Below, piece by piece: positions 1 through 64,000 of a DNA stretch of 64,000 nucleotides. The stretch's first letter is position 1. The number at the start of each line of letters is the position of its first letter. This DNA comes from Desulforegulaceae bacterium (lineage in GTDB: Bacteria; Desulfobacterota; Desulfobacteria; Desulfobacterales; JACKCP01), in contig JAVETN010000006.1 of the NCBI GenBank assembly GCA_034006035.1, positions 1-64,000 of the forward strand, read 5' to 3'. A program made the position numbers and the translations under genes. The notes beneath the pieces were generated by a model, which did no database searches, had not been told where the DNA came from, and was given only the letters and a program-made list of their open reading frames with translations.

Positions 1-6
1 TGAATT

Positions 7-2166
7 TTAGGTATCATTTTCTGACTCAATAAAATTGAAATATGAATTGTAATAATCTTTTATTTCCATTGCAGCATCAACTGCCATATTTACCGGAAGA
101 ACCGCACATACATCATCACCGCCTGCATAAATAAGTTTCCCTTTATATTTTTTTATTATTGAGGAAACTCCGTAAATTGAAAAATCTCCAAGTGATTCTG
201 AAATTGCAGCGTGAATTGATGGTGTTAAAAGTCTTTGTGGATGTTTATCAAAAATTTTATTCCAGTTTTCCTTGAAAAGCGGTAGAAAATTTTTATTTTC
301 AAGCCTTTGCTTTATAACAGGATGTAAAATTGACTGCCAGGTTGCATTTATTGTAGAGCCGTTTACAAGATTACCCATTTTATCTCCGTCCATGAGTAAA
401 ACTGCGTAGTATCTGTCTTTTATTTTCGGAGATTTCATTCCCTTTAGAGAATCTGAATCTGAGTCATGAAGCATTTGTGCAATGTCTTTTTTTTCAGAAT
501 CAGATTCAATATTATTTTTTTGAAAATAATTATACAGGCTCATTTCTGTTGTTGAAGGGTATGATTTTTGATTTTTAAAAGTTTTTGAAAGAACATGATT
601 ATTGTAGTCAGAATTTTCAAAAATCCTGTATAAAATTCTTTTTATCATGCAAAGAGAGCATAGTTTTTCATTTGTATTTTCTTTAAAATCAGGCTCTCTA
701 TTCCATTTTTTCTTAAAATCATGCCAAAATTCTTCAATATTTTCCTTATATTCAGAAGCCTTGATATCATTATTGTATTTTTTGCAGTGAAGAACTTCAA
801 ATTCTCTGCATTGATGACATTTTTCACCGGTTTCTTCTTTTCTTGAACTTGTTCTTATAGATTTTGATGCTGCAAGTGAAGACTGAACAAGGCTGTGTGA
901 AACAGAGTAGAGTAGTCCTGTTCCTGATTCATCGTAATGTTTGCCTTCAATAATTTTATTAAAAATTTCAACTACTTCTTTTTGATTTTTAAATAAAGGG
1001 TCAGGTAAAATTTTTGATACTTCACCAAGGTCATCTTTTGTAACAAGTTTTGTAGAAGACCATGAAAAGTCAAAATAATCATGGCATTGTCTTTCAAACA
1101 TTTCATGAATATGATTTATTTCATCTTCTGATATTAATGGAGTATTTTTAACCACAAGTTCTTCACACATGGTGCAGATTTTTATCCATTGATTTTTAAT
1201 ATGTGCCTTAATTTTATCAGTTATTTCCTCTGATTTTTCAAAGGGAAGAAGAAACAAAAACTTGTTTGGAAAAGATGCAATATCCCTGATGTTGTTCATT
1301 GAGTTTATGCCTCTTATGTCTTTTTCAATATCAAGATATTCGTTTATAAGAGGCTGATCTATAAGTGAAGGATATAAAATATGGTCAGGTCCCAAGTTTT
1401 CACAAACCCATTTAATTCCTTCAAAGGCAAGCCAGGATAGAATTATTGAACCTGTCCAGAAATCCCTGAGTTTTCTTGCATTTGAAATATAATCCTGAAC
1501 AGGGGTGATTGAAAAAACTGCCATTCCTGCTCCGTTAGGATCTTTGGCTAAGTCCATGCATGAATAAAGAGCAGATGTAAGAGCATTGTGCTGCCAGATA
1601 GAATGATCCGGAAATCTTGAATCAGCCGGAAGTCTGTGCCATAAGGCACCAAGTGATGCAGTATTTTCTTCTGCAAGAATAAATCTAAGGCAAAGATGAA
1701 TGTAAAAAAATCTGTTTTCTGCAAATTTTTCAGGGTTGCCTTTGAATAAATTTGAATAGCCTCCATCTTCTGGTTTAAGACCTATTTTATTTTTTATGAG
1801 TTTTATAAGGTCTCCTGAAATTTTTTCAGAAGCTTCATCCTGGCTCATGTTTTTATAAACATCAGGAAGTTCAATATTTATTTTTTTATCTGATACAGGA
1901 TGGGTAAGAACAGGATTTTTTAAAAAATCTACTGCACCGTTTTTATTTTCATCTTTGTCGTAAGAAGGAACCTGTCCTCTTTCAAATCCTGATGCCATTC
2001 CATCAGCTTTTTTCCAGAATTTTTCGTTTGGCTGCTGAAGTCCTAAAGCTTCAAGAATTTTTGCTGCTCTTGATTCATGTCCCTGAATTTTGAAAACCTT
2101 GTCAAAGGGGTCATGAAGATATGCTGATAATTTATTGTTCCAATAGGTTTCAGGGTTAGTTATCAT
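7..2166 (-). CDS. cmr2: Cas10/Cmr2, type III-B CRISPR polymerase-nuclease subunit, short C terminus
   Basis: Large subunit of a type III-B effector complex; the family makes cyclic oligoadenylate when crRNA binds target RNA and can cut DNA with an HD domain. The N terminus has the Cmr2-type HD segment (LHDPFDKVFKIQGHE, about residues 17-31). A typical Cmr2 block follows (SITPVQDYISNARKLRDFW, about 220-240). A zinc-binding region has paired cysteines (CHQC and CSLC). The cyclase motif is GGDD, so signalling should be intact. Its ATG overlaps the cmr1 stop by 11 nt, indicating coupled translation. Oddity: the stop codon comes only 34 residues after GGDD, whereas known Cmr2 proteins carry roughly 190 further residues (rest of palm 2 and the thumb-like D4 domain). 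The rest may be lost, or encoded separately beyond the window edge. Confidence 0.93.
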   Translation of the reverse strand: MITNPETYWNNKLSAYLHDPFDKVFKIQGHESRAAKILEALGLQQPNEKFWKKADGMASGFERGQVPSYDKDENKNGAVDFLKNPVLTHPVSDKKINIELPDVYKNMSQDEASEKISGDLIKLIKNKIGLKPEDGGYSNLFKGNPEKFAENRFFYIHLCLRFILAEENTASLGALWHRLPADSRFPDHSIWQHNALTSALYSCMDLAKDPNGAGMAVFSITPVQDYISNARKLRDFWTGSIILSWLAFEGIKWVCENLGPDHILYPSLIDQPLINEYLDIEKDIRGINSMNNIRDIASFPNKFLFLLPFEKSEEITDKIKAHIKNQWIKICTMCEELVVKNTPLISEDEINHIHEMFERQCHDYFDFSWSSTKLVTKDDLGEVSKILPDPLFKNQKEVVEIFNKIIEGKHYDESGTGLLYSVSHSLVQSSLAASKSIRTSSRKEETGEKCHQCREFEVLHCKKYNNDIKASEYKENIEEFWHDFKKKWNREPDFKENTNEKLCSLCMIKRILYRIFENSDYNNHVLSKTFKNQKSYPSTTEMSLYNYFQKNNIESDSEKKDIAQMLHDSDSDSLKGMKSPKIKDRYYAVLLMDGDKMGNLVNGSTINATWQSILHPVIKQRLENKNFLPLFKENWNKIFDKHPQRLLTPSIHAAISESLGDFSIYGVSSIIKKYKGKLIYAGGDDVCAVLPVNMAVDAAMEIKDYYNSYFNFIESENDT

Positions 2167-3145
2167 TTAGAGCCTCCTTGATGCTTTGTTCTTTAAGGCA
2201 TTTTGTTTTAATAATTTTATTCATATCATCATATACTTTCAGATATTTTTCTTTATCTTTTTGTCTGTAGTAATTGTAAGGTAAGTATAGAATCTGGCCT
2301 TGAAATTTATTGTCTTTGGTTTTTTTAACTTTTAAGAAATATGACTTTGAATGTCTCTCAGGGATATTTATTTCACCTTTCACAATAATTGGCTTTGCAG
2401 CTAAAGCACGTCTGTCAAAAAAATGTCTTTTTTCAAGGCTTGTTCTTGCTTCTCTATATGCAATTCCAATTTGAGATAGTGAATTGCTCCAGGAGTTTTC
2501 AGGTTGGAATTTAAATAGTTTTGCCTGATTTGAAAAAGAAGTAAAAGATTTTAATTTATCATCAATTTTATCTGTTATTTGTGATGAGCTTAAGCCTTTT
2601 ATATTAAGGGAACCAAAACCATTCCTTGATCTTGAACCAATTCCTCCAAATTTATTTAAAAGGAATAAAGAAGTCAAAATTTGTTTTTCGTATTTTTTTG
2701 AAAATTCTAAGTTTAAATTAAATTTTCCGTTTTCTTTTATATGTCCTTTGGTAAAAACATTGCCACTTCCTTTTTTATATTCGTAAAGGCCATAGGCTAA
2801 ATATTCAATAATACTTATGCTAAAAGATTTTCCTTTTGATGTTACAGAAATAGATGCACCTTTTGGAATATTGGCAATCTGGCTCTGAAAGCTTTTATCA
2901 GAAATAAAAATTTTTAAATCAGACTTATTGGAAGTGCTTCCAAAAATTTGAGATTCTTTTTCCTGCATTTCATCAAGATTATCACTGCCGAAAAAAGCCC
3001 TCCACCAGAAACGCAAAAGGCCGTTTAATGTTTGTTCTCTTAATTCAGCATGTTCTCCGTCAGCTCCCATTGCAAAGGCCGGAGTGAGAAATTCCACATC
3101 AAAAACTGATGTTTTTCTGTCAAGAATTTTTTCTGCAAAGTTCAT
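2156..3145 (-). CDS. cmr1: Cmr1, type III-B RAMP protein
   Basis: RAMP-superfamily subunit that caps the 3' end of the crRNA in the Cmr effector complex. The N terminus matches the Cmr1 signature: VEFLTPAFAMGADG followed by ELREQTLNGLLRFWWRAFFG (about residues 17-53), then QIFGST. The glycine-rich RAMP loop GIGSRSRNGFGSLNI lies near residue 185. At 329 residues it is within the usual range for the family. A good ribosome-binding site (GGGAGA) precedes the ATG. It lies between csx20 and cas10 in one leftward operon and overlaps cas10. The cmr1-cmr2 order is canonical, so cmr3-cmr6 would be expected just outside the window. Confidence 0.93.
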   Translation of the reverse strand: MNFAEKILDRKTSVFDVEFLTPAFAMGADGEHAELREQTLNGLLRFWWRAFFGSDNLDEMQEKESQIFGSTSNKSDLKIFISDKSFQSQIANIPKGASISVTSKGKSFSISIIEYLAYGLYEYKKGSGNVFTKGHIKENGKFNLNLEFSKKYEKQILTSLFLLNKFGGIGSRSRNGFGSLNIKGLSSSQITDKIDDKLKSFTSFSNQAKLFKFQPENSWSNSLSQIGIAYREARTSLEKRHFFDRRALAAKPIIVKGEINIPERHSKSYFLKVKKTKDNKFQGQILYLPYNYYRQKDKEKYLKVYDDMNKIIKTKCLKEQSIKEALNDN

Positions 3146-3180
3146 AATTTATTATCTCCCTGGTTTAAAGAGCTTTTGTT

Positions 3181-3582
3181 TTATTCAGCTTCATAAAACC
3201 TGAATTTAACGTGCTTAAATATTCTTGTTGTTTTTATTTGGTTTTCTTCTTTTATTTCTTTTTCAAGATTTCTTTTTGTAACCGAATAAATTGGCTTTCT
3301 TTTATTTTTTAAGCAAAAATTTACAATATTAAATAATGCACCTGATTCTCCCTGAACCCATATAAAATCTGACTCATTGGAATTTTTTAAAATCCATTTT
3401 TTAACAGGCTCAAGATAAAGCGAAATTTTATCCATAACAGGTGGAATATTTGACCACATTTCTTTAATTTTTAAATCAGCTTCAGTTTCTATTTTAGCGT
3501 TTAACTGCTTTTCAATATCTTCAAGCTGCTCTGGTGCTGGTATATGGTTTAATAAGATGAGTATTTTTTTTGTTTCTTTCAA
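3181..3582 (-). CDS. csx20: Csx20-family CRISPR-associated protein (possible ring nuclease)
   Basis: Small protein (133 aa) resembling the Csx20 family: an N-terminal LLNHIPAPEQLEDIEKQL stretch, then KEMWSNIPP, a central WVQGESGALFNIVNF segment and a C-terminal KHVKFRFYE. The Rossmann-like layout and its place between cas6 and cmr1 fit a CARF-related protein. Csx20 has been discussed together with Csx15 and Csx16 as cyclic-oligoadenylate-degrading ring nucleases; that role here is inference. Start codon is TTG, with AAGGA about 10 nt upstream, because no in-frame ATG fits. It would act as an off-switch for the Cas10-Cad1 signal. Confidence 0.75.
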   Translation of the reverse strand: MKETKKILILLNHIPAPEQLEDIEKQLNAKIETEADLKIKEMWSNIPPVMDKISLYLEPVKKWILKNSNESDFIWVQGESGALFNIVNFCLKNKRKPIYSVTKRNLEKEIKEENQIKTTRIFKHVKFRFYEAE

Positions 3583-3600
3583 AATGTATATCCTTAGTTT

Positions 3601-4527
3601 TTATAAAATGCTGAACTCAAACCCTCCAAGCCCAAAAACAGTATTTTTACCAATATGAACCTTGGAGCAGGCCTCAATTAAAGGAACAAATTCAGTTAAA
3701 TTGCCACTATATGTAATGTCTCCCAAAAGACCGCCCATAAACATTTTTTTGTTTTGTCTGTTTGAGTATCTTTGCCAGTCTTTCCAGTAAAGGTTTGAAT
3801 TTTCAATTTTTATCTCAGATGCTTTTTTAATAAGTCCCTTATAATCAAGGTCCGGCTCGCCATTCCCATAAGTATTCATTAAAGATGAAATTCTTCTTAA
3901 CATGTTTCTTGTAAGCTCTTTAAAGTTAAGCTCAACTGGAAATTGTTTTCCAAAATTGACCCGCAAAGGCGTATTTAAAATAATTTTCAGTTTTGAACAC
4001 TCATATTTACCTGAGTCATTTGATAATTCAATTTGTTTTGATTTGTCTTCATGAACCATGGTGTTTTTTTTGCTGTCAAAAATTATTTCATTTTCAGTTG
4101 AAACTTTTTCAAGTAAAAATTTGCTTCTTTTTCCTTTTATTTTTTTCCCTATTCCCATTTTTCCCATATTTTGAAACGTAAGAACAAAGTAGGGGAGTTT
4201 TTCATTGGCAATTCCGAAAAGAATAATTTGGGTTTCAAGTTCATCACCGGGTTTGAAAAATCTTTGTTTTGTTTCAGGGGGAACAATTACAATGGGATGG
4301 GGATTTGCAGAAACATTGTGATTTAATTTATTATCTTTTTTTTCAAAAACAAAAGAGTAAAGACAATTTTCTTTTAAAATGCAATTTTCACAGGTTTGAA
4401 GCTTTAAGGCACAAACAGATTTTTTTAAAGCGTGCCCAAAAACACCTCTGAATGTTGAGCCTTTATACTCTGGAAGAATTGCATCATCTATAAATTTAAT
4501 GTAGAAGCTGTATTTTCCTGTTTTCAT
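3601..4527 (-). CDS. cas6: Cas6 pre-crRNA processing endoribonuclease
   Basis: RAMP-fold endonuclease that cuts the repeat RNA 8 nt upstream of each spacer. Features are the N-terminal EYKGSTFRGVFGHALKKSVC segment, a cysteine cluster (CALKLQTCENCILKENC, about residues 39-55) common in Cas6 proteins of this group, and the C-terminal glycine-rich loop VFGLGGFEFSIL. The 308 aa length is normal for this Cas6 type. It is the first gene of the interference operon cas6-csx20-cmr1-cmr2, separated from cas1-cas2 by an outer-membrane protein gene and a pseudogene. The array repeat ends ATTAAGAC on the minus strand, the 8-nt tag expected after Cas6 cleavage. Confidence 0.85.
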   Translation of the reverse strand: MKTGKYSFYIKFIDDAILPEYKGSTFRGVFGHALKKSVCALKLQTCENCILKENCLYSFVFEKKDNKLNHNVSANPHPIVIVPPETKQRFFKPGDELETQIILFGIANEKLPYFVLTFQNMGKMGIGKKIKGKRSKFLLEKVSTENEIIFDSKKNTMVHEDKSKQIELSNDSGKYECSKLKIILNTPLRVNFGKQFPVELNFKELTRNMLRRISSLMNTYGNGEPDLDYKGLIKKASEIKIENSNLYWKDWQRYSNRQNKKMFMGGLLGDITYSGNLTEFVPLIEACSKVHIGKNTVFGLGGFEFSIL

Positions 4528-4921
4528 ATATTCTTTTTTTTGTTAGTTGGTTTTAACTTTAATAGTTAATATTAGGAATTGAATTATTTCAAGCTTTATT
4601 TTTTTTCTAGTAATTAGAACGGCATTAAAATTTCAAATTTCAAATTTTTTATCGAATACTTGCTTAAAAACGATGTTTTTTAAATTTAAGTAAAATAACT
4701 CGAATTTTTAGTACGGTGCTGAAAATCAGTTTTTCAAATAAATTAAAAATTTATTTGTTTTATTTTTTGGAGCACCTAAAAACATTTTGCACTTTATATA
4801 AAATAAGATTGAAATCTTTGTATAGAGACTAGAAGTAATACAGGGGGTAATGTTTTTGTTTCATCTTTGCAGAATAAAAATAAGAATTCTGTAAAGTGAA
4901 TAATATAAGGATTTAAATTAA
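4528..4921. other. Intergenic region upstream of cas6, no intact gene
   Basis: About 390 bp of very AT-rich sequence with no credible ORF. It presumably contains the promoter of the cas6 operon (leftward). Short stretches resemble sequence flanking the CRISPR array: an ACGGCATT-containing stretch near 4619 and another near 13192, and GGTGCTGAAA near 4713 and near 14753 in the leader. This could be a relic of an older leader or trailer, but the matches are short. Confidence 0.4.
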
Positions 4922-5131
4922 TTGAAGAGATTTGTATCCCCACCAGAAGATCCGTTTGATGAACTTAGCCAGCCACTTACGGCAGGTGAACAATTAGTAT
5001 ATGATTTTTTCAATAAATTTTTAGGCAAAAAATGGAAAATTTATGTTCAATCATATTTAAATAGTTTACGTCCGGACTTTCGGCAGTTACAAAACTCCTG
5101 TTTGGAAATATTATTTCATAATTACAGATAA
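4922..5131 (+). pseudogene. Fragment of an UvrD/NERD-type helicase or nuclease N terminus
   Basis: A 69-codon frame starting with TTG reads ...PLTAGEQLVYDFFNKFL... and ...WKIYVQSYLNSLRPDF. This resembles the start of large helicase/nuclease proteins that begin with a restriction-endonuclease-like module (GE..V.DFF...L, then Y.QP.LNGLRPDF). After LRPDF the frame becomes unrelated sequence and stops. A full-length protein would be many hundreds of residues, so this is a truncated remnant. It points rightward, opposite to the surrounding cas genes. The family assignment is from memory of the motif and is moderate. Confidence 0.5.
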
Positions 5132-5133
5132 TT

Positions 5134-5160
5134 ACCTTTCCAAGCGAAGTTTGGAAAGGT
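5134..5160. terminator. Perfect 10-bp hairpin between pseudogene and OMP gene
   Basis: ACCTTTCCAA and TTGGAAAGGT form a 10-bp stem with a 7-nt loop, just downstream of both convergent frames. No strong T-run follows on either strand, so it may be a weak bidirectional terminator or mRNA 3' stabiliser. Confidence 0.5.
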
Positions 5161-5168
5161 AAAGAAAA

Positions 5169-5780
5169 TTAAAAATTATACTTTATTCCTGCACTGATTA
5201 CAGAAATTTCAAAATCGTCTTTATCCATATAATTCATGTATTCAACATTAACGCAGAATTTATCAACATAAAAGTCAAGTCCTACTCCGTATGAAAAATC
5301 GGATTCTGTATCTGAAACTTCTAAATATATATGTTCATTATAATATGTGCTTTTTACCTCTGCTTTCGCACTTGCTTTTGCTTTAGAATACCCAGCAATT
5401 GCATATATAGAGGCTACATCTTTAAGAGGAATGTAACCGCTGAGATAAGCTCCATAAACTCTGTCTAACTCAAAAGTCCCTTTAACGTCTAACTCAAAAG
5501 TCCCTTTAACGTAACTTCCATTAGAGTACTTTACGGTGACTGTATCGTCTCCAATTCCAAAACCAAAACGTCCCTCAATTGCAATATAATCAATTATAAA
5601 ATAACCAGCCTTTGCAACCAAAACTGGGAATTCAATATCAGGGAAATTATTTTCTTCATAACTCAGCATACCTGCATTAAGTCCAACATATGCCTGTCTT
5701 TGTTTAATTTTGCTATCAGCAAAACAAGTTGATGCAATAATAAAAATAAACATAATTGATAAACTAAAAATCTTTTTCAT
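5169..5780 (-). CDS. Outer-membrane beta-barrel protein (porin-like)
   Basis: 203-residue protein with a clear Sec signal peptide (MKKIFSLSIMFIFIIASTCFA) and alternating aromatic/hydrophobic strands ending in a C-terminal phenylalanine (GIKYNF), the pattern recognised by the BAM machinery. It resembles small 8-stranded OmpA-like/OprF-type barrels. I place the start at the ATG with GGAGG five bases upstream, not the longer frame. The coding sequence contains a perfect 24-bp tandem duplication giving the repeat VKGTFELD twice. It sits between cas2 and cas6, has no obvious CRISPR role, and probably entered the locus by insertion. Confidence 0.8.
   Translation of the reverse strand: MKKIFSLSIMFIFIIASTCFADSKIKQRQAYVGLNAGMLSYEENNFPDIEFPVLVAKAGYFIIDYIAIEGRFGFGIGDDTVTVKYSNGSYVKGTFELDVKGTFELDRVYGAYLSGYIPLKDVASIYAIAGYSKAKASAKAEVKSTYYNEHIYLEVSDTESDFSYGVGLDFYVDKFCVNVEYMNYMDKDDFEISVISAGIKYNF
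5463..5510. repeat. 24-bp perfect tandem duplication inside the OMP gene
   Basis: Two identical adjacent 24-bp units (beginning GTCTAACTCAAAAG on the plus strand) at 5463-5486 and 5487-5510. The unit keeps the frame and adds eight residues to a predicted strand or loop. Perfect identity implies a recent slippage event. Confidence 0.95.
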
Positions 5781-5919
5781 TCTTCCTCCAATAAAGTTAT
5801 AAGTCATTTGAGAGCATTAATAAAAATTTGCAATGCTCATAATTCCTGAAATTTAGTTTGGTTTGATAAAAAAATTCATATTTACTTTTTTATAATAAGT
5901 TAATTCTTTTGTTAAATTG

Positions 5920-6198
5920 TTAAACAACAACCCAGGGAGCCCGAACAGGCTCAGGCCCGATTCCGTCCTGTTTTATAAAAGTTCTGCAAGCCCTGCAAAG
6001 TGGATAATATCTTATAGAATCAGTATTATGATCAATTACTTCTGAAATATCAGAACGAAGCTTTTGAAGCTTATAATCACTTAAATTATAGGCTTCAAAT
6101 ACTGATTTCTGAACTCGGATAGAATATTTTTTAAGTATTTTAACAGCTCTATATCTTTTTTTATCATCAACTATGTCAAAACAAATAAGGTAAAACAT
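5920..6198 (-). CDS. cas2: Cas2 adaptation endoribonuclease-fold protein
   Basis: 92-residue Cas2 with the N-terminal beta-strand carrying the conserved aspartate (MFYLICFDIVDDKKR), the RVQKSVFEA segment and the SIRYYPLC strand. Cas2 forms the central dimer of the Cas1-Cas2 integrase that inserts new spacers. Its ATG directly follows the cas1 stop codon (TAAATG), so the two are translationally coupled. Two cysteines (CRAC, about residues 68-71) are not catalytic in the family. Confidence 0.95.
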   Translation of the reverse strand: MFYLICFDIVDDKKRYRAVKILKKYSIRVQKSVFEAYNLSDYKLQKLRSDISEVIDHNTDSIRYYPLCRACRTFIKQDGIGPEPVRAPWVVV

Positions 6199-7233
6199 TT
6201 ATCTTTTCCATTCAAAAGGCTTGTAAGTTGTTTTATTTTCAAGGGATTCAATAAATTGTGAAATTTGCCTTGAAATTATCTTTCTAATTTCTAGTTTTTT
6301 ATTTTCCGGTGGGTAAAAAAGTCCTGTATTCATCATATATTCGTATGATTCTATGAATTTATTTCTAAATTTAGGCTTCATTTCAACAGGACGATTTAAA
6401 ACCATATCTTTTTCATCTGAGTATGCGTCTTTTTTTTCTCTGAATACAAAATCATCTTTTTTAACTATTTTTCTGTTAACAAGCTCAAGCACAAATCTAT
6501 CTGCAACCGGGGCTCTATATTCTTCAACAAGATCGCAGGCAAGAGACGGTCTTGAATACAAAATTTCATGCAAAGATCCAAGATAAGGATCTAATCCCTT
6601 GATCTGGATAGCAGTTAAAACTTCAGATAAAAGGATTGTATAAATGTATGAAAGCATTGCGTTTATAGGATCAAGAGGAGGCCTTTTGCTTCTTTTTTTA
6701 AAATAAAAACCTTTATTTTTAATCATTTTTTTAAACATTCTGAAATATAATGCTGATGCTGCTCCTTCAAGTCCTCTTATTCTATCAAAAGAATCTGTAT
6801 AAACTGGTTTAAAACTTTTGAGAGCAAGTCCTGCTTCAGAAAGCTGTCTGTCCTTATAATCTCTTCCTCTTAAGGCCATGAGATTTGACATGTTTTTAAT
6901 TTTTCCGTTTACTGCAGCACAGGCAAATTTTTTTGAATAAACAGGATCAGACAACAAAAAATACTGTTTTTTTCTAAGTTCAACCTTTGAATTTTCATCT
7001 GTTGAAATTCTTGCACGAAATTTACCATTTCTTGTTAAAAATACAGTTTCAATTTTGTTATCAACCAAATAATCAAGAACAGCTGAAGTAAGAGACACTC
7101 CTTTGGCAAGGACAACTCTTTTTATATTGGAAGAAGGGATTGAATTTAAAACAGAGCCGTTTTTTACAATAGAAAGCTCGCCACCTTTTTTTCTTATAAA
7201 TGAGCCTGGCTCCATTATGTAGACTGATTCCAT
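6199..7233 (-). CDS. cas1: Cas1 spacer integrase
   Basis: 344-residue Cas1, the metal-dependent integrase of CRISPR adaptation. The catalytic residues are visible: Glu156 in RGLEGAASALYF, His222 in PYLGSLHE, and the acidic cluster Asp234/Glu237-238 in ACDLVEEYRAP. The N-terminal beta domain (YIMEPGSFIRKKGGEL) is typical. No reverse-transcriptase domain is fused. It follows the primase-polymerase gene with a one-base gap and precedes cas2, forming the adaptation operon TPR-CAPP-cas1-cas2. Confidence 0.97.
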   Translation of the reverse strand: MESVYIMEPGSFIRKKGGELSIVKNGSVLNSIPSSNIKRVVLAKGVSLTSAVLDYLVDNKIETVFLTRNGKFRARISTDENSKVELRKKQYFLLSDPVYSKKFACAAVNGKIKNMSNLMALRGRDYKDRQLSEAGLALKSFKPVYTDSFDRIRGLEGAASALYFRMFKKMIKNKGFYFKKRSKRPPLDPINAMLSYIYTILLSEVLTAIQIKGLDPYLGSLHEILYSRPSLACDLVEEYRAPVADRFVLELVNRKIVKKDDFVFREKKDAYSDEKDMVLNRPVEMKPKFRNKFIESYEYMMNTGLFYPPENKKLEIRKIISRQISQFIESLENKTTYKPFEWKR

Positions 7234-7234
7234 T

Positions 7235-8809
7235 TTATTTTATATACCTTTCAACTATTAAAATTGCAGTTTTAAGATTTTCAAGAGCCTGCTGAAGACT
7301 TTCAGTTTTTTCAGACCTTCCTTTAAATTGTTCAGGGGAAAATCCAAGATGGAGCAGGGGAGTAAGGTATTCTCCTGATTTTTCAAAATAGCAGTAACTT
7401 CCAGAATATTCGGTGATATTATGTATTCTTCTACAGCCAAGAGGAGTTCCTTTAAGCCTTGTAAGATACAAATCAACAAGTTTGTCATTATAATCAGGCA
7501 TTCTTTGAAACAAACTATGAACAAGCCTTCTTCCCTGGGGAAGAAAGCCAATTGTCTGGTAAATTATTTTTTCCTGGGTTCTTGAAATATTGTTTTTATT
7601 AAGACATTGAACAATAATTTGCCCTATTGGCGGACAAAGGTTTTTGAGGTTTACAATTTCAGGAAATTCAGAGTTTTTTTTTAAGGGAAAATCTTTAACT
7701 TCAGCTTTGGATTCTTTTATGTTTAAGTTTCCAATTTCCTGAGGTGAATATTTTTTCAAAAACTCAAGCTGACTTTGGGTTTCTCTTTTTTTGCACTCAG
7801 GGAAATAGGATTTTTTACCTGTTTTTTTATGAATTCCAAGGGGAAGTTTAACAAGGTTTCCCAAACCTTTTCCTGAAAGATAATCTTGTTTTGGAAATAC
7901 CTCTAAATTAAAATATGTTAAGTCATTTTTAATTTCACTGGTAATTGATTCAAGAAGTTTTTTTACAATTCCGGCTTTTGGTGAATTTTTAAAAAAATAC
8001 CAAAAATGATATCCTTTGCCTCCGCTGAATTCCAAAAGAGGATTAAGTCCATATTTTCCAGATATTTCTTTGATTCTTTTTACCATCCATTGAGATTCCT
8101 GATTTATTTTACCAATCAGTTTTCTTTTGTTTTGAGAACGAACTTCTTTTGTTAAGTCTATATCAATTACACCAAGATTTACTGAATTGTCTGAATTTAA
8201 AATATAAATACCAAGGCTTTCTCTTCCTGAAATATGGGATTCAATTTCATCTTCTGTAAGAATTTGTCTTACTGGAACATAGCCTTGCTGCTGCTTTTCT
8301 TTTGAATGCCATTGTCTTGCAAAAACGTCAGTTCTTCCTTTAAAAAGTGAGAAATAATATTTAATCAGCTCCTGATTTTTTCTTAAATTTTCCAAAGGAT
8401 AAAAACTTTGTTCAATTTCATTTGTTTTTTCCTCAATCTGAAAAAAAGCAGAGGTGGTTTTAAATCCGTTTTGTTTTGCAAGAGCTGTTATTTTTAAAAG
8501 CTTTTCCTTTTCATTTAAAATGGAAAGCATTTCAATATGATTTTCAAAAGCTGTAAAATTTTTTGGAAATTTGTTATGAGTAAAATTGTAAATTTTTTCT
8601 GCGGCATCAATACTGCAATTCATTCTTGCAAGCTCGCTCCATTTTATGAGCATTTCTTCATCAAGATCTGATAAAATGGAGTTATTTTTTAAAATTCTTT
8701 CAATTTCTTTTTTATCGCCCCCTTCAATAATTTTATTTTCCAATTTTTTGGAAAGAAGGGTGTAATCAGCATTTTTTAAAAGAATCTTTTTTGCATTAGT
8801 TGATGCCAT
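7235..8809 (-). CDS. CRISPR-associated primase-polymerase (CAPP)
   Basis: 524-residue protein of the archaeo-eukaryotic primase superfamily, of the kind described next to cas1-cas2 and implicated in adaptation. Catalytic motifs are complete: motif I GVIDIDLT (Asp216, Asp218), motif II SGGKGYH (262-268, His268), and motif III KLPLGIHKKTG (321-331). The first 140 residues are TPR-like helices. A C-terminal cysteine module (LCPPIGQIIVQC, then GCRRIHNITEYSGSYC) resembles the zinc/PriL-like module of TOTE-type primases. AAGGTGG precedes the ATG. It lies 10 nt after the TPR gene and 1 nt before cas1, so it probably makes or completes DNA substrates for Cas1-Cas2. Confidence 0.85.
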   Translation of the reverse strand: MASTNAKKILLKNADYTLLSKKLENKIIEGGDKKEIERILKNNSILSDLDEEMLIKWSELARMNCSIDAAEKIYNFTHNKFPKNFTAFENHIEMLSILNEKEKLLKITALAKQNGFKTTSAFFQIEEKTNEIEQSFYPLENLRKNQELIKYYFSLFKGRTDVFARQWHSKEKQQQGYVPVRQILTEDEIESHISGRESLGIYILNSDNSVNLGVIDIDLTKEVRSQNKRKLIGKINQESQWMVKRIKEISGKYGLNPLLEFSGGKGYHFWYFFKNSPKAGIVKKLLESITSEIKNDLTYFNLEVFPKQDYLSGKGLGNLVKLPLGIHKKTGKKSYFPECKKRETQSQLEFLKKYSPQEIGNLNIKESKAEVKDFPLKKNSEFPEIVNLKNLCPPIGQIIVQCLNKNNISRTQEKIIYQTIGFLPQGRRLVHSLFQRMPDYNDKLVDLYLTRLKGTPLGCRRIHNITEYSGSYCYFEKSGEYLTPLLHLGFSPEQFKGRSEKTESLQQALENLKTAILIVERYIK

Positions 8810-8819
8810 AATCCACCTT

Positions 8820-10154
8820 TTAACTTACAAGTGATGAAAATTTATCTTCAAGAACAGAAAGCTTTGAATATGCAGGATTAACTTCCTTAAGTTTTGCCAT
8901 TGCTCTTATTGCCTTGTCTGAATTTTTAAGCTTAAAGTGACATACTGCCTGAAGATAGATTGACTCAGCATTATTGTTATTCCAGGTCTTTTTTGAAAAG
9001 TTGTGTGCATCTATTGCAAATTCCAGTGCTTTTGAAAAATCACCTCGAAGATATCTTATTCTTGAAAGCTTTATCAAAGTTTTATGTCTTGATCTCATAT
9101 CTGATTCAATTTTGTCAGTTAAAAGCTCTTCAGCCTGATCAAACTTTCCAAGAGAAGATAAGATATCTGCTTTTGTCCATCTGCAATAAGGCTTCATATA
9201 ATTTGAATTTAAAAGATTTATTGTTTTAAGTCCTTTTTCAGCCTTATCAGAAAAAAAGTAAGTTCTTGCCAGAAGCTCAACTATATAATCTTGTTTTTTT
9301 TCAGAATATTCCATTGCAAGCTCAAGGCTTTTAATAGCTTTTTGATAATCTGAAATTGCAAAATAAATTTTCCCAAGGGCAAAGAATTTGTTTTGAGGTA
9401 AAAGATAATTTGTTTCATTATCGTATTCAATACACTTATTGAGATACAAAAGAGGCTGATTTGTTTTGCCTGATTTTAAAAGAACAGAAGCTAATTGATA
9501 AAGAGCTTTTATATAGTTTTTCTTTTCCTGATGTCTTTTTTCTTTTTCTTCATCTAAAAGATTTTCCCAGTTTTTTACAGCCGAAAAAAAATAGTTAATC
9601 GCTTTATCAGGTTTTCCTTCAAATTCTTTTACAAGCATTCCCATGCGGTAGAAATTTGTAATTGTGTCGGGTTTAATTGCTATTGCAGCCTGAAAATGTT
9701 TTTTTGCAAGTTCAATTCTTTCTTTTTTATGATTCCCCCTTAAAAAAACATCTTTGTTTTTTGCACTGTAAAGTGAATTGTATGCTGTATAAGCAAGATT
9801 ATGATGAAAGATAAATCTGTCAGGCTGTGAATTTAATGCTGTTTTAAGCTCAATGATTGCTTCATCAAACCTATTGAGTTGATTAAGAGCAAATGAAATT
9901 TTAGATCTTAAATCTGCTTCAAACTCTGTATTTGCAAATTCAGGAAGTTTTTCATTTAAAGGATGGAAAAGTTCAATTATTTCAATCCATTTATTGTTGA
10001 ATGAAAGTTCTGAAATTTGTCCTGAAATTCTTATTGAAGAATCTTTTAAACTTGACTGACTGATTTTTAAATCACTTAGTTTTACAAATTCATCTTCAAA
10101 AATTTCATTTGCAGGACTTAGAGATTCTGCTTTTTTGACAATTTTTGCACCCAT
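8820..10154 (-). CDS. TPR-repeat protein of the adaptation operon
   Basis: 444-residue protein made almost entirely of TPR helices (for example ALNQLNRFDEAIIELKTAL, YFAISDYQKAIKSLELAM, YLRGDFSKALEFAIDA). No catalytic domain, signal peptide or membrane segment is visible. A strong ribosome-binding site (AGGAGG) precedes the ATG. Its stop is 10 nt before the primase-polymerase gene, whose N terminus also carries TPR-like helices, so the two may interact. A scaffolding role in spacer acquisition is inference; the fold call is secure. Confidence 0.8.
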   Translation of the reverse strand: MGAKIVKKAESLSPANEIFEDEFVKLSDLKISQSSLKDSSIRISGQISELSFNNKWIEIIELFHPLNEKLPEFANTEFEADLRSKISFALNQLNRFDEAIIELKTALNSQPDRFIFHHNLAYTAYNSLYSAKNKDVFLRGNHKKERIELAKKHFQAAIAIKPDTITNFYRMGMLVKEFEGKPDKAINYFFSAVKNWENLLDEEKEKRHQEKKNYIKALYQLASVLLKSGKTNQPLLYLNKCIEYDNETNYLLPQNKFFALGKIYFAISDYQKAIKSLELAMEYSEKKQDYIVELLARTYFFSDKAEKGLKTINLLNSNYMKPYCRWTKADILSSLGKFDQAEELLTDKIESDMRSRHKTLIKLSRIRYLRGDFSKALEFAIDAHNFSKKTWNNNNAESIYLQAVCHFKLKNSDKAIRAMAKLKEVNPAYSKLSVLEDKFSSLVS

Positions 10155-10250
10155 TTTAAACCTCCTGATTTTATTGTTTTTCTAATCTTAAAAACGGCGG
10201 TAAAAAAATGGATTTCAAAAATTAATGGAATTATTTTAAAAAAATAGATT

Positions 10251-10835
10251 TTATAACTTTAAAGCAAGACTTGACCAAAGTTCCATGTTCAGAGTTTTTA
10301 ACTCTGAAGTTTTAAAAAACTGAAAAGAATTCAGCTCTTCGCCTGGAATAAAACTTTTTATATCATCTGAAATTATTTTATAAACAATTCCCAAATGAAC
10401 TTTACCCACTTCAGTTACTTCTTCATTGATAATTCCGCAAAAAGAAATAGAATATTTTTTTGGTAGGCCTGTGATTTCCTCGGACAATTCTCTTTGCATT
10501 CCATTTTTGATTGTACTAAAAACTGACTTTGATTTGTCATTGGTATTTACATGTCCTCCAACTCCAGAGGACCATAAATCAGCAAGTCTTTTTTCGCTTC
10601 CTTTTCTTTTATAAATACCTGTAAGCGTTTTTTTAGAGTTCTGAATTAAAATATAGGGAATTATCTGTTTTAGATTAAAATTTTCTTCAGCCTTGCTTCT
10701 AGTTTCATATAAAACTTCAAAAGAATTTATTTTATTTTTAAATTCATCCTCCAGAATACTCAGGCTTAGATAATTTTTAATCCATTCCTTTGGAAGATTC
10801 TTTCTTTTTATGCACAACACTTTTTCACTATTCAT
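10251..10835 (-). CDS. Nudix hydrolase coupled to Cad1
   Basis: 194-residue Nudix-fold protein. The Nudix segment is GVGGHVN ... KNGMQRELSEEITG; the metal-binding RE..EE core is present, with a somewhat long spacing between GG and RE and one extra residue before the last glycine. I choose the ATG with AAGGTGA six bases upstream; this overlaps the cad1 stop by 8 nt, so translation is coupled. Nudix enzymes cleave nucleoside diphosphates linked to another group. Being tied to an enzyme family that converts ATP to ITP, it could act on inosine nucleotides, on cyclic or linear oligoadenylates, or limit toxicity; the substrate is not readable from sequence. Confidence 0.85.
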   Translation of the reverse strand: MNSEKVLCIKRKNLPKEWIKNYLSLSILEDEFKNKINSFEVLYETRSKAEENFNLKQIIPYILIQNSKKTLTGIYKRKGSEKRLADLWSSGVGGHVNTNDKSKSVFSTIKNGMQRELSEEITGLPKKYSISFCGIINEEVTEVGKVHLGIVYKIISDDIKSFIPGEELNSFQFFKTSELKTLNMELWSSLALKL

Positions 10836-12960
10836 TGAAATCACCTTTTAATATTAAATCTAAAATTTCATTTTCTGCATTTTTAATAAGTTTTGTTTTT
10901 GTTTGTCTATCAGCAAAGGCAGATTTAAAACCATTTCTTATTAGTATAAAAATTTCCCAAAGTGAAAGCCCGTTTTCTGTCATTTTTGCAGCTTTTAAAA
11001 ATTCATTTGTAAAATCAGTTTTAGAAATACCAGGATTGTCAGTGTTTATAGTTACTTTAAGACCTTTATCTAGATAAAATTTAAGGGGATAATCAGAATG
11101 ATTTTTTGTTTCATCCATTAAAAAATCTCTATAACCAACTATTTGAAAATTACTGGAAGGGCACATTTCAAGAGCAGTTCCAGAATTTAAAAATTTTTCC
11201 ATAAGAGAGCTATTGTCTTTTAAGGTAAGTCCATGTCCAATTCTTTCTGCACTTAAATGATATACTGCTTCCCAGATATTTTCTGCAGGCATGTTTTCAC
11301 CGGCATGAATTGTAAAATGCATACATTTTTCCATTAAAGGTAAAAAAGCTTCCCTTATTTCTGAAGGTTTTTTTGCTTTTTCATTTCCTGCCAAATCAAA
11401 GCCTTTTAAAATTGTATTTTCATCAGTTTCAGCAATACTTTTTGCAAGCTCGACATGGCTGTAAATTGTGCTCATTTTTCCGTGACGGCTTCCAATAAAA
11501 ATAATTCCTGCTTCAATGTTTTTTAATTTATTTAATTCATTTTCTATTGTTTTATATACCAAAAGAGGACTCATTCCTCCTCTGGTATAATTGTGGGGTG
11601 AACATCTTAATTCCAAATATTTTATATTATGAAAATTTGCTTTTCTTTTTAAAATTTCACAGGTTTTTTGTAATGTTTTTTCATGTTGCAAAAGCCCTGA
11701 ACCCTGCAAATCTCCAATTTTTTCATAAGGAGAAAAACCTTTTCCACAGAAATTGCTTTCGTATTTTAGATCAGAATAAATAAAATCTTCCAAAAGCTCA
11801 GGATGATCTTTAAAAAGAAGAATAAAATTTGCAGTTATAAAAGGTTCAGGAATATTGTTTAAAGCTGTTCTTATTTTTTTGGGAATATAGGTTTTTCTTA
11901 ACTTAACAATTTCTTTTGATTTTATAAGCTTTTTTGCTTTTTCAAAAAAGGAGTCCAGAACTTTTTTGTAAAAAAGAAGTTCTGTTTCTAATTCTTTTGC
12001 AATTTCAATAAGTTCAAAAGCATCTGCAACACCTCCTAAGTGACAGTGAAGTTCTGTTTTAGGAAGTTTTTTTAAAAGATTATAATCTTTTTTTAAATTC
12101 TTTTTATTAATTCCAATTTTATAATTTTTCAAAAAACCTATAAGTTCAGGAGGCAAGGTATAAAGTGCAAGAAAGTTTGTTTGATTTTCTCCCTGAATAA
12201 GCTTTGAACTATAATTAAAAACAAGATTGGTTGCATTTTTCTTTCTTTTTTCAATTTCATCAATTAAATAATTTTTATCATCAAATTCTACAAAAACAGG
12301 ATCTGAATTTTCTGGATATTTTATAAAAAAATCTTTGGATTTTATTATAGGGTCTATTTCTAAAAGTATGTTTTTTTGGTATTGGCCTGTAATTACAGGA
12401 GTGAAAGCATTGGAAAAAGGCTTAACCAGAGGTGAAAGAAAAAAATCTGTGTTTTTATCTTTTAAACTTTTAGCAATTTCAAAATTATCAAGAATATGAA
12501 TCATTGCTTTGCATCCAAAAAAAGATGCTGAATTCTGCAAATCAGAACTCATGGTTTTTCTTCCTCCTGTAAGAGAAAGAAAAAGACTTTTGTCTTTTGT
12601 TTTTTCATAGGCAAGAAGGGTGATTCTGTGAATTGTTTCTGCCATTTGTCTGAATTCATATTCTGAAGTCAGATCATCGGCATTTTTTACAAGCCAGATT
12701 TTAAGTCCAGGCTTATTTTTACTTAATTTATCATACCACTCAACAATTGTTTTTAATGAATTAAGAGTTTTTTGCCCACCTGTACCAACCATCCAGATTT
12801 CATTGATGTTTTTTATATTATGTTTTTTTCTTTTTTCTTCAATTTCTAAAATATCTTTATGATTTTTATAAAGATTTATTGTTTCAGGGTTTGTAAAGCC
12901 TATGATTTCAGGGATTATCTGCCATGAAATTCCAAAAGTTGTTAGTAAAATATTTGTCAT
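10828..12960 (-). CDS. cad1: Cad1: CARF domain fused to adenosine deaminase, type III CRISPR effector
   Basis: 710-residue fusion. Residues 1-200 form a CARF domain of the Csm6/NE0113 type: start NILLTTFGISWQ and the ligand-loop motif SLTGGRKTMS (129-138). Residues 298-700 are an adenosine-deaminase domain with all metal and catalytic positions: HCH (His305, His307), HAGE (His552, Glu555), GHG (575-577) and TDNP (Asp641). In the characterised Cad1 family, cyclic oligoadenylate binding switches on deamination of ATP to ITP, which arrests growth of the infected cell. It is the first cas gene downstream of the array and overlaps the Nudix gene. The family assignment is firm; the preferred ring size of the activator cannot be read. 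Confidence 0.9.
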   Translation of the reverse strand: MTNILLTTFGISWQIIPEIIGFTNPETINLYKNHKDILEIEEKRKKHNIKNINEIWMVGTGGQKTLNSLKTIVEWYDKLSKNKPGLKIWLVKNADDLTSEYEFRQMAETIHRITLLAYEKTKDKSLFLSLTGGRKTMSSDLQNSASFFGCKAMIHILDNFEIAKSLKDKNTDFFLSPLVKPFSNAFTPVITGQYQKNILLEIDPIIKSKDFFIKYPENSDPVFVEFDDKNYLIDEIEKRKKNATNLVFNYSSKLIQGENQTNFLALYTLPPELIGFLKNYKIGINKKNLKKDYNLLKKLPKTELHCHLGGVADAFELIEIAKELETELLFYKKVLDSFFEKAKKLIKSKEIVKLRKTYIPKKIRTALNNIPEPFITANFILLFKDHPELLEDFIYSDLKYESNFCGKGFSPYEKIGDLQGSGLLQHEKTLQKTCEILKRKANFHNIKYLELRCSPHNYTRGGMSPLLVYKTIENELNKLKNIEAGIIFIGSRHGKMSTIYSHVELAKSIAETDENTILKGFDLAGNEKAKKPSEIREAFLPLMEKCMHFTIHAGENMPAENIWEAVYHLSAERIGHGLTLKDNSSLMEKFLNSGTALEMCPSSNFQIVGYRDFLMDETKNHSDYPLKFYLDKGLKVTINTDNPGISKTDFTNEFLKAAKMTENGLSLWEIFILIRNGFKSAFADRQTKTKLIKNAENEILDLILKGDFNE

Positions 12961-12987
12961 TTTTAAATTCCGAAATTAAGATTTACT

Positions 12988-13012
12988 TGCTCCAAAAAAA
13001 TTCTTTGGAGCA
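12988..13012. terminator. 9-bp hairpin upstream of cad1
   Basis: TGCTCCAAA and TTTGGAGCA form a perfect 9-bp stem with a 7-nt loop, 28 bp upstream of the cad1 start. On the minus strand it could end array transcription or act as an attenuator in the cad1 leader; no long T-run follows on that strand, so termination is uncertain. Confidence 0.5.
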
Positions 13013-13024
13013 GTATCTTATTTT

Positions 13025-13143
13025 TTAATCGGAAAAATCAAGTCCATCAAGTTCAAAGTTTAAAATTTTCTCTTTGTTTTTTTCAAAAAATCTTTTCATT
13101 CTTTCTCTTCTTTTCCGCAAAAATCGTCCCAAATTTCTACCAT
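13025..13143 (-). other. Two overlapping micro-ORFs between array and cad1
   Basis: On the minus strand a 15-codon frame (13143-13096) starts with ATG eight or nine bases after AAGGA and ends in a TGA that overlaps the ATG of a second 24-codon frame (13099-13025, MKRFFEKNKEK...LDGLDFSD). The ATGA overlap and the SD sequence look like coupled translation. Alternatively the two are one frameshifted small protein: the second frame stays open upstream with a very basic stretch. They may equally be chance ORFs in the array trailer. Confidence 0.3.
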
Positions 13144-13291
13144 AGTGTTTTTCCTTTTTATAAATTATATTTTTTGTCTTCAAAAATTAACTACGGCATT
13201 GATATTTTAGATTTCAAAAAAACATTTGACTAAGAAAATTCAGTATTTTTCAAATGAAAATAAAAAAACAAATTCCAGGAACAAATCTTCA

Positions 13292-14634
13292 GTCTTTTTA
13301 ATCCTCTCGAAGCGAGGCTAATTTCTGACCTGAAGTAAAACCTGAAGTAAAAACAAAGTTACGCAAAGTCTTAATCCTCTCGAAGCGAGGCTAATTTCTG
13401 ACCCTCGTTGGCAGAAGGTAGTGCAGAGTGTTTTCTCAGAGTCTTAATCCTCTCGAAGCGAGGCTAATTTCTGACTCGCCTCATTGGCAGAAGGCCACTC
13501 TGAGGTCTACCGTCTTAATCCTCTCGAAGCGAGGCTAATTTCTGACTTAAATGAAGCTGAGGCAACTCCTCTTGAGGCAAGAAAGTCTTAATCCTCTCGA
13601 AGCGAGGCTAATTTCTGACTACACCTACGAAATCCAGGAGTGTAAGGGTGTTAGAATGTCTTAATCCTCTCGAAGCGAGGCTAATTTCTGACTAAGCTCG
13701 CCGAGAAATTAATGTCAGTGGAAGGCAAGGTCTTAATCCTCTCGAAGCGAGGCTAATTTCTGACGCTGAAATGCGTGTTTGCACGTGTGAAGTGACAAAA
13801 AGTCTTAATCCTCTCGAAGCGAGGCTAATTTCTGACCTCTCGGAGATTTACACCTCTACAAGCTGCCAACCAGTTCGGGTCTTAATCCTCTCGAAGCGAG
13901 GCTAATTTCTGACCAGTCTGCTCCCTAATCAAGAAGAAATTCTTAACTCCGTCTTAATCCTCTCGAAGCGAGGCTAATTTCTGACTTAATGTCAGTGGAA
14001 GGCAAGAAGCTTCCAGCTGACGTGTCTTAATCCTCTCGAAGCGAGGCTAATTTCTGACACTTGTTGAAGCTAAACCTATGGCTATCGAGACTGTAGTCTT
14101 AATCCTCTCGAAGCGAGGCTAATTTCTGACAGAAGCTATGTGGGTAGATACTAACGATAAAGGAGCTGTCTTAATCCTCTCGAAGCGAGGCTAATTTCTG
14201 ACTATACTGGACAAAAAATAGAAAAAATATTCAATAAAGTCTTAATCCTCTCGAAGCGAGGCTAATTTCTGACTCAATCCTTGTTGCATTAAACCTTGAA
14301 AAGGTTGAAAAGTCTTAATCCTCTCGAAGCGAGGCTAATTTCTGACTTAATGGCTGGAAGGAGCAAAAGATTTAAAGATGAAGTCTTAATCCTCTCGAAG
14401 CGAGGCTAATTTCTGACAAAAAATCGAATTAAAAAACAAACATTTTAACAACTCAGTCTTAATCCTCTCGAAGCGAGGCTAATTTCTGACAAAAAAAAGA
14501 TTACAAAATCAGAAAAACGAGAATTGTCTTAATCCTCTCGAAGCGAGGCTAATTTCTGACTACGAAAGACCTGCCTGTAGCTATAGCTGATGTATCCTAG
14601 TCTTAATCCTCTCGAAGCGAGGCTAATTTCTGAC
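13292..14634 (-). CRISPR. CRISPR array, 19 repeats of 35 bp and 18 spacers
   Basis: Repeats start GTCTTAATCC and end TTTCTGAC on the plus strand, with an internal CTCG-AAG-CGAG hairpin. Eighteen copies appear identical. The leftmost (13292-13329) is 38 bp because three extra T residues follow GTCTT. Spacers are 35-42 bp, most 36-38 (the longest, 42 bp, is at 13837-13878). On the minus strand each repeat ends ATTAAGAC, a typical type III 5' crRNA tag, so I read transcription as leftward, with the leader on the right and the degenerate repeat at the old end. Spacer order from the left is S1 (13330-13367) to S18 (14561-14599). Confidence 0.98.
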
Positions 14635-14957
14635 TCCTGCCTTTTGTATAGCTTTATTCATGCGGGTTTTCAAGGCCAAAATGAGACATCCCCTCAAATT
14701 TTAGCCTCCGTGTAGTTTTTACCCACCTTGAATTTCTCATAAAATCAGTTAAGGTGCTGAAATAATTAAACAAAGATTACTCCTCTGTGGATTTTGGTTG
14801 CTGTGTAAGCTAATGTATTGATTTTATTGTATATATCGAATTTAAGACCAAAATAATTTTAACATCCAAAATCCACCTCATATCTTTTTATATAACCACT
14901 TGAAATTAAAGACTTTTATTTGAGAGATTTTCAATATTCAATTGTCACAGAGCAAAA
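14635..14957 (-). promoter_or_regulatory. CRISPR leader region
   Basis: 323 bp of non-coding sequence between the newest repeat and the 3' end of the Lon-like gene. Orientation of the repeat (ATTAAGAC tag on the minus strand) and the degenerate repeat at the far end place the leader and array promoter here. I see no further gene; an exact promoter could not be assigned with confidence. Confidence 0.7.
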
Positions 14958-17075
14958 TTACCTATAGGAAAAAGGAAAAAATTTTTCTTTATCTTCCCTT
15001 ATATTTTTTAAAATTTCAATTGTTTTTTTCTTTGTAAATAAAATGGAAAAATGGGAATGGGAAAGTTTTAAAGCTGATTTTTTTATTGTTTCAAAAACTT
15101 CATCAGCCCATGAATTTAAATCTTCTAAAAGAACTAATTCAGATAAAGGAAGCAAGGCCATTACTCTAATTGAATCGCCGTTTACTTCGTCCAGACAGAT
15201 TTTAAGACTTTTTTTTAACAGGTTTTTTGAATCATCTGATTTTTCAAGCATTAGACCAATTAGCCCCAGATTAAAAAACCAGAGCTGGGAAGGATGATAT
15301 TTGTTTATATTTTCAGGATGGGAGTTTTTATATTTATCAAAATAGAATTTTTGGTATTGAATAGAATTTTTGATATCAATATTTTTGTTTCTTGAAAGAA
15401 AGCTTGCACACAAAAAATGTCCCCATTGGTCAAATTCTTTATTTACAGCTTCTGAAATACTGGAAGAATTGGAATATTTTAAAAAGTATTTCTCAGCCTG
15501 ATTAAAATCCCCAGCATCAAGATAGGCAAAGCAAAGATAATTGAATTGTCTTTTTATATCATCCCTGAACTTTGAATTTTTAAGATTGGTTTCTCCTCCA
15601 AAATATTTTATTGCTTTTAAGGCAAATTCTTTTGTTTTATGAATATAATCTTTTCCGCAAAATCCATAGTTTTGTGCAATTGTTCCGCATAAAGCTGCAA
15701 TTGTATCATCTGCTGCTTCAGGGATAAACTCACATTCCTCATGAAATCTTTTTTCCAGGATGTTTAAAAAATTCTTTATTGTAATCGGAATTTCTGGGTT
15801 GAAAATATATTTATCATGATTTGAATTTACAAGGCAGTGGTTGGTAAACCAGATAAAAGCATTTCTTCCTTTTCTTGTTTTCACAGCATTATTAATAAAT
15901 TTTTTAGAAATTTCTATCCATTTGTTTTCCTGGGAAGGAATTCCTTTTCTTGAAAAAACAAGGGAAGCAGAAGAAGAAAACAAAAAAAGTAAATCAAAAA
16001 AAGGTGATTTTGAAAAAATTTTAAAATTGTTTTCAATTAAAGAAATTATTAATAATGCTTTTTCAAGGTCAGTGTTTGAACTTTTAATAAAATTTTTAAT
16101 AAAACCTGAAAAAAGAGTTTCATTAAAAACTATATTTTCAACCAGGGATGTTTCTTCTGTTTTTTTTAAAACAGCTTTTAAAATATTTACAGGAACTGAA
16201 TAAAGATAGGATGACAAAGCTTCAGCCGGAAATAAAATAAATTTAAAATATTCTTTTAAAAATCCTTTTTGAGAAGCCAAGGCCAGAGTTTTTTTAGCTT
16301 CTTTTATATCTGTGGAAGGAAGGGTTTTTAAATCTTTAGAAAGATTTTTATTTTCATAATAATTAATTGAAGGAACTATAAAAAACTTAAAGTTTTTATT
16401 TAAAATAAATTCCTTTTTTTTATTTAAATCCATTGTGTTTTGAGTTTTGCCTTCATCATCCAATACAGATGAAAAAATCAAATCATTTGGGTATAATTTG
16501 TTGTTTTCAATGGAAAAAAATCCTAGATAAAAAGATAAAGAAGCTGATTTGCCACCTAACTCAAGATTGGAATTGTATTTCAAACCTTCTATAAAAAAAG
16601 ATTTTTTTGAATTTAAAAGTTTAAATGAATTTAAAACTGAATCTTTAAATTCCTTACTGCTATTATTTTTTATAAAATCTCCAAATATTATGTTTTTTTC
16701 TGATTCTATTTCAGAAATAAAAAAATAAATTAAATCAATTTGATTTTCATTTAAAAAAACACAGGGAATAAAAGTGTTTTTATCTAAAAACTTGAAATTA
16801 AATGAAAAAGTATTGCAAAAATAAATATTTGCAAACTCAAATGATTTAAGTTTATTTGTGTTTAATGATTCAAATAAAATATGATTTATAAAAAGGATGG
16901 TAAGATTTTTATCAAACTCTAATTTTTTTATATATTTTTTAAAAATTTCTTCATTGAAATCTAGATCAATGATTTTGAAAAAAGGATCTTCAAGAAAATT
17001 GATAAGAGTAGTTGCTCTTGATCTTGATTTAAGACAAAAATCTATTTTTTTAAGATTTAAATTATCTCTTATCAA
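14958..17075 (-). CDS. Lon-like (S16) peptidase-domain protein with TPR-like helices
   Basis: 705-residue protein that I do not recognise as a whole. Residues about 160-237 resemble the proteolytic domain of Lon, especially the LonB type: LELGGKSASLSFYLGF aligns with the GDSAS active-site strand (candidate nucleophile Ser177), LYPNDLIFSSVLDDEGKTQ with the DVAMTGE..RG segment, and DLNKKKEFIL..KFFIVP with the catalytic-lysine helix (Lys219-221). The motif aspartate is replaced by Lys176. Residues 1-150 are unassigned. Residues 270-700 are helical with TPR-like units (YLDAGDFNQAEKYFLKYSN). There is no AAA domain and no CARF or SAVED domain that I can identify. The start is TTG, overlapping the anti-sigma stop (TTGA). 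Context suggests it cleaves the adjacent anti-sigma-like protein. Confidence 0.6.
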   Translation of the reverse strand: MIRDNLNLKKIDFCLKSRSRATTLINFLEDPFFKIIDLDFNEEIFKKYIKKLEFDKNLTILFINHILFESLNTNKLKSFEFANIYFCNTFSFNFKFLDKNTFIPCVFLNENQIDLIYFFISEIESEKNIIFGDFIKNNSSKEFKDSVLNSFKLLNSKKSFFIEGLKYNSNLELGGKSASLSFYLGFFSIENNKLYPNDLIFSSVLDDEGKTQNTMDLNKKKEFILNKNFKFFIVPSINYYENKNLSKDLKTLPSTDIKEAKKTLALASQKGFLKEYFKFILFPAEALSSYLYSVPVNILKAVLKKTEETSLVENIVFNETLFSGFIKNFIKSSNTDLEKALLIISLIENNFKIFSKSPFFDLLFLFSSSASLVFSRKGIPSQENKWIEISKKFINNAVKTRKGRNAFIWFTNHCLVNSNHDKYIFNPEIPITIKNFLNILEKRFHEECEFIPEAADDTIAALCGTIAQNYGFCGKDYIHKTKEFALKAIKYFGGETNLKNSKFRDDIKRQFNYLCFAYLDAGDFNQAEKYFLKYSNSSSISEAVNKEFDQWGHFLCASFLSRNKNIDIKNSIQYQKFYFDKYKNSHPENINKYHPSQLWFFNLGLIGLMLEKSDDSKNLLKKSLKICLDEVNGDSIRVMALLPLSELVLLEDLNSWADEVFETIKKSALKLSHSHFSILFTKKKTIEILKNIREDKEKFFPFSYR

Positions 17076-18163
17076 TTTGTATCAGTCCTGTACCAATTAA
17101 AAAACCAGATATTTTTTCCTTTTGAAAACTGAAATCTTGCTTCAAATACATTGGTTTCTTCATCAAAATCTGAAAAGATTGATTCTATTGTTTTTCCTGA
17201 GTTTGTCTGGAAAAGGGCATGGCTCCCTGAATAAACAAAATCTTTATTATCTGGCTCTGCTGTTCCAGTAATTATTAGGTTTTCATTTTCTATGAAATTA
17301 TCTTCCAGATTTGCGTTTTGAAGTAAAATGTTTTTAATTTCTTCATTTTCAACTATTACAGAATAAAAATAAAAATTTATTTTTTCACTTCCTGCATGAA
17401 CAATTGTTGGATTAAAATAAGTTGCCAATTCTTTTAAAAGCAGCTCAGGATTATTAATCAGATTGTCTTTTAAATAGATTTCATTGGAAATAAGTTTTTT
17501 TGCTTTTGTTTTAAGGGCTTTTGCAAGTATAAATGCCGGTGATGAGGTAAATTGTGAAGCACAAAACTTTTCTATCTTCCTAAAAACTTTAACTTCTTCC
17601 ATGTTTTTATTTTTAAATCTGCTTTTTGACCAGATAGGAGGAGTTTCTGAATTGAAAAACAAATCTATATCAGTTTTAAAATCACTTAAATCACAAATAA
17701 AATTTGAAATAAGAGTTTTGTGAATTTTAATTTTGTTCCAGCCCTCAATTATAAAGGGTATAAAATCTGAAATTAAATCTGGAATAAAAAGGTCTTTTTC
17801 AGAAAAAATTTCTGTAATTGGAGAAACTAAAAAACATTCAAAAAAATCATCTTTTATTTTATCAAGATAAACTAAAGGAGGAACAAGATAGAAATTGTTT
17901 TTCCATTTCCCAAGCTCGCTTTTTAAAGAGGCAATTTCCCCGGGCTTGGGCTGGTAAATTTCAATTTCAGATTTAAAACTTTCTGCAAGATCAAAAAACG
18001 GATCAGGGGTTTTGTTTTTACACAAAGGACATGTTTTAAAATGGTTTAACACCTTTTCTTTAAAATAAGGATCCCTTATGGTTTGTTCATCTGGACACAA
18101 CCTGAGTGAGACGGCTTCTTTAAGATATTTGTTTTTATTTATTTTATTATAGTCAATTTTCAT
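17072..18163 (-). CDS. Putative zinc-binding anti-sigma factor (ZAS-like motif)
   Basis: 363-residue protein. The N terminus carries LCPDEQT (about residues 22-28) and HFKTCPLC (about 42-49), an exact H-x3-C-x2-C motif preceded by an upstream cysteine, as in zinc-binding anti-sigma (ZAS/HC2) domains. The remaining 300 residues are unrecognised, with no obvious transmembrane segment, so it would be a soluble anti-sigma. It lies directly downstream of a sigma-like gene and overlaps the Lon-like peptidase gene by 4 nt, the arrangement of a sigma / anti-sigma / protease module. Its start codon follows an 18-bp repeat present three times, the last copy supplying the GGAA ribosome-binding sequence. 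The function is inferred from motif and context. Confidence 0.6.
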   Translation of the reverse strand: MKIDYNKINKNKYLKEAVSLRLCPDEQTIRDPYFKEKVLNHFKTCPLCKNKTPDPFFDLAESFKSEIEIYQPKPGEIASLKSELGKWKNNFYLVPPLVYLDKIKDDFFECFLVSPITEIFSEKDLFIPDLISDFIPFIIEGWNKIKIHKTLISNFICDLSDFKTDIDLFFNSETPPIWSKSRFKNKNMEEVKVFRKIEKFCASQFTSSPAFILAKALKTKAKKLISNEIYLKDNLINNPELLLKELATYFNPTIVHAGSEKINFYFYSVIVENEEIKNILLQNANLEDNFIENENLIITGTAEPDNKDFVYSGSHALFQTNSGKTIESIFSDFDEETNVFEARFQFSKGKNIWFFNWYRTDTN

Positions 18164-18170
18164 ATTATTT

Positions 18171-18224
18171 TTCCGGTTTATTTTATTTTTCCGGTTTATT
18201 TTATTTTTCCGGTTTATTTTATTT
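18171..18224 (-). repeat. 18-bp direct repeat, three perfect copies, upstream of anti-sigma gene
   Basis: Units at 18171-18188, 18189-18206 and 18207-18224, reading TTCCGGTTTATTTTATTT on the plus strand. On the coding strand each copy holds CCGGAA, and the copy next to the gene places GGAA about 10 nt before the ATG. Copies are identical, so they could slip, act as an iterated operator, or provide repeated ribosome entry sites. Confidence 0.95.
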
Positions 18225-18256
18225 AACGGCTTTTTTTTGTTAATTTTTAAAATAAG

Positions 18257-19168
18257 TTAATTTTTATCAAGAATATTTTTTATTGAATTAATTATATCTT
18301 CTGCCTCATTGGGGTTAAAATTGTTTTTATGAAAAATTGATTGTAGTTTTTTAAGGGTCTTTTTTATAAGTGCAGTCAGTGCGGATTGAGAAGAATAGCC
18401 AAGCTCCCTTGAAACATCAGCTTTTTTTGTTTGAAACAAATAACAACTTAAAGCTTTTTGTTCTTTTTCATTAAATTCTGACAAAATCTGGTTTGCGATT
18501 AATTCAGAATCATCATAAATATCAGGAAGATTTTTGTCATGAATTTCAATAAAACTATTTTTATCATCAATTGAAACCCATGAATTTTCAAACATATTAT
18601 TGGAAAAAATCCAGGCATTAAAATCATTTACATTAACAGCTGTTTTATTTTTTTTATAACCGTATTTTTCAACTTCATTCATAAAATGGAAAAAAAGATT
18701 TTTTAAATTTTTTTGTTTAACAATTTGATTTTCAATTCTAAATTCGTCGTTTTCAGGATAAAAAACATCATTAAAATCTATTGTATTTGAGTTTAAAAAA
18801 ACAGTTGGGGATTTTGAGATTGAGAAATAAATAAAACTATCATAGTTTTTTGAAATAATTTCTTTAGATTTTTTAAAATCATCAATTATTTTCTTCCGAA
18901 GATAAAGAAAAAAACTATTGTCTTTTGTTCTTTCCTTATCTTTTAAATGATTTATAAATGCTTTTTTTAAATAAAATTCTTTGTTTGGAAGATTTGAAAG
19001 TTTTTTTGATAATTTTTGCTTATTTTCCAAAAGAAAAAGAGCAAGGTCAGATTCAAGCTCCATGATTTTTCGATTTTCATTTATGCCTTTGAATCTGGAA
19101 AAAATTTTTTTATTTGTATTTATTTCTTTATATAATGAAAGAGCTGCTTTGCTTATAAGTTTTTCCAT
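18257..19168 (-). CDS. Sigma-70/ECF-like sigma factor of the CRISPR locus
   Basis: 303-residue protein. The C-terminal part (about residues 225-285) reads like sigma region 4: ILSEFNEKEQKALSCYLF, a helix-turn-helix segment ADVSRELGYSS, then IKKTLKKLQSIF. An upstream segment, NSFFLYLRKKIIDDFKKSKE (about 103-122), resembles region 2. The 130-residue linker between them is longer than in typical ECF factors. It is the first gene of a three-gene leftward operon with the ZAS-type protein and the Lon-like peptidase, next to the CRISPR leader. Likely released on infection to redirect RNA polymerase. Moderately sure of the sigma assignment; a phage-type transcription regulator is the alternative. Confidence 0.6.
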   Translation of the reverse strand: MEKLISKAALSLYKEINTNKKIFSRFKGINENRKIMELESDLALFLLENKQKLSKKLSNLPNKEFYLKKAFINHLKDKERTKDNSFFLYLRKKIIDDFKKSKEIISKNYDSFIYFSISKSPTVFLNSNTIDFNDVFYPENDEFRIENQIVKQKNLKNLFFHFMNEVEKYGYKKNKTAVNVNDFNAWIFSNNMFENSWVSIDDKNSFIEIHDKNLPDIYDDSELIANQILSEFNEKEQKALSCYLFQTKKADVSRELGYSSQSALTALIKKTLKKLQSIFHKNNFNPNEAEDIINSIKNILDKN

Positions 19169-19195
19169 TTGCTGATTTCTTTATAGTAAACATCT

Positions 19196-19219
19196 TTGTA
19201 TTGGCTTTTGCAAATACAA
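19196..19219. promoter_or_regulatory. Inverted repeat upstream of the sigma-like gene
   Basis: TTGTATT and AATACAA flank a 10-nt centre, 28 bp upstream of the sigma-like start codon. The position suits an operator or autoregulatory site, although it could also be a weak terminator for the hydrolase gene to the right. Confidence 0.35.
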
Positions 19220-19228
19220 GCTGATGAA

Positions 19229-20026
19229 TTAATGAAAACTTTTTATAAAATCCACAATAATCTTATTAACTTCAGCTGATTTTTCTATTGGAGACATATG
19301 GCCTCCGTTTACTTTGTGATGTTTTATATCAGGTATAATTTTGGGAATAAAATTACTTATATCTACAGTTAATGAAGGACTATGTTTTCCTGAAATAAGA
19401 CAAACAGGAAGGTCTATATTTTTATAAATATCAGAATGAAGATTTTCATCAATTGTTGCCTTATAATCAAGGGGCATTTTTTTAATACAAGTGGTAAAAA
19501 TTTGTTTGATTTCTTTTGGAAGTCTTTGGAAAGTGCCTTCACCACTGAAAAAATCTATAAATTTAGCACTCCCTGTTTCAGGATTTCCAGAGGAGATATC
19601 ATTTTCTATTTCTGAAATAAATTCTTTGGCCAATATATAAGTATCAGGATCTATTTCTCTTGAAACATGATTTAACATTGGTTCAAATACGCAAAGACTT
19701 AAATTTCTTTTTGATTGAAGGGTAGAGTATTTCATTGCAACAGCACCTCCGTAGGAATGACCTACAAGGTGAAATTTTTCATTTTTTTCTAAATTTGATT
19801 CAAGGATTTTTTCAATAAGCTCTATTTCATCATCAAGTGAAAAGCCTTTTGTTTTTTCTGGAAAAGCTGTTTGGCCATACCCGTAAAGATCTATTGCTAT
19901 TACCTTGAAATCATTTGAAAGAATTTTTGAAAGATTAATCCATTGTTCTTTTGTACTCATGCTGCAATGAAGAAGAAGTACTGGAACTCCTTCTCCTTTA
20001 ATAAAGTATCCTGGTAATTCAGCCAT
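19229..20026 (-). CDS. Alpha/beta hydrolase
   Basis: 265-residue alpha/beta-hydrolase fold protein. It has the oxyanion strand VPVLLLHCSMS, the nucleophile elbow GHSYGG (Ser at about residue 92), an acid-bearing segment near LPVCLISGKHSP, and the catalytic histidine in VNGGHMSP near the C terminus. No signal peptide. Substrate unknown; esterase, lipase or epoxide-hydrolase-like activities are all possible. It is transcribed in the same direction as the CRISPR locus, ending 60 bp before the sigma-like gene. Confidence 0.85.
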   Translation of the reverse strand: MAELPGYFIKGEGVPVLLLHCSMSTKEQWINLSKILSNDFKVIAIDLYGYGQTAFPEKTKGFSLDDEIELIEKILESNLEKNEKFHLVGHSYGGAVAMKYSTLQSKRNLSLCVFEPMLNHVSREIDPDTYILAKEFISEIENDISSGNPETGSAKFIDFFSGEGTFQRLPKEIKQIFTTCIKKMPLDYKATIDENLHSDIYKNIDLPVCLISGKHSPSLTVDISNFIPKIIPDIKHHKVNGGHMSPIEKSAEVNKIIVDFIKSFH

Positions 20027-20303
20027 TTAATTTATATCTCCAACTAAGATAAATTTATAAAAATATTTATTGCTCAAAAGTCAAAACATCAATAATTTTA
20101 AATTACTTATTTATTGCCAATAAAAACAAATATAATCAATTATTCTCTAAATTTATATCTAGACTTGAATACAATTCCTTTAAACAAATTTCAACCCAAT
20201 ATACAAATTGTTTAATTTTAAGTTTTGCAATTTAATTTAGCCAGGGCAGAGGATAAAAATTTGTTTTTTTATAATTGGAAATTAAAGTTTAATGATTGTA
20301 AAC

Positions 20304-20340
20304 AAAAAAACCCGATAAAAAATTATCGGGTTTTATTTTT
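20304..20340 (-). terminator. Rho-independent terminator of the NifX-like operon; rest of the 20027-20382 gap empty
   Basis: AAAACCCGATAA and TTATCGGGTTTT form a 12-bp stem with T-runs on both strands, just downstream of the NifX-like gene at 20383. The remaining 350-bp gap holds no credible gene; it should contain the promoter for the hydrolase at 20026. Confidence 0.85.
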
Positions 20341-20382
20341 ACATACTCATGATTTTTATAATAGATACAAAAGAAAGAAATC

Positions 20383-20745
20383 TTATACCCATTGTCCTTC
20401 TGCATTGGGAGCATCAAGGATTTTGTATTTGCCGTTTTTAAAGTTTTCCACAGCTTCTCTTATTGTTCCTGATACATTATCACATGCCTTGATTTCTGCT
20501 GCTTCAAGGGTGGTAAATGCATTGGGTCCGCAATAACCTGTGAGAAGAACTTCTGCCTTATGTTCACTTATATCAGATGCAGCCTTGATTCCAGCACCTT
20601 TAAAGGCATTTCTGTTTTCTGAATTATCTATAACCTCAAATTCAAAAGTATCTGAGTCAACCACCAAAATAAATTCTGCTCTTCCAAATCTTGGATCAAC
20701 TTCTGAATCAAGGGTTTTTCCCTTTGATGTTACTGCTATTTTCAT
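20383..20745 (-). CDS. Dinitrogenase iron-molybdenum cofactor (NifX/NifB-type) domain protein
   Basis: 120-residue protein of the NifX/NifB/VnfX cofactor-binding fold: MKIAVTSKGKTLDSEVDPRFGRAEF at the start, a central VLLTGYCGPNAFTTLEAAEI segment and a short C-terminal tail. I start at the ATG with GGGAGAA upstream, four codons inside the longest frame. In sulfate reducers such small proteins often occur outside nitrogenase clusters with Mrp-type metal-cluster carriers; no nif genes are visible here. It forms an operon with a second NifX-like protein and a receiver-like protein. Confidence 0.85.
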   Translation of the reverse strand: MKIAVTSKGKTLDSEVDPRFGRAEFILVVDSDTFEFEVIDNSENRNAFKGAGIKAASDISEHKAEVLLTGYCGPNAFTTLEAAEIKACDNVSGTIREAVENFKNGKYKILDAPNAEGQWV

Positions 20746-20770
20746 AAATTCTCCCAAGTATTAATTTTTT

Positions 20771-21154
20771 TTAATGGCCTCCGCCGCCTCCGCAGACCTG
20801 ATTGTCTGTGATTAAGGAAAGCTTACCTTTAATTAGATCTTCTACCACAGGTCTGATTTCAGCTCTTAGATCGTCATGAAACACATCAATTCCAACCTGC
20901 TTAAATCCCATCAAAGGTCTCATTCCAATTCCTCCTACAATAAGAGCTGTTACCTTATGTCCTGCAAGAAGATTTACAGGAACCATACATCCGCCTTGAT
21001 CATGGGGTAAATTTTCTACTGTAGATACATTTTTTATTTCGCCGTTTTCAACGTCAATAAAAGTAAACACATCACAATGTCCGAAATGTCCGGCTCTTTG
21101 TCCGTCAAGTCCGCCGCTTCCGTTTGAAGGAACAGCAATTCTTCCGTTTTCCAT
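20771..21154 (-). CDS. NifX/NifB-type cofactor-binding protein with glycine-histidine tail
   Basis: 127-residue paralogue of the next gene: RIAVPSNGSGGLDGQRAGHFGHCDVF, then ALIVGGIGMRPLMGFKQVGIDVF. It ends with a cysteine-glycine-rich, histidine-terminated tail (VCGGGGGH) that could bind metal. The family carries iron-sulfur or Fe-Mo cluster precursors. It lies 25 bp upstream of the second copy in the same leftward operon. Confidence 0.85.
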   Translation of the reverse strand: MENGRIAVPSNGSGGLDGQRAGHFGHCDVFTFIDVENGEIKNVSTVENLPHDQGGCMVPVNLLAGHKVTALIVGGIGMRPLMGFKQVGIDVFHDDLRAEIRPVVEDLIKGKLSLITDNQVCGGGGGH

Positions 21155-21188
21155 AATTATAATTCCTTTTAAAATTTAAAATTGTTAT

Positions 21189-21575
21189 TTATCGATTTGC
21201 ACTTGGATTTAAAATCAGCTGAAGATAATCAAAAAGTCCCTGGGCTTCCTCTTTTGAGGGATTTGTGCTTATTTTTTGTAAAATCCCAAGCCCTTCTGTA
21301 AATTCATGAAAATCTTTGTCTGATAAATTACTTGCAAGAGCAGTATTTACCATTGCATTAATTTTAATAATTTCTTCAATTAAATTTTTACCCGGGAAAT
21401 CGTCTGCAGTACTTTCATCACAGACCACAAGAGAAAAAAAAGTATTTTTCACAAGTTCTAAAACCTGATCTTTTCTTTTGGCAAAAAAAACTTTATAGCC
21501 TGGAGTCAAAGAAAAAACTGATTCTACTTCCTTAAACTTTTCCCTGTTCCCGCTTACAATCAAAACATTCTTCAT
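21189..21575 (-). CDS. Receiver-like (response-regulator fold) protein
   Basis: 128-residue stand-alone protein with the receiver-domain pattern: NVLIVSGNREKFKEVESVF at the first strand, SLVVCDES with a candidate phospho-acceptor aspartate at about residue 56, and a following AMVNTALASN strand. The usual acidic pair after strand 1 is missing (SGN), and no lysine is evident at the expected KP position, so it may be a degenerate, non-phosphorylated receiver. No output domain. It heads the operon with the two NifX-like proteins. Confidence 0.6.
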   Translation of the reverse strand: MKNVLIVSGNREKFKEVESVFSLTPGYKVFFAKRKDQVLELVKNTFFSLVVCDESTADDFPGKNLIEEIIKINAMVNTALASNLSDKDFHEFTEGLGILQKISTNPSKEEAQGLFDYLQLILNPSANR

Positions 21576-21751
21576 TTACACCTCTTTGTTTATTATCAGG
21601 CATTCTAATAAAAATTAATCCGAAAAGTTCGGCTAGCCTAAAAGATAAGTACTCGTATACTCTTATGTCAAATAAAAATCAATATTTCTATTGAAGATAA
21701 TTTTGGATTTTTTAAATATGAAGAGTTTATGGGTTTATTAGGACAGGAAAT

Positions 21752-21786
21752 AAAAAAGCCTTAAACTTTACAGTTTAGGCTTTTTA
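21752..21786 (-). terminator. Terminator of the minus-strand tRNA-Leu
   Basis: AAAAAGCC..AAACT and AGTTTAGGCTTTTT form a stem directly after the tRNA CCA end, followed by T residues on the minus strand. Confidence 0.8.
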
Positions 21787-21871
21787 TGGTGCCGAAGAGA
21801 GGACTCGAACCTCCACGACTCGCGCCACCAGGTTCTAAGCCTGGCGTGTCTACCAATTCCACCACTTCGGC
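21787..21871 (-). tRNA. tRNA-Leu(UAG)
   Basis: 85-nt tRNA including encoded CCA. The acceptor stem GCCGAAG pairs with CTTCGGC; the anticodon loop CTTAGAA gives anticodon UAG; a long variable arm and GGTTCGAGTCC T-arm identify a leucine tRNA. It is identical to the plus-strand copy at 23301-23385 but inverted. Confidence 0.97.
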
Positions 21872-21888
21872 ACAATCACAAAAAACTA

Positions 21889-21915
21889 ACTATACTTTTG
21901 ATTATAATTAGTCAA
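21889..21915 (-). promoter_or_regulatory. Promoter of the minus-strand tRNA-Leu
   Basis: On the minus strand TTGACT and TATAGT are separated by 15 bp, about 17 bp upstream of the tRNA. The same TTGACT-15-TATAGA layout precedes the other copy. Confidence 0.75.
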
Positions 21916-22023
21916 GGATTAAAAAAATTATTTTAAATTTTTATATGAATATTTGTAAAAAACCTGTTAACAATAAGCTTTGATGCTTTAATAATCAATC
22001 CAATTGCTGTCAGGAGAAAAAAT

Positions 22024-22785
22024 ATGAAAGAAACCATTGTTTTTATTCATGGGATGTGGGGAAGAGGTCTTCTTTTGGAAAATGTAAAAGAATTTTTTGA
22101 AAAAAAAGGGTATAATTGCATTTCTTTTGATCTTCCAGGACATAATCCCAATTCAGATAAAGATTTAAAAGTAGAAGATTACGGGTTTAATGATTTTGTT
22201 GATTATTCAGCAGAAATAATAAAAAATCTTGATTCAAAACCAATTGTTATGGGACATTCCATGGGAGGATTGATCGCCCATAAACTTGCAGAAAAAGGAC
22301 TTGCTAAAAAAGCTGTTCTTATAACTCCAGCAACCCAAAGAGGAGTATTTAATCTTTCTTTAAGTGCTATAAAAGGATTTCTTCCTGTGGTTCTGATTCC
22401 TTTATTTTGGAAAAAACCCCTTGAACCCAGAAGAAAAATTTTTGACCATATATTTAATGAAATTCCTGAAAAAGAAAGAGACGTTTTTTTCCCTTATCTT
22501 GTTCCTGAGTCTGGAAAAGCTTTTTTTGAAATCAGTATTTGGGCTGCAGACCTAAACAAATCAACTAAAATTGACAATTCAAAAATCAATTGCCCTGTTT
22601 TTCAAATTGCAGGTAAAAAAGACACAATTATTTCATCCAAAGTTTTAAAAAAACAGGCAAAACTTATTTCAAAATATGTTTCTGATTTTAAATTTAAAAT
22701 ATATGAAAATCACGGACACGGAATTATCTGGGAAATTGGCTGGGAAGATGTTTGCCAAGATATTTACGATTGGATAAATCAATAA
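22024..22785 (+). CDS. Alpha/beta hydrolase (lysophospholipase-like)
   Basis: 253-residue hydrolase. FIHGMWGRGLLLE carries the HG oxyanion motif; the nucleophile elbow GHSMGG (Ser about residue 79) and the C-terminal NHGHGIIWE with the catalytic histidine complete the triad pattern. No signal peptide. It starts with ATG after CAGGAGAAAA. It is the only plus-strand gene between the two inverted tRNA-Leu copies. Substrate unknown. Confidence 0.85.
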   Translation: MKETIVFIHGMWGRGLLLENVKEFFEKKGYNCISFDLPGHNPNSDKDLKVEDYGFNDFVDYSAEIIKNLDSKPIVMGHSMGGLIAHKLAEKGLAKKAVLITPATQRGVFNLSLSAIKGFLPVVLIPLFWKKPLEPRRKIFDHIFNEIPEKERDVFFPYLVPESGKAFFEISIWAADLNKSTKIDNSKINCPVFQIAGKKDTIISSKVLKKQAKLISKYVSDFKFKIYENHGHGIIWEIGWEDVCQDIYDWINQ

Positions 22786-22794
22786 TAATTTTAC

Positions 22795-22832
22795 TATGGA
22801 CTTTCCTTGAATTTTAAATAAGGAAGTCCATA
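22795..22832. terminator. Bidirectional hairpin between hydrolase and parvulin genes
   Basis: TATGGACTTTCCTT and AAGGAAGTCCATA pair (one bulged T) between two convergent genes. It lacks a long T-run and probably acts for both. Confidence 0.65.
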
Positions 22833-22839
22833 AACTAAT

Positions 22840-23121
22840 TTAGTCTGTTCTACTGATAACTTCAAGAAGATGATAACCAAAATCTGTTTTTACAGGACCT
22901 TGAACAACTCCTTCTTCGGCTGTAAAAACAACCTTGTCAAATTCAGGAACCATTTCTCCTCTACCAAATTCCCCAAGAAAACCGCCTTGAGCTCCAGATG
23001 GGCATTTGGAGTGTTTTTTTGCAAGCTTTGTAAAATCACCGCCGTTTTCAATTTTTTTCTTAAGATCATTACATTCTTTTTCAGTTGCAACCAGTATGTG
23101 TCTTGCTTTAGCTCTTGCCAT
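22840..23121 (-). CDS. ppiC: Parvulin-type peptidyl-prolyl isomerase
   Basis: 93-residue single-domain parvulin: ARAKARHILVATEKE with the conserved His, SKCPSGAQGGFLGEFGRGEM, FDKVVF, and the terminal FGYHLLEVI with the second active-site His. Size and motifs match PpiC, a cytoplasmic prolyl isomerase; no signal sequence or membrane anchor. It faces the hydrolase gene across a shared hairpin. Confidence 0.93.
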   Translation of the reverse strand: MARAKARHILVATEKECNDLKKKIENGGDFTKLAKKHSKCPSGAQGGFLGEFGRGEMVPEFDKVVFTAEEGVVQGPVKTDFGYHLLEVISRTD

Positions 23122-23255
23122 AATTTTTTCCTTTTAAATTTAGAAATAAAAATTAAACCAAGGTTTAATTCAGTTAAATGTTAAAGATTAAAACATAAAA
23201 GCATAGATGAGATATTAGAAATTTAAATATTAATCAAATGAAATAAATTTACAGC

Positions 23256-23282
23256 TTGACTTTCAAAATTGAAAAGTATAGA
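23256..23282 (+). promoter_or_regulatory. Promoter of the plus-strand tRNA-Leu
   Basis: TTGACT and TATAGA with a 15-bp spacer, about 18 bp upstream of the tRNA. Confidence 0.75.
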
Positions 23283-23300
23283 AGTTTTTTTACAAGTTGT

Positions 23301-23385
23301 GCCGAAGTGGTGGAATTGGTAGACACGCCAGGCTTAGAACCTGGTGGCGCGAGTCGTGGAGGTTCGAGTCCTCTCTTCGGCACCA
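23301..23385 (+). tRNA. tRNA-Leu(UAG), second identical copy
   Basis: 85 nt including CCA; same sequence as 21787-21871 on the other strand. The anticodon loop CTTAGAA gives UAG, decoding CUA leucine codons. The two copies form a perfect inverted repeat about 1.4 kb apart. Confidence 0.97.
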
Positions 23386-23386
23386 T

Positions 23387-23422
23387 AAAAAGAGCTTAAA
23401 ATTATTTTTAAGCTCTTTTTTT
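23387..23422 (+). terminator. Terminator of the plus-strand tRNA-Leu
   Basis: AAAAAGAGCTTAAAA pairs with TTTTTAAGCTCTTTTT directly after the tRNA, followed by T residues. Confidence 0.9.
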
Positions 23423-23481
23423 ATTTGGAAATGTGAGATAATAATAATTTGGAATATAATCTTAATTTAAGGATCTAAAAA

Positions 23482-23706
23482 TTGAGTTATAGTGCAAAAA
23501 TAAGCAGAACAGGCGGAAGCGTAAAAAACCTGTTTGTAACAGGCAAAGATGAAACCAAGAGTGATTTGAGCTATTTTTGTGTTGAAGACAATGAATTTAA
23601 TCCTGATTTGTATTCATTGACTAATCACGCAGAAATCAATTCAGATGATGACATTTTATCGGCCTGGCTTGACGGGCTGGCAGAAGAAGTCGAACAAGAC
23701 GAATAA
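23482..23706 (+). CDS. Small hypothetical protein upstream of fabH
   Basis: 74-residue acidic protein with no motif I recognise. The start is TTG, supported by AAGGA eight bases upstream. The N terminus is basic and polar (SYSAKISRTGGSVKNLF); the C terminus is acidic (GLAEEVEQDE). No signal peptide or membrane segment. It ends 53 bp before fabH on the same strand and may share its transcript. Probably real because of the ribosome-binding site and open frame; function unknown. Confidence 0.55.
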   Translation: MSYSAKISRTGGSVKNLFVTGKDETKSDLSYFCVEDNEFNPDLYSLTNHAEINSDDDILSAWLDGLAEEVEQDE

Positions 23707-23759
23707 CTAATTTACAAACTTTATTTTCCTAATCAAACCAAAAAGTTCAGGAGAAAAAA

Positions 23760-24773
23760 ATGAGACGATCCATTATAAAAGGTACTGGCAGGTATATTCC
23801 CCCCCATTTGGTAACCAATGATGATTTAGCAAAAATTATTGATACCTCAGATGAATGGATTCAGCAAAGAACAGGGATTAAGCAAAGATACTGGATTGAA
23901 CCAGGAAGTGTTACAGGAGCATCAGACCTTGGGCTTGAAGCTTCAAAAAAAGCAATGGACAAAGCAGGGTGGAAGCCCGAAGATATTGACCTTATAATTT
24001 TTGCAACCCTAAGCCCTGATATTTTCTTTCCTGGATCAGGAGTTTTTCTTCAGAAAAAACTTGGTTTAAACTCAACTCCAGCTCTTGATATAAGACAGCA
24101 ATGCACAGGCTTTCTCTATGGGATAACAATAGCTGATGCATATATAAAATCCGGAATAGCAGACAAAGTTTTAGTTGTAGGCGCAGAAGTTCATTCAACT
24201 GGACTTGATAAAACAAACAGAGGAAGAGATGTTACTGTTATTTTTGGTGACGGAGCAGGAGCAGCCTGTATTGAAGCATTTGAATCAGATGAAGAAATCG
24301 GAATTTTAGGACATTCGCTCCACGCGGATGGTAATTATGCAGAAAGCCTTATGCTTGAACTGCCTGCTTCAAGATATTCTCCTGAAAGACTTACAAAGGA
24401 AATGATGGTTGATGGAAGAGAATATCCAAAAATGGATGGTTCACGAATATTTAAGCTTGCAGTAAGAAAACTTCCTGAAGTAACCTATGAAGTCCTTGAA
24501 AAAACAGGATACAAACTTGAAGACGTTGATATGATAATTCCCCACCAGGCAAATTTAAGAATCAATGAGTTTTATCTTCAAAAACTTGGTCTTCCCCCTG
24601 AAAAAATGTTCAATAATATTCAAAAATACGGAAATACAACTGCTGGAAGTGTTCCAATTGCACTTGATGAAGCTATTGAGCTTGGTAAAATTGATGATTC
24701 AAAGGATCTTGTTCTTATGTCTGCTCTTGGAGCTGGACTTACCTGGGGTGCTGTACTTTACAAATTTGGTTAA
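23760..24773 (+). CDS. fabH: Beta-ketoacyl-ACP synthase III
   Basis: 337-residue thiolase-fold condensing enzyme that starts fatty-acid synthesis from acyl-CoA and malonyl-ACP. The catalytic triad is visible: Cys in DIRQQCTGFLYGI (about residue 119), His in MIIPHQANLRI (about 263) and Asn in YGNTTAGSVPIAL (about 292). The start TGRYIPPHLVTNDDLAK and TSDEWIQQRTGI are typical FabH. A good GGAGAAAA site precedes the ATG. No other fab genes are adjacent, so it may be a paralogue rather than the main housekeeping copy. Confidence 0.93.
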   Translation: MRRSIIKGTGRYIPPHLVTNDDLAKIIDTSDEWIQQRTGIKQRYWIEPGSVTGASDLGLEASKKAMDKAGWKPEDIDLIIFATLSPDIFFPGSGVFLQKKLGLNSTPALDIRQQCTGFLYGITIADAYIKSGIADKVLVVGAEVHSTGLDKTNRGRDVTVIFGDGAGAACIEAFESDEEIGILGHSLHADGNYAESLMLELPASRYSPERLTKEMMVDGREYPKMDGSRIFKLAVRKLPEVTYEVLEKTGYKLEDVDMIIPHQANLRINEFYLQKLGLPPEKMFNNIQKYGNTTAGSVPIALDEAIELGKIDDSKDLVLMSALGAGLTWGAVLYKFG

Positions 24774-24814
24774 AATTAATTAATTTAAAAATAAGTTTTT
24801 TAGAGTAAAAATTT

Positions 24815-24841
24815 AAGGCCGGGTATAATCCGGCCTTTTTT
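24815..24841 (+). terminator. Terminator of fabH
   Basis: AAGGCCGG and CCGGCCTT form a GC-rich stem followed by seven or more T residues; placed between convergent fabH and pgi. Confidence 0.9.
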
Positions 24842-24851
24842 TATAATTAAC

Positions 24852-26423
24852 TTATAAATTTTTGCGTTTTGACAAAGCTTTCATATAATAATTGTCTCTT
24901 TGAGTTTTTTCTGGAAAAATATTATTGTTTAATGCGTTCTTTATAGTATTTCTTTTTTCATTGGCAAGGATTTTTCCTGTTTCAACTCCAAATTGATCAA
25001 AAGGGTTTATTTCCCACAAAAAACCTGCCATTACGGTTCTTGCCTCATAAAATGAAACAAGCTTTCCAATTGTCAAAGGACTTAAATCATTTATTGTTAA
25101 AATAGAACTTGGTCTGTTTCCTTTGCATATTTTTTCTGGTTCATCTGAATTTCTTCCAAAAGCAAGGGCATCGGCCTGGGCAAGAAGATTTGCAAAAAGT
25201 TCATCATTATTCAAAATGTTTTCATATTTATGGAAATTTTTGCAGGGAGGAGAAAGAACTCCTATAAATTCTAAAGGTATGGTTCTTCCCTGATGAAAAA
25301 GCTGAAAAAATGAATGTTGAGATTTTGTGCCTGTGTCTCCAAAAATCACCATTGAGGTATTGTGATTAAGGCTTTCATTATCCTCAGATAATGATTTTCC
25401 GTTACTTTCCATATAAAGTTGCTGAACATGTGCAGGCAGTTTTTCAAGCTGAAAAGAATAGGGAATTATTCCAAGCACTGAAAAATCAAGATATACAAAA
25501 TTCCAAATATCAATAAGTGCGGAAATAAGAGCAAGATTGTCTTTTAAATCTGAATTTAAACAATGCTCATCCATTTGATTCATTCCCTTAAGAAACTCTT
25601 CAAACACATCAAATCCATAAACAAGGGAAATTGGAAGACCTCCAACAGCAGATGAAACACTATATCTTCCCCCAATTGAATCAAACATATGAAAAACTTC
25701 AAATTCAGATAAATCTCCAGGACTATTTTTTGATGTTACCCGTACAATATGTTCTTTTGGATTAAGATTTAATTGTTTAAGCTCATAATTTATCAAATCT
25801 TCATTAATCATTACTTCTCTTGTAGTATATGATTTTGAAATAATTACAAAAAGTGTTGTTTCAAAATCAATGGAAGACTTAACGCTTTCAATTTCGCAAG
25901 GATCACAGCTGGCAATAAAAAATGGATTAAGATTTTGTTTTTTGTAGGAAAGGGCTTTAACAACAAATTCTGTTCCAAGATTTGAGCCTCCAATTCCGAT
26001 TACACAAATATTTTCAAACTTTTTTCCAGTTGATGAAAGAATTTCTCCCCTATGAATTTTGTTTGAAAATTCTTTTATCTGAGTTTTAACCCTTATAATT
26101 TCTTTAAAAAGAGGGTGGTTTGATTTTTCAGCCCGGCAAAGAGTATGAAGTGCAGGCCTTTTTTCTGTTTTATTTACGATTTCACCCTCAGCCATGGATT
26201 TAAATTTTTCAGCTATCTTTTTTGTTTTTGCAAGCTCAATTAAAAGCTCAAAACCCTTTGAATCTATCAGTTGCCTTGAATAATCTAAAAAAACTTCAGC
26301 ACCTTTAGATGAAAAATCTTTAAACCTGTTGTTTTCAGAAAGAAGAGCAGTTAAGTTAATCCCGGAATCAAAAAAATTGAAGGAATGTCTGAATAATTTT
26401 GAATCAAGAGAATGGGGTTTCAT
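24852..26423 (-). CDS. pgi: Glucose-6-phosphate isomerase
   Basis: 523-residue isomerase of glycolysis and gluconeogenesis. Family segments: VIGIGGSNLGTEFV (SIS phosphate loop), VISKSYTTREVMIN, the signature GGRYSVSSAVGGLPISL, and GTKSQHSFFQLFHQG near the C-terminal active-site region. The length matches the longer bacterial Pgi type. It is a single gene, convergent with fabH and divergent from the beta-helix/glmM pair. Confidence 0.95.
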   Translation of the reverse strand: MKPHSLDSKLFRHSFNFFDSGINLTALLSENNRFKDFSSKGAEVFLDYSRQLIDSKGFELLIELAKTKKIAEKFKSMAEGEIVNKTEKRPALHTLCRAEKSNHPLFKEIIRVKTQIKEFSNKIHRGEILSSTGKKFENICVIGIGGSNLGTEFVVKALSYKKQNLNPFFIASCDPCEIESVKSSIDFETTLFVIISKSYTTREVMINEDLINYELKQLNLNPKEHIVRVTSKNSPGDLSEFEVFHMFDSIGGRYSVSSAVGGLPISLVYGFDVFEEFLKGMNQMDEHCLNSDLKDNLALISALIDIWNFVYLDFSVLGIIPYSFQLEKLPAHVQQLYMESNGKSLSEDNESLNHNTSMVIFGDTGTKSQHSFFQLFHQGRTIPLEFIGVLSPPCKNFHKYENILNNDELFANLLAQADALAFGRNSDEPEKICKGNRPSSILTINDLSPLTIGKLVSFYEARTVMAGFLWEINPFDQFGVETGKILANEKRNTIKNALNNNIFPEKTQRDNYYMKALSKRKNL

Positions 26424-26539
26424 AAAATTTACTCTCCATTTTAATTGATAATGATCTGTTTAATGCTAGAATGCTTTTCGCTTTAATAGCATTTTACTAA
26501 TAAAAATCAACTTTAAGTTAAATAGGCAATGGTGAATAA

Positions 26540-27760
26540 ATGAATAAGATCATAAATAAACTCATTGATAAAGGGGTGTTGATAGAAAACCCCAGCTCCG
26601 TTTTTATAGATGAAACTATTGATATAAACAATATTGAGCCAGGGGTTAAATTAAACCAGGGAACAAGATTGTATGGAAAAAACACTTATATTTCAAAAGG
26701 ATGTATTGTTAGTAAAGAAGGTCCTGCTGTAATTGAAAATTGTGTTGCAGATAAAGATTGTGTTTTTGGTTCAGGATATTTTAATGGTTCTGTTTTTTTA
26801 TCTAAATCAAAATCAGGAACAAATTCCCATGTAAGAAAAGGCTGTATACTTGAAGAAAAATCATCAATTGCCCATACCTGCGGAATTAAACAAACCATAA
26901 TTTTCCCCTATGCCACTCTTGGAAGCTTGATAAATTTTTGTGACTGCATGCTTACAGGAGGAACTTCACCAAAAAACCACAGCGAAGTTGGAAGTTCTTT
27001 TATTCATTTTAATTTTACTCCAAATCAAGATAAAGCAACCCCTTCTTTATTAGGAAATGTTTATGAGGGTGTTTTTTTAAATAAATCCCCTATTTTTCTT
27101 GGAGGCCAGGGCGGAATGGTTGGTCCTTTAAGGCTTGAATTTGGGTGCACAAGTGCTGCTGGAACTATTTTAAGAAGAGATGTTCTAAAAGAAAACAGGC
27201 TTATATTTGAAAATATTCACAAAAATATAAATATAAACCAAACATCTATGATTTATCTTTCCATTAATAAAATTATAAAAAACAATTTATTTTATATGGC
27301 AAACCTTATTGCCCTTAAAAACTGGTATATTTTTGTAAGAACAAATTATCTTAATCCTAAAATCAATGAGTTCGCCATTAATACAATAGATTCTGCCATT
27401 GAAGAAAGAACCAAACAATTGAAAAAACTCTCAGATAAGGTTGAGTTAGGGTTAAAAATTTTAAAAAAAGATGGTAAAAATTCAAAACTTGTTGAATTAA
27501 AGGAAAATTTTTGTAAGAACACAAACACAATCTTTGACTTAATCATTGGTTTTTCTGAAAACAAAAATCTTTTTTCAAAAGGGCGTGATGATTTTTTAAA
27601 CGAATTTGAAAAGGAGAATAATGGTCTCAATTATTTGGAAAAAATTCATTCTCTTGAAGAAAATACTGTAAAATCAGGTGTTTTATGGCTTAATCAGATA
27701 GTTGTTGATTTTAATGAAAAAATGTCAGAAATTTTAAACAAATTTGATCTGGGAAAATAA
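26540..27760 (+). CDS. Left-handed beta-helix protein (sugar-nucleotide acyltransferase-like), glmM partner
   Basis: 406-residue protein. Residues about 1-220 show hexapeptide-type turns of a left-handed beta-helix (YGKNTYISKGCIVS, GSGYFNGSVFLSKS, GPLRLEFGCTSAAGTIL). The C-terminal 190 residues are helical and charged. It resembles the LbH half of GlmU-like UDP-GlcNAc pyrophosphorylases but lacks a nucleotidyltransferase domain. Its stop is three bases before glmM, so it is likely in the amino-sugar nucleotide pathway. Exact reaction unknown; possible acetyltransferase or regulatory subunit. Confidence 0.65.
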   Translation: MNKIINKLIDKGVLIENPSSVFIDETIDINNIEPGVKLNQGTRLYGKNTYISKGCIVSKEGPAVIENCVADKDCVFGSGYFNGSVFLSKSKSGTNSHVRKGCILEEKSSIAHTCGIKQTIIFPYATLGSLINFCDCMLTGGTSPKNHSEVGSSFIHFNFTPNQDKATPSLLGNVYEGVFLNKSPIFLGGQGGMVGPLRLEFGCTSAAGTILRRDVLKENRLIFENIHKNININQTSMIYLSINKIIKNNLFYMANLIALKNWYIFVRTNYLNPKINEFAINTIDSAIEERTKQLKKLSDKVELGLKILKKDGKNSKLVELKENFCKNTNTIFDLIIGFSENKNLFSKGRDDFLNEFEKENNGLNYLEKIHSLEENTVKSGVLWLNQIVVDFNEKMSEILNKFDLGK

Positions 27761-27763
27761 AAA

Positions 27764-29098
27764 ATGAGAAAATTGTTTGGTACGGATGGAATAAGAGGAA
27801 AAGCAAATAGTTACCCAATGATTCCAGAGCTTGTTTTAAGAATTGCTAAGGCAAGTTCCTTATACTTTTATGAATCAGGCAGAATAAAATCTAAAAAAAT
27901 AATTATAGCAAAAGATACAAGAGCTTCAGGATATATGCTTGAATCAGCTCTTTGTGCAGGTTTTACCTCCATGGGATTGGATGTTGAGCTGGCTGGAGTT
28001 TTACCAACTCCTGCATTGTCCTATGTAACAGCAAACTCCGATGCTGATTTTTCTGTGATGATTTCGGCTTCACATAATCCATATCAGGATAATGGAATAA
28101 AGTTTTTCAAAGGAAGCGGAAAAAAATTCACAGATAAAGAACAAAATGAAATTACTGAAATTTATTATTCAAAAAAATTTAAAGATTTTGAAACTGAACC
28201 TGGAAAAGTTTTTAATAACCATAAAAAATATATAAAAACCTATAAAAGCCTTTTTGATGACTTTTACAAAAAGGGAAATATCCTTTCAGGCTTAAATATT
28301 GTAGTTGATACATCAAACGGAGCCTGCTACGAAATTGCTCCTGAAATTTTAGAAGAACTTGGAGCCTCAGTAATAACAATAAATAATACTCCCAATGGAT
28401 TTAATATAAACAAAAATTGTGGTTCAGAACACACAGAAGAACTAAGCCGGGCTGTAATTGAAAACAAAGCTGATTTTGGGCTTGCTTTTGACGGTGATGG
28501 AGACAGGCTTATTGCAGTAGACAACAATGGAGAAAAAACCACAGGGGACCAAATTCTTGCCATTGCTTCAGAGTCTTTTAATGAAAAAAAGATTGTTGCA
28601 ACTATAATGTCCAATCTTGGTTTTAAAAAATTTTGTGAAGAAAAAAAGATTTCACTGATAATGACCAAAGTTGGGGACAGATATGTTTATGAGTCCATGA
28701 TTAAAGAAAATGCAAATCTTGGAGGTGAAGACTCTGGACATTTAATCTTTTTGAAGTACCAAAATACCGGAGATGGGCTTTTATCCGGAGTTATTCTTTC
28801 TGAAATAATTAAAAATTCAAACAAACCATTATCTGAGCTTAAAAAAATAATTACAATTTATCCTCAAAAACTTGTTAATATTGAAGTAAATGAAAAAGTA
28901 CCTGTTGAAAATATTCCTGAAATCAAAAATGCCATAAATACAATTGAGAAAAGACTTGATAAAACGGGGAGGGTGCTTGTCAGATATTCTGGAACCCAGA
29001 ATATGCTTAGAATTATGTGTGAGGCAAGCACAATGGAATTAGCTGAAAAATCCTGTGAGTTTATAGAAAAAGCGGTTAGAAACACTATTGCATTATAA
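27764..29098 (+). CDS. glmM: Phosphoglucosamine mutase
   Basis: 444-residue phosphohexomutase that makes glucosamine-1-phosphate for peptidoglycan and LPS. It has the N-terminal LFGTDGIRG, the phosphoserine loop MISASHNPYQDNGIKFF (Ser about 103), the metal site DGDGDR, and the C-terminal phosphate-binding RYSGTQNMLRIMCEA. These motifs distinguish GlmM from other phosphohexomutases fairly well. It starts three bases after the upstream beta-helix gene and is followed by a strong terminator. Confidence 0.95.
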   Translation: MRKLFGTDGIRGKANSYPMIPELVLRIAKASSLYFYESGRIKSKKIIIAKDTRASGYMLESALCAGFTSMGLDVELAGVLPTPALSYVTANSDADFSVMISASHNPYQDNGIKFFKGSGKKFTDKEQNEITEIYYSKKFKDFETEPGKVFNNHKKYIKTYKSLFDDFYKKGNILSGLNIVVDTSNGACYEIAPEILEELGASVITINNTPNGFNINKNCGSEHTEELSRAVIENKADFGLAFDGDGDRLIAVDNNGEKTTGDQILAIASESFNEKKIVATIMSNLGFKKFCEEKKISLIMTKVGDRYVYESMIKENANLGGEDSGHLIFLKYQNTGDGLLSGVILSEIIKNSNKPLSELKKIITIYPQKLVNIEVNEKVPVENIPEIKNAINTIEKRLDKTGRVLVRYSGTQNMLRIMCEASTMELAEKSCEFIEKAVRNTIAL

Positions 29099-29101
29099 AT
29101 A

Positions 29102-29128
29102 AAAAAACCGGGGAAATCCCCGGTTTTT
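29102..29128 (+). terminator. Terminator of glmM
   Basis: ACCGGGG and CCCCGGT form a GC-rich stem with A- and T-runs on either side, so it could serve both strands between convergent genes. Confidence 0.9.
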
Positions 29129-29155
29129 AAATAATTTAGATTTTATTAAAACTTT

Positions 29156-29836
29156 TTATTCTCTATCGCCCATAATTCTTAGCATCATTATAAAAAGGTT
29201 TATAAAGTCAAGGTAAAGGGTTAAAGCACCTAAAATTGCACCTTTTCTAATTGCTGAATTATCAAGATCAGCAGGCTGGGAAAGTGCCATTTCTTTTATT
29301 TTCTGGGTGTCATATGCGGTAAGTCCTACAAAAACAATCACTCCCACATAATTTACTATCCAAAAAATGGTTGAACTGGCAAGAAAGATATTAACAATAG
29401 AAGCTATGATAATGCCTATAAGGCCCATCATCATAAAGTTTCCAACTCCTGTTAAATCTTTTTTGGTAACCATTCCAAATACACTTGTTACTGCAAAGGT
29501 TGCTGAACATACAATAAAAGCAGCTGCAACTGAAGCAGTTGTGTATGCTGATACGATCCAGCCAAGAGTAACCCCGTTTAAAGCAGCGTAAAACATAAAA
29601 AGTGAAGTGGCCGTAGAAGCCTCAAGCTTGCTGATTCTTGCACTTAGATAAAATACAATTCCCAGTTGACCAATGGCTAAAACAAAAAACAATGCCGGTG
29701 GAAGAAATATTATCTCTGAAAAGATGTAGGCAAAAACCGCTGTCAGCGCTAAGCCTATAGCCATCCAGTTGTATACGCTTTGAAGAAAACTGTTTACTCT
29801 TACTTGAGAAGTTTCCTGAAAAGAAACTCTATCCAT
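29156..29836 (-). CDS. Bax inhibitor-1/YccA family membrane protein
   Basis: 226-residue integral membrane protein with seven predicted helices, for example WMAIGLALTAVFAYIFSEI, ALFFVLAIGQLGIVFYLSA and GVIVFVGLTAYDTQKIKEM. The GLTAYDTQ motif and a C-terminal LYLDFINLFIMMLRIMG are family hallmarks. Members conduct or handle calcium or protect from stress; in bacteria some interact with FtsH. It is monocistronic. Confidence 0.93.
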   Translation of the reverse strand: MDRVSFQETSQVRVNSFLQSVYNWMAIGLALTAVFAYIFSEIIFLPPALFFVLAIGQLGIVFYLSARISKLEASTATSLFMFYAALNGVTLGWIVSAYTTASVAAAFIVCSATFAVTSVFGMVTKKDLTGVGNFMMMGLIGIIIASIVNIFLASSTIFWIVNYVGVIVFVGLTAYDTQKIKEMALSQPADLDNSAIRKGAILGALTLYLDFINLFIMMLRIMGDRE

Positions 29837-30229
29837 TAATGCCTCCTTAAAAAATAATTAATTACTTTAGTTTGCTTAGGTTATATTATACTTTTTCGGT
29901 TACAGAATTAAAAGCTGATAACAAAATAAATTAAAAAACTTTAAAATCAAGTAAAATCGATAAATTTAATTAGATTAATTTTTTATTCAAAGAAAAGGGG
30001 AGAACTTTAATTTATGTTCAATAATAATATCATTTAAAAGCCATTCTATCTATTTAATTCAGCTTTCCGATAAAAGTTTACATAATATGTATTATAAGTC
30101 ACTTCAAATTTTAAATCATCAATCCTTGTAAAAAAACATTTTAAATCTTATTATTTGCCAAATTTTAATTTATACTTTTTAATTTAAACTATTTAAGTTC
30201 AAACCTTTAAAAAAATTTAAGGATAAATT
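29837..30229. other. Divergent intergenic region, no gene seen
   Basis: 393 bp of AT-rich sequence between divergent genes. It must carry the promoters for the Bax-inhibitor gene and the xseA operon, but I could not assign convincing -35/-10 pairs, and I see no ORF or structured RNA. Confidence 0.4.
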
Positions 30230-31573
30230 TTGGAATCAATTGCCCAGGGGAAAAAAATTTATACTGTTTCTGAAATTACCGGCGAAATTCATTCGGTTCT
30301 AGAAATAAAGTTTTCCTTTATCTGGATCACAGGTGAAATCTCTAATTTTTCAAAACCTTCTTCAGGTCATATTTATTTTTCTCTTAAAGATAAAAAATCA
30401 CTTATAAATGCTGTAATGTTCAAGGGACAACAAAAAAACTTAAAATTTCAGCCTAAAAATGGAACTCAAATCACAGGATTTGGAAGAATTTCTGTTTATC
30501 CTCCAAGGGGATCATATCAGATAATTTTTGAATACCTTGAAGAAAAAGGTCAAGGATCCATTCAAATGAATTTTGAAGGAATCAAAAATAAGCTTTTAAA
30601 TGAAGGCCTTTTTGATAAAGTTCACAAAAAAAAACTCCCGGATCTTCCTTCTAAGATTGCCCTTATAACTTCACCTGCAGGTGCAGCTTTAAGGGATATG
30701 CTCAAAACTATTAAAAAACGATTTAGAAATATTGAAATTTTGCTTTGCCCTGTTTTAGTTCAGGGTGAAAAAGCTCACCTGGAAATAATAGAAGCTATAA
30801 ATGACCTAAATATTCTTAATGAATCTGACCTCATTATAATAGCAAGGGGCGGAGGTTCCTTTGAAGATTTAAATGCATTTAATTCAGAAGCTCTTGCAAG
30901 AACAGTGTTTGATTCAAAAATTCCAATAATAACAGGTGTTGGTCATGAAACTGACTTTACAATAATTGATTTTGTTTCTGATTTAAGGGCCCCTACTCCA
31001 ACTGCTGCTGCTGAATATGCAATTCCTTCAAAAGAAGATATTTTAACTAACCTAAATATCTATAATAAAAGACTTTTAAATACATTTTCAAAGTTTATTC
31101 AAATAAAAGAATCTGAACTTAAAAACTGTAAACAAAGACTAAAAGATCCAAAAAAAGAAATTGAAGAAAAAAGAATTTATATTGATGAAAAACTTCTTTT
31201 GCTGGAAAAAAGGACTAAAAGATATATTAATGGTAAAAAAGAATATTTAAATATTTTAAACAAAACCATTCAATTTAGAAGAATTGAAAATCTTATAAGC
31301 TCAAAAAAAGAAAGATATTTAAACTCAAGATTAAATTTAATTAAAAACTTTGAAAAAATAGTTTATAAAAATAAGTTTGAATTTGATAAACTGTTTTCAT
31401 TACTTTTTGAACTTAATCCCTTTGAAATTTTAAAAAGAGGATATTCAATCACAAGAAACCCTCTTAATAAAAAGGTTATAAGGTCTGTTCAAACCGATGT
31501 TAAAAAAGATGATGAAATTGAAGTTGTTTTAAAAGACGGAACAATGATATGCATTGTAAAAAACATTAAATAA
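30230..31573 (+). CDS. xseA: Exonuclease VII large subunit
   Basis: 447-residue XseA. An N-terminal OB-fold (IWITGEISNFSKPSSGHIYFSLKD) is followed by the catalytic region with GRGGGSFEDLNAFNSE, TGVGHETDFTIIDF and LRAPTPTAAAEYA, then the long coiled-coil that binds XseB and a C-terminal LKRGYSI segment. The complex degrades single-stranded DNA. The start is TTG, with AAGGATAA eight bases upstream. It is first in a five-gene plus-strand operon ending with tlyA. Confidence 0.95.
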   Translation: MESIAQGKKIYTVSEITGEIHSVLEIKFSFIWITGEISNFSKPSSGHIYFSLKDKKSLINAVMFKGQQKNLKFQPKNGTQITGFGRISVYPPRGSYQIIFEYLEEKGQGSIQMNFEGIKNKLLNEGLFDKVHKKKLPDLPSKIALITSPAGAALRDMLKTIKKRFRNIEILLCPVLVQGEKAHLEIIEAINDLNILNESDLIIIARGGGSFEDLNAFNSEALARTVFDSKIPIITGVGHETDFTIIDFVSDLRAPTPTAAAEYAIPSKEDILTNLNIYNKRLLNTFSKFIQIKESELKNCKQRLKDPKKEIEEKRIYIDEKLLLLEKRTKRYINGKKEYLNILNKTIQFRRIENLISSKKERYLNSRLNLIKNFEKIVYKNKFEFDKLFSLLFELNPFEILKRGYSITRNPLNKKVIRSVQTDVKKDDEIEVVLKDGTMICIVKNIK

Positions 31574-31589
31574 AGGTTATCAGTTATTT

Positions 31590-31844
31590 ATGGCAAAAAA
31601 AACTTTTGAAGAATCACTCTTAAAACTTGACGAAATTGTTAACTCCCTTGAAAATGAAGAATTAAACCTTGAGGATGCTGTAAAAAAGTTTGAAGAAGGA
31701 ATCAAACTTTCAAAATTTTGTGAAGAAAAGCTTGATGAAGCTGAAGAAAAAATAATGATTTTAAAAAAAGACATGGAAGGTAATTTAACAAAAGAACCTG
31801 CAGATCCAGCTTTTTTTACAGAAGCGGAAATAAATGATGATTGA
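31590..31844 (+). CDS. xseB: Exonuclease VII small subunit
   Basis: 84-residue XseB with the signature FEESLLKLDEIVNSLENEELNLEDAVKKFEEG and an acidic C terminus. Several copies bind the XseA coiled-coil. It starts 16 bp after xseA and its end overlaps the ispA start by 11 nt. Confidence 0.95.
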   Translation: MAKKTFEESLLKLDEIVNSLENEELNLEDAVKKFEEGIKLSKFCEEKLDEAEEKIMILKKDMEGNLTKEPADPAFFTEAEINDD

Positions 31845-32724
31845 AAATTTTGATTTTAAAAATTTTCTAGACATACAAAAGGAAATTGTTGAAAAAAGGC
31901 TTAAAGAGCTTTTAGACCCAAAAAACAGCTCTACTCTTCTTTTTAATGCCATGGAATATTCTCTTATGGCAGGCGGTAAAAGGCTTCGCCCTATTTTATG
32001 CCTTACAGCATCCAATCTTTGCGGTGATAAAAACCTTAAAGCACTTGACTGTGCCTCTGCCATTGAAATGATTCACACTTACTCACTTATCCATGATGAT
32101 CTTCCTTCTATGGATGACGATGATTTGAGAAGAGGAATTCCTACTTCACATAAAAAATTCAATGAAGCTTCAGCCATTCTTGCCGGAGACGGACTTTTAA
32201 ACATGGCTTTTGAAGTTTTATCCAATCAAAAACTTGAACCTGAAATTATTGTAAAAACAATTCAGATAATTTCCAAAGCTTCAGGCAGCTATGGAATGAT
32301 TTCAGGACAAATGAAAGATATAGAAGCAGAAAAAAAGACTGTTTCCCTTGAAAAACTTCAAAATATTCACATGGAAAAAACCGGTGCTTTAATCAGAGCT
32401 TCACTTGTTTCCGGGGGAATAATCGGAGGGTCTGAGGAAAAAGGGCTTAAAGAGCTTGATGAATATGGAAAGTGTATTGGACTTGCATTTCAGGTAACTG
32501 ACGATATTTTAAATGCAACAGGCGATCCTTTAGTCATGGGTAAGTCTACAGGGACAGATTTAGAAAAAAATAAAGCAACCTACCCTCTTTTAATGGGTTT
32601 GGAAAATTCAAAAAAATATGCTGCTGAATTAATAGAAAAATCACTGGAACATTTAAGTTTTTTCAGGGTTGAACCAAACCCCCTTAAAAATCTTGCGTGG
32701 TATATTTTAAACAGAAAAAAATAG
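31834..32724 (+). CDS. ispA: Farnesyl/geranyl diphosphate synthase
   Basis: 296-residue trans-prenyltransferase. The first aspartate-rich motif is LIHDDLPSMDDDDLRRG (about residues 84-100), with the second at VTDDILNATGD. GGKRLRP near residue 47 binds the diphosphate. It condenses IPP with allylic diphosphates. Its position between xseB and dxs is a classical arrangement in proteobacteria. It overlaps xseB. Confidence 0.93.
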   Translation: MMIENFDFKNFLDIQKEIVEKRLKELLDPKNSSTLLFNAMEYSLMAGGKRLRPILCLTASNLCGDKNLKALDCASAIEMIHTYSLIHDDLPSMDDDDLRRGIPTSHKKFNEASAILAGDGLLNMAFEVLSNQKLEPEIIVKTIQIISKASGSYGMISGQMKDIEAEKKTVSLEKLQNIHMEKTGALIRASLVSGGIIGGSEEKGLKELDEYGKCIGLAFQVTDDILNATGDPLVMGKSTGTDLEKNKATYPLLMGLENSKKYAAELIEKSLEHLSFFRVEPNPLKNLAWYILNRKK

Positions 32725-32736
32725 CGGGGAATTAAA

Positions 32737-34608
32737 GTGAGCTTTCTTGAAAACATTGTAAATCCGGAAGATTTAAAAAAACTTTCACTAGAAGAACTTG
32801 AGGTTTTATCAAGCGAAATAAGAGAACTTATAATTTCAACAGTTCTAAAAACCGGAGGACATCTTGCATCTAGTCTTGGAGCTGTTGAGCTTTCAATGGC
32901 ACTTCATTATGTATTTGATTCTCCAACAGATAAACTAGTCTGGGATGTGGGACATCAGGCCTATGCCCATAAAATTCTCACAGGCAGAAAAGATAAGTTT
33001 CACACCCTAAGAAAACTAAATGGAATTTCAGGCTTCCCCCATATAAGCGAAAGTCCTCATGATGCAATCACTGTTGGACATAGTTCAACTTCTATTTCAG
33101 CCGGGCTTGGAATGTCAGCTTCCAAATGCCTTAAAAATGATCCTGGAAATGTGGTATGTGTAATTGGAGACGGCTCAATGACAGCAGGAATGTCCTTTGA
33201 AGCCTTAAATCATGCTGGAGATTTTGAAAAACGGTTGATTGTAATTTTAAATGATAATGCCATGTCAATCTCTCCAAATGTTGGAGCTCTTTCCTCTTTT
33301 TTAAGTAGAAAGCTATCTGGAAAACATTTTCAAAATCTTAGAAAAGAATTTGGAGAGTTTTTAAAGTCATTACCCAAAATTGGTGACGATATTTATAAAT
33401 TTGCTAAAAAAAGCGAAGAGTCTTTTAAATCATTTGTAACCCCGGGAATGCTTTTTGAAGCCCTAAACTTTGATTATTTTGGACCCATAGATGGTCATAG
33501 ACTAGACCACTTAATTAAAATTTTAAATAATATAAAAACCCTTGAAGGGCCTATTCTTCTCCATGTAATTACCAAAAAAGGCAAAGGTTACAAAGAGGCT
33601 GAGGAAAATCCAACAAAATTTCACGGAATCCCTCCTTCTTTACCAGAAAAAACAGCTGTAAATCTTCCAAAATATACAAAAATTTTTGGGAAAACATTAT
33701 GTCAGATGGCAGAGAAAAATAAAAAAGTAACAGCAATTACAGCTGCAATGCCAGATGGTACAGGCTTGGTTAATTTTTGTAAAAAATTTCCCAAAAGGTT
33801 TTTTGATGTAGGAATTGCTGAGCAGCATGCTGTTACTTTTTCGGCAGGACTTGCAATTGAAGGACATCTTCCTTTTGTGGTAATTTATTCATCATTTCTT
33901 CAAAGGGCCTATGATCAGATTTTTCATGATGTTTGCCTGGACGGTCATCATGTGATTTTTGCCTTGGACAGGGCTGGAATTGTGGGAGAAGACGGTCCCA
34001 CTCACCATGGATTGTTTGATCTAAGTTATTTAAGGCCTTTCCCCAATATAACTATAATGGCACCCTCTTCTGGTGATGAGCTTGTGAAAATGATGAAAAC
34101 TGCAGAATCAATGAATTCACCGGTGGCAATAAGATACCCAAGAGGAAGCTCTACAAGTGAAAATTTTATTTCCTATGATCAAGCTGAAATAATTTCGCCT
34201 TTAAAAGCAAAACTTTTAAGAGATGGCCGTGATATTCTTATTATTGCAATAGGAAGCATGGTGGCTCCTGCTGAAAAAGCCTGTGATTTCCTTGAAAAAA
34301 AGGGATATTCCCCTTCACTTATAGATGCAAGATTTGCAAAACCGCTTGATAGTGAGCTTTTAGCTTCAATGGCTGAAACAACAGATAAAATAATTACAAT
34401 TGAAGAAAATGTATTAAACGGTGGTTTTGGCTCTGCTATTTTAGAACTTTTTGCAGATTTGGGGATCAATAATAAAAAAATTAAAAGAATGGGAATAAAC
34501 GACACTTTTGTTCCCCAGGGAACCCAGGAAGAATTACGAAATCTTTTTGGTCTTAATCCTGAAGGTATTTTAAAAACCGCTTTGAGTTTACTTGAAAATG
34601 ACAAATAA
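32737..34608 (+). CDS. dxs: 1-deoxy-D-xylulose-5-phosphate synthase
   Basis: 623-residue thiamine-diphosphate enzyme, first step of the MEP isoprenoid pathway. Motifs: GHSSTSISAGLGMS, the ThDP-binding GDGSMTAGMSFEALNHAG, and the transketolase-pyrimidine segment DRAGIVGEDGPTHHG. The start is GTG with GGGG nine to ten bases upstream. It overlaps tlyA by 11 nt. Confidence 0.97.
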   Translation: MSFLENIVNPEDLKKLSLEELEVLSSEIRELIISTVLKTGGHLASSLGAVELSMALHYVFDSPTDKLVWDVGHQAYAHKILTGRKDKFHTLRKLNGISGFPHISESPHDAITVGHSSTSISAGLGMSASKCLKNDPGNVVCVIGDGSMTAGMSFEALNHAGDFEKRLIVILNDNAMSISPNVGALSSFLSRKLSGKHFQNLRKEFGEFLKSLPKIGDDIYKFAKKSEESFKSFVTPGMLFEALNFDYFGPIDGHRLDHLIKILNNIKTLEGPILLHVITKKGKGYKEAEENPTKFHGIPPSLPEKTAVNLPKYTKIFGKTLCQMAEKNKKVTAITAAMPDGTGLVNFCKKFPKRFFDVGIAEQHAVTFSAGLAIEGHLPFVVIYSSFLQRAYDQIFHDVCLDGHHVIFALDRAGIVGEDGPTHHGLFDLSYLRPFPNITIMAPSSGDELVKMMKTAESMNSPVAIRYPRGSSTSENFISYDQAEIISPLKAKLLRDGRDILIIAIGSMVAPAEKACDFLEKKGYSPSLIDARFAKPLDSELLASMAETTDKIITIEENVLNGGFGSAILELFADLGINNKKIKRMGINDTFVPQGTQEELRNLFGLNPEGILKTALSLLENDK

Positions 34609-35338
34609 AATTCGCCTTGATCAAATCCTTGTTGAAATGCGCCTTGCTGAAAATATCAAGGAAGCAAAAGCTCTTATCATGGCTGGGAATGTTGTGGCAG
34701 AAGGCTTTGACAACTTAAAATCTGGAAGTTTAATTCCAGAAAATACAATTATAAGATTAAAAAAACAAAATTTCCCTTTTGTGAGCAGAGGTGCGTTAAA
34801 ATTAAAAGAAGCTGTTGAAAAAACAGGTTTTGAAGTCTCAAATCTTATATGTATGGACATAGGTGCATCAACTGGAGGATTTACTGATTATCTTCTCCAG
34901 AAAAATGCTTCTAAAGTTTATGCTGTTGATGTGGCTTATGGACAGCTTGCCTGGAAACTTCGTCAGGACAAAAGAGTAATTGTAATTGAAAGAACAAATA
35001 TAAGAAATCTTGAATTTGATACAATTGGTGAAAAAGTAGATTTAGTTGTTTGTGATACCTCCTTTATTTCTCTTAAAACAGTAATCCCCTCTGCAATTAA
35101 ATTTATGAAAAAAAATTCAGAAGTTTTTGCTTTGATAAAACCTCAGTTTGAAGCAGAAAAAAACGAGGTGGAAAAAGGCGGAGTTGTAAGGGATAAATCC
35201 ATCCACCAAAGGATAATAGAAGAACTTACCAGTTTTTTTAAAAAACAAGGATTAGTAAAAAAAAACCTTGTCTCCTCACCGATTAAAGGCCCAAAAGGTA
35301 ATCAGGAGTACATTATACAGTTGACATTAAGGCAATAG
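34598..35338 (+). CDS. tlyA: TlyA-family rRNA methyltransferase
   Basis: 246-residue protein with an N-terminal S4 RNA-binding domain (RLDQILVEMRLAENIKEAKALIMAGNV) and an FtsJ-like methyltransferase domain (MDIGASTGGFTDYLLQ, then LVVCDTSFISL). Family members 2'-O-methylate rRNA; many are mis-named hemolysins. I choose the internal ATG rather than the upstream in-frame TTG. Last gene of the xseA operon. Confidence 0.9.
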   Translation: MTNKIRLDQILVEMRLAENIKEAKALIMAGNVVAEGFDNLKSGSLIPENTIIRLKKQNFPFVSRGALKLKEAVEKTGFEVSNLICMDIGASTGGFTDYLLQKNASKVYAVDVAYGQLAWKLRQDKRVIVIERTNIRNLEFDTIGEKVDLVVCDTSFISLKTVIPSAIKFMKKNSEVFALIKPQFEAEKNEVEKGGVVRDKSIHQRIIEELTSFFKKQGLVKKNLVSSPIKGPKGNQEYIIQLTLRQ

Positions 35339-35413
35339 CAAAATACAGAATATAAGGTTTTTATCATTCAGCATAGAGTTTTTTATTTTGTTACTTTAAA
35401 GGAGGAAAACTAA

Positions 35414-37486
35414 ATGTCAGATGCGATCAAAAGAAAAAGAACTGTGGCGTTGGCAGGTCATGCCAGCGCCGGGAAAACTACTTTAGCCGAAAATATTCTT
35501 TTTAAAGCAGGCCTTACTTCAAGGGTTGGAACAATTGAAGAAGGGAATACTGCTATGGATTTTGAGCCAGAAGAAATTACAAGGGCTTCAAGTATTACCA
35601 CTTCATTTTACACAATTCCCTGGGACAAACATGAAATCACCCTTGTAGACACTCCCGGAGAACTTAATTTTTTTGAAGATGCTCCTCCCTGCTTTCAGGC
35701 GGTTGAAACCATGGTTATTGTTGTTGATGCAGTTGATGGAATTAAAATTAAAACTGAAGAAACCATGGAAATCGCAGAAGAACTTAATAAGCCCTGTGCT
35801 GTTTTTATCAACAAACTTGATAAAGAAGGTGCAGATTATGCTTCAATAATTGAAAATTTTGAAGAACAATGCGGTCTAAGGGCATCGGCTTTACAATTCC
35901 CCATAATTGAAAACTCAAGCTTAAAAGGCTATGTGGATCTTATTTCAAACAAAGCCTACGAATATGATCCTGAAGGAAATCAAAACCCTGTTGATATCCC
36001 TCCAGAACTTGCTGATGATATTGAAATTGAAAGAATGACATTAATAGAAAATATAGCAGAATCAGATGATGATCTTATAGAAAAATACCTTGAAGGTGAA
36101 GAGCTTACAGATGAAGAAATAATCAATGGACTTAAAAACTCATTTAAAGAAAGAGTTTTTGCTCCTGTCTTTTTTGGCACTGCTATTAATGGTTCAGGTT
36201 GCCAGGCATTGATGGACTTTATTGTTAATGCTGCCCCATCTCCTTTGGATGCCCAACCTGTTAAAGCATTGGACAAAGATGATAATGAAATTGAGCTTAA
36301 TACAGATCCTGATGCTCCCTTTGCAGCCTATGTTTTTAAGACAATTCTTGATCCATATGCAGGAATGTTGAATATTTTTAAAATTGTTTCTGGAAAACTT
36401 GGAAAAGACGGAACTTTTCTTAATGTTGAAAAAGACGAAAAAGAAAGATTTTCTCAGCTTTATCTTACAGAGGGAAAAAACCAGAAAACCATTACAGAAG
36501 CTGTTGCAGGTGATATTGTTGCTGTTCCAAAGCTTAAAAGGACTAAAACAGGAGAAACACTTTGCGATCCTGATAATCCAGTGAGAATTATCCAGAGAAA
36601 GCAAAAAACTCCTGTAATTTCTTTTGCAGTAATGGCTGAAGAAAAAGGTGAAGAAGATAAAGTTTTTACAGCTCTTGCAAAAATTATTGATGAAGATAGA
36701 GCTCTAACCCTTGAAAGAAATGATGAAACCCATGAAATGATTCTTTCAGGTGCAGGGGCTCTTCACATAGAAACTACAATTGCAAAACTTAAAAGAAAAT
36801 TTAAAGTTAGTGCAGCTCTTAAAACACCTAAAATTCCATATAAGGAAACAATCACCAAGTCTGTAAGAGTTCAGGGTAAACATAAAAAACAATCAGGAGG
36901 TCATGGACAATACGGTGACTGCTGGGTGGCATTTGAGCCTCTTCCAAAAGGAGAAGGCTTTGTATTTGAAGAAAAAATTGTGGGCGGTTCAATTCCAAAA
37001 CAATATATCCCGGCTGTTGAAAAAGGTATTTCTGAAGCAAAGGATGTAGGAGTTCTAGCAGGATACCCCTGTGTTGACTTCAAAGCCATTGTAGATGACG
37101 GCTCATATCACGCGGTTGACTCTTCTGAGCAGGCTTTTAAAGTTGCGGGCTCTCTTGCCTATAAAGCAGCTATGGCACAGGCTGGCCCTGTACTTCTTGA
37201 GCCCATAATGAAAATAGAAGTCCTTGCTCCAGAAGAAAGCATGGGCGATATAATGGGTGATTTGAACTCAAGAAGAGGAAGAGTCCAGGGAATGGACACT
37301 CAGGGCAAAAAAAGTGCTGTAAAAGCAGAAATTCCACTTTCAGAAATTCAGAAATATTCTCCTGAACTAAGATCAATGACAGGTGGTAGAGGTACTTTTT
37401 CAGTTGAATTTTCCCATTATGAGCAGGTTCCACCAGATATTGCACAAAAGGTAATTGAAGCTGCAGCCAAGGAAAATGAAGAATAA
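35414..37486 (+). CDS. Elongation factor G-like GTPase (paralogue type)
   Basis: 690-residue translational GTPase with the full EF-G domain order. G1 is GHASAGKTT, G4 NKLDKE; domain IV has QSGGHGQYGDCW and domain V LEPIMKIEVLAPEESMGDIMGDLNSRRGRV. Differences from canonical EF-G: the switch I element reads RASSITT rather than RGITI, and the G3 motif is DTPGE, without the catalytic histidine of DTPGH. It therefore belongs to an EF-G-like subfamily rather than the main fusA. A very strong AAAGGAGG site precedes the ATG; monocistronic with its own terminator. Confidence 0.88.
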   Translation: MSDAIKRKRTVALAGHASAGKTTLAENILFKAGLTSRVGTIEEGNTAMDFEPEEITRASSITTSFYTIPWDKHEITLVDTPGELNFFEDAPPCFQAVETMVIVVDAVDGIKIKTEETMEIAEELNKPCAVFINKLDKEGADYASIIENFEEQCGLRASALQFPIIENSSLKGYVDLISNKAYEYDPEGNQNPVDIPPELADDIEIERMTLIENIAESDDDLIEKYLEGEELTDEEIINGLKNSFKERVFAPVFFGTAINGSGCQALMDFIVNAAPSPLDAQPVKALDKDDNEIELNTDPDAPFAAYVFKTILDPYAGMLNIFKIVSGKLGKDGTFLNVEKDEKERFSQLYLTEGKNQKTITEAVAGDIVAVPKLKRTKTGETLCDPDNPVRIIQRKQKTPVISFAVMAEEKGEEDKVFTALAKIIDEDRALTLERNDETHEMILSGAGALHIETTIAKLKRKFKVSAALKTPKIPYKETITKSVRVQGKHKKQSGGHGQYGDCWVAFEPLPKGEGFVFEEKIVGGSIPKQYIPAVEKGISEAKDVGVLAGYPCVDFKAIVDDGSYHAVDSSEQAFKVAGSLAYKAAMAQAGPVLLEPIMKIEVLAPEESMGDIMGDLNSRRGRVQGMDTQGKKSAVKAEIPLSEIQKYSPELRSMTGGRGTFSVEFSHYEQVPPDIAQKVIEAAAKENEE

Positions 37487-37556
37487 ATTACACTTTACTT
37501 TTTTAAAGCCCGTTGTTAAAAAACTTATTTAATTCTGGGCAGGTAAATCCAAATAC

Positions 37557-37595
37557 AAAGGGTTCTTTCCTTAACGGAAGGAGCCCTTTTTTTTA
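37557..37595 (+). terminator. Terminator of the EF-G-like gene
   Basis: AAAGGGTTCTTTCC pairs (with G-U pairs) with GGAAGGAGCCCTTT and is followed by a run of T residues. Confidence 0.85.
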
Positions 37596-37629
37596 TAAAA
37601 AACTTAAACTAGAACTACAGGTCTTATAA

Positions 37630-38136
37630 TTGGATATATTTACACAAAAGAAAAAAAGACCACAAGATTGTTTTCAGTCTGCTCTTAATTTTTTAAAAAT
37701 AAGAGATCATTCAAAGTTTGAGCTTGAAACCAAGCTTAGAAAAAAGAAATATTCTTCAAATGAAATAAAAGAGGCAATTAATAAATGCTTTGAATATAAA
37801 TTTCTTGATGATGAAAAATTTGCAAAAAATTATTTTGAGATTGAAAAAAGAAAATTAAACGGACCTCTTAAAATTAGAGCGGCTTTTTATAAAAAAGGCA
37901 TAGATAATAAAATTACCGATGAATTGATAGCAAAGTTTCAGGAATCAAAAGAAGAGTACAAAATTGCCTTAAAGTTTTTTTTTAAATCAAAATATAAAAT
38001 TGATAAAAAAGAAGGATACAATAAAAAAGCCCAGACCTATATTAGAATTATGAGTCAAAAAGGCTTTTCCAGATCTATTGTAATGGATATTTTTGAACAT
38101 CATTTTAGTTTAGAATATAGCAAACCTGACTATTAA
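37630..38136 (+). CDS. recX: RecX regulatory protein
   Basis: 168-residue all-helical RecX family protein, modulator of RecA filaments. Recognisable repeats: SALNFLKIRDHSKFELETKLRKK, DEKFAKNYFEIEKRKLNGPLKIRAAFYKKGI, and a C-terminal MSQKGFSRSIVMDIFE. The start is TTG with no better alternative nearby. recA is not in the window. Confidence 0.85.
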   Translation: MDIFTQKKKRPQDCFQSALNFLKIRDHSKFELETKLRKKKYSSNEIKEAINKCFEYKFLDDEKFAKNYFEIEKRKLNGPLKIRAAFYKKGIDNKITDELIAKFQESKEEYKIALKFFFKSKYKIDKKEGYNKKAQTYIRIMSQKGFSRSIVMDIFEHHFSLEYSKPDY

Positions 38137-38234
38137 CTAAAAAAATCAGTATTCAAAACACTTAAAAATTTTAGTAATTATATTCTTTTTTTATCAAATA
38201 AAAAAACAGCTTCCTGGCAATTAGAAGTTAAATT

Positions 38235-39110
38235 TTATTTTTTTGAATTAGAAATAAGTTTAGAAATTTTTAAAAGATTTTCACCCCAGCTTTCAGCAAG
38301 AGGATCTGCAATTACAACTTTTAGCCCAAGAGTTTTTTCCATTACTTTTACACTGGAAGAAGGGAATTGGGGCTGAACAAGAAGGGTTTTTATATTGTGT
38401 TTCTGGGCAAATTTCATAATCTTTGAAAGATGAGATGGCCCAGGCTCTTTTCCCTGTGCTTCAATTGGAATCTGATTAAGATTATATTCATCCATAAAAT
38501 ATCCCCATGAAGGATGAAAAACAAAAATATTTCTTGTTTCTATGTTTAAGGTTTTTTTTATAATTTTTTCATCTAGTTCTATAACTTCCTTTGAAAACTC
38601 CAAATAATTTTTATAAAATTCTTCTCTGTTCAAGGGATCTTTTTTCGAAAGAACTATCATCATGTTTCTGGCTATTCTTATTGCATTTAATGGAGACATC
38701 CATATATGAGGGTCATAAAATTCGTTACCATGGTTATGAATTTCTTTTTCCATTCTATGCTCTTCAAAAAAACCATCATCTGTTTGCCTTTTTAAAACAC
38801 CTGAAGAAGAATCAGAAATAAAAAGATTTTTATAGTTTTTTTCAATTTTTGGAAGCCAGTTTTTCTCAAAAGGAACCCCAATTGAAAAATAAATTTGAGC
38901 TTTGGAAAGACTTGCCATCTGGCTTGGTTTTGGGTTGTATGAAACAGGACTGTGACCAGGAAGCACCATTACTTCTGCTTCAATAAAGTCTTTACCTATT
39001 TTTTCTAAAAAATATTTCTGGGGCAAGATACTTACAAAGACTTTTGCTGGTTCTGCAAATCCGTTAAAAGGTAATAACACAGCAAATAAAACAATAAATA
39101 TTTTTTTCAT
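38235..39110 (-). CDS. znuA: Zinc/manganese ABC transporter substrate-binding protein
   Basis: 291-residue cluster A-I solute receptor. It has a signal peptide (KKIFIVLFAVLLPFNGFA), VSILPQKYFLEKIGKDF, a short histidine-rich loop (EEHRMEKEIHNHGNEF) followed by DPHIWMSP, and further metal ligands at FVFHPSWGYF and near the C-terminal VVIADPLAE. The ligand set and His-loop fit zinc. No permease or ATPase gene is adjacent in the window, so the rest of the transporter lies elsewhere or upstream partners have moved. Confidence 0.88.
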   Translation of the reverse strand: MKKIFIVLFAVLLPFNGFAEPAKVFVSILPQKYFLEKIGKDFIEAEVMVLPGHSPVSYNPKPSQMASLSKAQIYFSIGVPFEKNWLPKIEKNYKNLFISDSSSGVLKRQTDDGFFEEHRMEKEIHNHGNEFYDPHIWMSPLNAIRIARNMMIVLSKKDPLNREEFYKNYLEFSKEVIELDEKIIKKTLNIETRNIFVFHPSWGYFMDEYNLNQIPIEAQGKEPGPSHLSKIMKFAQKHNIKTLLVQPQFPSSSVKVMEKTLGLKVVIADPLAESWGENLLKISKLISNSKK

Positions 39111-39128
39111 CTAAACCTGCCTTGTTAA

Positions 39129-39464
39129 TTATTCAGGAACAGGGTCAAAAAACTTTAACCCTGAATCAGTGTTTATGATTTTTAATTTATCTTTACAGTC
39201 ACGTCCGCATCTTATAAGCCTTTCACTTGTCAAATAAGTTGCCTTGAAAAAATTATGATTTTCAAAGGCAATTTGTCCAAATGATGAACAATTTGGATGC
39301 ATTGAACATTTTCCTTTTCTTACAAAATTTAAGCTTTTAAGCGAATCTTGATAAACTCCTGTTATTTCAGAAAAATAACTTTTATGAATAAAGTCATTGG
39401 TAAAATTTGATGAACAGCCTGAAATAAAAAGAAAAATTAATAAGCTAATAAATAAGTTTTTCAT
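39129..39464 (-). CDS. YidD-like lipoprotein
   Basis: 111-residue protein with a lipoprotein signal (FISLLIFLFISGC, lipobox Cys) and a core resembling the YidD membrane-insertion factor: CSMHPNCSSFGQIAFENHNFFKATYLTSERLIRCGRD compares with the YPTCS.Y...A...HG..KG..L...R..RC pattern. Canonical YidD is cytoplasmic/inner-membrane, so a lipid anchor is unusual and its function may differ. It overlaps the end of the glycosyltransferase gene and precedes znuA. Confidence 0.6.
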   Translation of the reverse strand: MKNLFISLLIFLFISGCSSNFTNDFIHKSYFSEITGVYQDSLKSLNFVRKGKCSMHPNCSSFGQIAFENHNFFKATYLTSERLIRCGRDCKDKLKIINTDSGLKFFDPVPE

Positions 39465-40542
39465 AAAGTTCAATATTTTTTTTAACTGTGAAATCTATTG
39501 AAAATTGTTTTGATTTTTTTCTTGAATTAATCCCAAGTTTTTCTCTTAAATTTTTATTTTCATAGAGTTCAATTATTTTTACTGCCAAAAGTTCAGGGCT
39601 TTCTTTTTCAACAAGAAGTCCGTTTACCCCGTCATCTACAAGTTCAGGTATTCCTCCGCTTTTGCAGCATAAAGATGGAATCCCTGCTGACATTGCATCC
39701 ATTAAAGATGTTCCCAGTCCTTCTGTTTTTGAAGAAAGAATGAAAATGTCAAAATTTTTCAAATGATTCCCAACGTCTTTTTGAAACCCCCTTAAAATAA
39801 ACTTCTCATTTAGCCCAAGTTCTTCTCTTAATCTAAAAATTTCTTTTCTATCAGGACCGTCTCCAATTGAAACAAAATAAACGGAGGGTAGTTTTTTTAC
39901 TACAATTTGAGCAGCTTTTAAAAGGGTTGGATAATCTTTGTGCCCAGCTAAAGCTGCCACTGTTCCAACAATAAAAGAATTTTCAGGAAGACCTAGCTCT
40001 TTATGTAAGAAATCAGACTTTTCTATATGAACAAACTTATCAATATCTACTCCGCTTTTAATTACTTCTATTTTTAATTCATCAATCCCGTCTTCAATTA
40101 AAATTTTTTTAATTTCATTTGAAATTGCAACAATTTTAGTCATTTTGGCTGACTTATATTTATATTGACTGAAGATATTTTTTTTTATGGGATAATCCAC
40201 CCTTCTTACGCCTATAAGTAAAAGCGAAGGGTAAAAAAGTTTTGCCCAAAGACCTGTTGCCATGGCATGGGCATCGTGAAGGTGTAAAATGTTTATTTCT
40301 TTTTCCCTGCATATTTTAGCAACTTTTTTACCAGCAATAAAATCTACTTCTCCATTTATTCTCATGGTAAGGTAATCAAGATTTTCATTTTCAAGTTTTT
40401 CTTTTAAGATTGAATCAGGCTGACATAAAAAAACAGAGTTATAGTTTTTTGTTAAAAGCTTTTTATGAAGATAAAAGCCCTGTTGCTGCCCTCCTCTCCA
40501 TTCTTTATCAGTATCAATATGCATTACTTTTATTTTATTCAT
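39445..40542 (-). CDS. Glycosyltransferase family 4 (LPS core type)
   Basis: 365-residue GT-B enzyme. N-terminal DTDKEWRGGQQQGFYLHKKL, then VGTVAALAGHKDYPTLLKAA at the interdomain region, and the nucleotide-sugar-binding SSKTEGLGTSLMDAMSAGIP followed by GGIPELVDDGVNGLLVEK with the EX7E-type glutamates. It is divergently transcribed from the heptose operon, suggesting a role in LPS outer-core or O-unit assembly; sugar specificity cannot be read. Confidence 0.9.
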   Translation of the reverse strand: MNKIKVMHIDTDKEWRGGQQQGFYLHKKLLTKNYNSVFLCQPDSILKEKLENENLDYLTMRINGEVDFIAGKKVAKICREKEINILHLHDAHAMATGLWAKLFYPSLLLIGVRRVDYPIKKNIFSQYKYKSAKMTKIVAISNEIKKILIEDGIDELKIEVIKSGVDIDKFVHIEKSDFLHKELGLPENSFIVGTVAALAGHKDYPTLLKAAQIVVKKLPSVYFVSIGDGPDRKEIFRLREELGLNEKFILRGFQKDVGNHLKNFDIFILSSKTEGLGTSLMDAMSAGIPSLCCKSGGIPELVDDGVNGLLVEKESPELLAVKIIELYENKNLREKLGINSRKKSKQFSIDFTVKKNIELYEKLIY

Positions 40543-40663
40543 TTAATTATCCATTAAGTTTAAGCTTAAAAGTTTGTTTTATTTTTTTATACCACTAGTT
40601 TAATTGACATTAAACTGTATTATATTTATAAAATTGCATTGTAAATTAGAAAATGGAGCAAAA

Positions 40664-41224
40664 ATGAAGATATCAAATATATTTAAAGATCATATTAAAT
40701 TAATAAATGAGCTTGAAAAAAAAACTGAGCTTATTTTAGCTGCCGGATCAAAACTAACTTCTATTTTAAAAAACGGCAATAAAATACTTTTAATGGGAAA
40801 CGGTGGATCAGCAGCTGACAGCCAGCATATTGCAGCTGAACTTATTGGGAGGTTCCAAAAGGAAAGAGACGCAATTCCAGCCATTGCCCTTACAACAGAC
40901 ACATCAATTCTAACTGCAATTGGGAATGACTATTCTTTTGATGAGATTTTCAAAAGACAGATCCAGGGACTTGCAAATCAAGGAGACGCAGTTTTAGGGA
41001 TTTCAACAAGCGGAAACAGCAAAAATGTTATAAAAGCACTTATTGAAGCAAAAAGAAAAAAAGCATATACAATAGCTCTTACAGGAAAAGACGGTGGACA
41101 ATTAAAAGATATTGCTGACTTAAGTATTATTGTACCATCCAATGTTACAGCAAGAATTCAGGAAGCACATATTCTTGTGGGACATATTTTATGCGAATTA
41201 ATTGAAGAGGGATTTTGTGGATAA
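40664..41224 (+). CDS. gmhA: Sedoheptulose-7-phosphate isomerase
   Basis: 186-residue SIS-fold isomerase, first step of ADP-heptose synthesis for LPS. Motifs: [55 protein letters not shown] and the C-terminal [17 protein letters not shown] start at the ATG with GGAG eight bases upstream. The stop overlaps the hldE start. Confidence 0.95.
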
Positions 41225-42680
41225 TTATTTTAAAAAAATTGAACTTATTCCAATGATAGAAAATCTGGGCAAGGGTAAAATCACTGTTGCCGGAGATGTA
41301 ATGCTTGACTCATACTGGTATGGGGAAACAAAAAGAATATCTCCAGAAGCCCCTGTTCCGGTTGTGAAAGTGCAAAGTTCAGATGAAAGACCCGGAGGAA
41401 GTGCAAATGTTGCCATGAATATTGGAAGTCTTGGCACAAGATGTGATATAGTTTCCATTACTGGTGATGATGAGCTGGCAAAGGTTTTGGAAAAAAAACT
41501 TAAAGAATTCAAAATCAGGACAAAATTTCAAAAAATAAAAAACTCTAAAACAATTTCCAAATTAAGAATAATAAGCCAACATCAGCAACTTTTAAGAATT
41601 GACCATGAAGATGGTTTTCCAGGAATAAAAAGAGATAAGATTGAAAAATACTATGAAGATTCAATAAAAGATTCAAATATTGTTGTTATTTCAGACTATG
41701 ATAAGGGAACCCTTCAGTCCACAAGAGAATGGATAAAAAAAGCTGTAAGTCTTAATAAACCAGTAATTGTTGACCCAAAAGGAACTGACTTTTCCAAGTA
41801 TAGAAACGCCACAATAATCACTCCTAATTTTTCTGAATTTGAAGCAGTAGTCGGCAAATGTAATAACGAAAAAGAAATAGTTAAAAAAGGCAGTGGTCTT
41901 ATAAAAGAACTTAATTTAAACACTCTTTTAATAACAAGGGGTGATAAGGGAATGACTCTTATTTTTGGTGATAATGAGTTTATCAATATCAAAGCTAAAA
42001 CTAAAGAGGTTTACGATGTAACAGGAGCTGGAGACACTGTAGTTGCAGCTCTAGCATCTTCTCTTGCTGCAGGGATCGATCTTGTTTCAGCTGTTAGAAT
42101 TGCCAACTATTCAGCAGGAATTGTGGTTTCAAAACTTGGAACTGCATTTACAACAAAAAAAGAGTTAAAAAACGTTCTTTTAGCTGAGGTTCAAAAAGAA
42201 TTCAGACCCTTAGAAAAGGGAATAGTAAACCTTGAAGAACTGATAAATCTTCTTGGTGAGGCCAAAAAGCGGGGAGAAAGAATTGTAATGACAAACGGAT
42301 GTTTTGATATTTTACACCCAGGTCATATCAAATATTTAAAAGAAGCAAAAAGTCTTGGAGACAGATTGATTGTAGCTGTTAACTCAGACAATTCAGTAAC
42401 AAGGCTCAAAGGAGAGCCAAGACCTTTAAATCCCGTTCAAACAAGAATGACAATGCTTGATGCTCTTGAATCCACCGACTGGATAATAGAATTTGGAGAA
42501 GATACACCGGAAAATCTTATTGAAAAAGTACTTCCAGATATTTTAGTAAAAGGCGGAGATTATAAAATAGATGAAATTGCCGGAGGCTCAGCAGTTCTTC
42601 AAAACGGGGGAGAAGTAAAAACTCTTAATTTTCTTGAAGGCTACAGCACCACAAATCTGATAAACAAAATAAAGGAATAA
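41217..42680 (+). CDS. hldE: Bifunctional heptose-7-phosphate kinase / heptose-1-phosphate adenylyltransferase
   Basis: 487-residue fusion. The N-terminal ribokinase-like domain ([28 protein letters not shown]; anion-hole [11 protein letters not shown] near residue 270) phosphorylates heptose-7-phosphate. The C-terminal nucleotidyltransferase ([18 protein letters not shown]) adds AMP. I choose the GTG with GAAGAGGG upstream, overlapping gmhA by 8 nt. Second gene of the heptose operon. Confidence 0.95.
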
Positions 42681-42683
42681 TCC

Positions 42684-43640
42684 ATGCTTATAGTAACCGG
42701 AGGAGCAGGTTTTATTGGGAGTAATATTGTAAAAGGGCTTAATAATATTGGAAGAACAGATATTATTGTTGTTGATGACCTCACTCAGGGAGAAAAGTTT
42801 TTAAATATAGCTGACCTTAAAATCCATGACTATATGGACAAAGATGATTTTATTGAAAAATTAAAGAACAATCATCCTGATTTAAAATATATTGAAGCTG
42901 TTTTCCATGAAGGTGCTTGTTCTGATACAACAGAATGGGATGGAAAATTCATGATGGAAAACAATTATGAGTTTTCAAAAATCATATTTTTAAAATCCAT
43001 GGAAAAAAACTTCCAGTTTATTTATGCATCTTCAGCTTCTGTTTATGGAGATAATACTATTTTTTATGAAGAAGAAAAAAACGAAAAAACTCTTAATGTT
43101 TATGCATATTCAAAACTTTTATTTGATAATTTTGTAAGACCTTATCTTGGCAAAATTACAAATCAAACAGCAGGACTTAGGTATTTTAATGTTTACGGGC
43201 CCAGGGAATTTCATAAAAAAACCATGGCAAGTGTTGCCTGGCATTTTTATAATCAAATAAAAGAAAATGGAGTTTGTAAATTGTTTGAAGGAATTGAAGG
43301 ATATGAAAACGGAGGCCAAAAACGAGACTTTATTTATGTAAAAGATGCAGTTGATGTTAATCTCTGGCTTTTTAAAAACCCTCAAGTTTCTGGAATCTTC
43401 AATGTTGGTTCAGGAGCAGCCCAGACATTCAATGATGTGGCTAATTCTGTAATTAAATATATGGGTAAGGGAAAAATTGAATACATAAGTTTCCCAAAAC
43501 ATTTAAAAGGAAGATACCAAAGTTATACCCAAGCTGATATTACAAAATTAAGAAAAGCAGGATATAATAAAGAATTTAAAGATGTAGCCCAGGGTGTACA
43601 GGCTTATCTTGACGCTGTGAGTACTACAAAGGTAATTTAA
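42684..43640 (+). CDS. hldD: ADP-L-glycero-D-manno-heptose 6-epimerase
   Basis: 318-residue short-chain dehydrogenase-type epimerase. NADP-binding GGAGFIGSNIVKGL at the N terminus, HEGACSDTTEWDG typical for HldD, YASSASVYGD, and the catalytic YAYSKLLFDNFV. RYFNVYGPREFHKKTMASV is also characteristic. It finishes ADP-L-glycero-D-manno-heptose and its stop overlaps the next heptosyltransferase start by one base. Confidence 0.96.
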   Translation: MLIVTGGAGFIGSNIVKGLNNIGRTDIIVVDDLTQGEKFLNIADLKIHDYMDKDDFIEKLKNNHPDLKYIEAVFHEGACSDTTEWDGKFMMENNYEFSKIIFLKSMEKNFQFIYASSASVYGDNTIFYEEEKNEKTLNVYAYSKLLFDNFVRPYLGKITNQTAGLRYFNVYGPREFHKKTMASVAWHFYNQIKENGVCKLFEGIEGYENGGQKRDFIYVKDAVDVNLWLFKNPQVSGIFNVGSGAAQTFNDVANSVIKYMGKGKIEYISFPKHLKGRYQSYTQADITKLRKAGYNKEFKDVAQGVQAYLDAVSTTKVI

Positions 43641-44635
43641 TGAAAATTTTAATTATTCAAACAGGTTTTCTTGGTGATATTATTCTTTCAACTCCTGTTA
43701 TAAAAGGGGTAAAAACTCTCTACCCTGAAAGTGAAATTTATTTTCTTACCACTCCTTTGGGTAGACTTTTAATTGAAAATGACCCTTTAATTAAAAAAGT
43801 TCTTGTTTATGATAAAAGAGGAAAAGAAAAAGGCCTCTCCGGGGTTTTTAAGATTGTAAAAAAGATAAACAATTTAAACTTTGACAGGGTTTATTGTCTT
43901 CATAAATCTTATAGAACTTCATTCATGCTTTTTTTAACAAAAATTCCCCACAAAACAGGATTTAAAAAAGCAAAATTATCCTTTATTTATGATGTATCTG
44001 AACCAAGAAATATAAAAGATCATGATGCAATAAGAAATCTTTCAATTCTTTCATCGGAAACAGATATCACCCATTTAAAACAGGATTTAAGGCTTTTTTC
44101 TCCAATTGAAACTGAAATAAACCCTGAGCTAAAAACTTTAAAAGATTCAAAATATATTCTTTTATCTCCTGGAAGTGCCTGGAAAACTAAAATCTGGCAT
44201 TCCAAAGGTTATAATGAAACTGCAAAACATTTTGAAAATAAAGGGTATAAAATTGTTGTAACAGGAGCTGAAGCTGAAAAAAAAATATGTGAAAAAGTTT
44301 GTGAAAATACCAAAGCTTTAAACTTTTGTGGAAAACTTAATCTTTTGGAACTAAAATTTGTTGTTTCAAATGCCAAGCTTGTTATCTGTAATGACAGTAT
44401 GGCTTTACACATGGCCTCCGCTTTAAAAACTCCCTGTGTTTCTATATTTTGCTCAACAATTCCAGAGTTTGGATACGGCCCATGGAAAAACAAAAGCATA
44501 GTTGTTGAAAAAAAGCTTAATTGTCGTCCCTGTGGAAGGCATGGCCATAATAAATGTCCTTTAAATACTGAAGAATGCATGAAAATAGATTCATCAGAAG
44601 TAATTACTGCCAGCGAAAAACTTTTGGGAATATAA
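43640..44635 (+). CDS. waaF: Heptosyltransferase II-like (GT9)
   Basis: 331-residue GT9 enzyme: N-terminal ILIIQTGFLGDIILSTPVIKGVK, donor-binding LSPGSAWKTKIW, CNDSMALHMASAL and the cysteine-rich tail LNCRPCGRHGHNKCPL..ECM typical of WaaF. It transfers heptose to the growing inner core. It is directly joined to hldD and the next GT9 gene. Confidence 0.88.
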   Translation: MKILIIQTGFLGDIILSTPVIKGVKTLYPESEIYFLTTPLGRLLIENDPLIKKVLVYDKRGKEKGLSGVFKIVKKINNLNFDRVYCLHKSYRTSFMLFLTKIPHKTGFKKAKLSFIYDVSEPRNIKDHDAIRNLSILSSETDITHLKQDLRLFSPIETEINPELKTLKDSKYILLSPGSAWKTKIWHSKGYNETAKHFENKGYKIVVTGAEAEKKICEKVCENTKALNFCGKLNLLELKFVVSNAKLVICNDSMALHMASALKTPCVSIFCSTIPEFGYGPWKNKSIVVEKKLNCRPCGRHGHNKCPLNTEECMKIDSSEVITASEKLLGI

Positions 44636-45628
44636 ATGAAAATTTTAATTATAAAACTTGGTGCTCTTGGCGATGTAATAAATACTTTCCCACTTGCAGT
44701 TCATCTTAAAAACACTCTTAATGCAGAAATTACCTGGATAACAGAACCTTTGAGTTATCCCTTGGTAAAAAATCACAGGGCTGTTTCAAAAGCTGTTTTA
44801 TTTGATAAAAAAAACAAATGGGAATCATTTAAAAACCTTTCAAAATTTCTTAAATCAGAAGATTTTGACATTGTTTTAGATCTTCAAAGAATTTTAAAAT
44901 CTGCTGTTTTTACTTTTAAGTCACCTGGTAAAAGGAAAATCACTTTTGATAAAAAAAGATGCAAAGAATTAACCTGGATTTTAAATTATGAAAAAATACC
45001 GCCAAGCAATCCTGAGACAACTCATATGCTTGACCAATACCTGGAGTTTTCATCATATCTTGGTATTGAAAAACCTGAAATTATAACCTGGGATCTTCCC
45101 AAATTTGAATCATCCATAAAAATTGAAAATAAATATCTTGTTTTAAACACAGGAGCAACAAAATCTTGTAATAAGTGGTTTGAAAGTGATTTTGCAAAGC
45201 TTATAGATCTTATTTATGAAAACACAAGTTTCTTACCTGTACTTACCGGAGGGCCTGAAGATCTTGAATTTTCTGTAAATATATTGGAACGATCCTTAAA
45301 AAAACCTTTAAATCTTACTGGAAAAACAAATCTTTACGAGCTTACAGAAGTTTTAAGAAATGCAAACTTTTTAATAAGTTCGGATACAGGGCCCATGCAT
45401 CTTGGGGTTGCTCTTGGAGTGAAAACCCTTGGACTTTTCGGACCATCAAATCCTGTAAGAACAGGACCTTATTTTGGAAAAATTATTAGAAAAAAAGATT
45501 CTTCATGCTTAAATTGCGGACAAAAAACATGCAAATCAAGGGATTGTATGAAAATTGATCCTGAAAGGGTTTTTAAGGCCGTCTTTTTGGAACCATGGAA
45601 AGAAAAGAAGGTAGATTATGTTTTTTAA
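44636..45628 (+). CDS. waaC: Heptosyltransferase I-like (GT9)
   Basis: 330-residue GT9 paralogue: ILIIKLGALGDVINTFPLAVHLK, LVLNTGATKSCNKWF, SDTGPMHLGVALGVKTLGLFGPSNP and a short cysteine tail CLNCGQKTCKSRDCMKI. Assignment to WaaC rather than another GT9 is from gene order. The start directly follows the preceding stop. Its last 56 bp overlap the end of the convergent LPS kinase gene. Confidence 0.85.
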   Translation: MKILIIKLGALGDVINTFPLAVHLKNTLNAEITWITEPLSYPLVKNHRAVSKAVLFDKKNKWESFKNLSKFLKSEDFDIVLDLQRILKSAVFTFKSPGKRKITFDKKRCKELTWILNYEKIPPSNPETTHMLDQYLEFSSYLGIEKPEIITWDLPKFESSIKIENKYLVLNTGATKSCNKWFESDFAKLIDLIYENTSFLPVLTGGPEDLEFSVNILERSLKKPLNLTGKTNLYELTEVLRNANFLISSDTGPMHLGVALGVKTLGLFGPSNPVRTGPYFGKIIRKKDSSCLNCGQKTCKSRDCMKIDPERVFKAVFLEPWKEKKVDYVF

Positions 45629-46274
45629 CCGCCCTATTCCATCTTGACTCCAGCTTTTCCCTTAAATAAAAAGGCAGCCCTTCAAAAAAAAAAGCCTTAT
45701 CAAAATCAATTAAATGAATTTTTTCACCTCTTGAAACAAGAACATTTCCAGGATGAAGATCACAATGAAAAATTTTATTGTTAATTATTTCTTCAAATAC
45801 AGGTAAGAATTTTTCTTTAAAAATTTTTTGGCCCTTATCCTCATTTTCAATACAAAATTGTGCAAGAGTGGTGGAGTTATTAATGTATTCAGTAACTATT
45901 CCGCCCTTATAAAACAAATTTCCCCAATAATAGGCCGCAATTGGTTGAGGAACAGGAAGATTAAGCTTTTTAATTTTATCTAAAAAGATAATTTCAGTTA
46001 AAGGTCTAATATTATCTTTAGTTTTAAGATAAGTTCTTTTATTAAAAACTCCTAAAATCCCACCTCTGAAGTAATTTTTAAAAACTAAAAGCCCTAATTC
46101 AGGAAGATTTTTAATTAAAATCTGAGCTCTTCCCCCAAGAGGAGATAAAGAAGTTTTTATTTTTTTTTCAGACTTTAAAAGTGTATTTGTAAAAGGAAGA
46201 AGAGTTTCCTCTTTTAATTCTTTTAAAGAAACAATTGTGTATTTGTCTCTAGAATATTTATGTAGTTCACTCAA
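45573..46274 (-). CDS. LPS core kinase (KdkA/WaaP-like)
   Basis: 233-residue protein-kinase-fold enzyme of the Kdo/WaaP family: catalytic loop FHCDLHPGNVLVS (Asp in HCDLHPGN) and metal loop IHLIDFDKAFF (replacing DFG). It lies at the 3' end of the lptF-lptG-lpxK chain and overlaps lpxK by 8 nt. Likely phosphorylates Kdo or heptose of the inner core. Its end overlaps the convergent heptosyltransferase by 56 bp. Confidence 0.85.
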   Translation of the reverse strand: MSELHKYSRDKYTIVSLKELKEETLLPFTNTLLKSEKKIKTSLSPLGGRAQILIKNLPELGLLVFKNYFRGGILGVFNKRTYLKTKDNIRPLTEIIFLDKIKKLNLPVPQPIAAYYWGNLFYKGGIVTEYINNSTTLAQFCIENEDKGQKIFKEKFLPVFEEIINNKIFHCDLHPGNVLVSRGEKIHLIDFDKAFFFEGLPFYLREKLESRWNRAVKKHNLPSFLSMVPKRRP

Positions 46275-47325
46275 TTTGTTTCAGCCGTTTTTTTAAAAAA
46301 TTATCAAATCCATTGCAGTAAAATTTAATTTCCGCATCCATTACTATAAGATCAAAAGGGAAACTTATATTGTTTTCTTTTATTCTGCAATAATCTTTAG
46401 TTGTTGTTAAAAAGCAATCGCAATAATCTTCCTTGGCTTTATTTATAATTTTTTTTATGTCTTTAGTGCTGTATTTATGGTGGTCATCAAAAAACAAAGA
46501 ACTTTTTACATTAAAACCAAACTTTTGAACACTTGAATAAAAACTTTGATTGTTTCCTATTCCGCAAAAAAGAAAAGGTTTTTTATTTTCCAAAGACTTA
46601 AGTCCTGGAATAATTTTATCAACTTCTGTGTGGTGAAAAGAAAAAAAAGTATTATTAAATGACAATTGGGGATTTTCTGTTCTTGTATATATAATTGCAT
46701 CTGCTCTTTTAAGATTCTTTTTTTTCTCCCTTAAAATCCCCCTTGGCAAAGTAAAAAAATTTCCAAAAGGTTTTTTATAATCTAAAAGAAGAAGATCTAA
46801 ATCTCTTTTTAGTTTTAAATGGGAAAACCCGTCATCAAAAATAATAACATTGGCTTTAAACTCTTTTTCAGCCTTTTTAACAGATTCTTTTTTATTATGA
46901 CCACATAAAACAGGAACACCTTCAAGCTTAGAACAAAGAAGAACTGCTTCATCACCAGCATTGTTAAAATCAGCTTTTAAGTTTTTACCATCACAGGCAA
47001 TACCTCCTGTTTTTTCAAATCTGCCCTTATAACCTCTCATTACTATTGCTGGTTTCAATCCCTTGTTAGTCAAAAATCTGGCAAGATAAACAGCCATTGG
47101 AGTTTTCCCTGTTCCTCCAGCTGTGATATTTCCAATGGAAATAATAAAAGCACTTGATTTATATGATTTTAAAATAGATTTTTTATATAAAAAAATTCTT
47201 AAATCAACAGCAGTAGAATAAAGTTTTGATAAAATAAAAAGAAAAAACCTTAAACTAAATAAAGGATTTTTATAATTATCTGAATAAATTGTTTTTATAA
47301 TTTTAGTTTTTAAAGAATTTATCAT
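46267..47325 (-). CDS. lpxK: Tetraacyldisaccharide 4'-kinase
   Basis: 352-residue LpxK, which phosphorylates the lipid A disaccharide at 4'. The P-loop IGNITAGGTGKTPMAVYLARFL and the downstream VIMRGYKGRFEKTGG and VIIFDDGFSHLKLKRDLDLLLLD (catalytic Asp-Asp-Gly region) are all present. The hydrophobic N terminus anchors it to the inner membrane. It overlaps lptG by 4 nt. Confidence 0.96.
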   Translation of the reverse strand: MINSLKTKIIKTIYSDNYKNPLFSLRFFLFILSKLYSTAVDLRIFLYKKSILKSYKSSAFIISIGNITAGGTGKTPMAVYLARFLTNKGLKPAIVMRGYKGRFEKTGGIACDGKNLKADFNNAGDEAVLLCSKLEGVPVLCGHNKKESVKKAEKEFKANVIIFDDGFSHLKLKRDLDLLLLDYKKPFGNFFTLPRGILREKKKNLKRADAIIYTRTENPQLSFNNTFFSFHHTEVDKIIPGLKSLENKKPFLFCGIGNNQSFYSSVQKFGFNVKSSLFFDDHHKYSTKDIKKIINKAKEDYCDCFLTTTKDYCRIKENNISFPFDLIVMDAEIKFYCNGFDNFLKKRLKQIE

Positions 47326-48419
47326 GAGCTTTGAATCAGTTTTTTCTCGTAAAAAATAAATACCAAAAGGCCTAAAACACCAAATACAATATTTGCAGTC
47401 CAGGCGGCTAAAAAAGGATTAATATTTTCTCCATATCCAAGTGAAATAAAAAAACTGTGCATTGACCAATACAAAAGGGAAAGAAAAAGAGAAAGCCCAA
47501 CTCCAAGGGGAATTTTTTTACCTGTAATTGAGCTTGTCCCAATAAGAGTACCTATAATTGCCATTATAAAACAGACAAAAGGAAAAGCAGTTTTAGAGTT
47601 TAAGTCAACAAGGTATCTTTGATATTCATACCCTTTTGCCTTTAAGCTTTTTATATATTTTTCAAGCTCTAAAAGACTCATTTCTTCAGGAAGTTTTATT
47701 ACTTCTTTTAATTCCTCAGGTACAAAATTAAAAACAAAATCTTTAGACTCAAGATGAATAACTTCTTGGCCATAATCCTTTTCAAGTCCTTCTGAATAAT
47801 AAATATCATTTAAAAGCCATTTGTTATTTTCAAAAACAGCAGATTTTGCCTGATATCTTTTGGAAAGGAAATATTTATCATTAAACTCATTAATGGTTAT
47901 GTTTCTCAGCATTTTTTTTTCATAATTAAAATAATCAATATAAATAATTTTATTATTATCTTTGATCCAGATATTGGTTTTATTTTCACTTATAATTCTG
48001 TTTTTTTTAATCTGGGTTGAATTAATCAAATTTAATTTTGATGAAGAAAAGGGCATTAGAAAATCTGAAACCAAAAAAACAAAAGCACTGAAAACCAAAC
48101 TTAAAATAAGAATGGGAAAATATATTTTTTTAAGATTGATTCCGCTTGAGCAAAGGGCAATAATTTCTTTGTTCTTATTCATAAGCCCAAAAAATATAAC
48201 AGCAGCAACAACTATTGATACAGGTGTTAAATGAACAATTACAAAAGGAATTTTTAAAAGAACAAAACCAATTCCACCTTGAACCGAAAGCCCTGCCTTA
48301 ACGAATTTGTCAAGATTATTAAGGTAATCAATTATAAGAAAAATAAAAATAAGAAAAATTTCTATTAAAAAAAATACTTTAAAATAACCTTTAATTAGAT
48401 ACCTGGTTAATAAACTCAT
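47322..48419 (-). CDS. lptG: LPS export permease LptG
   Basis: 365-residue YjgP/YjgQ-family permease: three N-terminal helices (VFFLIEIFLIFIFLIIDYL, GIGFVLLKIPFVIVHLTPVSIVVA), a periplasmic beta-jellyroll of about 180 residues, and three C-terminal helices. With LptF and the LptB ATPase (not in the window) it extracts LPS from the inner membrane. It overlaps both neighbours by 4 nt. Confidence 0.92.
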   Translation of the reverse strand: MSLLTRYLIKGYFKVFFLIEIFLIFIFLIIDYLNNLDKFVKAGLSVQGGIGFVLLKIPFVIVHLTPVSIVVAAVIFFGLMNKNKEIIALCSSGINLKKIYFPILILSLVFSAFVFLVSDFLMPFSSSKLNLINSTQIKKNRIISENKTNIWIKDNNKIIYIDYFNYEKKMLRNITINEFNDKYFLSKRYQAKSAVFENNKWLLNDIYYSEGLEKDYGQEVIHLESKDFVFNFVPEELKEVIKLPEEMSLLELEKYIKSLKAKGYEYQRYLVDLNSKTAFPFVCFIMAIIGTLIGTSSITGKKIPLGVGLSLFLSLLYWSMHSFFISLGYGENINPFLAAWTANIVFGVLGLLVFIFYEKKLIQSS

Positions 48420-49555
48420 TTAATTTTGCCAAAAAATTTAAAGTTAATATTTTTTTCCTTGATTGCAAGATAAAGAAGAAAAATTCCAAGTCCAAACATT
48501 ATAATATTTGGAACCCACATTGCCGCAAAGGGAGGATAAACTTCTGGTTTTGACTCTCCAAGAGAAAGCCCCAGGGCAAGAAGAATATAGTAAAAAACAA
48601 AAAGAAAAATCCCATAAATTATCCCCGAGGATTTTTTACCTGTTTTATTCCGAAGACCAAGAGCAAATCCTATAATACCAAGAAAAATTGAGGCCGCAGG
48701 AAGGGAAAACTTTTCGTGCATTTTTAAAAGTGCTGAATAATATTTTGAAGTTTTTTTATCAAAACTTTTAATATGTGCTTTTAATTCATTAAAATACATT
48801 TCTTTTTCATCTTTGTTTTTTACATTTCCAGGGTTTAAACTTTCTGGAAAGTCAAGACTGAAACTATATTTTCCAAAACCTGTTTTATGAACTGATTCTT
48901 CCTTTTTATCTATTTGAATAAAAGATCCATTTAAAAGCTCAACCAGATATCCGTTTTTAATTGGAATTATTCTACCTTGAGGAGCAGTTATTGTTACAGG
49001 AATTTCGCCTGTACTCATATCTTCAAGAAAAATATCTTTCATTATACCTTTTTCCTGATCAATTTCATTGATATAAAGAGAAAAACCTTGAAACGAATCT
49101 ATAAATGTTTTTTCTTTAAAAGATACTGCCATATTGTTTTTAGCAATTTCAATGGCTTCTTTTTTAAAAGAAAATTTTCCCCAGGGAAGCCCGTAAAAAG
49201 TCATAAATGCTGTTAAAAATGAACCTATTATACAAAAAACAAGAAGAGGAGGAAGAAGCCTTAAAACACTTACTCCTCCAGATTTTAAGGCAAGGGTTTC
49301 ATTTGACCCTGTAAGTTCAATAAAAACAAATAAAACAGCCATCATTACAGACATGGGAATTGTGTATTGAAGAAAAAAAGAAATTGAATAAATAACAAGT
49401 TTTATAATAGAGCCAAAAGACACATTAAAATTAACTATCATATCGGCTATATCTAAAATTCTTGATAAAAGAAAAATAAATGAAAAAAATATAAGGCTTA
49501 CAAAAAAAGGAGGGAGCAATTCTTTAAAAATATATTTATCTATAATCTTAATCAT
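48416..49555 (-). CDS. lptF: LPS export permease LptF
   Basis: 379-residue partner of LptG: N-terminal IIDKYIFKELLPPFFVSLIFFSFIFLLSRILD and YTIPMSVMMAVLFVFIELTGSNE (family hallmark), a periplasmic domain, and C-terminal helices including LPAASIFLGIIGFALGLRN. Its start overlaps the stop of the cyclase gene, an unusual partner for lptF. Confidence 0.92.
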   Translation of the reverse strand: MIKIIDKYIFKELLPPFFVSLIFFSFIFLLSRILDIADMIVNFNVSFGSIIKLVIYSISFFLQYTIPMSVMMAVLFVFIELTGSNETLALKSGGVSVLRLLPPLLVFCIIGSFLTAFMTFYGLPWGKFSFKKEAIEIAKNNMAVSFKEKTFIDSFQGFSLYINEIDQEKGIMKDIFLEDMSTGEIPVTITAPQGRIIPIKNGYLVELLNGSFIQIDKKEESVHKTGFGKYSFSLDFPESLNPGNVKNKDEKEMYFNELKAHIKSFDKKTSKYYSALLKMHEKFSLPAASIFLGIIGFALGLRNKTGKKSSGIIYGIFLFVFYYILLALGLSLGESKPEVYPPFAAMWVPNIIMFGLGIFLLYLAIKEKNINFKFFGKIK

Positions 49556-51537
49556 AAATTTCTTTCAATAAAAATCTTTGAAACCTTGTCTCCAGTTTCA
49601 TTAAAACATTTTTCAAAATCTTCTTTTAAACCTGATTCAAGGGCTTTTTCAAACAATGTTTTTATTTTTTGATTAAATTGGGTGTTTTCCATAAGTTCAT
49701 AAACAACCACTCCTTTGGTTTTGCCCTTTACTTTTACTTCTTCTATTTTTCTTGTAAGAAAATCTTTGCCTATTATTTTATTTGTAAACTCACTTATTAA
49801 AATATTTGTTCCATAAGTTTTATTAAGACCTTCAAGCCTTGAAGCAATATTAACACTGTCACCAAGGGCAGTATAATTAAATCTATTGTCAGCTCCTGTA
49901 TTTCCAACAACAGCCATTCCAGTATTTATTCCAACTCCTATGCTAAGGTCAAAATCAAAGTCAAATTTATTTTTAAGCTCTTTAGAATTTATAAACCTAA
50001 GCATTTCAAGTGCACTCTTACAAGCCATTTTGGCATGATCTTCAACATTGGCTGGAGCGTTGTAAAATGCCATAATCGCATCCCCAATATATTTGTCAAG
50101 AAAGCCATTATTGTCTTGAATTGTTTTTGTAAAAGGATTAAAAAGCTCTTTAAGCATATTAACAAGCTCAACAGATTCAAGCTTTTCAGAAATTGTTGTA
50201 AAATTTCTTATATCAAGAAATAAAATTGTAATTTCCTTTTCTTCGCCTCCAAGTTTTAAATCTTCAGGATGTTTTGCCAGCTTTTCAAGAATAATTGGAG
50301 ACACATAAGCTGAAAAAGCCTCTTTTATAAAAAAGGATTCCTTTTCATGGAACCGAAACATTATAGCTTCTGCTATAAAAACACTTAAAATTAAAGCAAC
50401 AAAAGGATAAAAACTGCTAACCCAAACATTTGAGTTAACATATAAAAACTTTGAAAAAGTTATAAAAACAAAAGCTGCTCCAAGATTTAAACCAATTCTT
50501 AAATAAATTTTTTTGGAAATAAAAACACAAAATAAAGGAAAAAAAGATAAAGCAAAAATAGGAATGATTGTGTATATCTGAGCTTCTTTTATAAGGTCAT
50601 TGTTTAATACATTGGATAAAAAAGTGTAATGAAGCAAAGGTCCTGGAATTGCTCCAATTGGAGTTGACCTTATATCAGAAATTCCTGCTTCTGTTATTCC
50701 AACAATTACAATTTTATTTTTAAAATAAGCTTTCTCAAATTTATTATTTATAATGTCTGAAAATGAAATATGATTATAATCATCTAAATCGTAATAATTA
50801 AGTCTTTTAGTCCCAATTTTATTAAATTTTAATTTATGCTTTGAAAAGTTTGCCAAAATTGTTTTGTTTTTTTGCTCAATTTCAAGATCTTCCTGAAGAT
50901 AAAATCTTAAGCCCTGAATTCCAAGGGTTGGATAAATAGAATTGTTGTAGGCAAAACCAAGGGTATAGTTTCTAAAAATTCCGTCTTTATCTGGAAAGGT
51001 TGAAAAGGCGGCATTCATAGAACAAGATTTTAAAATAGGTTCAATGCTTACTTCAGCATATCTGGCACTGGGAAGAGAAATGTTTTTTCCCTTGATTCTT
51101 TCTAAAGAGGAAAAAGACAAAATTGTTTTTCTTCTGCTGTCAAGTTCCTCTGTTGCTTTATCTCTTAAAAAAAAACCGCAAATAACATTATTCATTTTGG
51201 AAATTGTATCACTAAGATATTTATCTTCTTCTTTGGTACTTGTTTCAGAAAAAGTGATATCAAGAAGAACAACTGAGGCCTGATCCAGATTTTTCAGGCC
51301 ATTTGCCAAAACAGCCCTACTCCACGGCCATCTTCCAAATTGATTAACACTTTTTTCATCAACTGCAGCAAAAACAATGTTTTTATTTGGGGTGTTTTTT
51401 GACAATAAAAAATTACTATCGTCAGTTTTTTGAGCAAGTTCAAAAAAAGGAGAAACTTCAAACTTGAAAACAGAAAAAACAGCTCCAAATGAAACTAAAA
51501 TAAATGCTGAAATATACAAGTATTTTTTCTTTTTCAT
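49552..51537 (-). CDS. CHASE2-domain adenylate/guanylate cyclase
   Basis: 661-residue membrane cyclase. One N-terminal helix, a CHASE2 sensor domain outside the membrane (LSKNTPNKNIVFAAVDEKS, RWPWSRAVLANGL), three helices (about residues 320-400), then a class III catalytic domain: metal aspartates in ILFLDIRNFTTISEKLE and DKYIGDAIMAF, purine contact Lys, and NIASRLEGLNKTYG. The substrate pattern favours cAMP. It is coupled upstream to a FecR protein and downstream to lptF by 4-nt overlaps. Confidence 0.9.
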   Translation of the reverse strand: MKKKKYLYISAFILVSFGAVFSVFKFEVSPFFELAQKTDDSNFLLSKNTPNKNIVFAAVDEKSVNQFGRWPWSRAVLANGLKNLDQASVVLLDITFSETSTKEEDKYLSDTISKMNNVICGFFLRDKATEELDSRRKTILSFSSLERIKGKNISLPSARYAEVSIEPILKSCSMNAAFSTFPDKDGIFRNYTLGFAYNNSIYPTLGIQGLRFYLQEDLEIEQKNKTILANFSKHKLKFNKIGTKRLNYYDLDDYNHISFSDIINNKFEKAYFKNKIVIVGITEAGISDIRSTPIGAIPGPLLHYTFLSNVLNNDLIKEAQIYTIIPIFALSFFPLFCVFISKKIYLRIGLNLGAAFVFITFSKFLYVNSNVWVSSFYPFVALILSVFIAEAIMFRFHEKESFFIKEAFSAYVSPIILEKLAKHPEDLKLGGEEKEITILFLDIRNFTTISEKLESVELVNMLKELFNPFTKTIQDNNGFLDKYIGDAIMAFYNAPANVEDHAKMACKSALEMLRFINSKELKNKFDFDFDLSIGVGINTGMAVVGNTGADNRFNYTALGDSVNIASRLEGLNKTYGTNILISEFTNKIIGKDFLTRKIEEVKVKGKTKGVVVYELMENTQFNQKIKTLFEKALESGLKEDFEKCFNETGDKVSKIFIERNL

Positions 51538-52232
51538 AGAAAAGTCCTGAATTTTTCAAACTCTTTGTCTAGCTCTTTGCTAAGCTCATCTTCATTTACA
51601 ATATTGTCTGAAAAAGAAACCATTTTGTCAGGTTTTAACTCAAACTGAGTTACATATTCTATAAATTCTCTTGCCTGTTTTTCCTTATAATCTCTGAAAG
51701 CACCCATTATTTTTTCCTGAAATGCCTGAAAAGCAGATTTTTCTTCTTTTCTTCTAAGCTCAAACTCATCTTTTAAAGATTCAATGTTTAAAAGACCTGT
51801 TTTTAGAGCAACAGACTGATTATCTGATTTGGAATTAACTATAAACTCAGTTCCTTTTACTCCAATAACAGCAAAGGGAGTTTTTACCTTAATTCCTTTT
51901 TGCTCTTGTCTTACCACAGAATAATAGGCTTTTCCCTCTTCCTGCTCATAAAAATTTGAATCTTTAACCTTAAATTTTGAATTTGAATCAACAACAACAG
52001 ACGAATCTTCATTTATTTTTATCAAAGCTATAGAATCATTATCTGTCATTATAAGGTCCCCTGAAAAAACCTCCATTTTTTCTTCTGCAAATTTTTTCAT
52101 AAAACTATTCTTTTTTAAAATAAAAACATTGCCTTCTATTTTTGAAATATGAATATTTCCTTCACAAAAGCCAAAAACCGGGAATAAAATAAAAGCAGCA
52201 ATTATAAAACTTAAAATATTTGATCTTTTCAT
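51534..52232 (-). CDS. FecR-domain protein
   Basis: 232-residue secreted protein with a signal peptide (ILSFIIAAFILFPVFGFC) and a FecR domain (HISKIEGNVFILKK..., SGDLIMTDNDSIALIKINEDSSVVVD, TPFAVIGVKGTEFIVN). The C-terminal 90 residues are charged and helical. FecR proteins next to CHASE2 cyclases are common in delta-proteobacteria; they probably sense the envelope and tune the cyclase. First gene of the chain that continues into lptF-lptG-lpxK. Confidence 0.88.
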   Translation of the reverse strand: MKRSNILSFIIAAFILFPVFGFCEGNIHISKIEGNVFILKKNSFMKKFAEEKMEVFSGDLIMTDNDSIALIKINEDSSVVVDSNSKFKVKDSNFYEQEEGKAYYSVVRQEQKGIKVKTPFAVIGVKGTEFIVNSKSDNQSVALKTGLLNIESLKDEFELRRKEEKSAFQAFQEKIMGAFRDYKEKQAREFIEYVTQFELKPDKMVSFSDNIVNEDELSKELDKEFEKFRTFL

Positions 52233-52286
52233 TTTTTTTCTCCCTATGATTAGTTATTTAAAAATATGGAATGCTCAATTTAGGTT

Positions 52287-53258
52287 TTACTTTGCTTTTG
52301 CCCTTAGAACTGCTCTTATGGGCGCTGGATATCCTTCTTTTGTTTTGGTTTTATCCAAAGGATCTAAAAAATCTTTTAATGATTTTTTAAAAGTCCAATC
52401 AGTAACTCTTTGTTCATTAAAATCAGTTTTGCTTATATCTAAACATTCAATTTCATAAAACCCAGCTTTTTTAAGCCAAATTTCAAGAGTTTTTATTGAT
52501 GGAACAAAATATACATTATTCATTTGAGCATATCTTTTTTCCGGAATTAGGGCAATTGGTTCTTGATCTGAAATTATAAGATTTTCAAGGATAAGCTCTG
52601 AATCTTTTTTCATTAATTCTCTGATTCTAATCAACATATCAAGAGGAGATTTCCTATGGTATAAAACACCCATGAGAAACACAAGATCATAAAAACCTTC
52701 TAAAACAGGGAGCTCATTAAAAGTAATGGGAATAGTTCCAATGTTTTTAAGTCCCAGATATTTATTGATTACCTGAAACTGAAAATAATATGGAGTGTAA
52801 GGTTCTATTCCAAGACCAAATTTTATATTTTTACCCGCAGCCTTAAAAAGATAATATCCATTGCTTGAGCCGATATCTAAGACAACTTTATTGTTAAAAT
52901 CAATTTTATCTTCAAATCTTTTCCATTTTAAATATGAATCCCATTCAGAGTTTATTTTTACTCCAAAAATATCAAAAGGCCCTTTTCTCCATGGAATAAA
53001 TTTTTTTAGTTTTTCTTCAAGATTTATCTTTTCATCAAAAGAAAGCTCTTTTTTTAAAAAACACCCTATTTCCCTTTTATCAAGTTCAAGATAATCTGGT
53101 TTTAAATCGGGAAGATTTTCATAAGATAATTTAAAATTTGATATAAGTTTATTAGAGTTTGAATCAATCAATTTGTTTTTTTTATAAACAATTTCTTTTA
53201 AAGAAGAAGATAGGCTGTCAACTCCAAATTCAGATGCATTTTTAAGCAAATTATCCAT
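52287..53258 (-). CDS. cmoB: tRNA U34 carboxymethyltransferase
   Basis: 323-residue CmoB, which uses carboxy-S-adenosylmethionine to make cmo5U34 in tRNA. Motifs: WRKGPFDIFGVKINSEWDSYLKW, SAM-fold VLDIGSSNGYYLFKAAG, GVLYHRKSPLDMLIRIRELM and MNNVYFVPS. I choose the ATG one base after the cmoA stop rather than the upstream TTG; AGGAAAAG precedes it. Confidence 0.94.
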   Translation of the reverse strand: MDNLLKNASEFGVDSLSSSLKEIVYKKNKLIDSNSNKLISNFKLSYENLPDLKPDYLELDKREIGCFLKKELSFDEKINLEEKLKKFIPWRKGPFDIFGVKINSEWDSYLKWKRFEDKIDFNNKVVLDIGSSNGYYLFKAAGKNIKFGLGIEPYTPYYFQFQVINKYLGLKNIGTIPITFNELPVLEGFYDLVFLMGVLYHRKSPLDMLIRIRELMKKDSELILENLIISDQEPIALIPEKRYAQMNNVYFVPSIKTLEIWLKKAGFYEIECLDISKTDFNEQRVTDWTFKKSLKDFLDPLDKTKTKEGYPAPIRAVLRAKAK

Positions 53259-53259
53259 T

Positions 53260-53988
53260 TTATTTTTCTTTTCCTGCAATAAAAGAAGTGAATTGAAACC
53301 ATTTTAAATAAATGTCAACATAGGAAAATCCAGCTTTTTTTAATCTATTTATATGTTCAATTGTTGTTTCAGGAACAAGCACATTATCAAGGGCTTCCCT
53401 TTTTCTGCTTATTTCAAGTTCAGAATATCCGTTTTTCTTTTTAAAATCATAATAAATTTTAGTTTCATTTTCCAAAAACCTTTGATTTTCATTTAATACC
53501 TTTTCTGTTAAAAGAAAAATGCCGCCTGGATTAAGACCTTTATATATTTTTTCTATTAATTGTTTTCGCAAAGACTTTTCAATAAACTGCAAGGTAAGAT
53601 TCATAACAACAACAGAGGCGTTTTCAATTTTTATATTTTCCACATTATCATTAATTAATTTTATTCTTGAGCTGTCTGGTCTTGAATCAAGTCTTTTTAA
53701 AAAAAGTTCTATCATGGGTTTTGAATTGTCAACAGCAGTCATTGAAAAACTTTTGTCTTTTATTTTGTCTAAAAAATTTATTCCAAAGTTTCCATTTGAA
53801 CATCCAAGGTCATAAATCACACTGCCCTTTGTATAAAACCTTGATGCAAGCTCAGTTTGAAGGTTTATTGATTCATTATATAAAGGCACCGACCTTTTGA
53901 CCATATCATCAAAACATACAGCTATTGTTTCATTAAATTCAAAGGGATTGGGCCAGTTTTTTTCTTTTGAAAACACCTTATCTTTCAT
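53260..53988 (-). CDS. cmoA: Carboxy-S-adenosyl-L-methionine synthase
   Basis: 242-residue CmoA that makes the cofactor used by CmoB. FEFNETIAVCFDDMVKRSVPLY, SAM motif VIYDLGCSNGNFGINF, VVMNLTLQFIEKSLR and the C-terminal WFQFTSFIAGK are typical. I start at MKDKVFSKEK; the frame is open 19 codons further upstream but lacks a conserved extension. First gene of cmoA-cmoB. Confidence 0.94.
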   Translation of the reverse strand: MKDKVFSKEKNWPNPFEFNETIAVCFDDMVKRSVPLYNESINLQTELASRFYTKGSVIYDLGCSNGNFGINFLDKIKDKSFSMTAVDNSKPMIELFLKRLDSRPDSSRIKLINDNVENIKIENASVVVMNLTLQFIEKSLRKQLIEKIYKGLNPGGIFLLTEKVLNENQRFLENETKIYYDFKKKNGYSELEISRKREALDNVLVPETTIEHINRLKKAGFSYVDIYLKWFQFTSFIAGKEK

Positions 53989-54183
53989 TTTAGTTTTTCT
54001 TTCAATTGTAACATTTTTAATTAAAACTATGGAACTCTTAAGCAATTACTTGAGGACTTATACAAAACATATAAAAAAGTCTAAGTAAAATCAAAATTAA
54101 AAGCTGTTTCTTATGATTGTTTTCTAAATTTATTTAAGACAATCGTTTAATTTAAAATTTACAAATCAGCACAGGCCAATAGA

Positions 54184-54211
54184 TTGACAAACTAATGCCG
54201 ACAGATATAGT
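54184..54211 (+). promoter_or_regulatory. Sigma-70-type promoter upstream of recQ
   Basis: Perfect TTGACA and TATAGT with a 16-bp spacer, about 90 bp before the recQ start. It is one of the better consensus promoters in the window. Confidence 0.65.
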
Positions 54212-54301
54212 TTACAGGGTTAAACAATTTTAACTTATTAAGTTTTTAGAAAAACAATCCAAAAACTTTTGTTCTGCTCTTAATTAAATTGGAATTGAGA
54301 T

Positions 54302-56413
54302 GTGAATATGAAAAAACAGGCAGAAATATACTTAAAGCAGGTCTTAAACAATAAAGACGCTTTTTTTCGTGATGGACAATGGGAAAGTATAGAAAAGCTG
54401 TTGGATAAAAATCGTGTCCTTGTTGTTCAGCGTACTGGCTGGGGTAAAAGTATGGTTTATTTTCTAGCAACAAAATTACTAAGAGAAAAAGGATATGGTG
54501 CAACACTTTTAATTTCTCCCCTGCTCTCATTAATGAGAAACCAGCTGGAAGCTGCCCAAAGAATTGGCCTAACAGCCCAAACTATAAACAGTACCAATAT
54601 CGACCAATGGAATCAGATTGAAAATAAACTCAGACTAAATAAAGTGGATCTCCTGTTAATTTCACCTGAACGCTTGGGAAATGCGGATTTTCGTCAGAAT
54701 GTTTTAGCAAATATTGCTGAAAATATAGGACTTTTTGTTATAGATGAAGCCCATTGTATTTCAGACTGGGGACATGATTTCAGACCGGATTATCGCCGTA
54801 TAATAAGAGTACTTAAGGCTATCCCCTCTAACGTACCGATTTTAGCAACCACAGCTACAGCAAACAACAGAGTTGTAAATGATATTCAATTGCAATTGGG
54901 CGAAAATATAACTCTTCAAAAAGGTTCTTTGGTTCGCAAAAGTTTAAAACTTCAAAATATAAAAATGCCAAGTCCTTCAGCTAGAATGGCTTGGTTAGCT
55001 CAAAACATTCCAAATCTGCCTGGAAGCGGTATAGTTTATACATTAACACAACGTGATGCCGAAAGAGTCAGCAAATGGCTTAAACTGAATAAAATTTCTG
55101 CAGAAGCTTATCATTCAGCAGTTGGGAAAAAAGAAGACAGCTGTATAACCAGAGAAGAGCTTGAACAAAAACTTTTAAACAATAAAATCAAAGTATTGGT
55201 TGCAACTATAGCTCTTGGTATGGGTTTTGATAAACCTGACCTTGGTTTTGTTATTCATTTTCAGCGTCCAGCTTCGGTTGTGCATTATTATCAGCAGGTC
55301 GGCCGTGCTGGTCGTGCTGTTGATCAAGCTTATGGAATCCTTCTTTGTGGAAAAGAAGATGATCATATTGCAAATTATTTTATGCAAACTGCCTTTCCAC
55401 CTCAACAGCATATTTCAAAAATCCTAAATGCTTTGGATCAATCTGACAATGGACTTTCTGTACCTGAAATCCAAAGTGCTTTGAATCTGCGTAAAGGACA
55501 GATAGATAAAACCTTGAAATTTTTAACTATTGAATCTCCATCGCCAATTACAAAAATTGGCAGAAAATGGAATGCAACTGTAGCTGCAGCTTCCTATCAG
55601 GCGGATCAAGAATATATAAATGCCATTACCAATATAAGGCTTGAAGAACAAAAGCAGATGCAAGACTATATGAATTATTCTGGTTGTTTAATGAAATTTT
55701 TACAAACTGCTCTTGATGATCCATCACCAAACCCTTGTGGAAAATGCAAAAACTGTGCGCCAAGTTTATTGTTAAATGAAACTTATGACAATGAGCTGGC
55801 AAAAAAAGCAGCTTTATTTCTTCGCAGAAGCTATCAGCCCCTTAAACCAAGAAAGCAATGGCCTGTTTCAAATATTTTTTCTTTATCTCCTTTAAGCGGA
55901 TATAAAATCCCAAAAAAACAACAGGCTAAAAAAGGCCGTGCATTAAGCATTTGGCGTGATGCGGGCTGGGGAAAACTGGTTGCTCATGACAAATATGAAG
56001 CAAACAAATTTTCAGATGAACTTGTAACTGCCTGTGTGGAAATGCTTAAGAACTGGTCTCCTAATCCCTTTCCTAAATGGGTTACCTGTATTCCATCCCT
56101 TATTAATCCTGATTTAGTACCAGATTTTGCAGAAAAATTGGCTGAAACTTTAAATTTGCCGTTTATTCAATGTATTGAAAAAATCAGGGTAAACAAAGAA
56201 CAAAAAGAAATGCAAAACAGTTACCAGCAAGTAAAAAACCTTGATGGAGTATTTAAGATTACAAATCAATGCCTGACAGATGAATGTTTACTAGTTGATG
56301 ATATAATTGAGTCAGGATGGACTTTCACAGTAGCTGCCGCCCTCTTGAGCCAAGCCGGCTGTTCTTTGGTATATCCCATGGCCCTGGCCTTAAATTCACC
56401 AAGGATGGATTAA
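54302..56413 (+). CDS. recQ: RecQ helicase with C-terminal phosphoribosyltransferase-like domain
   Basis: 703-residue fusion. Helicase motifs: TGWGKSMVYFLATKLL (Walker A), VIDEAHCISDWGHDFRPDYRR (DEAH), LATTATANNRVV, and QQVGRAGRAVDQAYG (motif VI). A zinc cluster follows (CGKCKNCAP, about residues 480-488). Instead of a normal RQC/HRDC end, the last 180 residues form a PRTase-like domain with the PRPP loop CLLVDDIIESGWTFT (about 660-675). Start GTG at 54302; an ATG two codons on is also possible. Arginine is often CGT/CGC here (cgtgatgg, cgtactgg, cgccgt), unlike the AGA-rich neighbours. It is 15 bp from a DprA-like gene. Confidence 0.88.
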   Translation: MNMKKQAEIYLKQVLNNKDAFFRDGQWESIEKLLDKNRVLVVQRTGWGKSMVYFLATKLLREKGYGATLLISPLLSLMRNQLEAAQRIGLTAQTINSTNIDQWNQIENKLRLNKVDLLLISPERLGNADFRQNVLANIAENIGLFVIDEAHCISDWGHDFRPDYRRIIRVLKAIPSNVPILATTATANNRVVNDIQLQLGENITLQKGSLVRKSLKLQNIKMPSPSARMAWLAQNIPNLPGSGIVYTLTQRDAERVSKWLKLNKISAEAYHSAVGKKEDSCITREELEQKLLNNKIKVLVATIALGMGFDKPDLGFVIHFQRPASVVHYYQQVGRAGRAVDQAYGILLCGKEDDHIANYFMQTAFPPQQHISKILNALDQSDNGLSVPEIQSALNLRKGQIDKTLKFLTIESPSPITKIGRKWNATVAAASYQADQEYINAITNIRLEEQKQMQDYMNYSGCLMKFLQTALDDPSPNPCGKCKNCAPSLLLNETYDNELAKKAALFLRRSYQPLKPRKQWPVSNIFSLSPLSGYKIPKKQQAKKGRALSIWRDAGWGKLVAHDKYEANKFSDELVTACVEMLKNWSPNPFPKWVTCIPSLINPDLVPDFAEKLAETLNLPFIQCIEKIRVNKEQKEMQNSYQQVKNLDGVFKITNQCLTDECLLVDDIIESGWTFTVAAALLSQAGCSLVYPMALALNSPRMD

Positions 56414-56428
56414 TGGATGGATTAATAT

Positions 56429-57427
56429 ATGAATAATTTTTTAACAGAAGACACAAAAGCAATTATCCTGCTTTGCTGTATTTTTGGGAAAACCCCCCCA
56501 GAAAAATCTTTAACCCAGACAGAATACACAAAAATTGTAAGATGGCTGATAAGTGCTAAGATGCGTCCAGGTAATTTATTGGAAAAAGAATCAATTAATA
56601 AAGCAGCCAAGGGAACTGGTATTGATAAACAACGCTTGGAAACTCTTATGGGTAGAGGGGTTCAGCTTGGATTTGCAGTTGAAGAGTGGCAAAGAAACGG
56701 AATCTGGGTGATAAGCAGAAGTGATAAAGATTACCCATCTAATTACAAAAAACACCTTAAAGATAAAGCCCCCCCATTATTATTTGGAGTAGGAAACCCT
56801 TGTCTTTTAAAAGGCGGAGGACTTGGAATTGTTGGTTCCAGAAATGTGGATAAAGAAGGTGAAAGTTTTACCCGCCGGGTTGCAGAAATTTGTGCTTATA
56901 ATAAAATGCCGGTTGTTTCCGGAGGAGCCCGGGGAGTTGATCAAATTTCAATGAGAGCAGCTCTTGATTCAGGCGGGATTACTATAGGAATAATCGCTGA
57001 AAATCTATTTAAAAAAAGCCTAGAACGCTATGCTCGAAATTCAATTAATTCAGGACATTTGCTTTTGATTTCACCCTATCACCCTGATGCTCATTTTACA
57101 GTGGGCAATGCCATGGGTAGAAACAAATTAATTTATGCCATGGCCGACTATGGACTGGTTGTAAGTTCTGATTATAAAAAAGGAGGCACCTGGGCAGGGG
57201 CCACAGAAGAATTAAAAATAGAAAATCACAAACCTGTTTTTGTCAGAATTGGACAAAATGTCCCCCAGGGAAACTTAAAACTTCTGGAAACAGGTGCTGT
57301 TAAATGGCCTGATACCATTGATAAAAACAATTTGAATAAGCAGCTTGCTGATCTGGGAAGCAATAACAAGTCAAACCCGATTAGAAAAAATCAGACTTGT
57401 TTTAATTTTAAAAAGAATCAGGTATAA
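56429..57427 (+). CDS. DprA/SLOG-like protein paired with RecQ-PRTase
   Basis: 332-residue protein with a DprA-type Rossmann fold: GLGIVGSRNVDKEGESFTRR (about residues 132-151), VVSGGARGVDQISMRAALD, and NKLIYAMADYGLVVSSDYKKGGTWAGA. The N-terminal 80 residues look like a helical DNA-binding segment. Lengths and motifs fit DprA/Smf, but the close pairing with RecQ-PRTase suggests a dedicated role rather than natural transformation. Possibly a defence or DNA-uptake module; function inferred. Confidence 0.85.
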   Translation: MNNFLTEDTKAIILLCCIFGKTPPEKSLTQTEYTKIVRWLISAKMRPGNLLEKESINKAAKGTGIDKQRLETLMGRGVQLGFAVEEWQRNGIWVISRSDKDYPSNYKKHLKDKAPPLLFGVGNPCLLKGGGLGIVGSRNVDKEGESFTRRVAEICAYNKMPVVSGGARGVDQISMRAALDSGGITIGIIAENLFKKSLERYARNSINSGHLLLISPYHPDAHFTVGNAMGRNKLIYAMADYGLVVSSDYKKGGTWAGATEELKIENHKPVFVRIGQNVPQGNLKLLETGAVKWPDTIDKNNLNKQLADLGSNNKSNPIRKNQTCFNFKKNQV

Positions 57428-57454
57428 TTACGTTTTTAACAATGGATGGAATTT

Positions 57455-60139
57455 ATGAATAAGATCATTACCAAAATCCTCATATCTATAATGCTTTGTT
57501 CAATTATTGTCGCTGTCTCAATAGGCAGTTTAAGTGTATTGCAAACATCAAAAATCATCTATCAAGAAACAAGTGATAAATTCCATTATATATCAGCAAA
57601 CTATGCAAACGAATTCAGTGCAAAACTTAAAAAAACAGAAGGATATGTTGATGTACTTGAATCTGATGTGGGCTCCTCTTTTGATCCAAGTCAGTTTGTA
57701 AGCAACCAGAATTATCAAAATGAGTATATGAAACGAATGAATGATTTGCTCAAAAGAATAGGTGATCAAAATATAGGCATTCAGGGAATTTATGTTATCA
57801 TCAATCCTGAATTAACCGGTCAGGTTTTTGAGTCCTGGTATATTAATGATGGAAAAGGGCATTTCATTTATCAGGAATCTGAAGATATCTCCGCCTTTTT
57901 TCCTGCCAATGAAGATATGAGATGGTATTATGATGCTATTAACAATACAGAAGGTGTTTGGATTCCCCCATATATTGACGCAACCATCAATTTAAAAATG
58001 ATCTCATATACAAAAGCCATTTATAAAAATGGTTTGTTGGTTGGCGTTGTAGGAATAGACCTTAGTTTTGAAGATATTGAAAAAACAATAAGTAATATGA
58101 AACTGTACGACTCCGGCTACGCTTTCCTGATCAACAAGGATTTAACTATTCTTGTTCACCCTTTCCTTCAAATAGATAGATCTATACTAAATTTAAAAGA
58201 TAAAGATTTGAATAGTATTGTAGAATCTATGGAAAAAAACAAATCAGATGTTATTGAATATGTTTACATGGGTAAAAAAAAGATAATGGGATTTTCAAAG
58301 CTTTCAAATGGCTGGATACTAGGTGTTTCAACGGTTATCTCTGATATCATAAAGCCTATTAATCACTTGGAAAAGAGCATAGCAGTCAGTATTATAATCC
58401 TATTAATTATCACAGGCATTATTGGTCTGTTTATTTCCAAATCTATTACTAAGCCGATCAGCCGCTTAAGAGATCTGGCCGTTTTAATAAGCCAGGGACA
58501 GCACGAGATTAAACTTGATTTGAATTCAAACAATGAAATTGGAGATCTATCAAAAAGTATCAGTATAATGACAAAAAAATTGGTCATCTCCCATGAAGAA
58601 TTGAAAAAAAGTGAAGAACTCTTTAAACTTATCATTGGACATACCAGTGCACTTGTTTCCATTCATGATTCAAATGCTTATTATATCTTTGCAAGCCCAT
58701 CCTTTGAAAAACTAGGATATAAACCTGAAGAGCTTATTGGGCAATCCGGTTTTAAAATGATGATAAAAGAAGATGCTGAGCTTTTGTTGAAGAGTTTGGA
58801 TAAAGCCAAGCAGGGGAAAATTTCAAACGCCCTGCTAAATTACAGGATCAAAGATAAAAAAGGCCAAACTCACTATTTCAGAGGTTCATTTGATGCTGTT
58901 TTTAAAGCAGATGGTTCAATGGAAAAAATTGTTTCTGTTGGAGAAGATATTACTGAATTAAAAAAGGCACAGTCTGAAAAAGAAACCGCATTTTCCCTGG
59001 CAGCTGAAAGGGAAAAGCTTGCATTGGTTGGTCAGGTTGCCGGAAAAATGGCCCATGATTTTAATAATATTTTAGGCATTATTATGGGTAATGCAGAACT
59101 TTCACTTATTAATTGTAAAGATGCTAAAATAAAAAAGAAACTGGAATTAATTTTTGAGCAGACTCTTCGTGGTAAAAATTTAACAAGAAATCTTGTAGCC
59201 TTTGCTAAAGATCAGGAACCCAAACAAGAATTCTTTTCAATTAATGAAAAAATAGAACTTGTTATAACCCTGATGAAAAAAGATTTGGAAGGCATCAAGG
59301 TAGAAAGGGAATACAGACATGATTTACCAGAAGTCCTGGCTGATCCCGGAATGATCGAACATGCAATTGTAAATCTTGTACAAAATTCAATTCATGCTAT
59401 AAGCCTTGTTAAATATCCAAAAATTATTTTTCGGACCTATCAGCAAAATGAACAAATCTTTATTGAAATTGAAGATAACGGATGTGGTATTCCCCAGAAA
59501 TTTCTTGGGGAAATTTTTGAACCTTCTTTTACATTGAAAGGCAGTAAAGATCTATACTCTATGTATAAACAAGACATTAGGGGGACTGGTTATGGAATGT
59601 CCAATGTAAAAAAATATATTGAACAGCATAAAGGTGATATTTCATTTTTTTCGGAGCTTCAAAAGGGTTCAAAAGTTATCATAAGCTTGCCTGTGATAAA
59701 AAAAGAACTAACAACCAGAGAAATAGAAAAAGTTAAAAAAGAAAAAACTTTTTCTGGAAAATACATTCTGCTTGTTGAGGACGAACTGTCTATTTCAGAC
59801 ATTTATTCCAGGATACTGACAGATGAGCCCTGGAATCATAAAGTAGATATTGCCAGAAATGGTCAGGCTGCAATGGATTTGTTGAATGGGAATCAATATG
59901 ATTTAATAAGCTTGGATTACTTTATCCCCGGAAAATTCAATGGTATGGATGTATATCATCATATCCGTAAAACAAATAAAACCATCCCAATATTATTTGT
60001 TTCCGGCAATATAGAATTTATAGAATCAATAAAAGAGCTTAAACAAAATGATGCCAATATCTGTCATTTATCAAAACCGTGTATGAATATTGATTATGTG
60101 AATGCCGTGAATAAATTATTTGCAAATCTGGTTGGCTGA
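57455..60139 (+). CDS. Hybrid sensor histidine kinase (dCache-HAMP-PAS-HisKA-HATPase-REC)
   Basis: 894-residue membrane sensor. Helix 1 (ILISIMLCSIIVAVSIGSL) and helix 2 (SIIILLIITGIIGLFI) bracket a periplasmic double-Cache domain of about 270 residues (WYYDAINNTEGVWIPPYID, VVGVDLSFEDI-type segment). Then HAMP, a PAS domain (about 385-505), a phospho-acceptor histidine in KMAHDFNNILGIIMGN, ATP-binding boxes (EDNGCGIP, GTGYGMSNVKKY), and a C-terminal receiver (ILLVEDELSISD, LDYFIPGKFNGMDVY). Start at the ATG following GGATGGA. No cognate regulator is adjacent. Confidence 0.93.
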   Translation: MNKIITKILISIMLCSIIVAVSIGSLSVLQTSKIIYQETSDKFHYISANYANEFSAKLKKTEGYVDVLESDVGSSFDPSQFVSNQNYQNEYMKRMNDLLKRIGDQNIGIQGIYVIINPELTGQVFESWYINDGKGHFIYQESEDISAFFPANEDMRWYYDAINNTEGVWIPPYIDATINLKMISYTKAIYKNGLLVGVVGIDLSFEDIEKTISNMKLYDSGYAFLINKDLTILVHPFLQIDRSILNLKDKDLNSIVESMEKNKSDVIEYVYMGKKKIMGFSKLSNGWILGVSTVISDIIKPINHLEKSIAVSIIILLIITGIIGLFISKSITKPISRLRDLAVLISQGQHEIKLDLNSNNEIGDLSKSISIMTKKLVISHEELKKSEELFKLIIGHTSALVSIHDSNAYYIFASPSFEKLGYKPEELIGQSGFKMMIKEDAELLLKSLDKAKQGKISNALLNYRIKDKKGQTHYFRGSFDAVFKADGSMEKIVSVGEDITELKKAQSEKETAFSLAAEREKLALVGQVAGKMAHDFNNILGIIMGNAELSLINCKDAKIKKKLELIFEQTLRGKNLTRNLVAFAKDQEPKQEFFSINEKIELVITLMKKDLEGIKVEREYRHDLPEVLADPGMIEHAIVNLVQNSIHAISLVKYPKIIFRTYQQNEQIFIEIEDNGCGIPQKFLGEIFEPSFTLKGSKDLYSMYKQDIRGTGYGMSNVKKYIEQHKGDISFFSELQKGSKVIISLPVIKKELTTREIEKVKKEKTFSGKYILLVEDELSISDIYSRILTDEPWNHKVDIARNGQAAMDLLNGNQYDLISLDYFIPGKFNGMDVYHHIRKTNKTIPILFVSGNIEFIESIKELKQNDANICHLSKPCMNIDYVNAVNKLFANLVG

Positions 60140-60204
60140 TTTTAGCGACTTTTTTTATTTAAAGCCTTTCCAGGCAGGTTTTTAAATAACATTTAATTCA
60201 GAAA

Positions 60205-60675
60205 TTAATCTAAATATTTTTCAGTCTGTTTTTTTGCTTTACGTACTTCTATTTCATCAGCAACTTCTTTTGGAACACAAACTTTATTTACAGGATTAAA
60301 ATAAGTGCCCAGTGATTTTGCTAAAACCAAAGCAACAGGAATTCCAATTATTGTTATAAACAATCCGGCAATCTGTAAAATTGTTACAACAGCTAAAATT
60401 AAGCCAAAAGGAAAATAAAGAATCCTGACAATGAACCCAAAACTTTGCCATAATTTGTTTTGTTCTACTTTCAAATCTTTTTTACTAATCATTGAGTTTG
60501 AAAACGGGCACAATAAAAACTTTGATAATTGAATCAAACCTAATCCAAGGGGTGCTCCAATTATTGTTATTAGTAAAATCACACCAAGTAAAAATGTCCC
60601 TAAGGCAGATAAAAACCCTAAAAACGGAAAATGCCATAAAATATTACCCAAAGTTCTCATAAACTTTCTCCACAA
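60205..60675 (-). CDS. YccF-family inner-membrane protein
   Basis: 156-residue protein with two YccF-type hydrophobic units: NILWHFPFLGFLSALGTFLLGVILLITIIGAPLGLGLIQLSK and a second similar unit with ITIIGIPVALVLAKSL, then a charged cytoplasmic tail. YccF function is unknown. Monocistronic. Confidence 0.75.
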   Translation of the reverse strand: MWRKFMRTLGNILWHFPFLGFLSALGTFLLGVILLITIIGAPLGLGLIQLSKFLLCPFSNSMISKKDLKVEQNKLWQSFGFIVRILYFPFGLILAVVTILQIAGLFITIIGIPVALVLAKSLGTYFNPVNKVCVPKEVADEIEVRKAKKQTEKYLD

Positions 60676-60859
60676 TTTATTTTTTCTGGTTAAAACTTTG
60701 CCTTGGTTTCAAACTCCAATTTAACAGTATAAAAATTTGATATAATAGTTTTTTTCTGTTTAACTAAGAGTTAACAATAAAAGCTCCACAATCAGCAATC
60801 ATATACTTTTTGATCTAAAGAAAAACCAATGGATTTCCAATCTACTCAGTTAAAAAATC

Positions 60860-61669
60860 TTATGTTTCCGAAATAATAGGAGAAACAAATGCAAATTTAA
60901 ACCCCTGCTCACTAAGAGATGATTTCCCACGCATTGTAAGATCTGAAACAAAACCAAATTGCTGGGTTACGCTCACAGGATATGCCTTGAGTCTATAATG
61001 GGTTCCCCAAGGTTTTTCTTTTAACACAACCTTGATTGGAGAGTTAAAATATAAATAAGCACTGGTTAAAGCAAGATCTTCTAAAATTTCAACCACTTTT
61101 CTGCTGTCATGATCAGGTTCAAGATAAAAGTCTGCCACACACAAAAGCCTTGGTTCTCCATTGTTGGAATTTATAACAGAAATATTCCAGAGCATGGAAT
61201 GGGGAATAAGCACTCTGTCATCATCAGGAGTTATAACTTCAACTGTTCTCATTCCAACGTGATAAACCTCTCCATAGATATCCCCTACTCTTATCCAGTC
61301 GCCATTTCTATAATTTCTTTCGCCCACTGCAACTATTCCTGCAATAAGACTGCTTGCATAATCTTTCAAAGCAAAACCAAGAGCAAGACCAACAGTACCA
61401 AGAAGCGCTGCCATGTTCTGAAAGGAAGGTTCTATCACAAGAGGCACTATAATCATTATTGAAACAATAATTACAAAAAGCCTTACAAAAGGCACAATAG
61501 CAAGAAGGGTCAGTTTTTTTTGGCCGTGAAGCCGCCCGCTCAGCCATCTAAGTCCGTGCTGAAGAGCTGCCACAATTAAGATTGACAAAACAATTATTAT
61601 TCCAAGTTCAACAAAATCCCAAAGCTCCAGAGTTTTAAAAAGATGTGAATCTTTGTTTTTAATTGACAC
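60860..61669 (-). CDS. MscS-type mechanosensitive channel
   Basis: 269-residue small-conductance channel. Three N-terminal helices, the pore-lining helix LLGTVGLALGFALKDYASSLIAG, the beta domain RVGDIYGEVYHVGMRTVEVIT and PHSMLWNISVIN, and an alpha-beta C-terminal domain. It follows the degenerate-ATPase gene by 13 bp in the same operon. Confidence 0.92.
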   Translation of the reverse strand: MSIKNKDSHLFKTLELWDFVELGIIIVLSILIVAALQHGLRWLSGRLHGQKKLTLLAIVPFVRLFVIIVSIMIIVPLVIEPSFQNMAALLGTVGLALGFALKDYASSLIAGIVAVGERNYRNGDWIRVGDIYGEVYHVGMRTVEVITPDDDRVLIPHSMLWNISVINSNNGEPRLLCVADFYLEPDHDSRKVVEILEDLALTSAYLYFNSPIKVVLKEKPWGTHYRLKAYPVSVTQQFGFVSDLTMRGKSSLSEQGFKFAFVSPIISET

Positions 61670-61682
61670 TTTTCACCTCTAT

Positions 61683-62945
61683 TTACAATTTATCCACAAG
61701 ATAATCTCTTTCAAACAACATTTTTCTAACTGAATAACAGGCAGATTCAACCACAAAACATTTACCTTCCAAGTTTTTTACAAGACCCAAGCCAAGAAGA
61801 TATGACAATCCACTTCTACACACAGGTTTTGAAAAAGGAAGAATTTTATAAAGAATATCCTCTGGAAGACCATCATGAAGGAGAAGAACATGGAGAATTA
61901 TTACTAAGTCCTCATCCGTGGAAGGTAAATTTACAGACTCTGAAATTTCTGAAGACATCCAGACAATTGTTTCATTAATTATTTTTCCTTTACTTTTTTC
62001 TAAATCTATTTTTTCAACTTTTAAATTTTCATTTTCAAGCCTGAGTTTTTCCTTCCACAAATTTACCTGCATTAAAAGATTTCCTCTGCAAAAAGAAGCA
62101 AGCTTTGTAAAAAAAGGATCTATAGGTTCTTCATTAGAAGATATCCCTGTAATTTTTTTACCATTTGACATATTTAAAAATTTAAATTTTGTATACCTTG
62201 CCCTTTGGACTGATTTAGAAAGAAGCTTGATAAATTTTTCATTGTCAAAAGCTTGTAAAGTAAAAACATTTTTTTTGGAAAGTCTGAAAATTAAATTTAA
62301 ATATGACCATCCAAAACTCTGGCAACCCACCACTCCTTTTCCAATCTTTCCTGTTTCTGCAAGCTCAAGAAATTTACGGATTATTTTTAATCCATTTACA
62401 TGGCGGAGAAAAAACTTTTCTAAATTGGGAAGGACCCATAATTTACCCGACTCTGGAAAACTTTCAGGAAGTTTATCAGAACCTGAAAGAATTTTATCAT
62501 AATCTGGAGGCTCAATAATTGTTGAATCATTGTTTTTTGCCCACTTCTTAAGAATTTCACTATTTCCTGAGTATGGCTGCCCAACAATATAAACAACAGA
62601 ATTACCTGTATCAGGATTTTCAAGCCAGTTGCTAAGAACATTGTCCAAAGCTTTTGTTCCGTCTTCAAAATCAATTATGGGAAGAAGAAATTCCTCAAGC
62701 CGGGAGGGTAAAGAATAAAGTTCTTCTTCACTTCCCGGGTAAATTTCTTCACCCTTATCTTCCCTTTTGAAAATAAGCTTAAAAGATGACCATAAATCAG
62801 CTGCCGCACTGCTAGCTGGAACTGTAGGAACTTTGAAACTGTCAAAAGAGACATATTCCCAAATTTCTTTTTCTGGAATAATTTCTTTTTCTGGTGAAGA
62901 ATTAAATTTATCTTCTGAAAAAGAGGACTTGTTTTTTTTGCTCAT
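61683..62945 (-). CDS. Degenerate P-loop protein coupled to MscS
   Basis: 420-residue protein I do not recognise as a named family. A hydrophobic strand plus loop (VVYIVGQPYSGNSEIL, about residues 116-131) resembles a Walker A strand, but the lysine is absent (GQPYSGNS). ESGKLWVLPNLEKFFLRH looks like a Walker B/sensor region without the acidic residue pair. The C terminus (VIILHVLLLHDGLPEDILYKILP..., about 345-405) resembles a winged helix. The layout is that of a STAND/AAA-like protein that has lost nucleotide hydrolysis. It is first in the operon with mscS. Confidence 0.55.
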   Translation of the reverse strand: MSKKNKSSFSEDKFNSSPEKEIIPEKEIWEYVSFDSFKVPTVPASSAAADLWSSFKLIFKREDKGEEIYPGSEEELYSLPSRLEEFLLPIIDFEDGTKALDNVLSNWLENPDTGNSVVYIVGQPYSGNSEILKKWAKNNDSTIIEPPDYDKILSGSDKLPESFPESGKLWVLPNLEKFFLRHVNGLKIIRKFLELAETGKIGKGVVGCQSFGWSYLNLIFRLSKKNVFTLQAFDNEKFIKLLSKSVQRARYTKFKFLNMSNGKKITGISSNEEPIDPFFTKLASFCRGNLLMQVNLWKEKLRLENENLKVEKIDLEKSKGKIINETIVWMSSEISESVNLPSTDEDLVIILHVLLLHDGLPEDILYKILPFSKPVCRSGLSYLLGLGLVKNLEGKCFVVESACYSVRKMLFERDYLVDKL

Positions 62946-63526
62946 ATCAATCCTGAAATAAATAAAAAAATATTAAAAACAAAAACCTGATTTTGAAAAC
63001 TGTTGCTAAATTTTTTATGATAAAAAATTTGGCTTATTTACTCCAGCTTTAAATAATATTTTATAAAAGATTTTATTCTAGCGACACCAACAAAACACCT
63101 TATATTTTTAAAATAACACTCTCGGAAATTTTGTGGTTTTGAATTTTAAACCTGAATAATTTGGTGAATAAAAATTACCATAACAATTTGATATAAGAGT
63201 TAATTAGTTTAAAACTAAAAAAAGTGAATGCATTGTTTAGGTATATTGATTTGATAATATATCCATGCTATACGCACTAAGGATTTCAGATTAACAGCCA
63301 CAGGCTTACCTGGCCTGTCAACACCTAGAATTAAACCAGAACCAAAGTTGAAAGATCTATCCAGGTTAGCTTTTCATATAAAAACAATTTGAATCAGATC
63401 AAAGGCCTGACAGACAATGGCTATTAGGTTTTTGATCTGCCCTGTAAATGAACCAAAAATAATTTATAATTAAAACCATGGATCAAATTTTAAACAATAT
63501 TTTTTGTATTTTAAGCGGAGTATTAT
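62946..63526. other. Intergenic region with a decayed coding fragment
   Basis: About 580 bp with no intact gene. On the minus strand 63373-63263 is an open 37-codon stretch reading NLDRSFNFGSGLILGVDRP then GKPVAVNLKSLVRIAW, bounded by a stop upstream and running out near 63218; it has real-protein-like composition and may be a gene remnant. The stretch 63280-63440 is GC-richer than its left flank. No family recognised. Confidence 0.35.
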
Positions 63527-64000
63527 ATGACTGTTCAAGTAATTATTCTTTTAACAATTATCCTTATGGCCCTGATCGTGTTTATCGGAGGATGGCTATC
63601 AGCGGATCTTGTGGGGCTGCTTGTTCTTTCCACACTGACCCTGCTGGGATTTTTGACTCCAGATGAAGCTCTGGCCGGGTTCAGCAGTCCGGCGGTGGTT
63701 ACTGTGTGGGCTATGTTCATCCTTTCTGCAGGACTAAACCGTACAGGCATAGCCCATAGACTTGGACAGCCTCTTCAGCGTTTTGCTAAAGGCAGTGAGA
63801 TGACGCTTGTGGTCGTCTTGATGGCCACGGCCAGCATTTTTTCGGCCCTGATTAATACCACAACAGTTGCAGCTGTTCTTTTACCCACCGTCATGGATCT
63901 TGCCCGGCGCAGCGGCAGGCCTCCCTCACGGCTTTTGATGCCTTTTTCTTTAGGCTGCCTTCTTGGCGGGCCATTTACCGGAATTTCAACCTCTACCAAT
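63527..64000 (+). CDS. SLC13-type (divalent anion:sodium symporter) permease, N-terminal part
   Basis: At least 158 codons, continuing past the window. ATG after AGCGGAG. It reads as membrane helices (VIILLTIILMALIVFIGGWL, LVGLLVLSTLTLLGFLTP), then DEALAGFSSPAVVTVWAMFILSAGL typical of the SLC13/CitT-TrkA_C permeases, and SALINTTTVAAVLLPTVM with the conserved NTTTVAA-type motif. Codons are clearly GC-richer (ctg, gcc, ggc, cgg) than in the rest of the window, suggesting horizontal acquisition. Sulfate or dicarboxylate transport is possible. Confidence 0.85.
   Translation, partial: MTVQVIILLTIILMALIVFIGGWLSADLVGLLVLSTLTLLGFLTPDEALAGFSSPAVVTVWAMFILSAGLNRTGIAHRLGQPLQRFAKGSEMTLVVVLMATASIFSALINTTTVAAVLLPTVMDLARRSGRPPSRLLMPFSLGCLLGGPFTGISTSTN

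Follow-up and report, generated by a model that had tools for sequence, protein, structure and literature searches.

Spacer strand polarity in a type III-B CRISPR array beside a CAPP adaptation module in a Desulforegulaceae bacterium

Described systems and the locus

A coding-strand bias of type III spacers has already been published, and strand bias itself was to be expected: in part of Vink et al. 2021 (PMC8482600), the coding-strand share of spacers averages 65% across type III and reaches 88% in the Moraxella type III-B system. In the RT-Cas1 type III-B system of Marinomonas, RNA-derived spacers favour the antisense orientation only marginally, according to sections of PMC5576922. A preference for hairpins during adaptation in the type III-A system of S. 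thermophilus was found by Zhang et al. 2021, as summarized in a portion of the review PMC9048733. Sections of PMC8211822 describe CRISPR-associated primase-polymerases (CAPPs) as binding Cas1-Cas2 and priming on DNA; synthesis begins with a ribonucleotide, and RNA serves them poorly as a template. Activation of a Cad1-like effector by cyclic oligoadenylate is treated in part of PMC11645235.

The window analysed here is a stretch of 64,000 nucleotides from a Desulforegulaceae bacterium (contig JAVETN010000006.1). It contains a CRISPR array (array 1) and the following genes and elements:

7..2166, minus strand: Cas10/Cmr2 with a GGDD motif, cut by the contig start (TIGR02577, 206.9 bits, cut-off 79.4)
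2156..3145, minus strand: Cmr1 (RAMP), by profile match
3181..3582, minus strand: Csx20
3601..4527, minus strand: Cas6
5920..6198, minus strand: Cas2
6199..7233, minus strand: Cas1 of 344 aa, a Cas1 domain alone, without a reverse transcriptase domain
7235..8809, minus strand: CAPP, adjoining cas1 (PDLC01101, E=1e-94; AEP-TOTE, E=1e-43)
8820..10154, minus strand: TPR protein, part of the CAPP adaptation module
10251..10844, minus strand: Nudix-box-like protein, motif recognized by eye and no library match, overlapping the Cad1-like gene
10828..12960, minus strand: CARF-adenosine deaminase, a Cad1-like effector
13295..14634, minus strand: type III-B CRISPR array 1, 19 repeats of 35 nt and 18 spacers of 35-42 nt
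13295..13329, minus strand: degenerate terminal repeat with 2 mismatches, at the trailer end of array 1
13330..14599, plus strand: the 18 spacers and intervening repeats, with the plus strand as target strand (58.7% purine, coding-like in 15/18)
14635..14957, minus strand: leader of array 1, about 323 nt, sharing 77% identity with the array 2 flank on contig C25

The presence of Cas10/Cmr2 and Cmr1 assigns the system to type III-B, and an AEP primase-polymerase lies beside cas1 and cas2, as defines a CAPP module. Because the contig begins inside Cas10, it does not carry the remainder of the Cmr operon; Cmr3-6 would lie beyond its start. The RT-Cas1 adaptation class is defined by a reverse transcriptase fused to Cas1, which this locus lacks, and an RT-Cas1 model gave no match in the same genome at E 1e-120. 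The Nudix-box-like protein possibly handles nucleotides made by the deaminase.

Three minus-strand genes lie beside the leader (14958-19168) and gave no Pfam, NCBIfam or PADLOC match at E 0.001. By eye, the middle of the 705-aa protein resembles a Lon-type protease, while the 363-aa protein has an N-terminal Cys-rich motif like that of zinc anti-sigma factors and the end of the 303-aa protein is like a sigma factor. Together the genes may be reminiscent of a CalpL-CalpT-CalpS arrangement. Further along the window are two tRNA genes of equal score and opposite orientation (21790-21871, minus strand; 23301-23382, plus strand), with a 1.4-kb stretch between them.

Transcription and strand polarity of array 1

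A second array with the same repeat was found in the same genome (array 2, C6:158728-159216 and C25:1-1938; 32 spacers, 30 unique), its two parts probably being one array split by assembly. By eye, a CARF-like gene on the minus strand seems to adjoin the array 2 leader (L013, ~2270-3500, contig C25), and a TTTTTCCATGCTCTG-like unit is present in tandem just before the array 2 trailer (L009, ~6590-6690, contig C6).

Homology between the array 1 leader and the array 2 flank, together with the degenerate repeat at 13295, places the leader at the high-coordinate end, indicating that array 1 is read from the minus strand; the opposite, low-coordinate flanks of the two arrays bear no resemblance to each other. 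In guide-strand form the repeat is GTCAGAAATTAGCCTCGCTTCGAGAGGATTAAGAC, which ends in GAGGATTAAGAC, similar to the GGGGATTGAGAC of relatives' repeats. These three features agree with the minus-strand transcription proposed in the original prediction. The span given there, 13330-14599, coincides with the spacers, beginning at the first base of spacer 1 and ending at the last base of spacer 18. No convincing promoter was located for array 1. Transcription from the plus strand, which would make the crRNAs mRNA-like, is scarcely credible given the position of the leader, and nothing of weight speaks for it: two plus-strand promoter-like matches precede the low-coordinate end, and the number of such matches in the region is close to the shuffle mean. 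With array 1 read from the minus strand, its crRNAs would be the complement of the plus-strand spacers, would carry the 5' tag ATTAAGAC and would be antisense to mRNA.

The purine content of the plus strand, counted by hand in the original prediction, was reproduced exactly (396 of 675 bases, 58.7%, across 18 spacers), with 14 spacers above 50% purine and four below. This excess was above chance, as had been proposed; random turning of each spacer reached it in 0.11% of trials (sign-flip p=0.0011). The prediction had also drawn on open reading frames. The peptides that it quoted are present in the spacer translations and a stop-free plus frame does exist in 18/18 spacers, but a stop-free minus frame exists in 18/18 as well (27 plus and 29 minus frames in all), so that open frames are void as evidence for the coding strand. 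Codon usage in 23 window genes served to train a codon model, which correctly called 79.5% of sense 37-mers drawn from genes of the window. The model reflects host usage, from which phage codon usage may differ; it scored 15/18 spacers as plus-coding (p=0.0002) and the remaining 3/18 as minus-coding. From spacer composition, the plus strand of the array 1 spacers thus resembles sense mRNA.

Replication, type I controls and related spacers

In array 2, the 30 unique spacers were 54.5% purine on the target strand, with 22 purine-rich and 7 purine-poor (p=0.005), and the codon model preferred the target strand in 20/30 (p=0.003). For the two type III arrays of this genome, the codon model gives a sense fraction of (35/48 - 0.205)/(0.795 - 0.205) = ~0.89.

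A search for CAPP across 395 genomes gave a match in 44. Going by the names of its CAPP relatives, the genome studied here apparently falls within or near the Desulfobacterales. Relatives were sampled as 20 stretches around CAPP genes and five named loci, among which 10/25 had arrays with clearly homologous repeats; these were turned to the target strand by repeat homology. The ten related loci contained 302 spacers, 204 purine-rich and 89 purine-poor on the target strand, and the codon model preferred that strand in 187/302. With three arrays completed and the own genome included, 551 unique type III spacers were obtained (355 purine-rich, 167 purine-poor), spacers within one genome not being independent. 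Two arrays found later showed the same pattern (30 purine-rich, 10 purine-poor; p=0.0004). RT-Cas1 arrays, considered as a third group, comprised only 13 spacers in three arrays, and one low-complexity false array (L154) was discarded. Bias showed no trend with spacer age (purine-rich against purine-poor, 150 vs 66 in newer halves and 130 vs 76 in older halves). There was no bias among the ten newest spacers of genome G370 (5 vs 5) or G247 (5 vs 4), numbers that are very small.

The type I controls showed no such polarity. A type I-C set from the same phylum, with arrays in 17/20 stretches, contained 887 spacers without bias (425 purine-rich, 398 purine-poor). A clean internal control is provided by the type I-B system of the same genome, which has a Cas1 of its own and an array of 68 spacers (contig C1; L015 10840-16361, L085 1556-6519); the 67 unique spacers of this array (C1:105455-110418) divided 33 to 33. 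Type III spacers differed significantly from type I-C spacers (Fisher, p=3e-9), as did the type III spacers of this genome from its own type I-B spacers (p=0.006). The proposal that guides pair with mRNA is therefore supported by a sense-like plus strand that recurs in independent arrays and is not seen in type I controls.

Protospacers were sought for both the window and C25 arrays in phages, for the window array in plasmids, for part of the G370 array in phages and plasmids, for parts of the G247 array in phages, and by six pattern scans of viral contigs. None was found, one of the searches giving chance-level matches (E 1 or more). Within its own genome the window array matched array copies and two weak sites (E 8e-4 and 0.005), and among 39 genomes of the order there were single matches in four relatives, one of which (G010, E 1e-4) may reflect repeat similarity. 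As these searches yielded no protospacer, we infer the coding strands and do not read them from real targets.

Several spacers overlap or are homologous to one another, as in array 1:

13403..13511, plus strand: spacers 2 and 3, SLAEGSAEC and SLAEGHSEV, alike by eye and under the homology score cut-off
13693..13729, plus strand: spacer 6, KLAEKLMSVEGK, with a 21-nt same-strand overlap with spacer 10 and an array-2 homologue, LREEGDKLAEKL
13914..13950, plus strand: spacer 9, SLLPNQEEIL, homologous to array-2 spacer C25:346-379, SLLPSQEEVL
13986..14023, plus strand: spacer 10, LMSVEGKKLPAD, whose reading frame runs on from spacer 6

Spacers 2 and 3 apparently represent the same gene in two elements. 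Across six type III arrays, 37/39 clusters of overlapping or homologous spacers lay on a single strand, which gives a cluster-based sense fraction of 0.97 with a lower bound of 0.90. Type I-C clusters also mostly keep to one strand (10/12), possibly owing to a fixed PAM, so the cluster measure is supporting rather than decisive and does not by itself separate the types. Synonymous changes between homologous spacers favoured the target strand in clear cases; spacer 9 and its homologue differ by 8 mismatches, which change two residues when read on the target strand and five on the other. In G370, four spacers were read by eye as one coding site (LIMNPKTGFRVR, IMEPGSGFRI, LVLDPGAGIRV and LILDPGAG).

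An alternative is that the purine excess is an artefact of composition or an effect of the replication strand, unrelated to mRNA sense. Purine skew can track replication, and replication is left open as a cause of strand bias in part of Vink et al. (PMC8482600). However, the codon model agrees with the purine polarity, in clear cases fewer residues change between homologous spacers when these are read on the target strand, and the type I-B array of the same host stands at 50.0%, which makes this explanation very improbable.

At the 5' end of the target strand, A is frequent as the third base (G247, 108/237; G010, 32/56; G370, 63/163; own genome, 22/48), and G247 spacers seldom have G as the second base (20/237). 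These 5' base preferences are perhaps an acquisition motif.

Hairpin spacers, origin of the polarity and comparison with described systems

Spacers were classed as hairpin spacers when 99% of their dinucleotide shuffles folded less strongly. Such spacers were more frequent in CAPP type III arrays (51/551) than in type I-C arrays (26/887; p=4e-7), also after removal of G370, the richest genome (30/388; p=3e-4). The type III arrays of the own genome contained 6/48 and its type I-B array 2/67, the latter counted with five repeat bases still included in each spacer. Of the hairpins followed by a T-run, five lay on the target strand and one on the opposite strand. Hairpins hugging spacer ends were considered as a sign of trimming and rejected, the controls being alike. 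Several spacers of the G370 array (L072/L082) are whole intrinsic terminators with very similar stems, and many spacers of this array overlap, as if the terminators were present in many copies in one phage. A literature search of titles and abstracts, with subscription journals mostly outside its coverage, returned no paper on how rich natural CAPP arrays are in hairpins.

Array 1 is very probably an RNA-sensing type III-B array with a CAPP module, transcribed from the minus strand and with its spacers oriented so that crRNAs are antisense to mobile-element mRNA. The spacer pieces would derive from genes of invaders (phages or mobile elements), and the crRNAs would pair with invader transcripts, as in ordinary type III-B immunity; Cas10 would then make cyclic oligoadenylate, activating the Cad1-like effector. 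Polarity would follow from the need for antisense guides: Cas10-Cmr complexes presumably bind only transcripts, and spacers of opposite orientation would be useless and not retained. Selection after acquisition is enough to explain the polarity. A contribution of the acquisition step or of the CAPP module is nevertheless possible, because retention for guide function by itself would not favour the hairpin enrichment of CAPP arrays: self-complementarity should weaken the binding of a guide to its target. This gives some weight to acquisition. The hairpin excess may indicate structured RNA or displaced single-stranded DNA as a spacer source.

In its full form, this alternative holds that polarity is set at acquisition, with Cas1-Cas2-CAPP drawing on folded nucleic acid exposed by transcription (either mRNA or single-stranded DNA of the displaced coding strand) and inserting it with a memory of its strand; the mark may be the ribonucleotide at which CAPP begins a strand. 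It agrees with the hairpin excess over type I-C, with or without G370, and with staggered spacers taken repeatedly from one site; the T-run hairpins point the same way, although their count is just 5 vs 1. It also agrees with priming on single-stranded DNA, initiation with a ribonucleotide and binding of Cas1-Cas2 by CAPP (sections of PMC8211822), and with the preference of S. thermophilus III-A adaptation for hairpins and the encoding strand (portion of PMC9048733). On the other hand, CAPP copies RNA poorly (same sections of PMC8211822) and the module lacks a reverse transcriptase; in S. thermophilus, uptake from the encoding strand adds nothing directly to defence, being of the opposite polarity (PMC9048733, same portion); and selection alone can yield the same result. 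We therefore hold setting of the polarity at acquisition to be a tentative possibility. By analogy with homologues, the CAPP properties would fit a displaced single-stranded DNA source better than RNA. Unlikely, in our estimation, is the more specific model in which CAPP type III modules pick hairpin prespacers on the transcribed strand (terminators and hairpins within coding sequence) and preserve strand identity during integration, acquisition itself thus yielding functional antisense guides with no need of a reverse transcriptase.

For the preferred reading, an RNA-sensing array with antisense guides, the closest comparison is with Vink et al. 2021 (PMC8482600), and the tendency of type III guides to pair with mRNA, as given in part of that study, is common to both. 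Their values come from mapped protospacers, whereas the fraction of about 0.9 or more obtained here is an indirect estimate made without protospacers. Polarity can thus be read from spacers alone, given several arrays and type I controls. Less expected than strand bias is the hairpin enrichment in CAPP-array spacers, which is a lead on the role of CAPP: prespacers may come from folded single strands, perhaps with strand identity kept. The locus shares with described CAPP adaptation modules (sections of PMC8211822) a type III-B setting in which CAPP neighbours cas1 and cas2, along with a TPR gene; in the text of that paper covered by a term search, neither 'strand bias' nor 'hairpin' occurs and no spacer content of CAPP arrays is given. 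With the S. thermophilus III-A system, as covered in a portion of the review PMC9048733, it shares an excess of hairpin-forming sources and a dependence on the transcription strand. There, however, the spacers are newly acquired and uptake is from the encoding strand, whereas the spacers described here are from natural CAPP arrays and would yield antisense guides. The Marinomonas RT-Cas1 system is likewise of type III-B, and its spacers must also be antisense to work (sections of PMC5576922). In contrast to the marginal preference there, the bias described here is strong and accompanies a module without reverse transcriptase, and it bears on how such type III systems obtain a useful spacer orientation.

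Follow-up and report, generated by a model that had tools for sequence, protein, structure and literature searches.

A conserved cassette of a sigma factor-like protein, a ZAS anti-sigma candidate and a Lon-TPR peptidase is tied to type III CRISPR in Desulfobacterota

The window analysed here is a stretch of 64,000 nucleotides from the genome of a Desulforegulaceae bacterium (contig JAVETN010000006.1, positions 1 to 64,000), and it includes a type III CRISPR locus whose genes all lie on the minus strand. The cas10/cmr2 gene is located at the contig end (7..2166; TIGR02577, E=5.5e-61) and encodes a GGDD cyclase motif (YAGGDDVCAVLP); judged by the sequence of this Cas10/Cmr2, the system is of type III-B. 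The other genes comprise a cmr1-like gene, the ring nuclease gene csx20 (3181..3582; NF040559, E=3.2e-37), a cas6-like gene, cas2, cas1 (6199..7233; TIGR00287, E=4.9e-74), a CRISPR-associated primase-polymerase of type A1 (7235..8809; NF040561, E=3.5e-121), a TPR protein, a NUDIX-like protein and a Cad1-like CARF-adenosine deaminase (10828..12960; PADLOC CARF5--CARF_ADA, E=5.4e-209) that is presumed to be a cyclic-oligoadenylate effector of the same locus. The cas2, cas6, cmr1 and NUDIX genes were assigned by inspection only. A CRISPR array of 19 repeat copies follows on the same strand (about 13276..14653), with a degenerate repeat at its low-coordinate end. It is preceded by an A+T-rich stretch (14654..14957, no strand assigned) which, on base composition (31% G+C), represents a putative leader.

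Three further minus-strand ORFs of 705, 363 and 303 amino acids occupy positions 14958-19168, with the array immediately downstream. The original prediction, which was made from the DNA letters alone, had described these as a leftward trio with a TTGA overlap, an HFKTCPLC motif, a GGKSAS core with a downstream lysine and an adjacent array, and all of these elements are present. The overlap places the TTG start of the peptidase over the TGA stop of the middle gene (minus strand ...CAAATTGATAAG). None of the three proteins of the window scores above cut-off on its own against Pfam, NCBIfam or PADLOC; the single sequences are too divergent, and the families are recognisable only via alignments. 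The identities given below were derived from family alignments of orthologues and therefore do not reflect chance motif matches. The peptidase and the ZAS protein are each encoded once in the genome of the window.

The 705-residue protein (14958..17075), defined by its ORF, the family alignment and an AlphaFold2 model, is a Lon-TPR peptidase. Its model (mean pLDDT 87) displays a helical cap, an S16 domain and then an all-helical TPR region that runs to the C-terminus. The cap covers residues 1-92 (16800..17075), and no function can be assigned to it; the unassigned N-terminus of the original prediction thus shrinks to about 92 helical residues, as the S16 domain starts near residue 95. This S16 Lon proteolytic domain (residues 95-269; 16269..16793) is supported by both PDB profile and structure alignment. 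The family profile matches LonB of M. jannaschii (1xhk) with E=1.3e-15, the S16 domain of the model aligns to Lon with Z=21.4 over 164 residues, and Pfam Lon_C is found in 11 of the 28 family members, all of which bears out the Lon-like core that had been read from the DNA. When the full model was submitted to VIA-align, only Lon chains were among the matches listed. The same profile also reaches CalpL (E=2.7e-4), with the similarity confined to the S16 core. The catalytic residues, Ser177 within GGKSAS (16545..16547) and Lys220 (16416..16418), are invariant amongst the 28 homologues; no other position within S16 is, and all further invariant positions reside in the TPR half. The two catalytic residues are separated by 43 residues, a spacing identical to that of the S679/K722 dyad of E. 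coli Lon. The peptidase hence possesses a genuine S16 Lon fold with a Ser-Lys dyad. No AAA, CARF or SAVED domain, and no alpha/beta fold of the CARF or SAVED kind, is visible in the model, in agreement with the initial reading of the sequence, and the SAVED family PF18145 is absent from the entire genome of the window and from every carrier in our sample. The C-terminal TPR helical module (residues 272-705, about 430 residues; 14961..16262), delineated by alignment and model, carries the invariant hallmarks GT..QN..F.G, HP and a C-terminal FPFSYR; we propose it to be the CRISPR-input module.

The middle protein of 363 residues (17072..18163; ORF, family alignment A3, zf-HC2 and AlphaFold2 model) has near-invariant columns in A3 that correspond to a zinc site of the form C23 ... 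H41-x3-C45-x2-C48 (18020..18097), HFKTCPLC being residues 41-48. The zf-HC2 profile is matched by 4 of the 22 family members at E values up to 0.1 (best E=8.1e-6), and a comparison of the family with PDB sequences gave no significant match. Residues 67-177 (17633..17965) are modelled as a MazF/CcdB-like core: VIA-align returns CcdB and MazF chains at Z of about 9 to 9.5 over 88-98 aligned residues (rmsd 3.0-3.5), and Foldseek likewise finds MazF. This core had been missed at first inspection. Three relatives (L020, L039 and L042) display a more classical ZAS motif and apparently miss the MazF part, with the cassette being retained. On this evidence from alignment and model the protein is a candidate ZAS anti-sigma factor with a MazF fold, for which the binding and inhibition of a sigma factor are inferred.

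The 303-residue protein (18257..19168; ORF, TIGR02937, profile A2 and Pfam) is a divergent, ECF-like sigma factor-like protein. Its region 4 helix-turn-helix (residues about 223-277; 18338..18502) emerges from TIGR02937, which matches the single sequence at E=0.016, and from profile A2, which matches FliA region 4 in the PDB (E=8.4e-8); Pfam Sigma70_r4 is found in 7 of the 19 family members. The sigma-like C-terminus proposed at the outset is thereby upheld, and the broader claim of sigma regions in the protein holds for region 4; of region 2 only a faint trace is recognised, in 1 of 19 members with E=0.057. A Gibbs search for a two-box promoter shared upstream of 17 cassettes was incoherent (score 144, compared to 120-137 in shuffles), and the candidate was discarded. 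In most cassettes a small protein of about 110-170 residues is encoded immediately ahead of the sigma gene. It is missing from the window and was not found elsewhere in the genome of the window, and a comparison with PDB sequences yielded no significant match for it. The small protein of these cassettes (A9) and that of the Calp loci (A8) are parallel in position only, and no homology between them was found.

The sigma-like, ZAS and peptidase genes occur in the same order and on the same strand in 25 loci, all from Desulfobacterota, the remaining carriers being rearranged or cut by contig ends; the trio is thus a conserved three-gene cassette. Searching 297 genomes of the phylum for the peptidase identified 14 true carriers. 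A fifteenth (G145/L015) was rejected as spurious, the match being weak (E=0.007) and without the trio around it. An alignment-guided scan across 84,980 species recovered 20 loci, all Desulfobacterota by their titles; a contig scan with a single protein of the window as query found no relative, and no homologues were found in viral contigs.

The association of the cassette with type III CRISPR is strong. Cas10 is present in 12 of the 14 carriers, compared to 79 of 283 non-carriers (Fisher p=2e-5). As PF22335 also matches GGDEF proteins, Cas10 was counted only at about E 1e-11 or better, and a few counts may be wrong. Among the Cas10-positive genomes Csx20 accompanies all 12 carriers and 18 of the 79 others (p=2.7e-7). 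These p-values ignore kinship; the carriers nevertheless span nine families. Of 31 carrier genomes, 25 possess RAMP genes; eight of these have them on the contig of the cassette itself, 7-35 kb away. The Cas10 proteins of the carriers include both Cmr2-like and Csm1-like types, and GGDD is kept in all but one of the checked loci, the exception being L126 of genome G074, where the Cas10 adjoining the cassette is without GGDD and further Cas10-like matches exist in the genome. Csx20 is a ring nuclease that degrades cA4, and ring nucleases have been reported alongside cA4-dependent effectors (PMC12409355). In several carrier loci Csx20 adjoins CARF effectors and may not serve the cassette. The cassette and type III CRISPR are linked, and the co-occurrence of the homologues with each other and with such systems, as originally anticipated, is borne out. 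Two genomes (G172 and G282) contain no RAMP genes whatever and yet encode the small protein, sigma, ZAS and Lon proteins with the S and K dyad kept; in their peptidases the family match ends at about residue 407, and GT..QN, HP and FPFxYR are lost.

The closest parallel is the Calp system, which shares an S16 Ser-Lys Lon protease, a MazF-like anti-sigma candidate and a sigma gene, and adjoins cas10. CalpL cuts CalpT, of which a 23-kDa fragment is MazF-like (PMC9704534; PMC11417357), and CalpT was later assigned as an anti-sigma factor (PMC11417357). Two Desulfobacterota genomes (L094 and L095) encode a SAVED-Lon protein beside cas10 that matches CalpL over nearly its full length (PDB E=3.6e-31), within the gene order small protein, sigma, CalpT, CalpL and cas10; the sigma and CalpT genes were assigned by position and inspection. 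The order of sigma, anti-sigma and Lon is therefore the same as in our cassette. The differences are nonetheless substantial: Calp carries SAVED on its Lon protease where the present peptidase has about 430 TPR residues, a helical cap precedes the S16 domain here, and the N-terminal ZAS zinc site of the anti-sigma candidate is not seen in two CalpT sequences. The S16 cores of this family and of CalpL are related by hhalign (E=1.7e-6), whereas the sigma and anti-sigma families give no significant hhalign match to CalpS and CalpT (two sequences each). With the latter below significance, what the two systems share is architecture and fold, without demonstrated common descent; the modelled MazF core does place the middle protein closer to CalpT than a bare ZAS protein would be.

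The type III-E Craspase/CASP system (Cas7-11, TPR-CHAT Csx29, Csx30, Csx31 and CASP-sigma), first studied in a desulfobacterium (PMC10028731), likewise combines a TPR-bearing protease with an anti-sigma substrate and a sigma factor, often with an extra small gene. Its protease is however CHAT rather than S16 Lon, and its effector is Cas7-11 in place of the multi-subunit Cmr/Csm complexes with Cas10. Classical pairs of ECF sigma and ZAS factors (RsrA, RslA and RskA) share the H-x3-C-x2-C site, sigma region 4 and adjacent genes, but are without a dedicated Lon-type protease, a MazF-fold core and a linkage to CRISPR, all three of which characterise the cassette. The cassette is Calp/CASP-like yet lacks a defining feature of each, having no SAVED and no CHAT or Cas7-11. 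No published description of it was found in the literature searched, which did not extend to subscription papers and preprints.

We propose that the cassette is a CRISPR-triggered proteolytic transcription switch, a reading to which we assign a probability of about 0.62. Computation supports the domains, the invariant dyad, the conserved cassette with its gene order, the link to Cas10 and Csx20 and the exchanged TPR half of the CRISPR-free relatives, whereas binding between the sigma and anti-sigma factors, proteolysis, the kind of signal and the regulon are all inferred. As long as the cell is at rest, the ZAS/MazF-fold anti-sigma factor would hold the ECF-like sigma factor. Detection of foreign RNA by the neighbouring type III complex would send a signal through the C-terminal TPR module into the Lon-TPR peptidase, where it would activate the S16 centre around Ser177 and Lys220; the active peptidase would then cut the anti-sigma factor, and the freed sigma factor would direct transcription of a defence regulon. 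The cassette thus probably turns on genes upon the detection of phage by CRISPR, in the manner of Calp and without a known messenger-sensing domain. The proposal, put forward from the sequence, that transcription is coupled to CRISPR detection accordingly stands as far as the association with CRISPR goes; the coupling itself remains an inference, and two CRISPR-free genomes carry the cassette with a different tail. The peptidase has no known domain for binding cyclic oligoadenylates, and TPR repeats usually serve to dock proteins; both points count against a switch operated by a messenger. The faintness of sigma region 2, the lack of a significant match to CalpS and CalpT and the absence of a shared promoter motif likewise weigh against the proposal.

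How the signal reaches the peptidase is the step that is still open. The association with Csx20 and the mixed Cas10 types favour a messenger, and we consider a diffusible nucleotide, either cA4 or one made with it, more likely than subtype-specific docking. The support for activation by cA4 is indirect only, consisting of the Csx20 association and the GGDD-bearing Cas10s. Csx20 may instead serve the CARF effectors of these loci, and the Cas10 beside the G074 cassette is without GGDD, both of which speak against a messenger. The TPR nature of the module and the precedent of Craspase favour a different solution, in which direct contact between the TPR module and the type III ribonucleoprotein would allow target RNA to activate the peptidase allosterically, with no diffusible messenger. 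In Craspase the NTD, TPR and CHAT1 of Csx29 contact Cas7-11, and a TPR activation region senses the target RNA (PMC10028731); the Lon protein is similarly a TPR protease without a known nucleotide-binding domain, and the cassette-adjacent Cas10 of G074 without GGDD points the same way. Docking would however have to cope with the different surfaces of Cmr2-type and Csm1-type Cas10s in carrier loci and with a cassette that is often 7-35 kb away from the RAMP genes, and it sits poorly with the strong link to a cA4 ring nuclease; we regard it as a serious contender that is rather unlikely to be correct.

Control by CRISPR could be dispensed with altogether if the cassette were a stand-alone stress switch, sensing redox state or zinc through its ZAS protein for example, that merely travels with defence genes. 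ZAS anti-sigma factors such as RsrA are redox sensors, and the cassette persists in the RAMP-free genomes G172 and G282; the CRISPR-free versions differ, however, in the C-terminal half, as expected if that half takes the CRISPR signal, and together with the strong Cas10 and Csx20 association this makes such independence improbable. The MazF/CcdB fold of the 363-residue protein invites the idea that cleavage releases a MazF-like ribonuclease, with the sigma-like protein acting merely as its neutraliser, and a toxin was proposed in the first Calp preprint (cited in PMC9704534). Yet CalpT has a core of this type as well and was subsequently classed as an anti-sigma factor (PMC11417357), and the proteins that apparently lack the MazF part (L020, L039 and L042) remain in cassettes, so that we give the toxin little credence. 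We attach even less to a non-proteolytic scaffold: the S16 fold is indeed shared by BrxL, ComM and RadA, but Ser177 and Lys220 show no variation across 28 sequences and are retained by three further, divergent ones, which is unlike a scaffold.

Should the proteolytic switch be confirmed, type III CRISPR would have acquired a protease-sigma relay on no fewer than three occasions, each with its own sensor (SAVED-Lon, TPR-CHAT and Lon-TPR), and a transcriptional arm would be a recurring element of type III defence; the input module of the present cassette would moreover not belong to the CARF/SAVED superfamily. Some Csx20-containing loci might be explained as well; unknown effectors have been suspected in ring-nuclease loci without a recognised effector (PMC12409355).

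The TPR half is, from its sequence distribution, probably the CRISPR-input module. Within type III loci it occurs in two kinds of effector, and outside such loci it has been replaced, as would be expected of an input domain. More tentatively, and with somewhat less than even confidence, we suggest that the module (GTxxQN ... HP ... FPFxYR) constitutes a novel kind of input domain for type III immunity, neither CARF nor SAVED. It may sense a type III nucleotide messenger or the active complex, would act in a sigma-releasing Lon protease as well as in a DUF3800-like nuclease, and would be swapped out once the cassette leaves CRISPR control. TPR-DUF3800 proteins have been linked to a sub-branch of Cas12a2 (PMC10910872), and these resemble the relatives described here in joining DUF3800 and TPR in a CRISPR setting; they go with Cas12a2, whereas the present fusions go with type III. 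The TPR module is fused to DUF3800-like N-termini in G117, with a cmr operon and array alongside, and in G074, where the fusion adjoins the cassette. In G275 a DUF3800-TPR fusion lies inside the cassette operon itself, its TPR end being recognised by inspection of that end and its context and its DUF3800 part matching at E=0.0066, under the Pfam cut-off.

A conserved small protein of ~110-170 amino acids, A9, is encoded immediately 5' of the sigma gene in most cassettes, including those of the related loci L023 (5803-6276), L025 (5995-6426) and L073 (8211-8765) and further loci, and is characterised by the conserved sequence THPIFVL...VCPCSSK...GC.LE. It is not present in the window, and neither a Pfam scan of one member nor a search of the A9 profile against the PDB returned a match. 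A9 is possibly a fourth component of the cassette, and it has a positional analogue in the Calp system, where a small gene precedes CalpS. Two complete Calp operons found in Desulfobacterota (L094:5700-9167 and L095:5310-8798) include this additional 150-aa gene 5' of CalpS, of which we know of no earlier description.

The cassettes at L073 and L074 have a different C-terminal half and reside in CRISPR-free genomes (G172 and G282, respectively), in both of which curli-like (CsgG-like) genes lie nearby. In type III loci, a C-terminal TPR module of the same kind as that of the Lon-TPR peptidase is found on DUF3800-like proteins (L123:9493-11685; L126:2711-4891; L020:5981-8122). The Cas10 (9941-12667) adjoining the Lon-TPR cassette at L126 retains its HD motif and carries GES in place of GGDD; this type III system is apparently cyclase-dead. 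A 571-aa CARF-like protein (2757-4472) containing a Csx20 domain adjoins the L025 cassette.

Within the window, a 197-aa NUDIX-like protein adjoins the Cad1-like CARF-adenosine deaminase (10251-12960 for the pair) and may be its functional partner, since the pair recurs in L024, L036 and L130. At 5169-5807 the cas gene cluster encodes a protein of 212 amino acids that is similar to an outer-membrane beta-barrel, and 18-bp tandem repeats (TTTATTTTATTTTTCCGG; 18159-18230) lie in the sigma/anti-sigma intergenic region.
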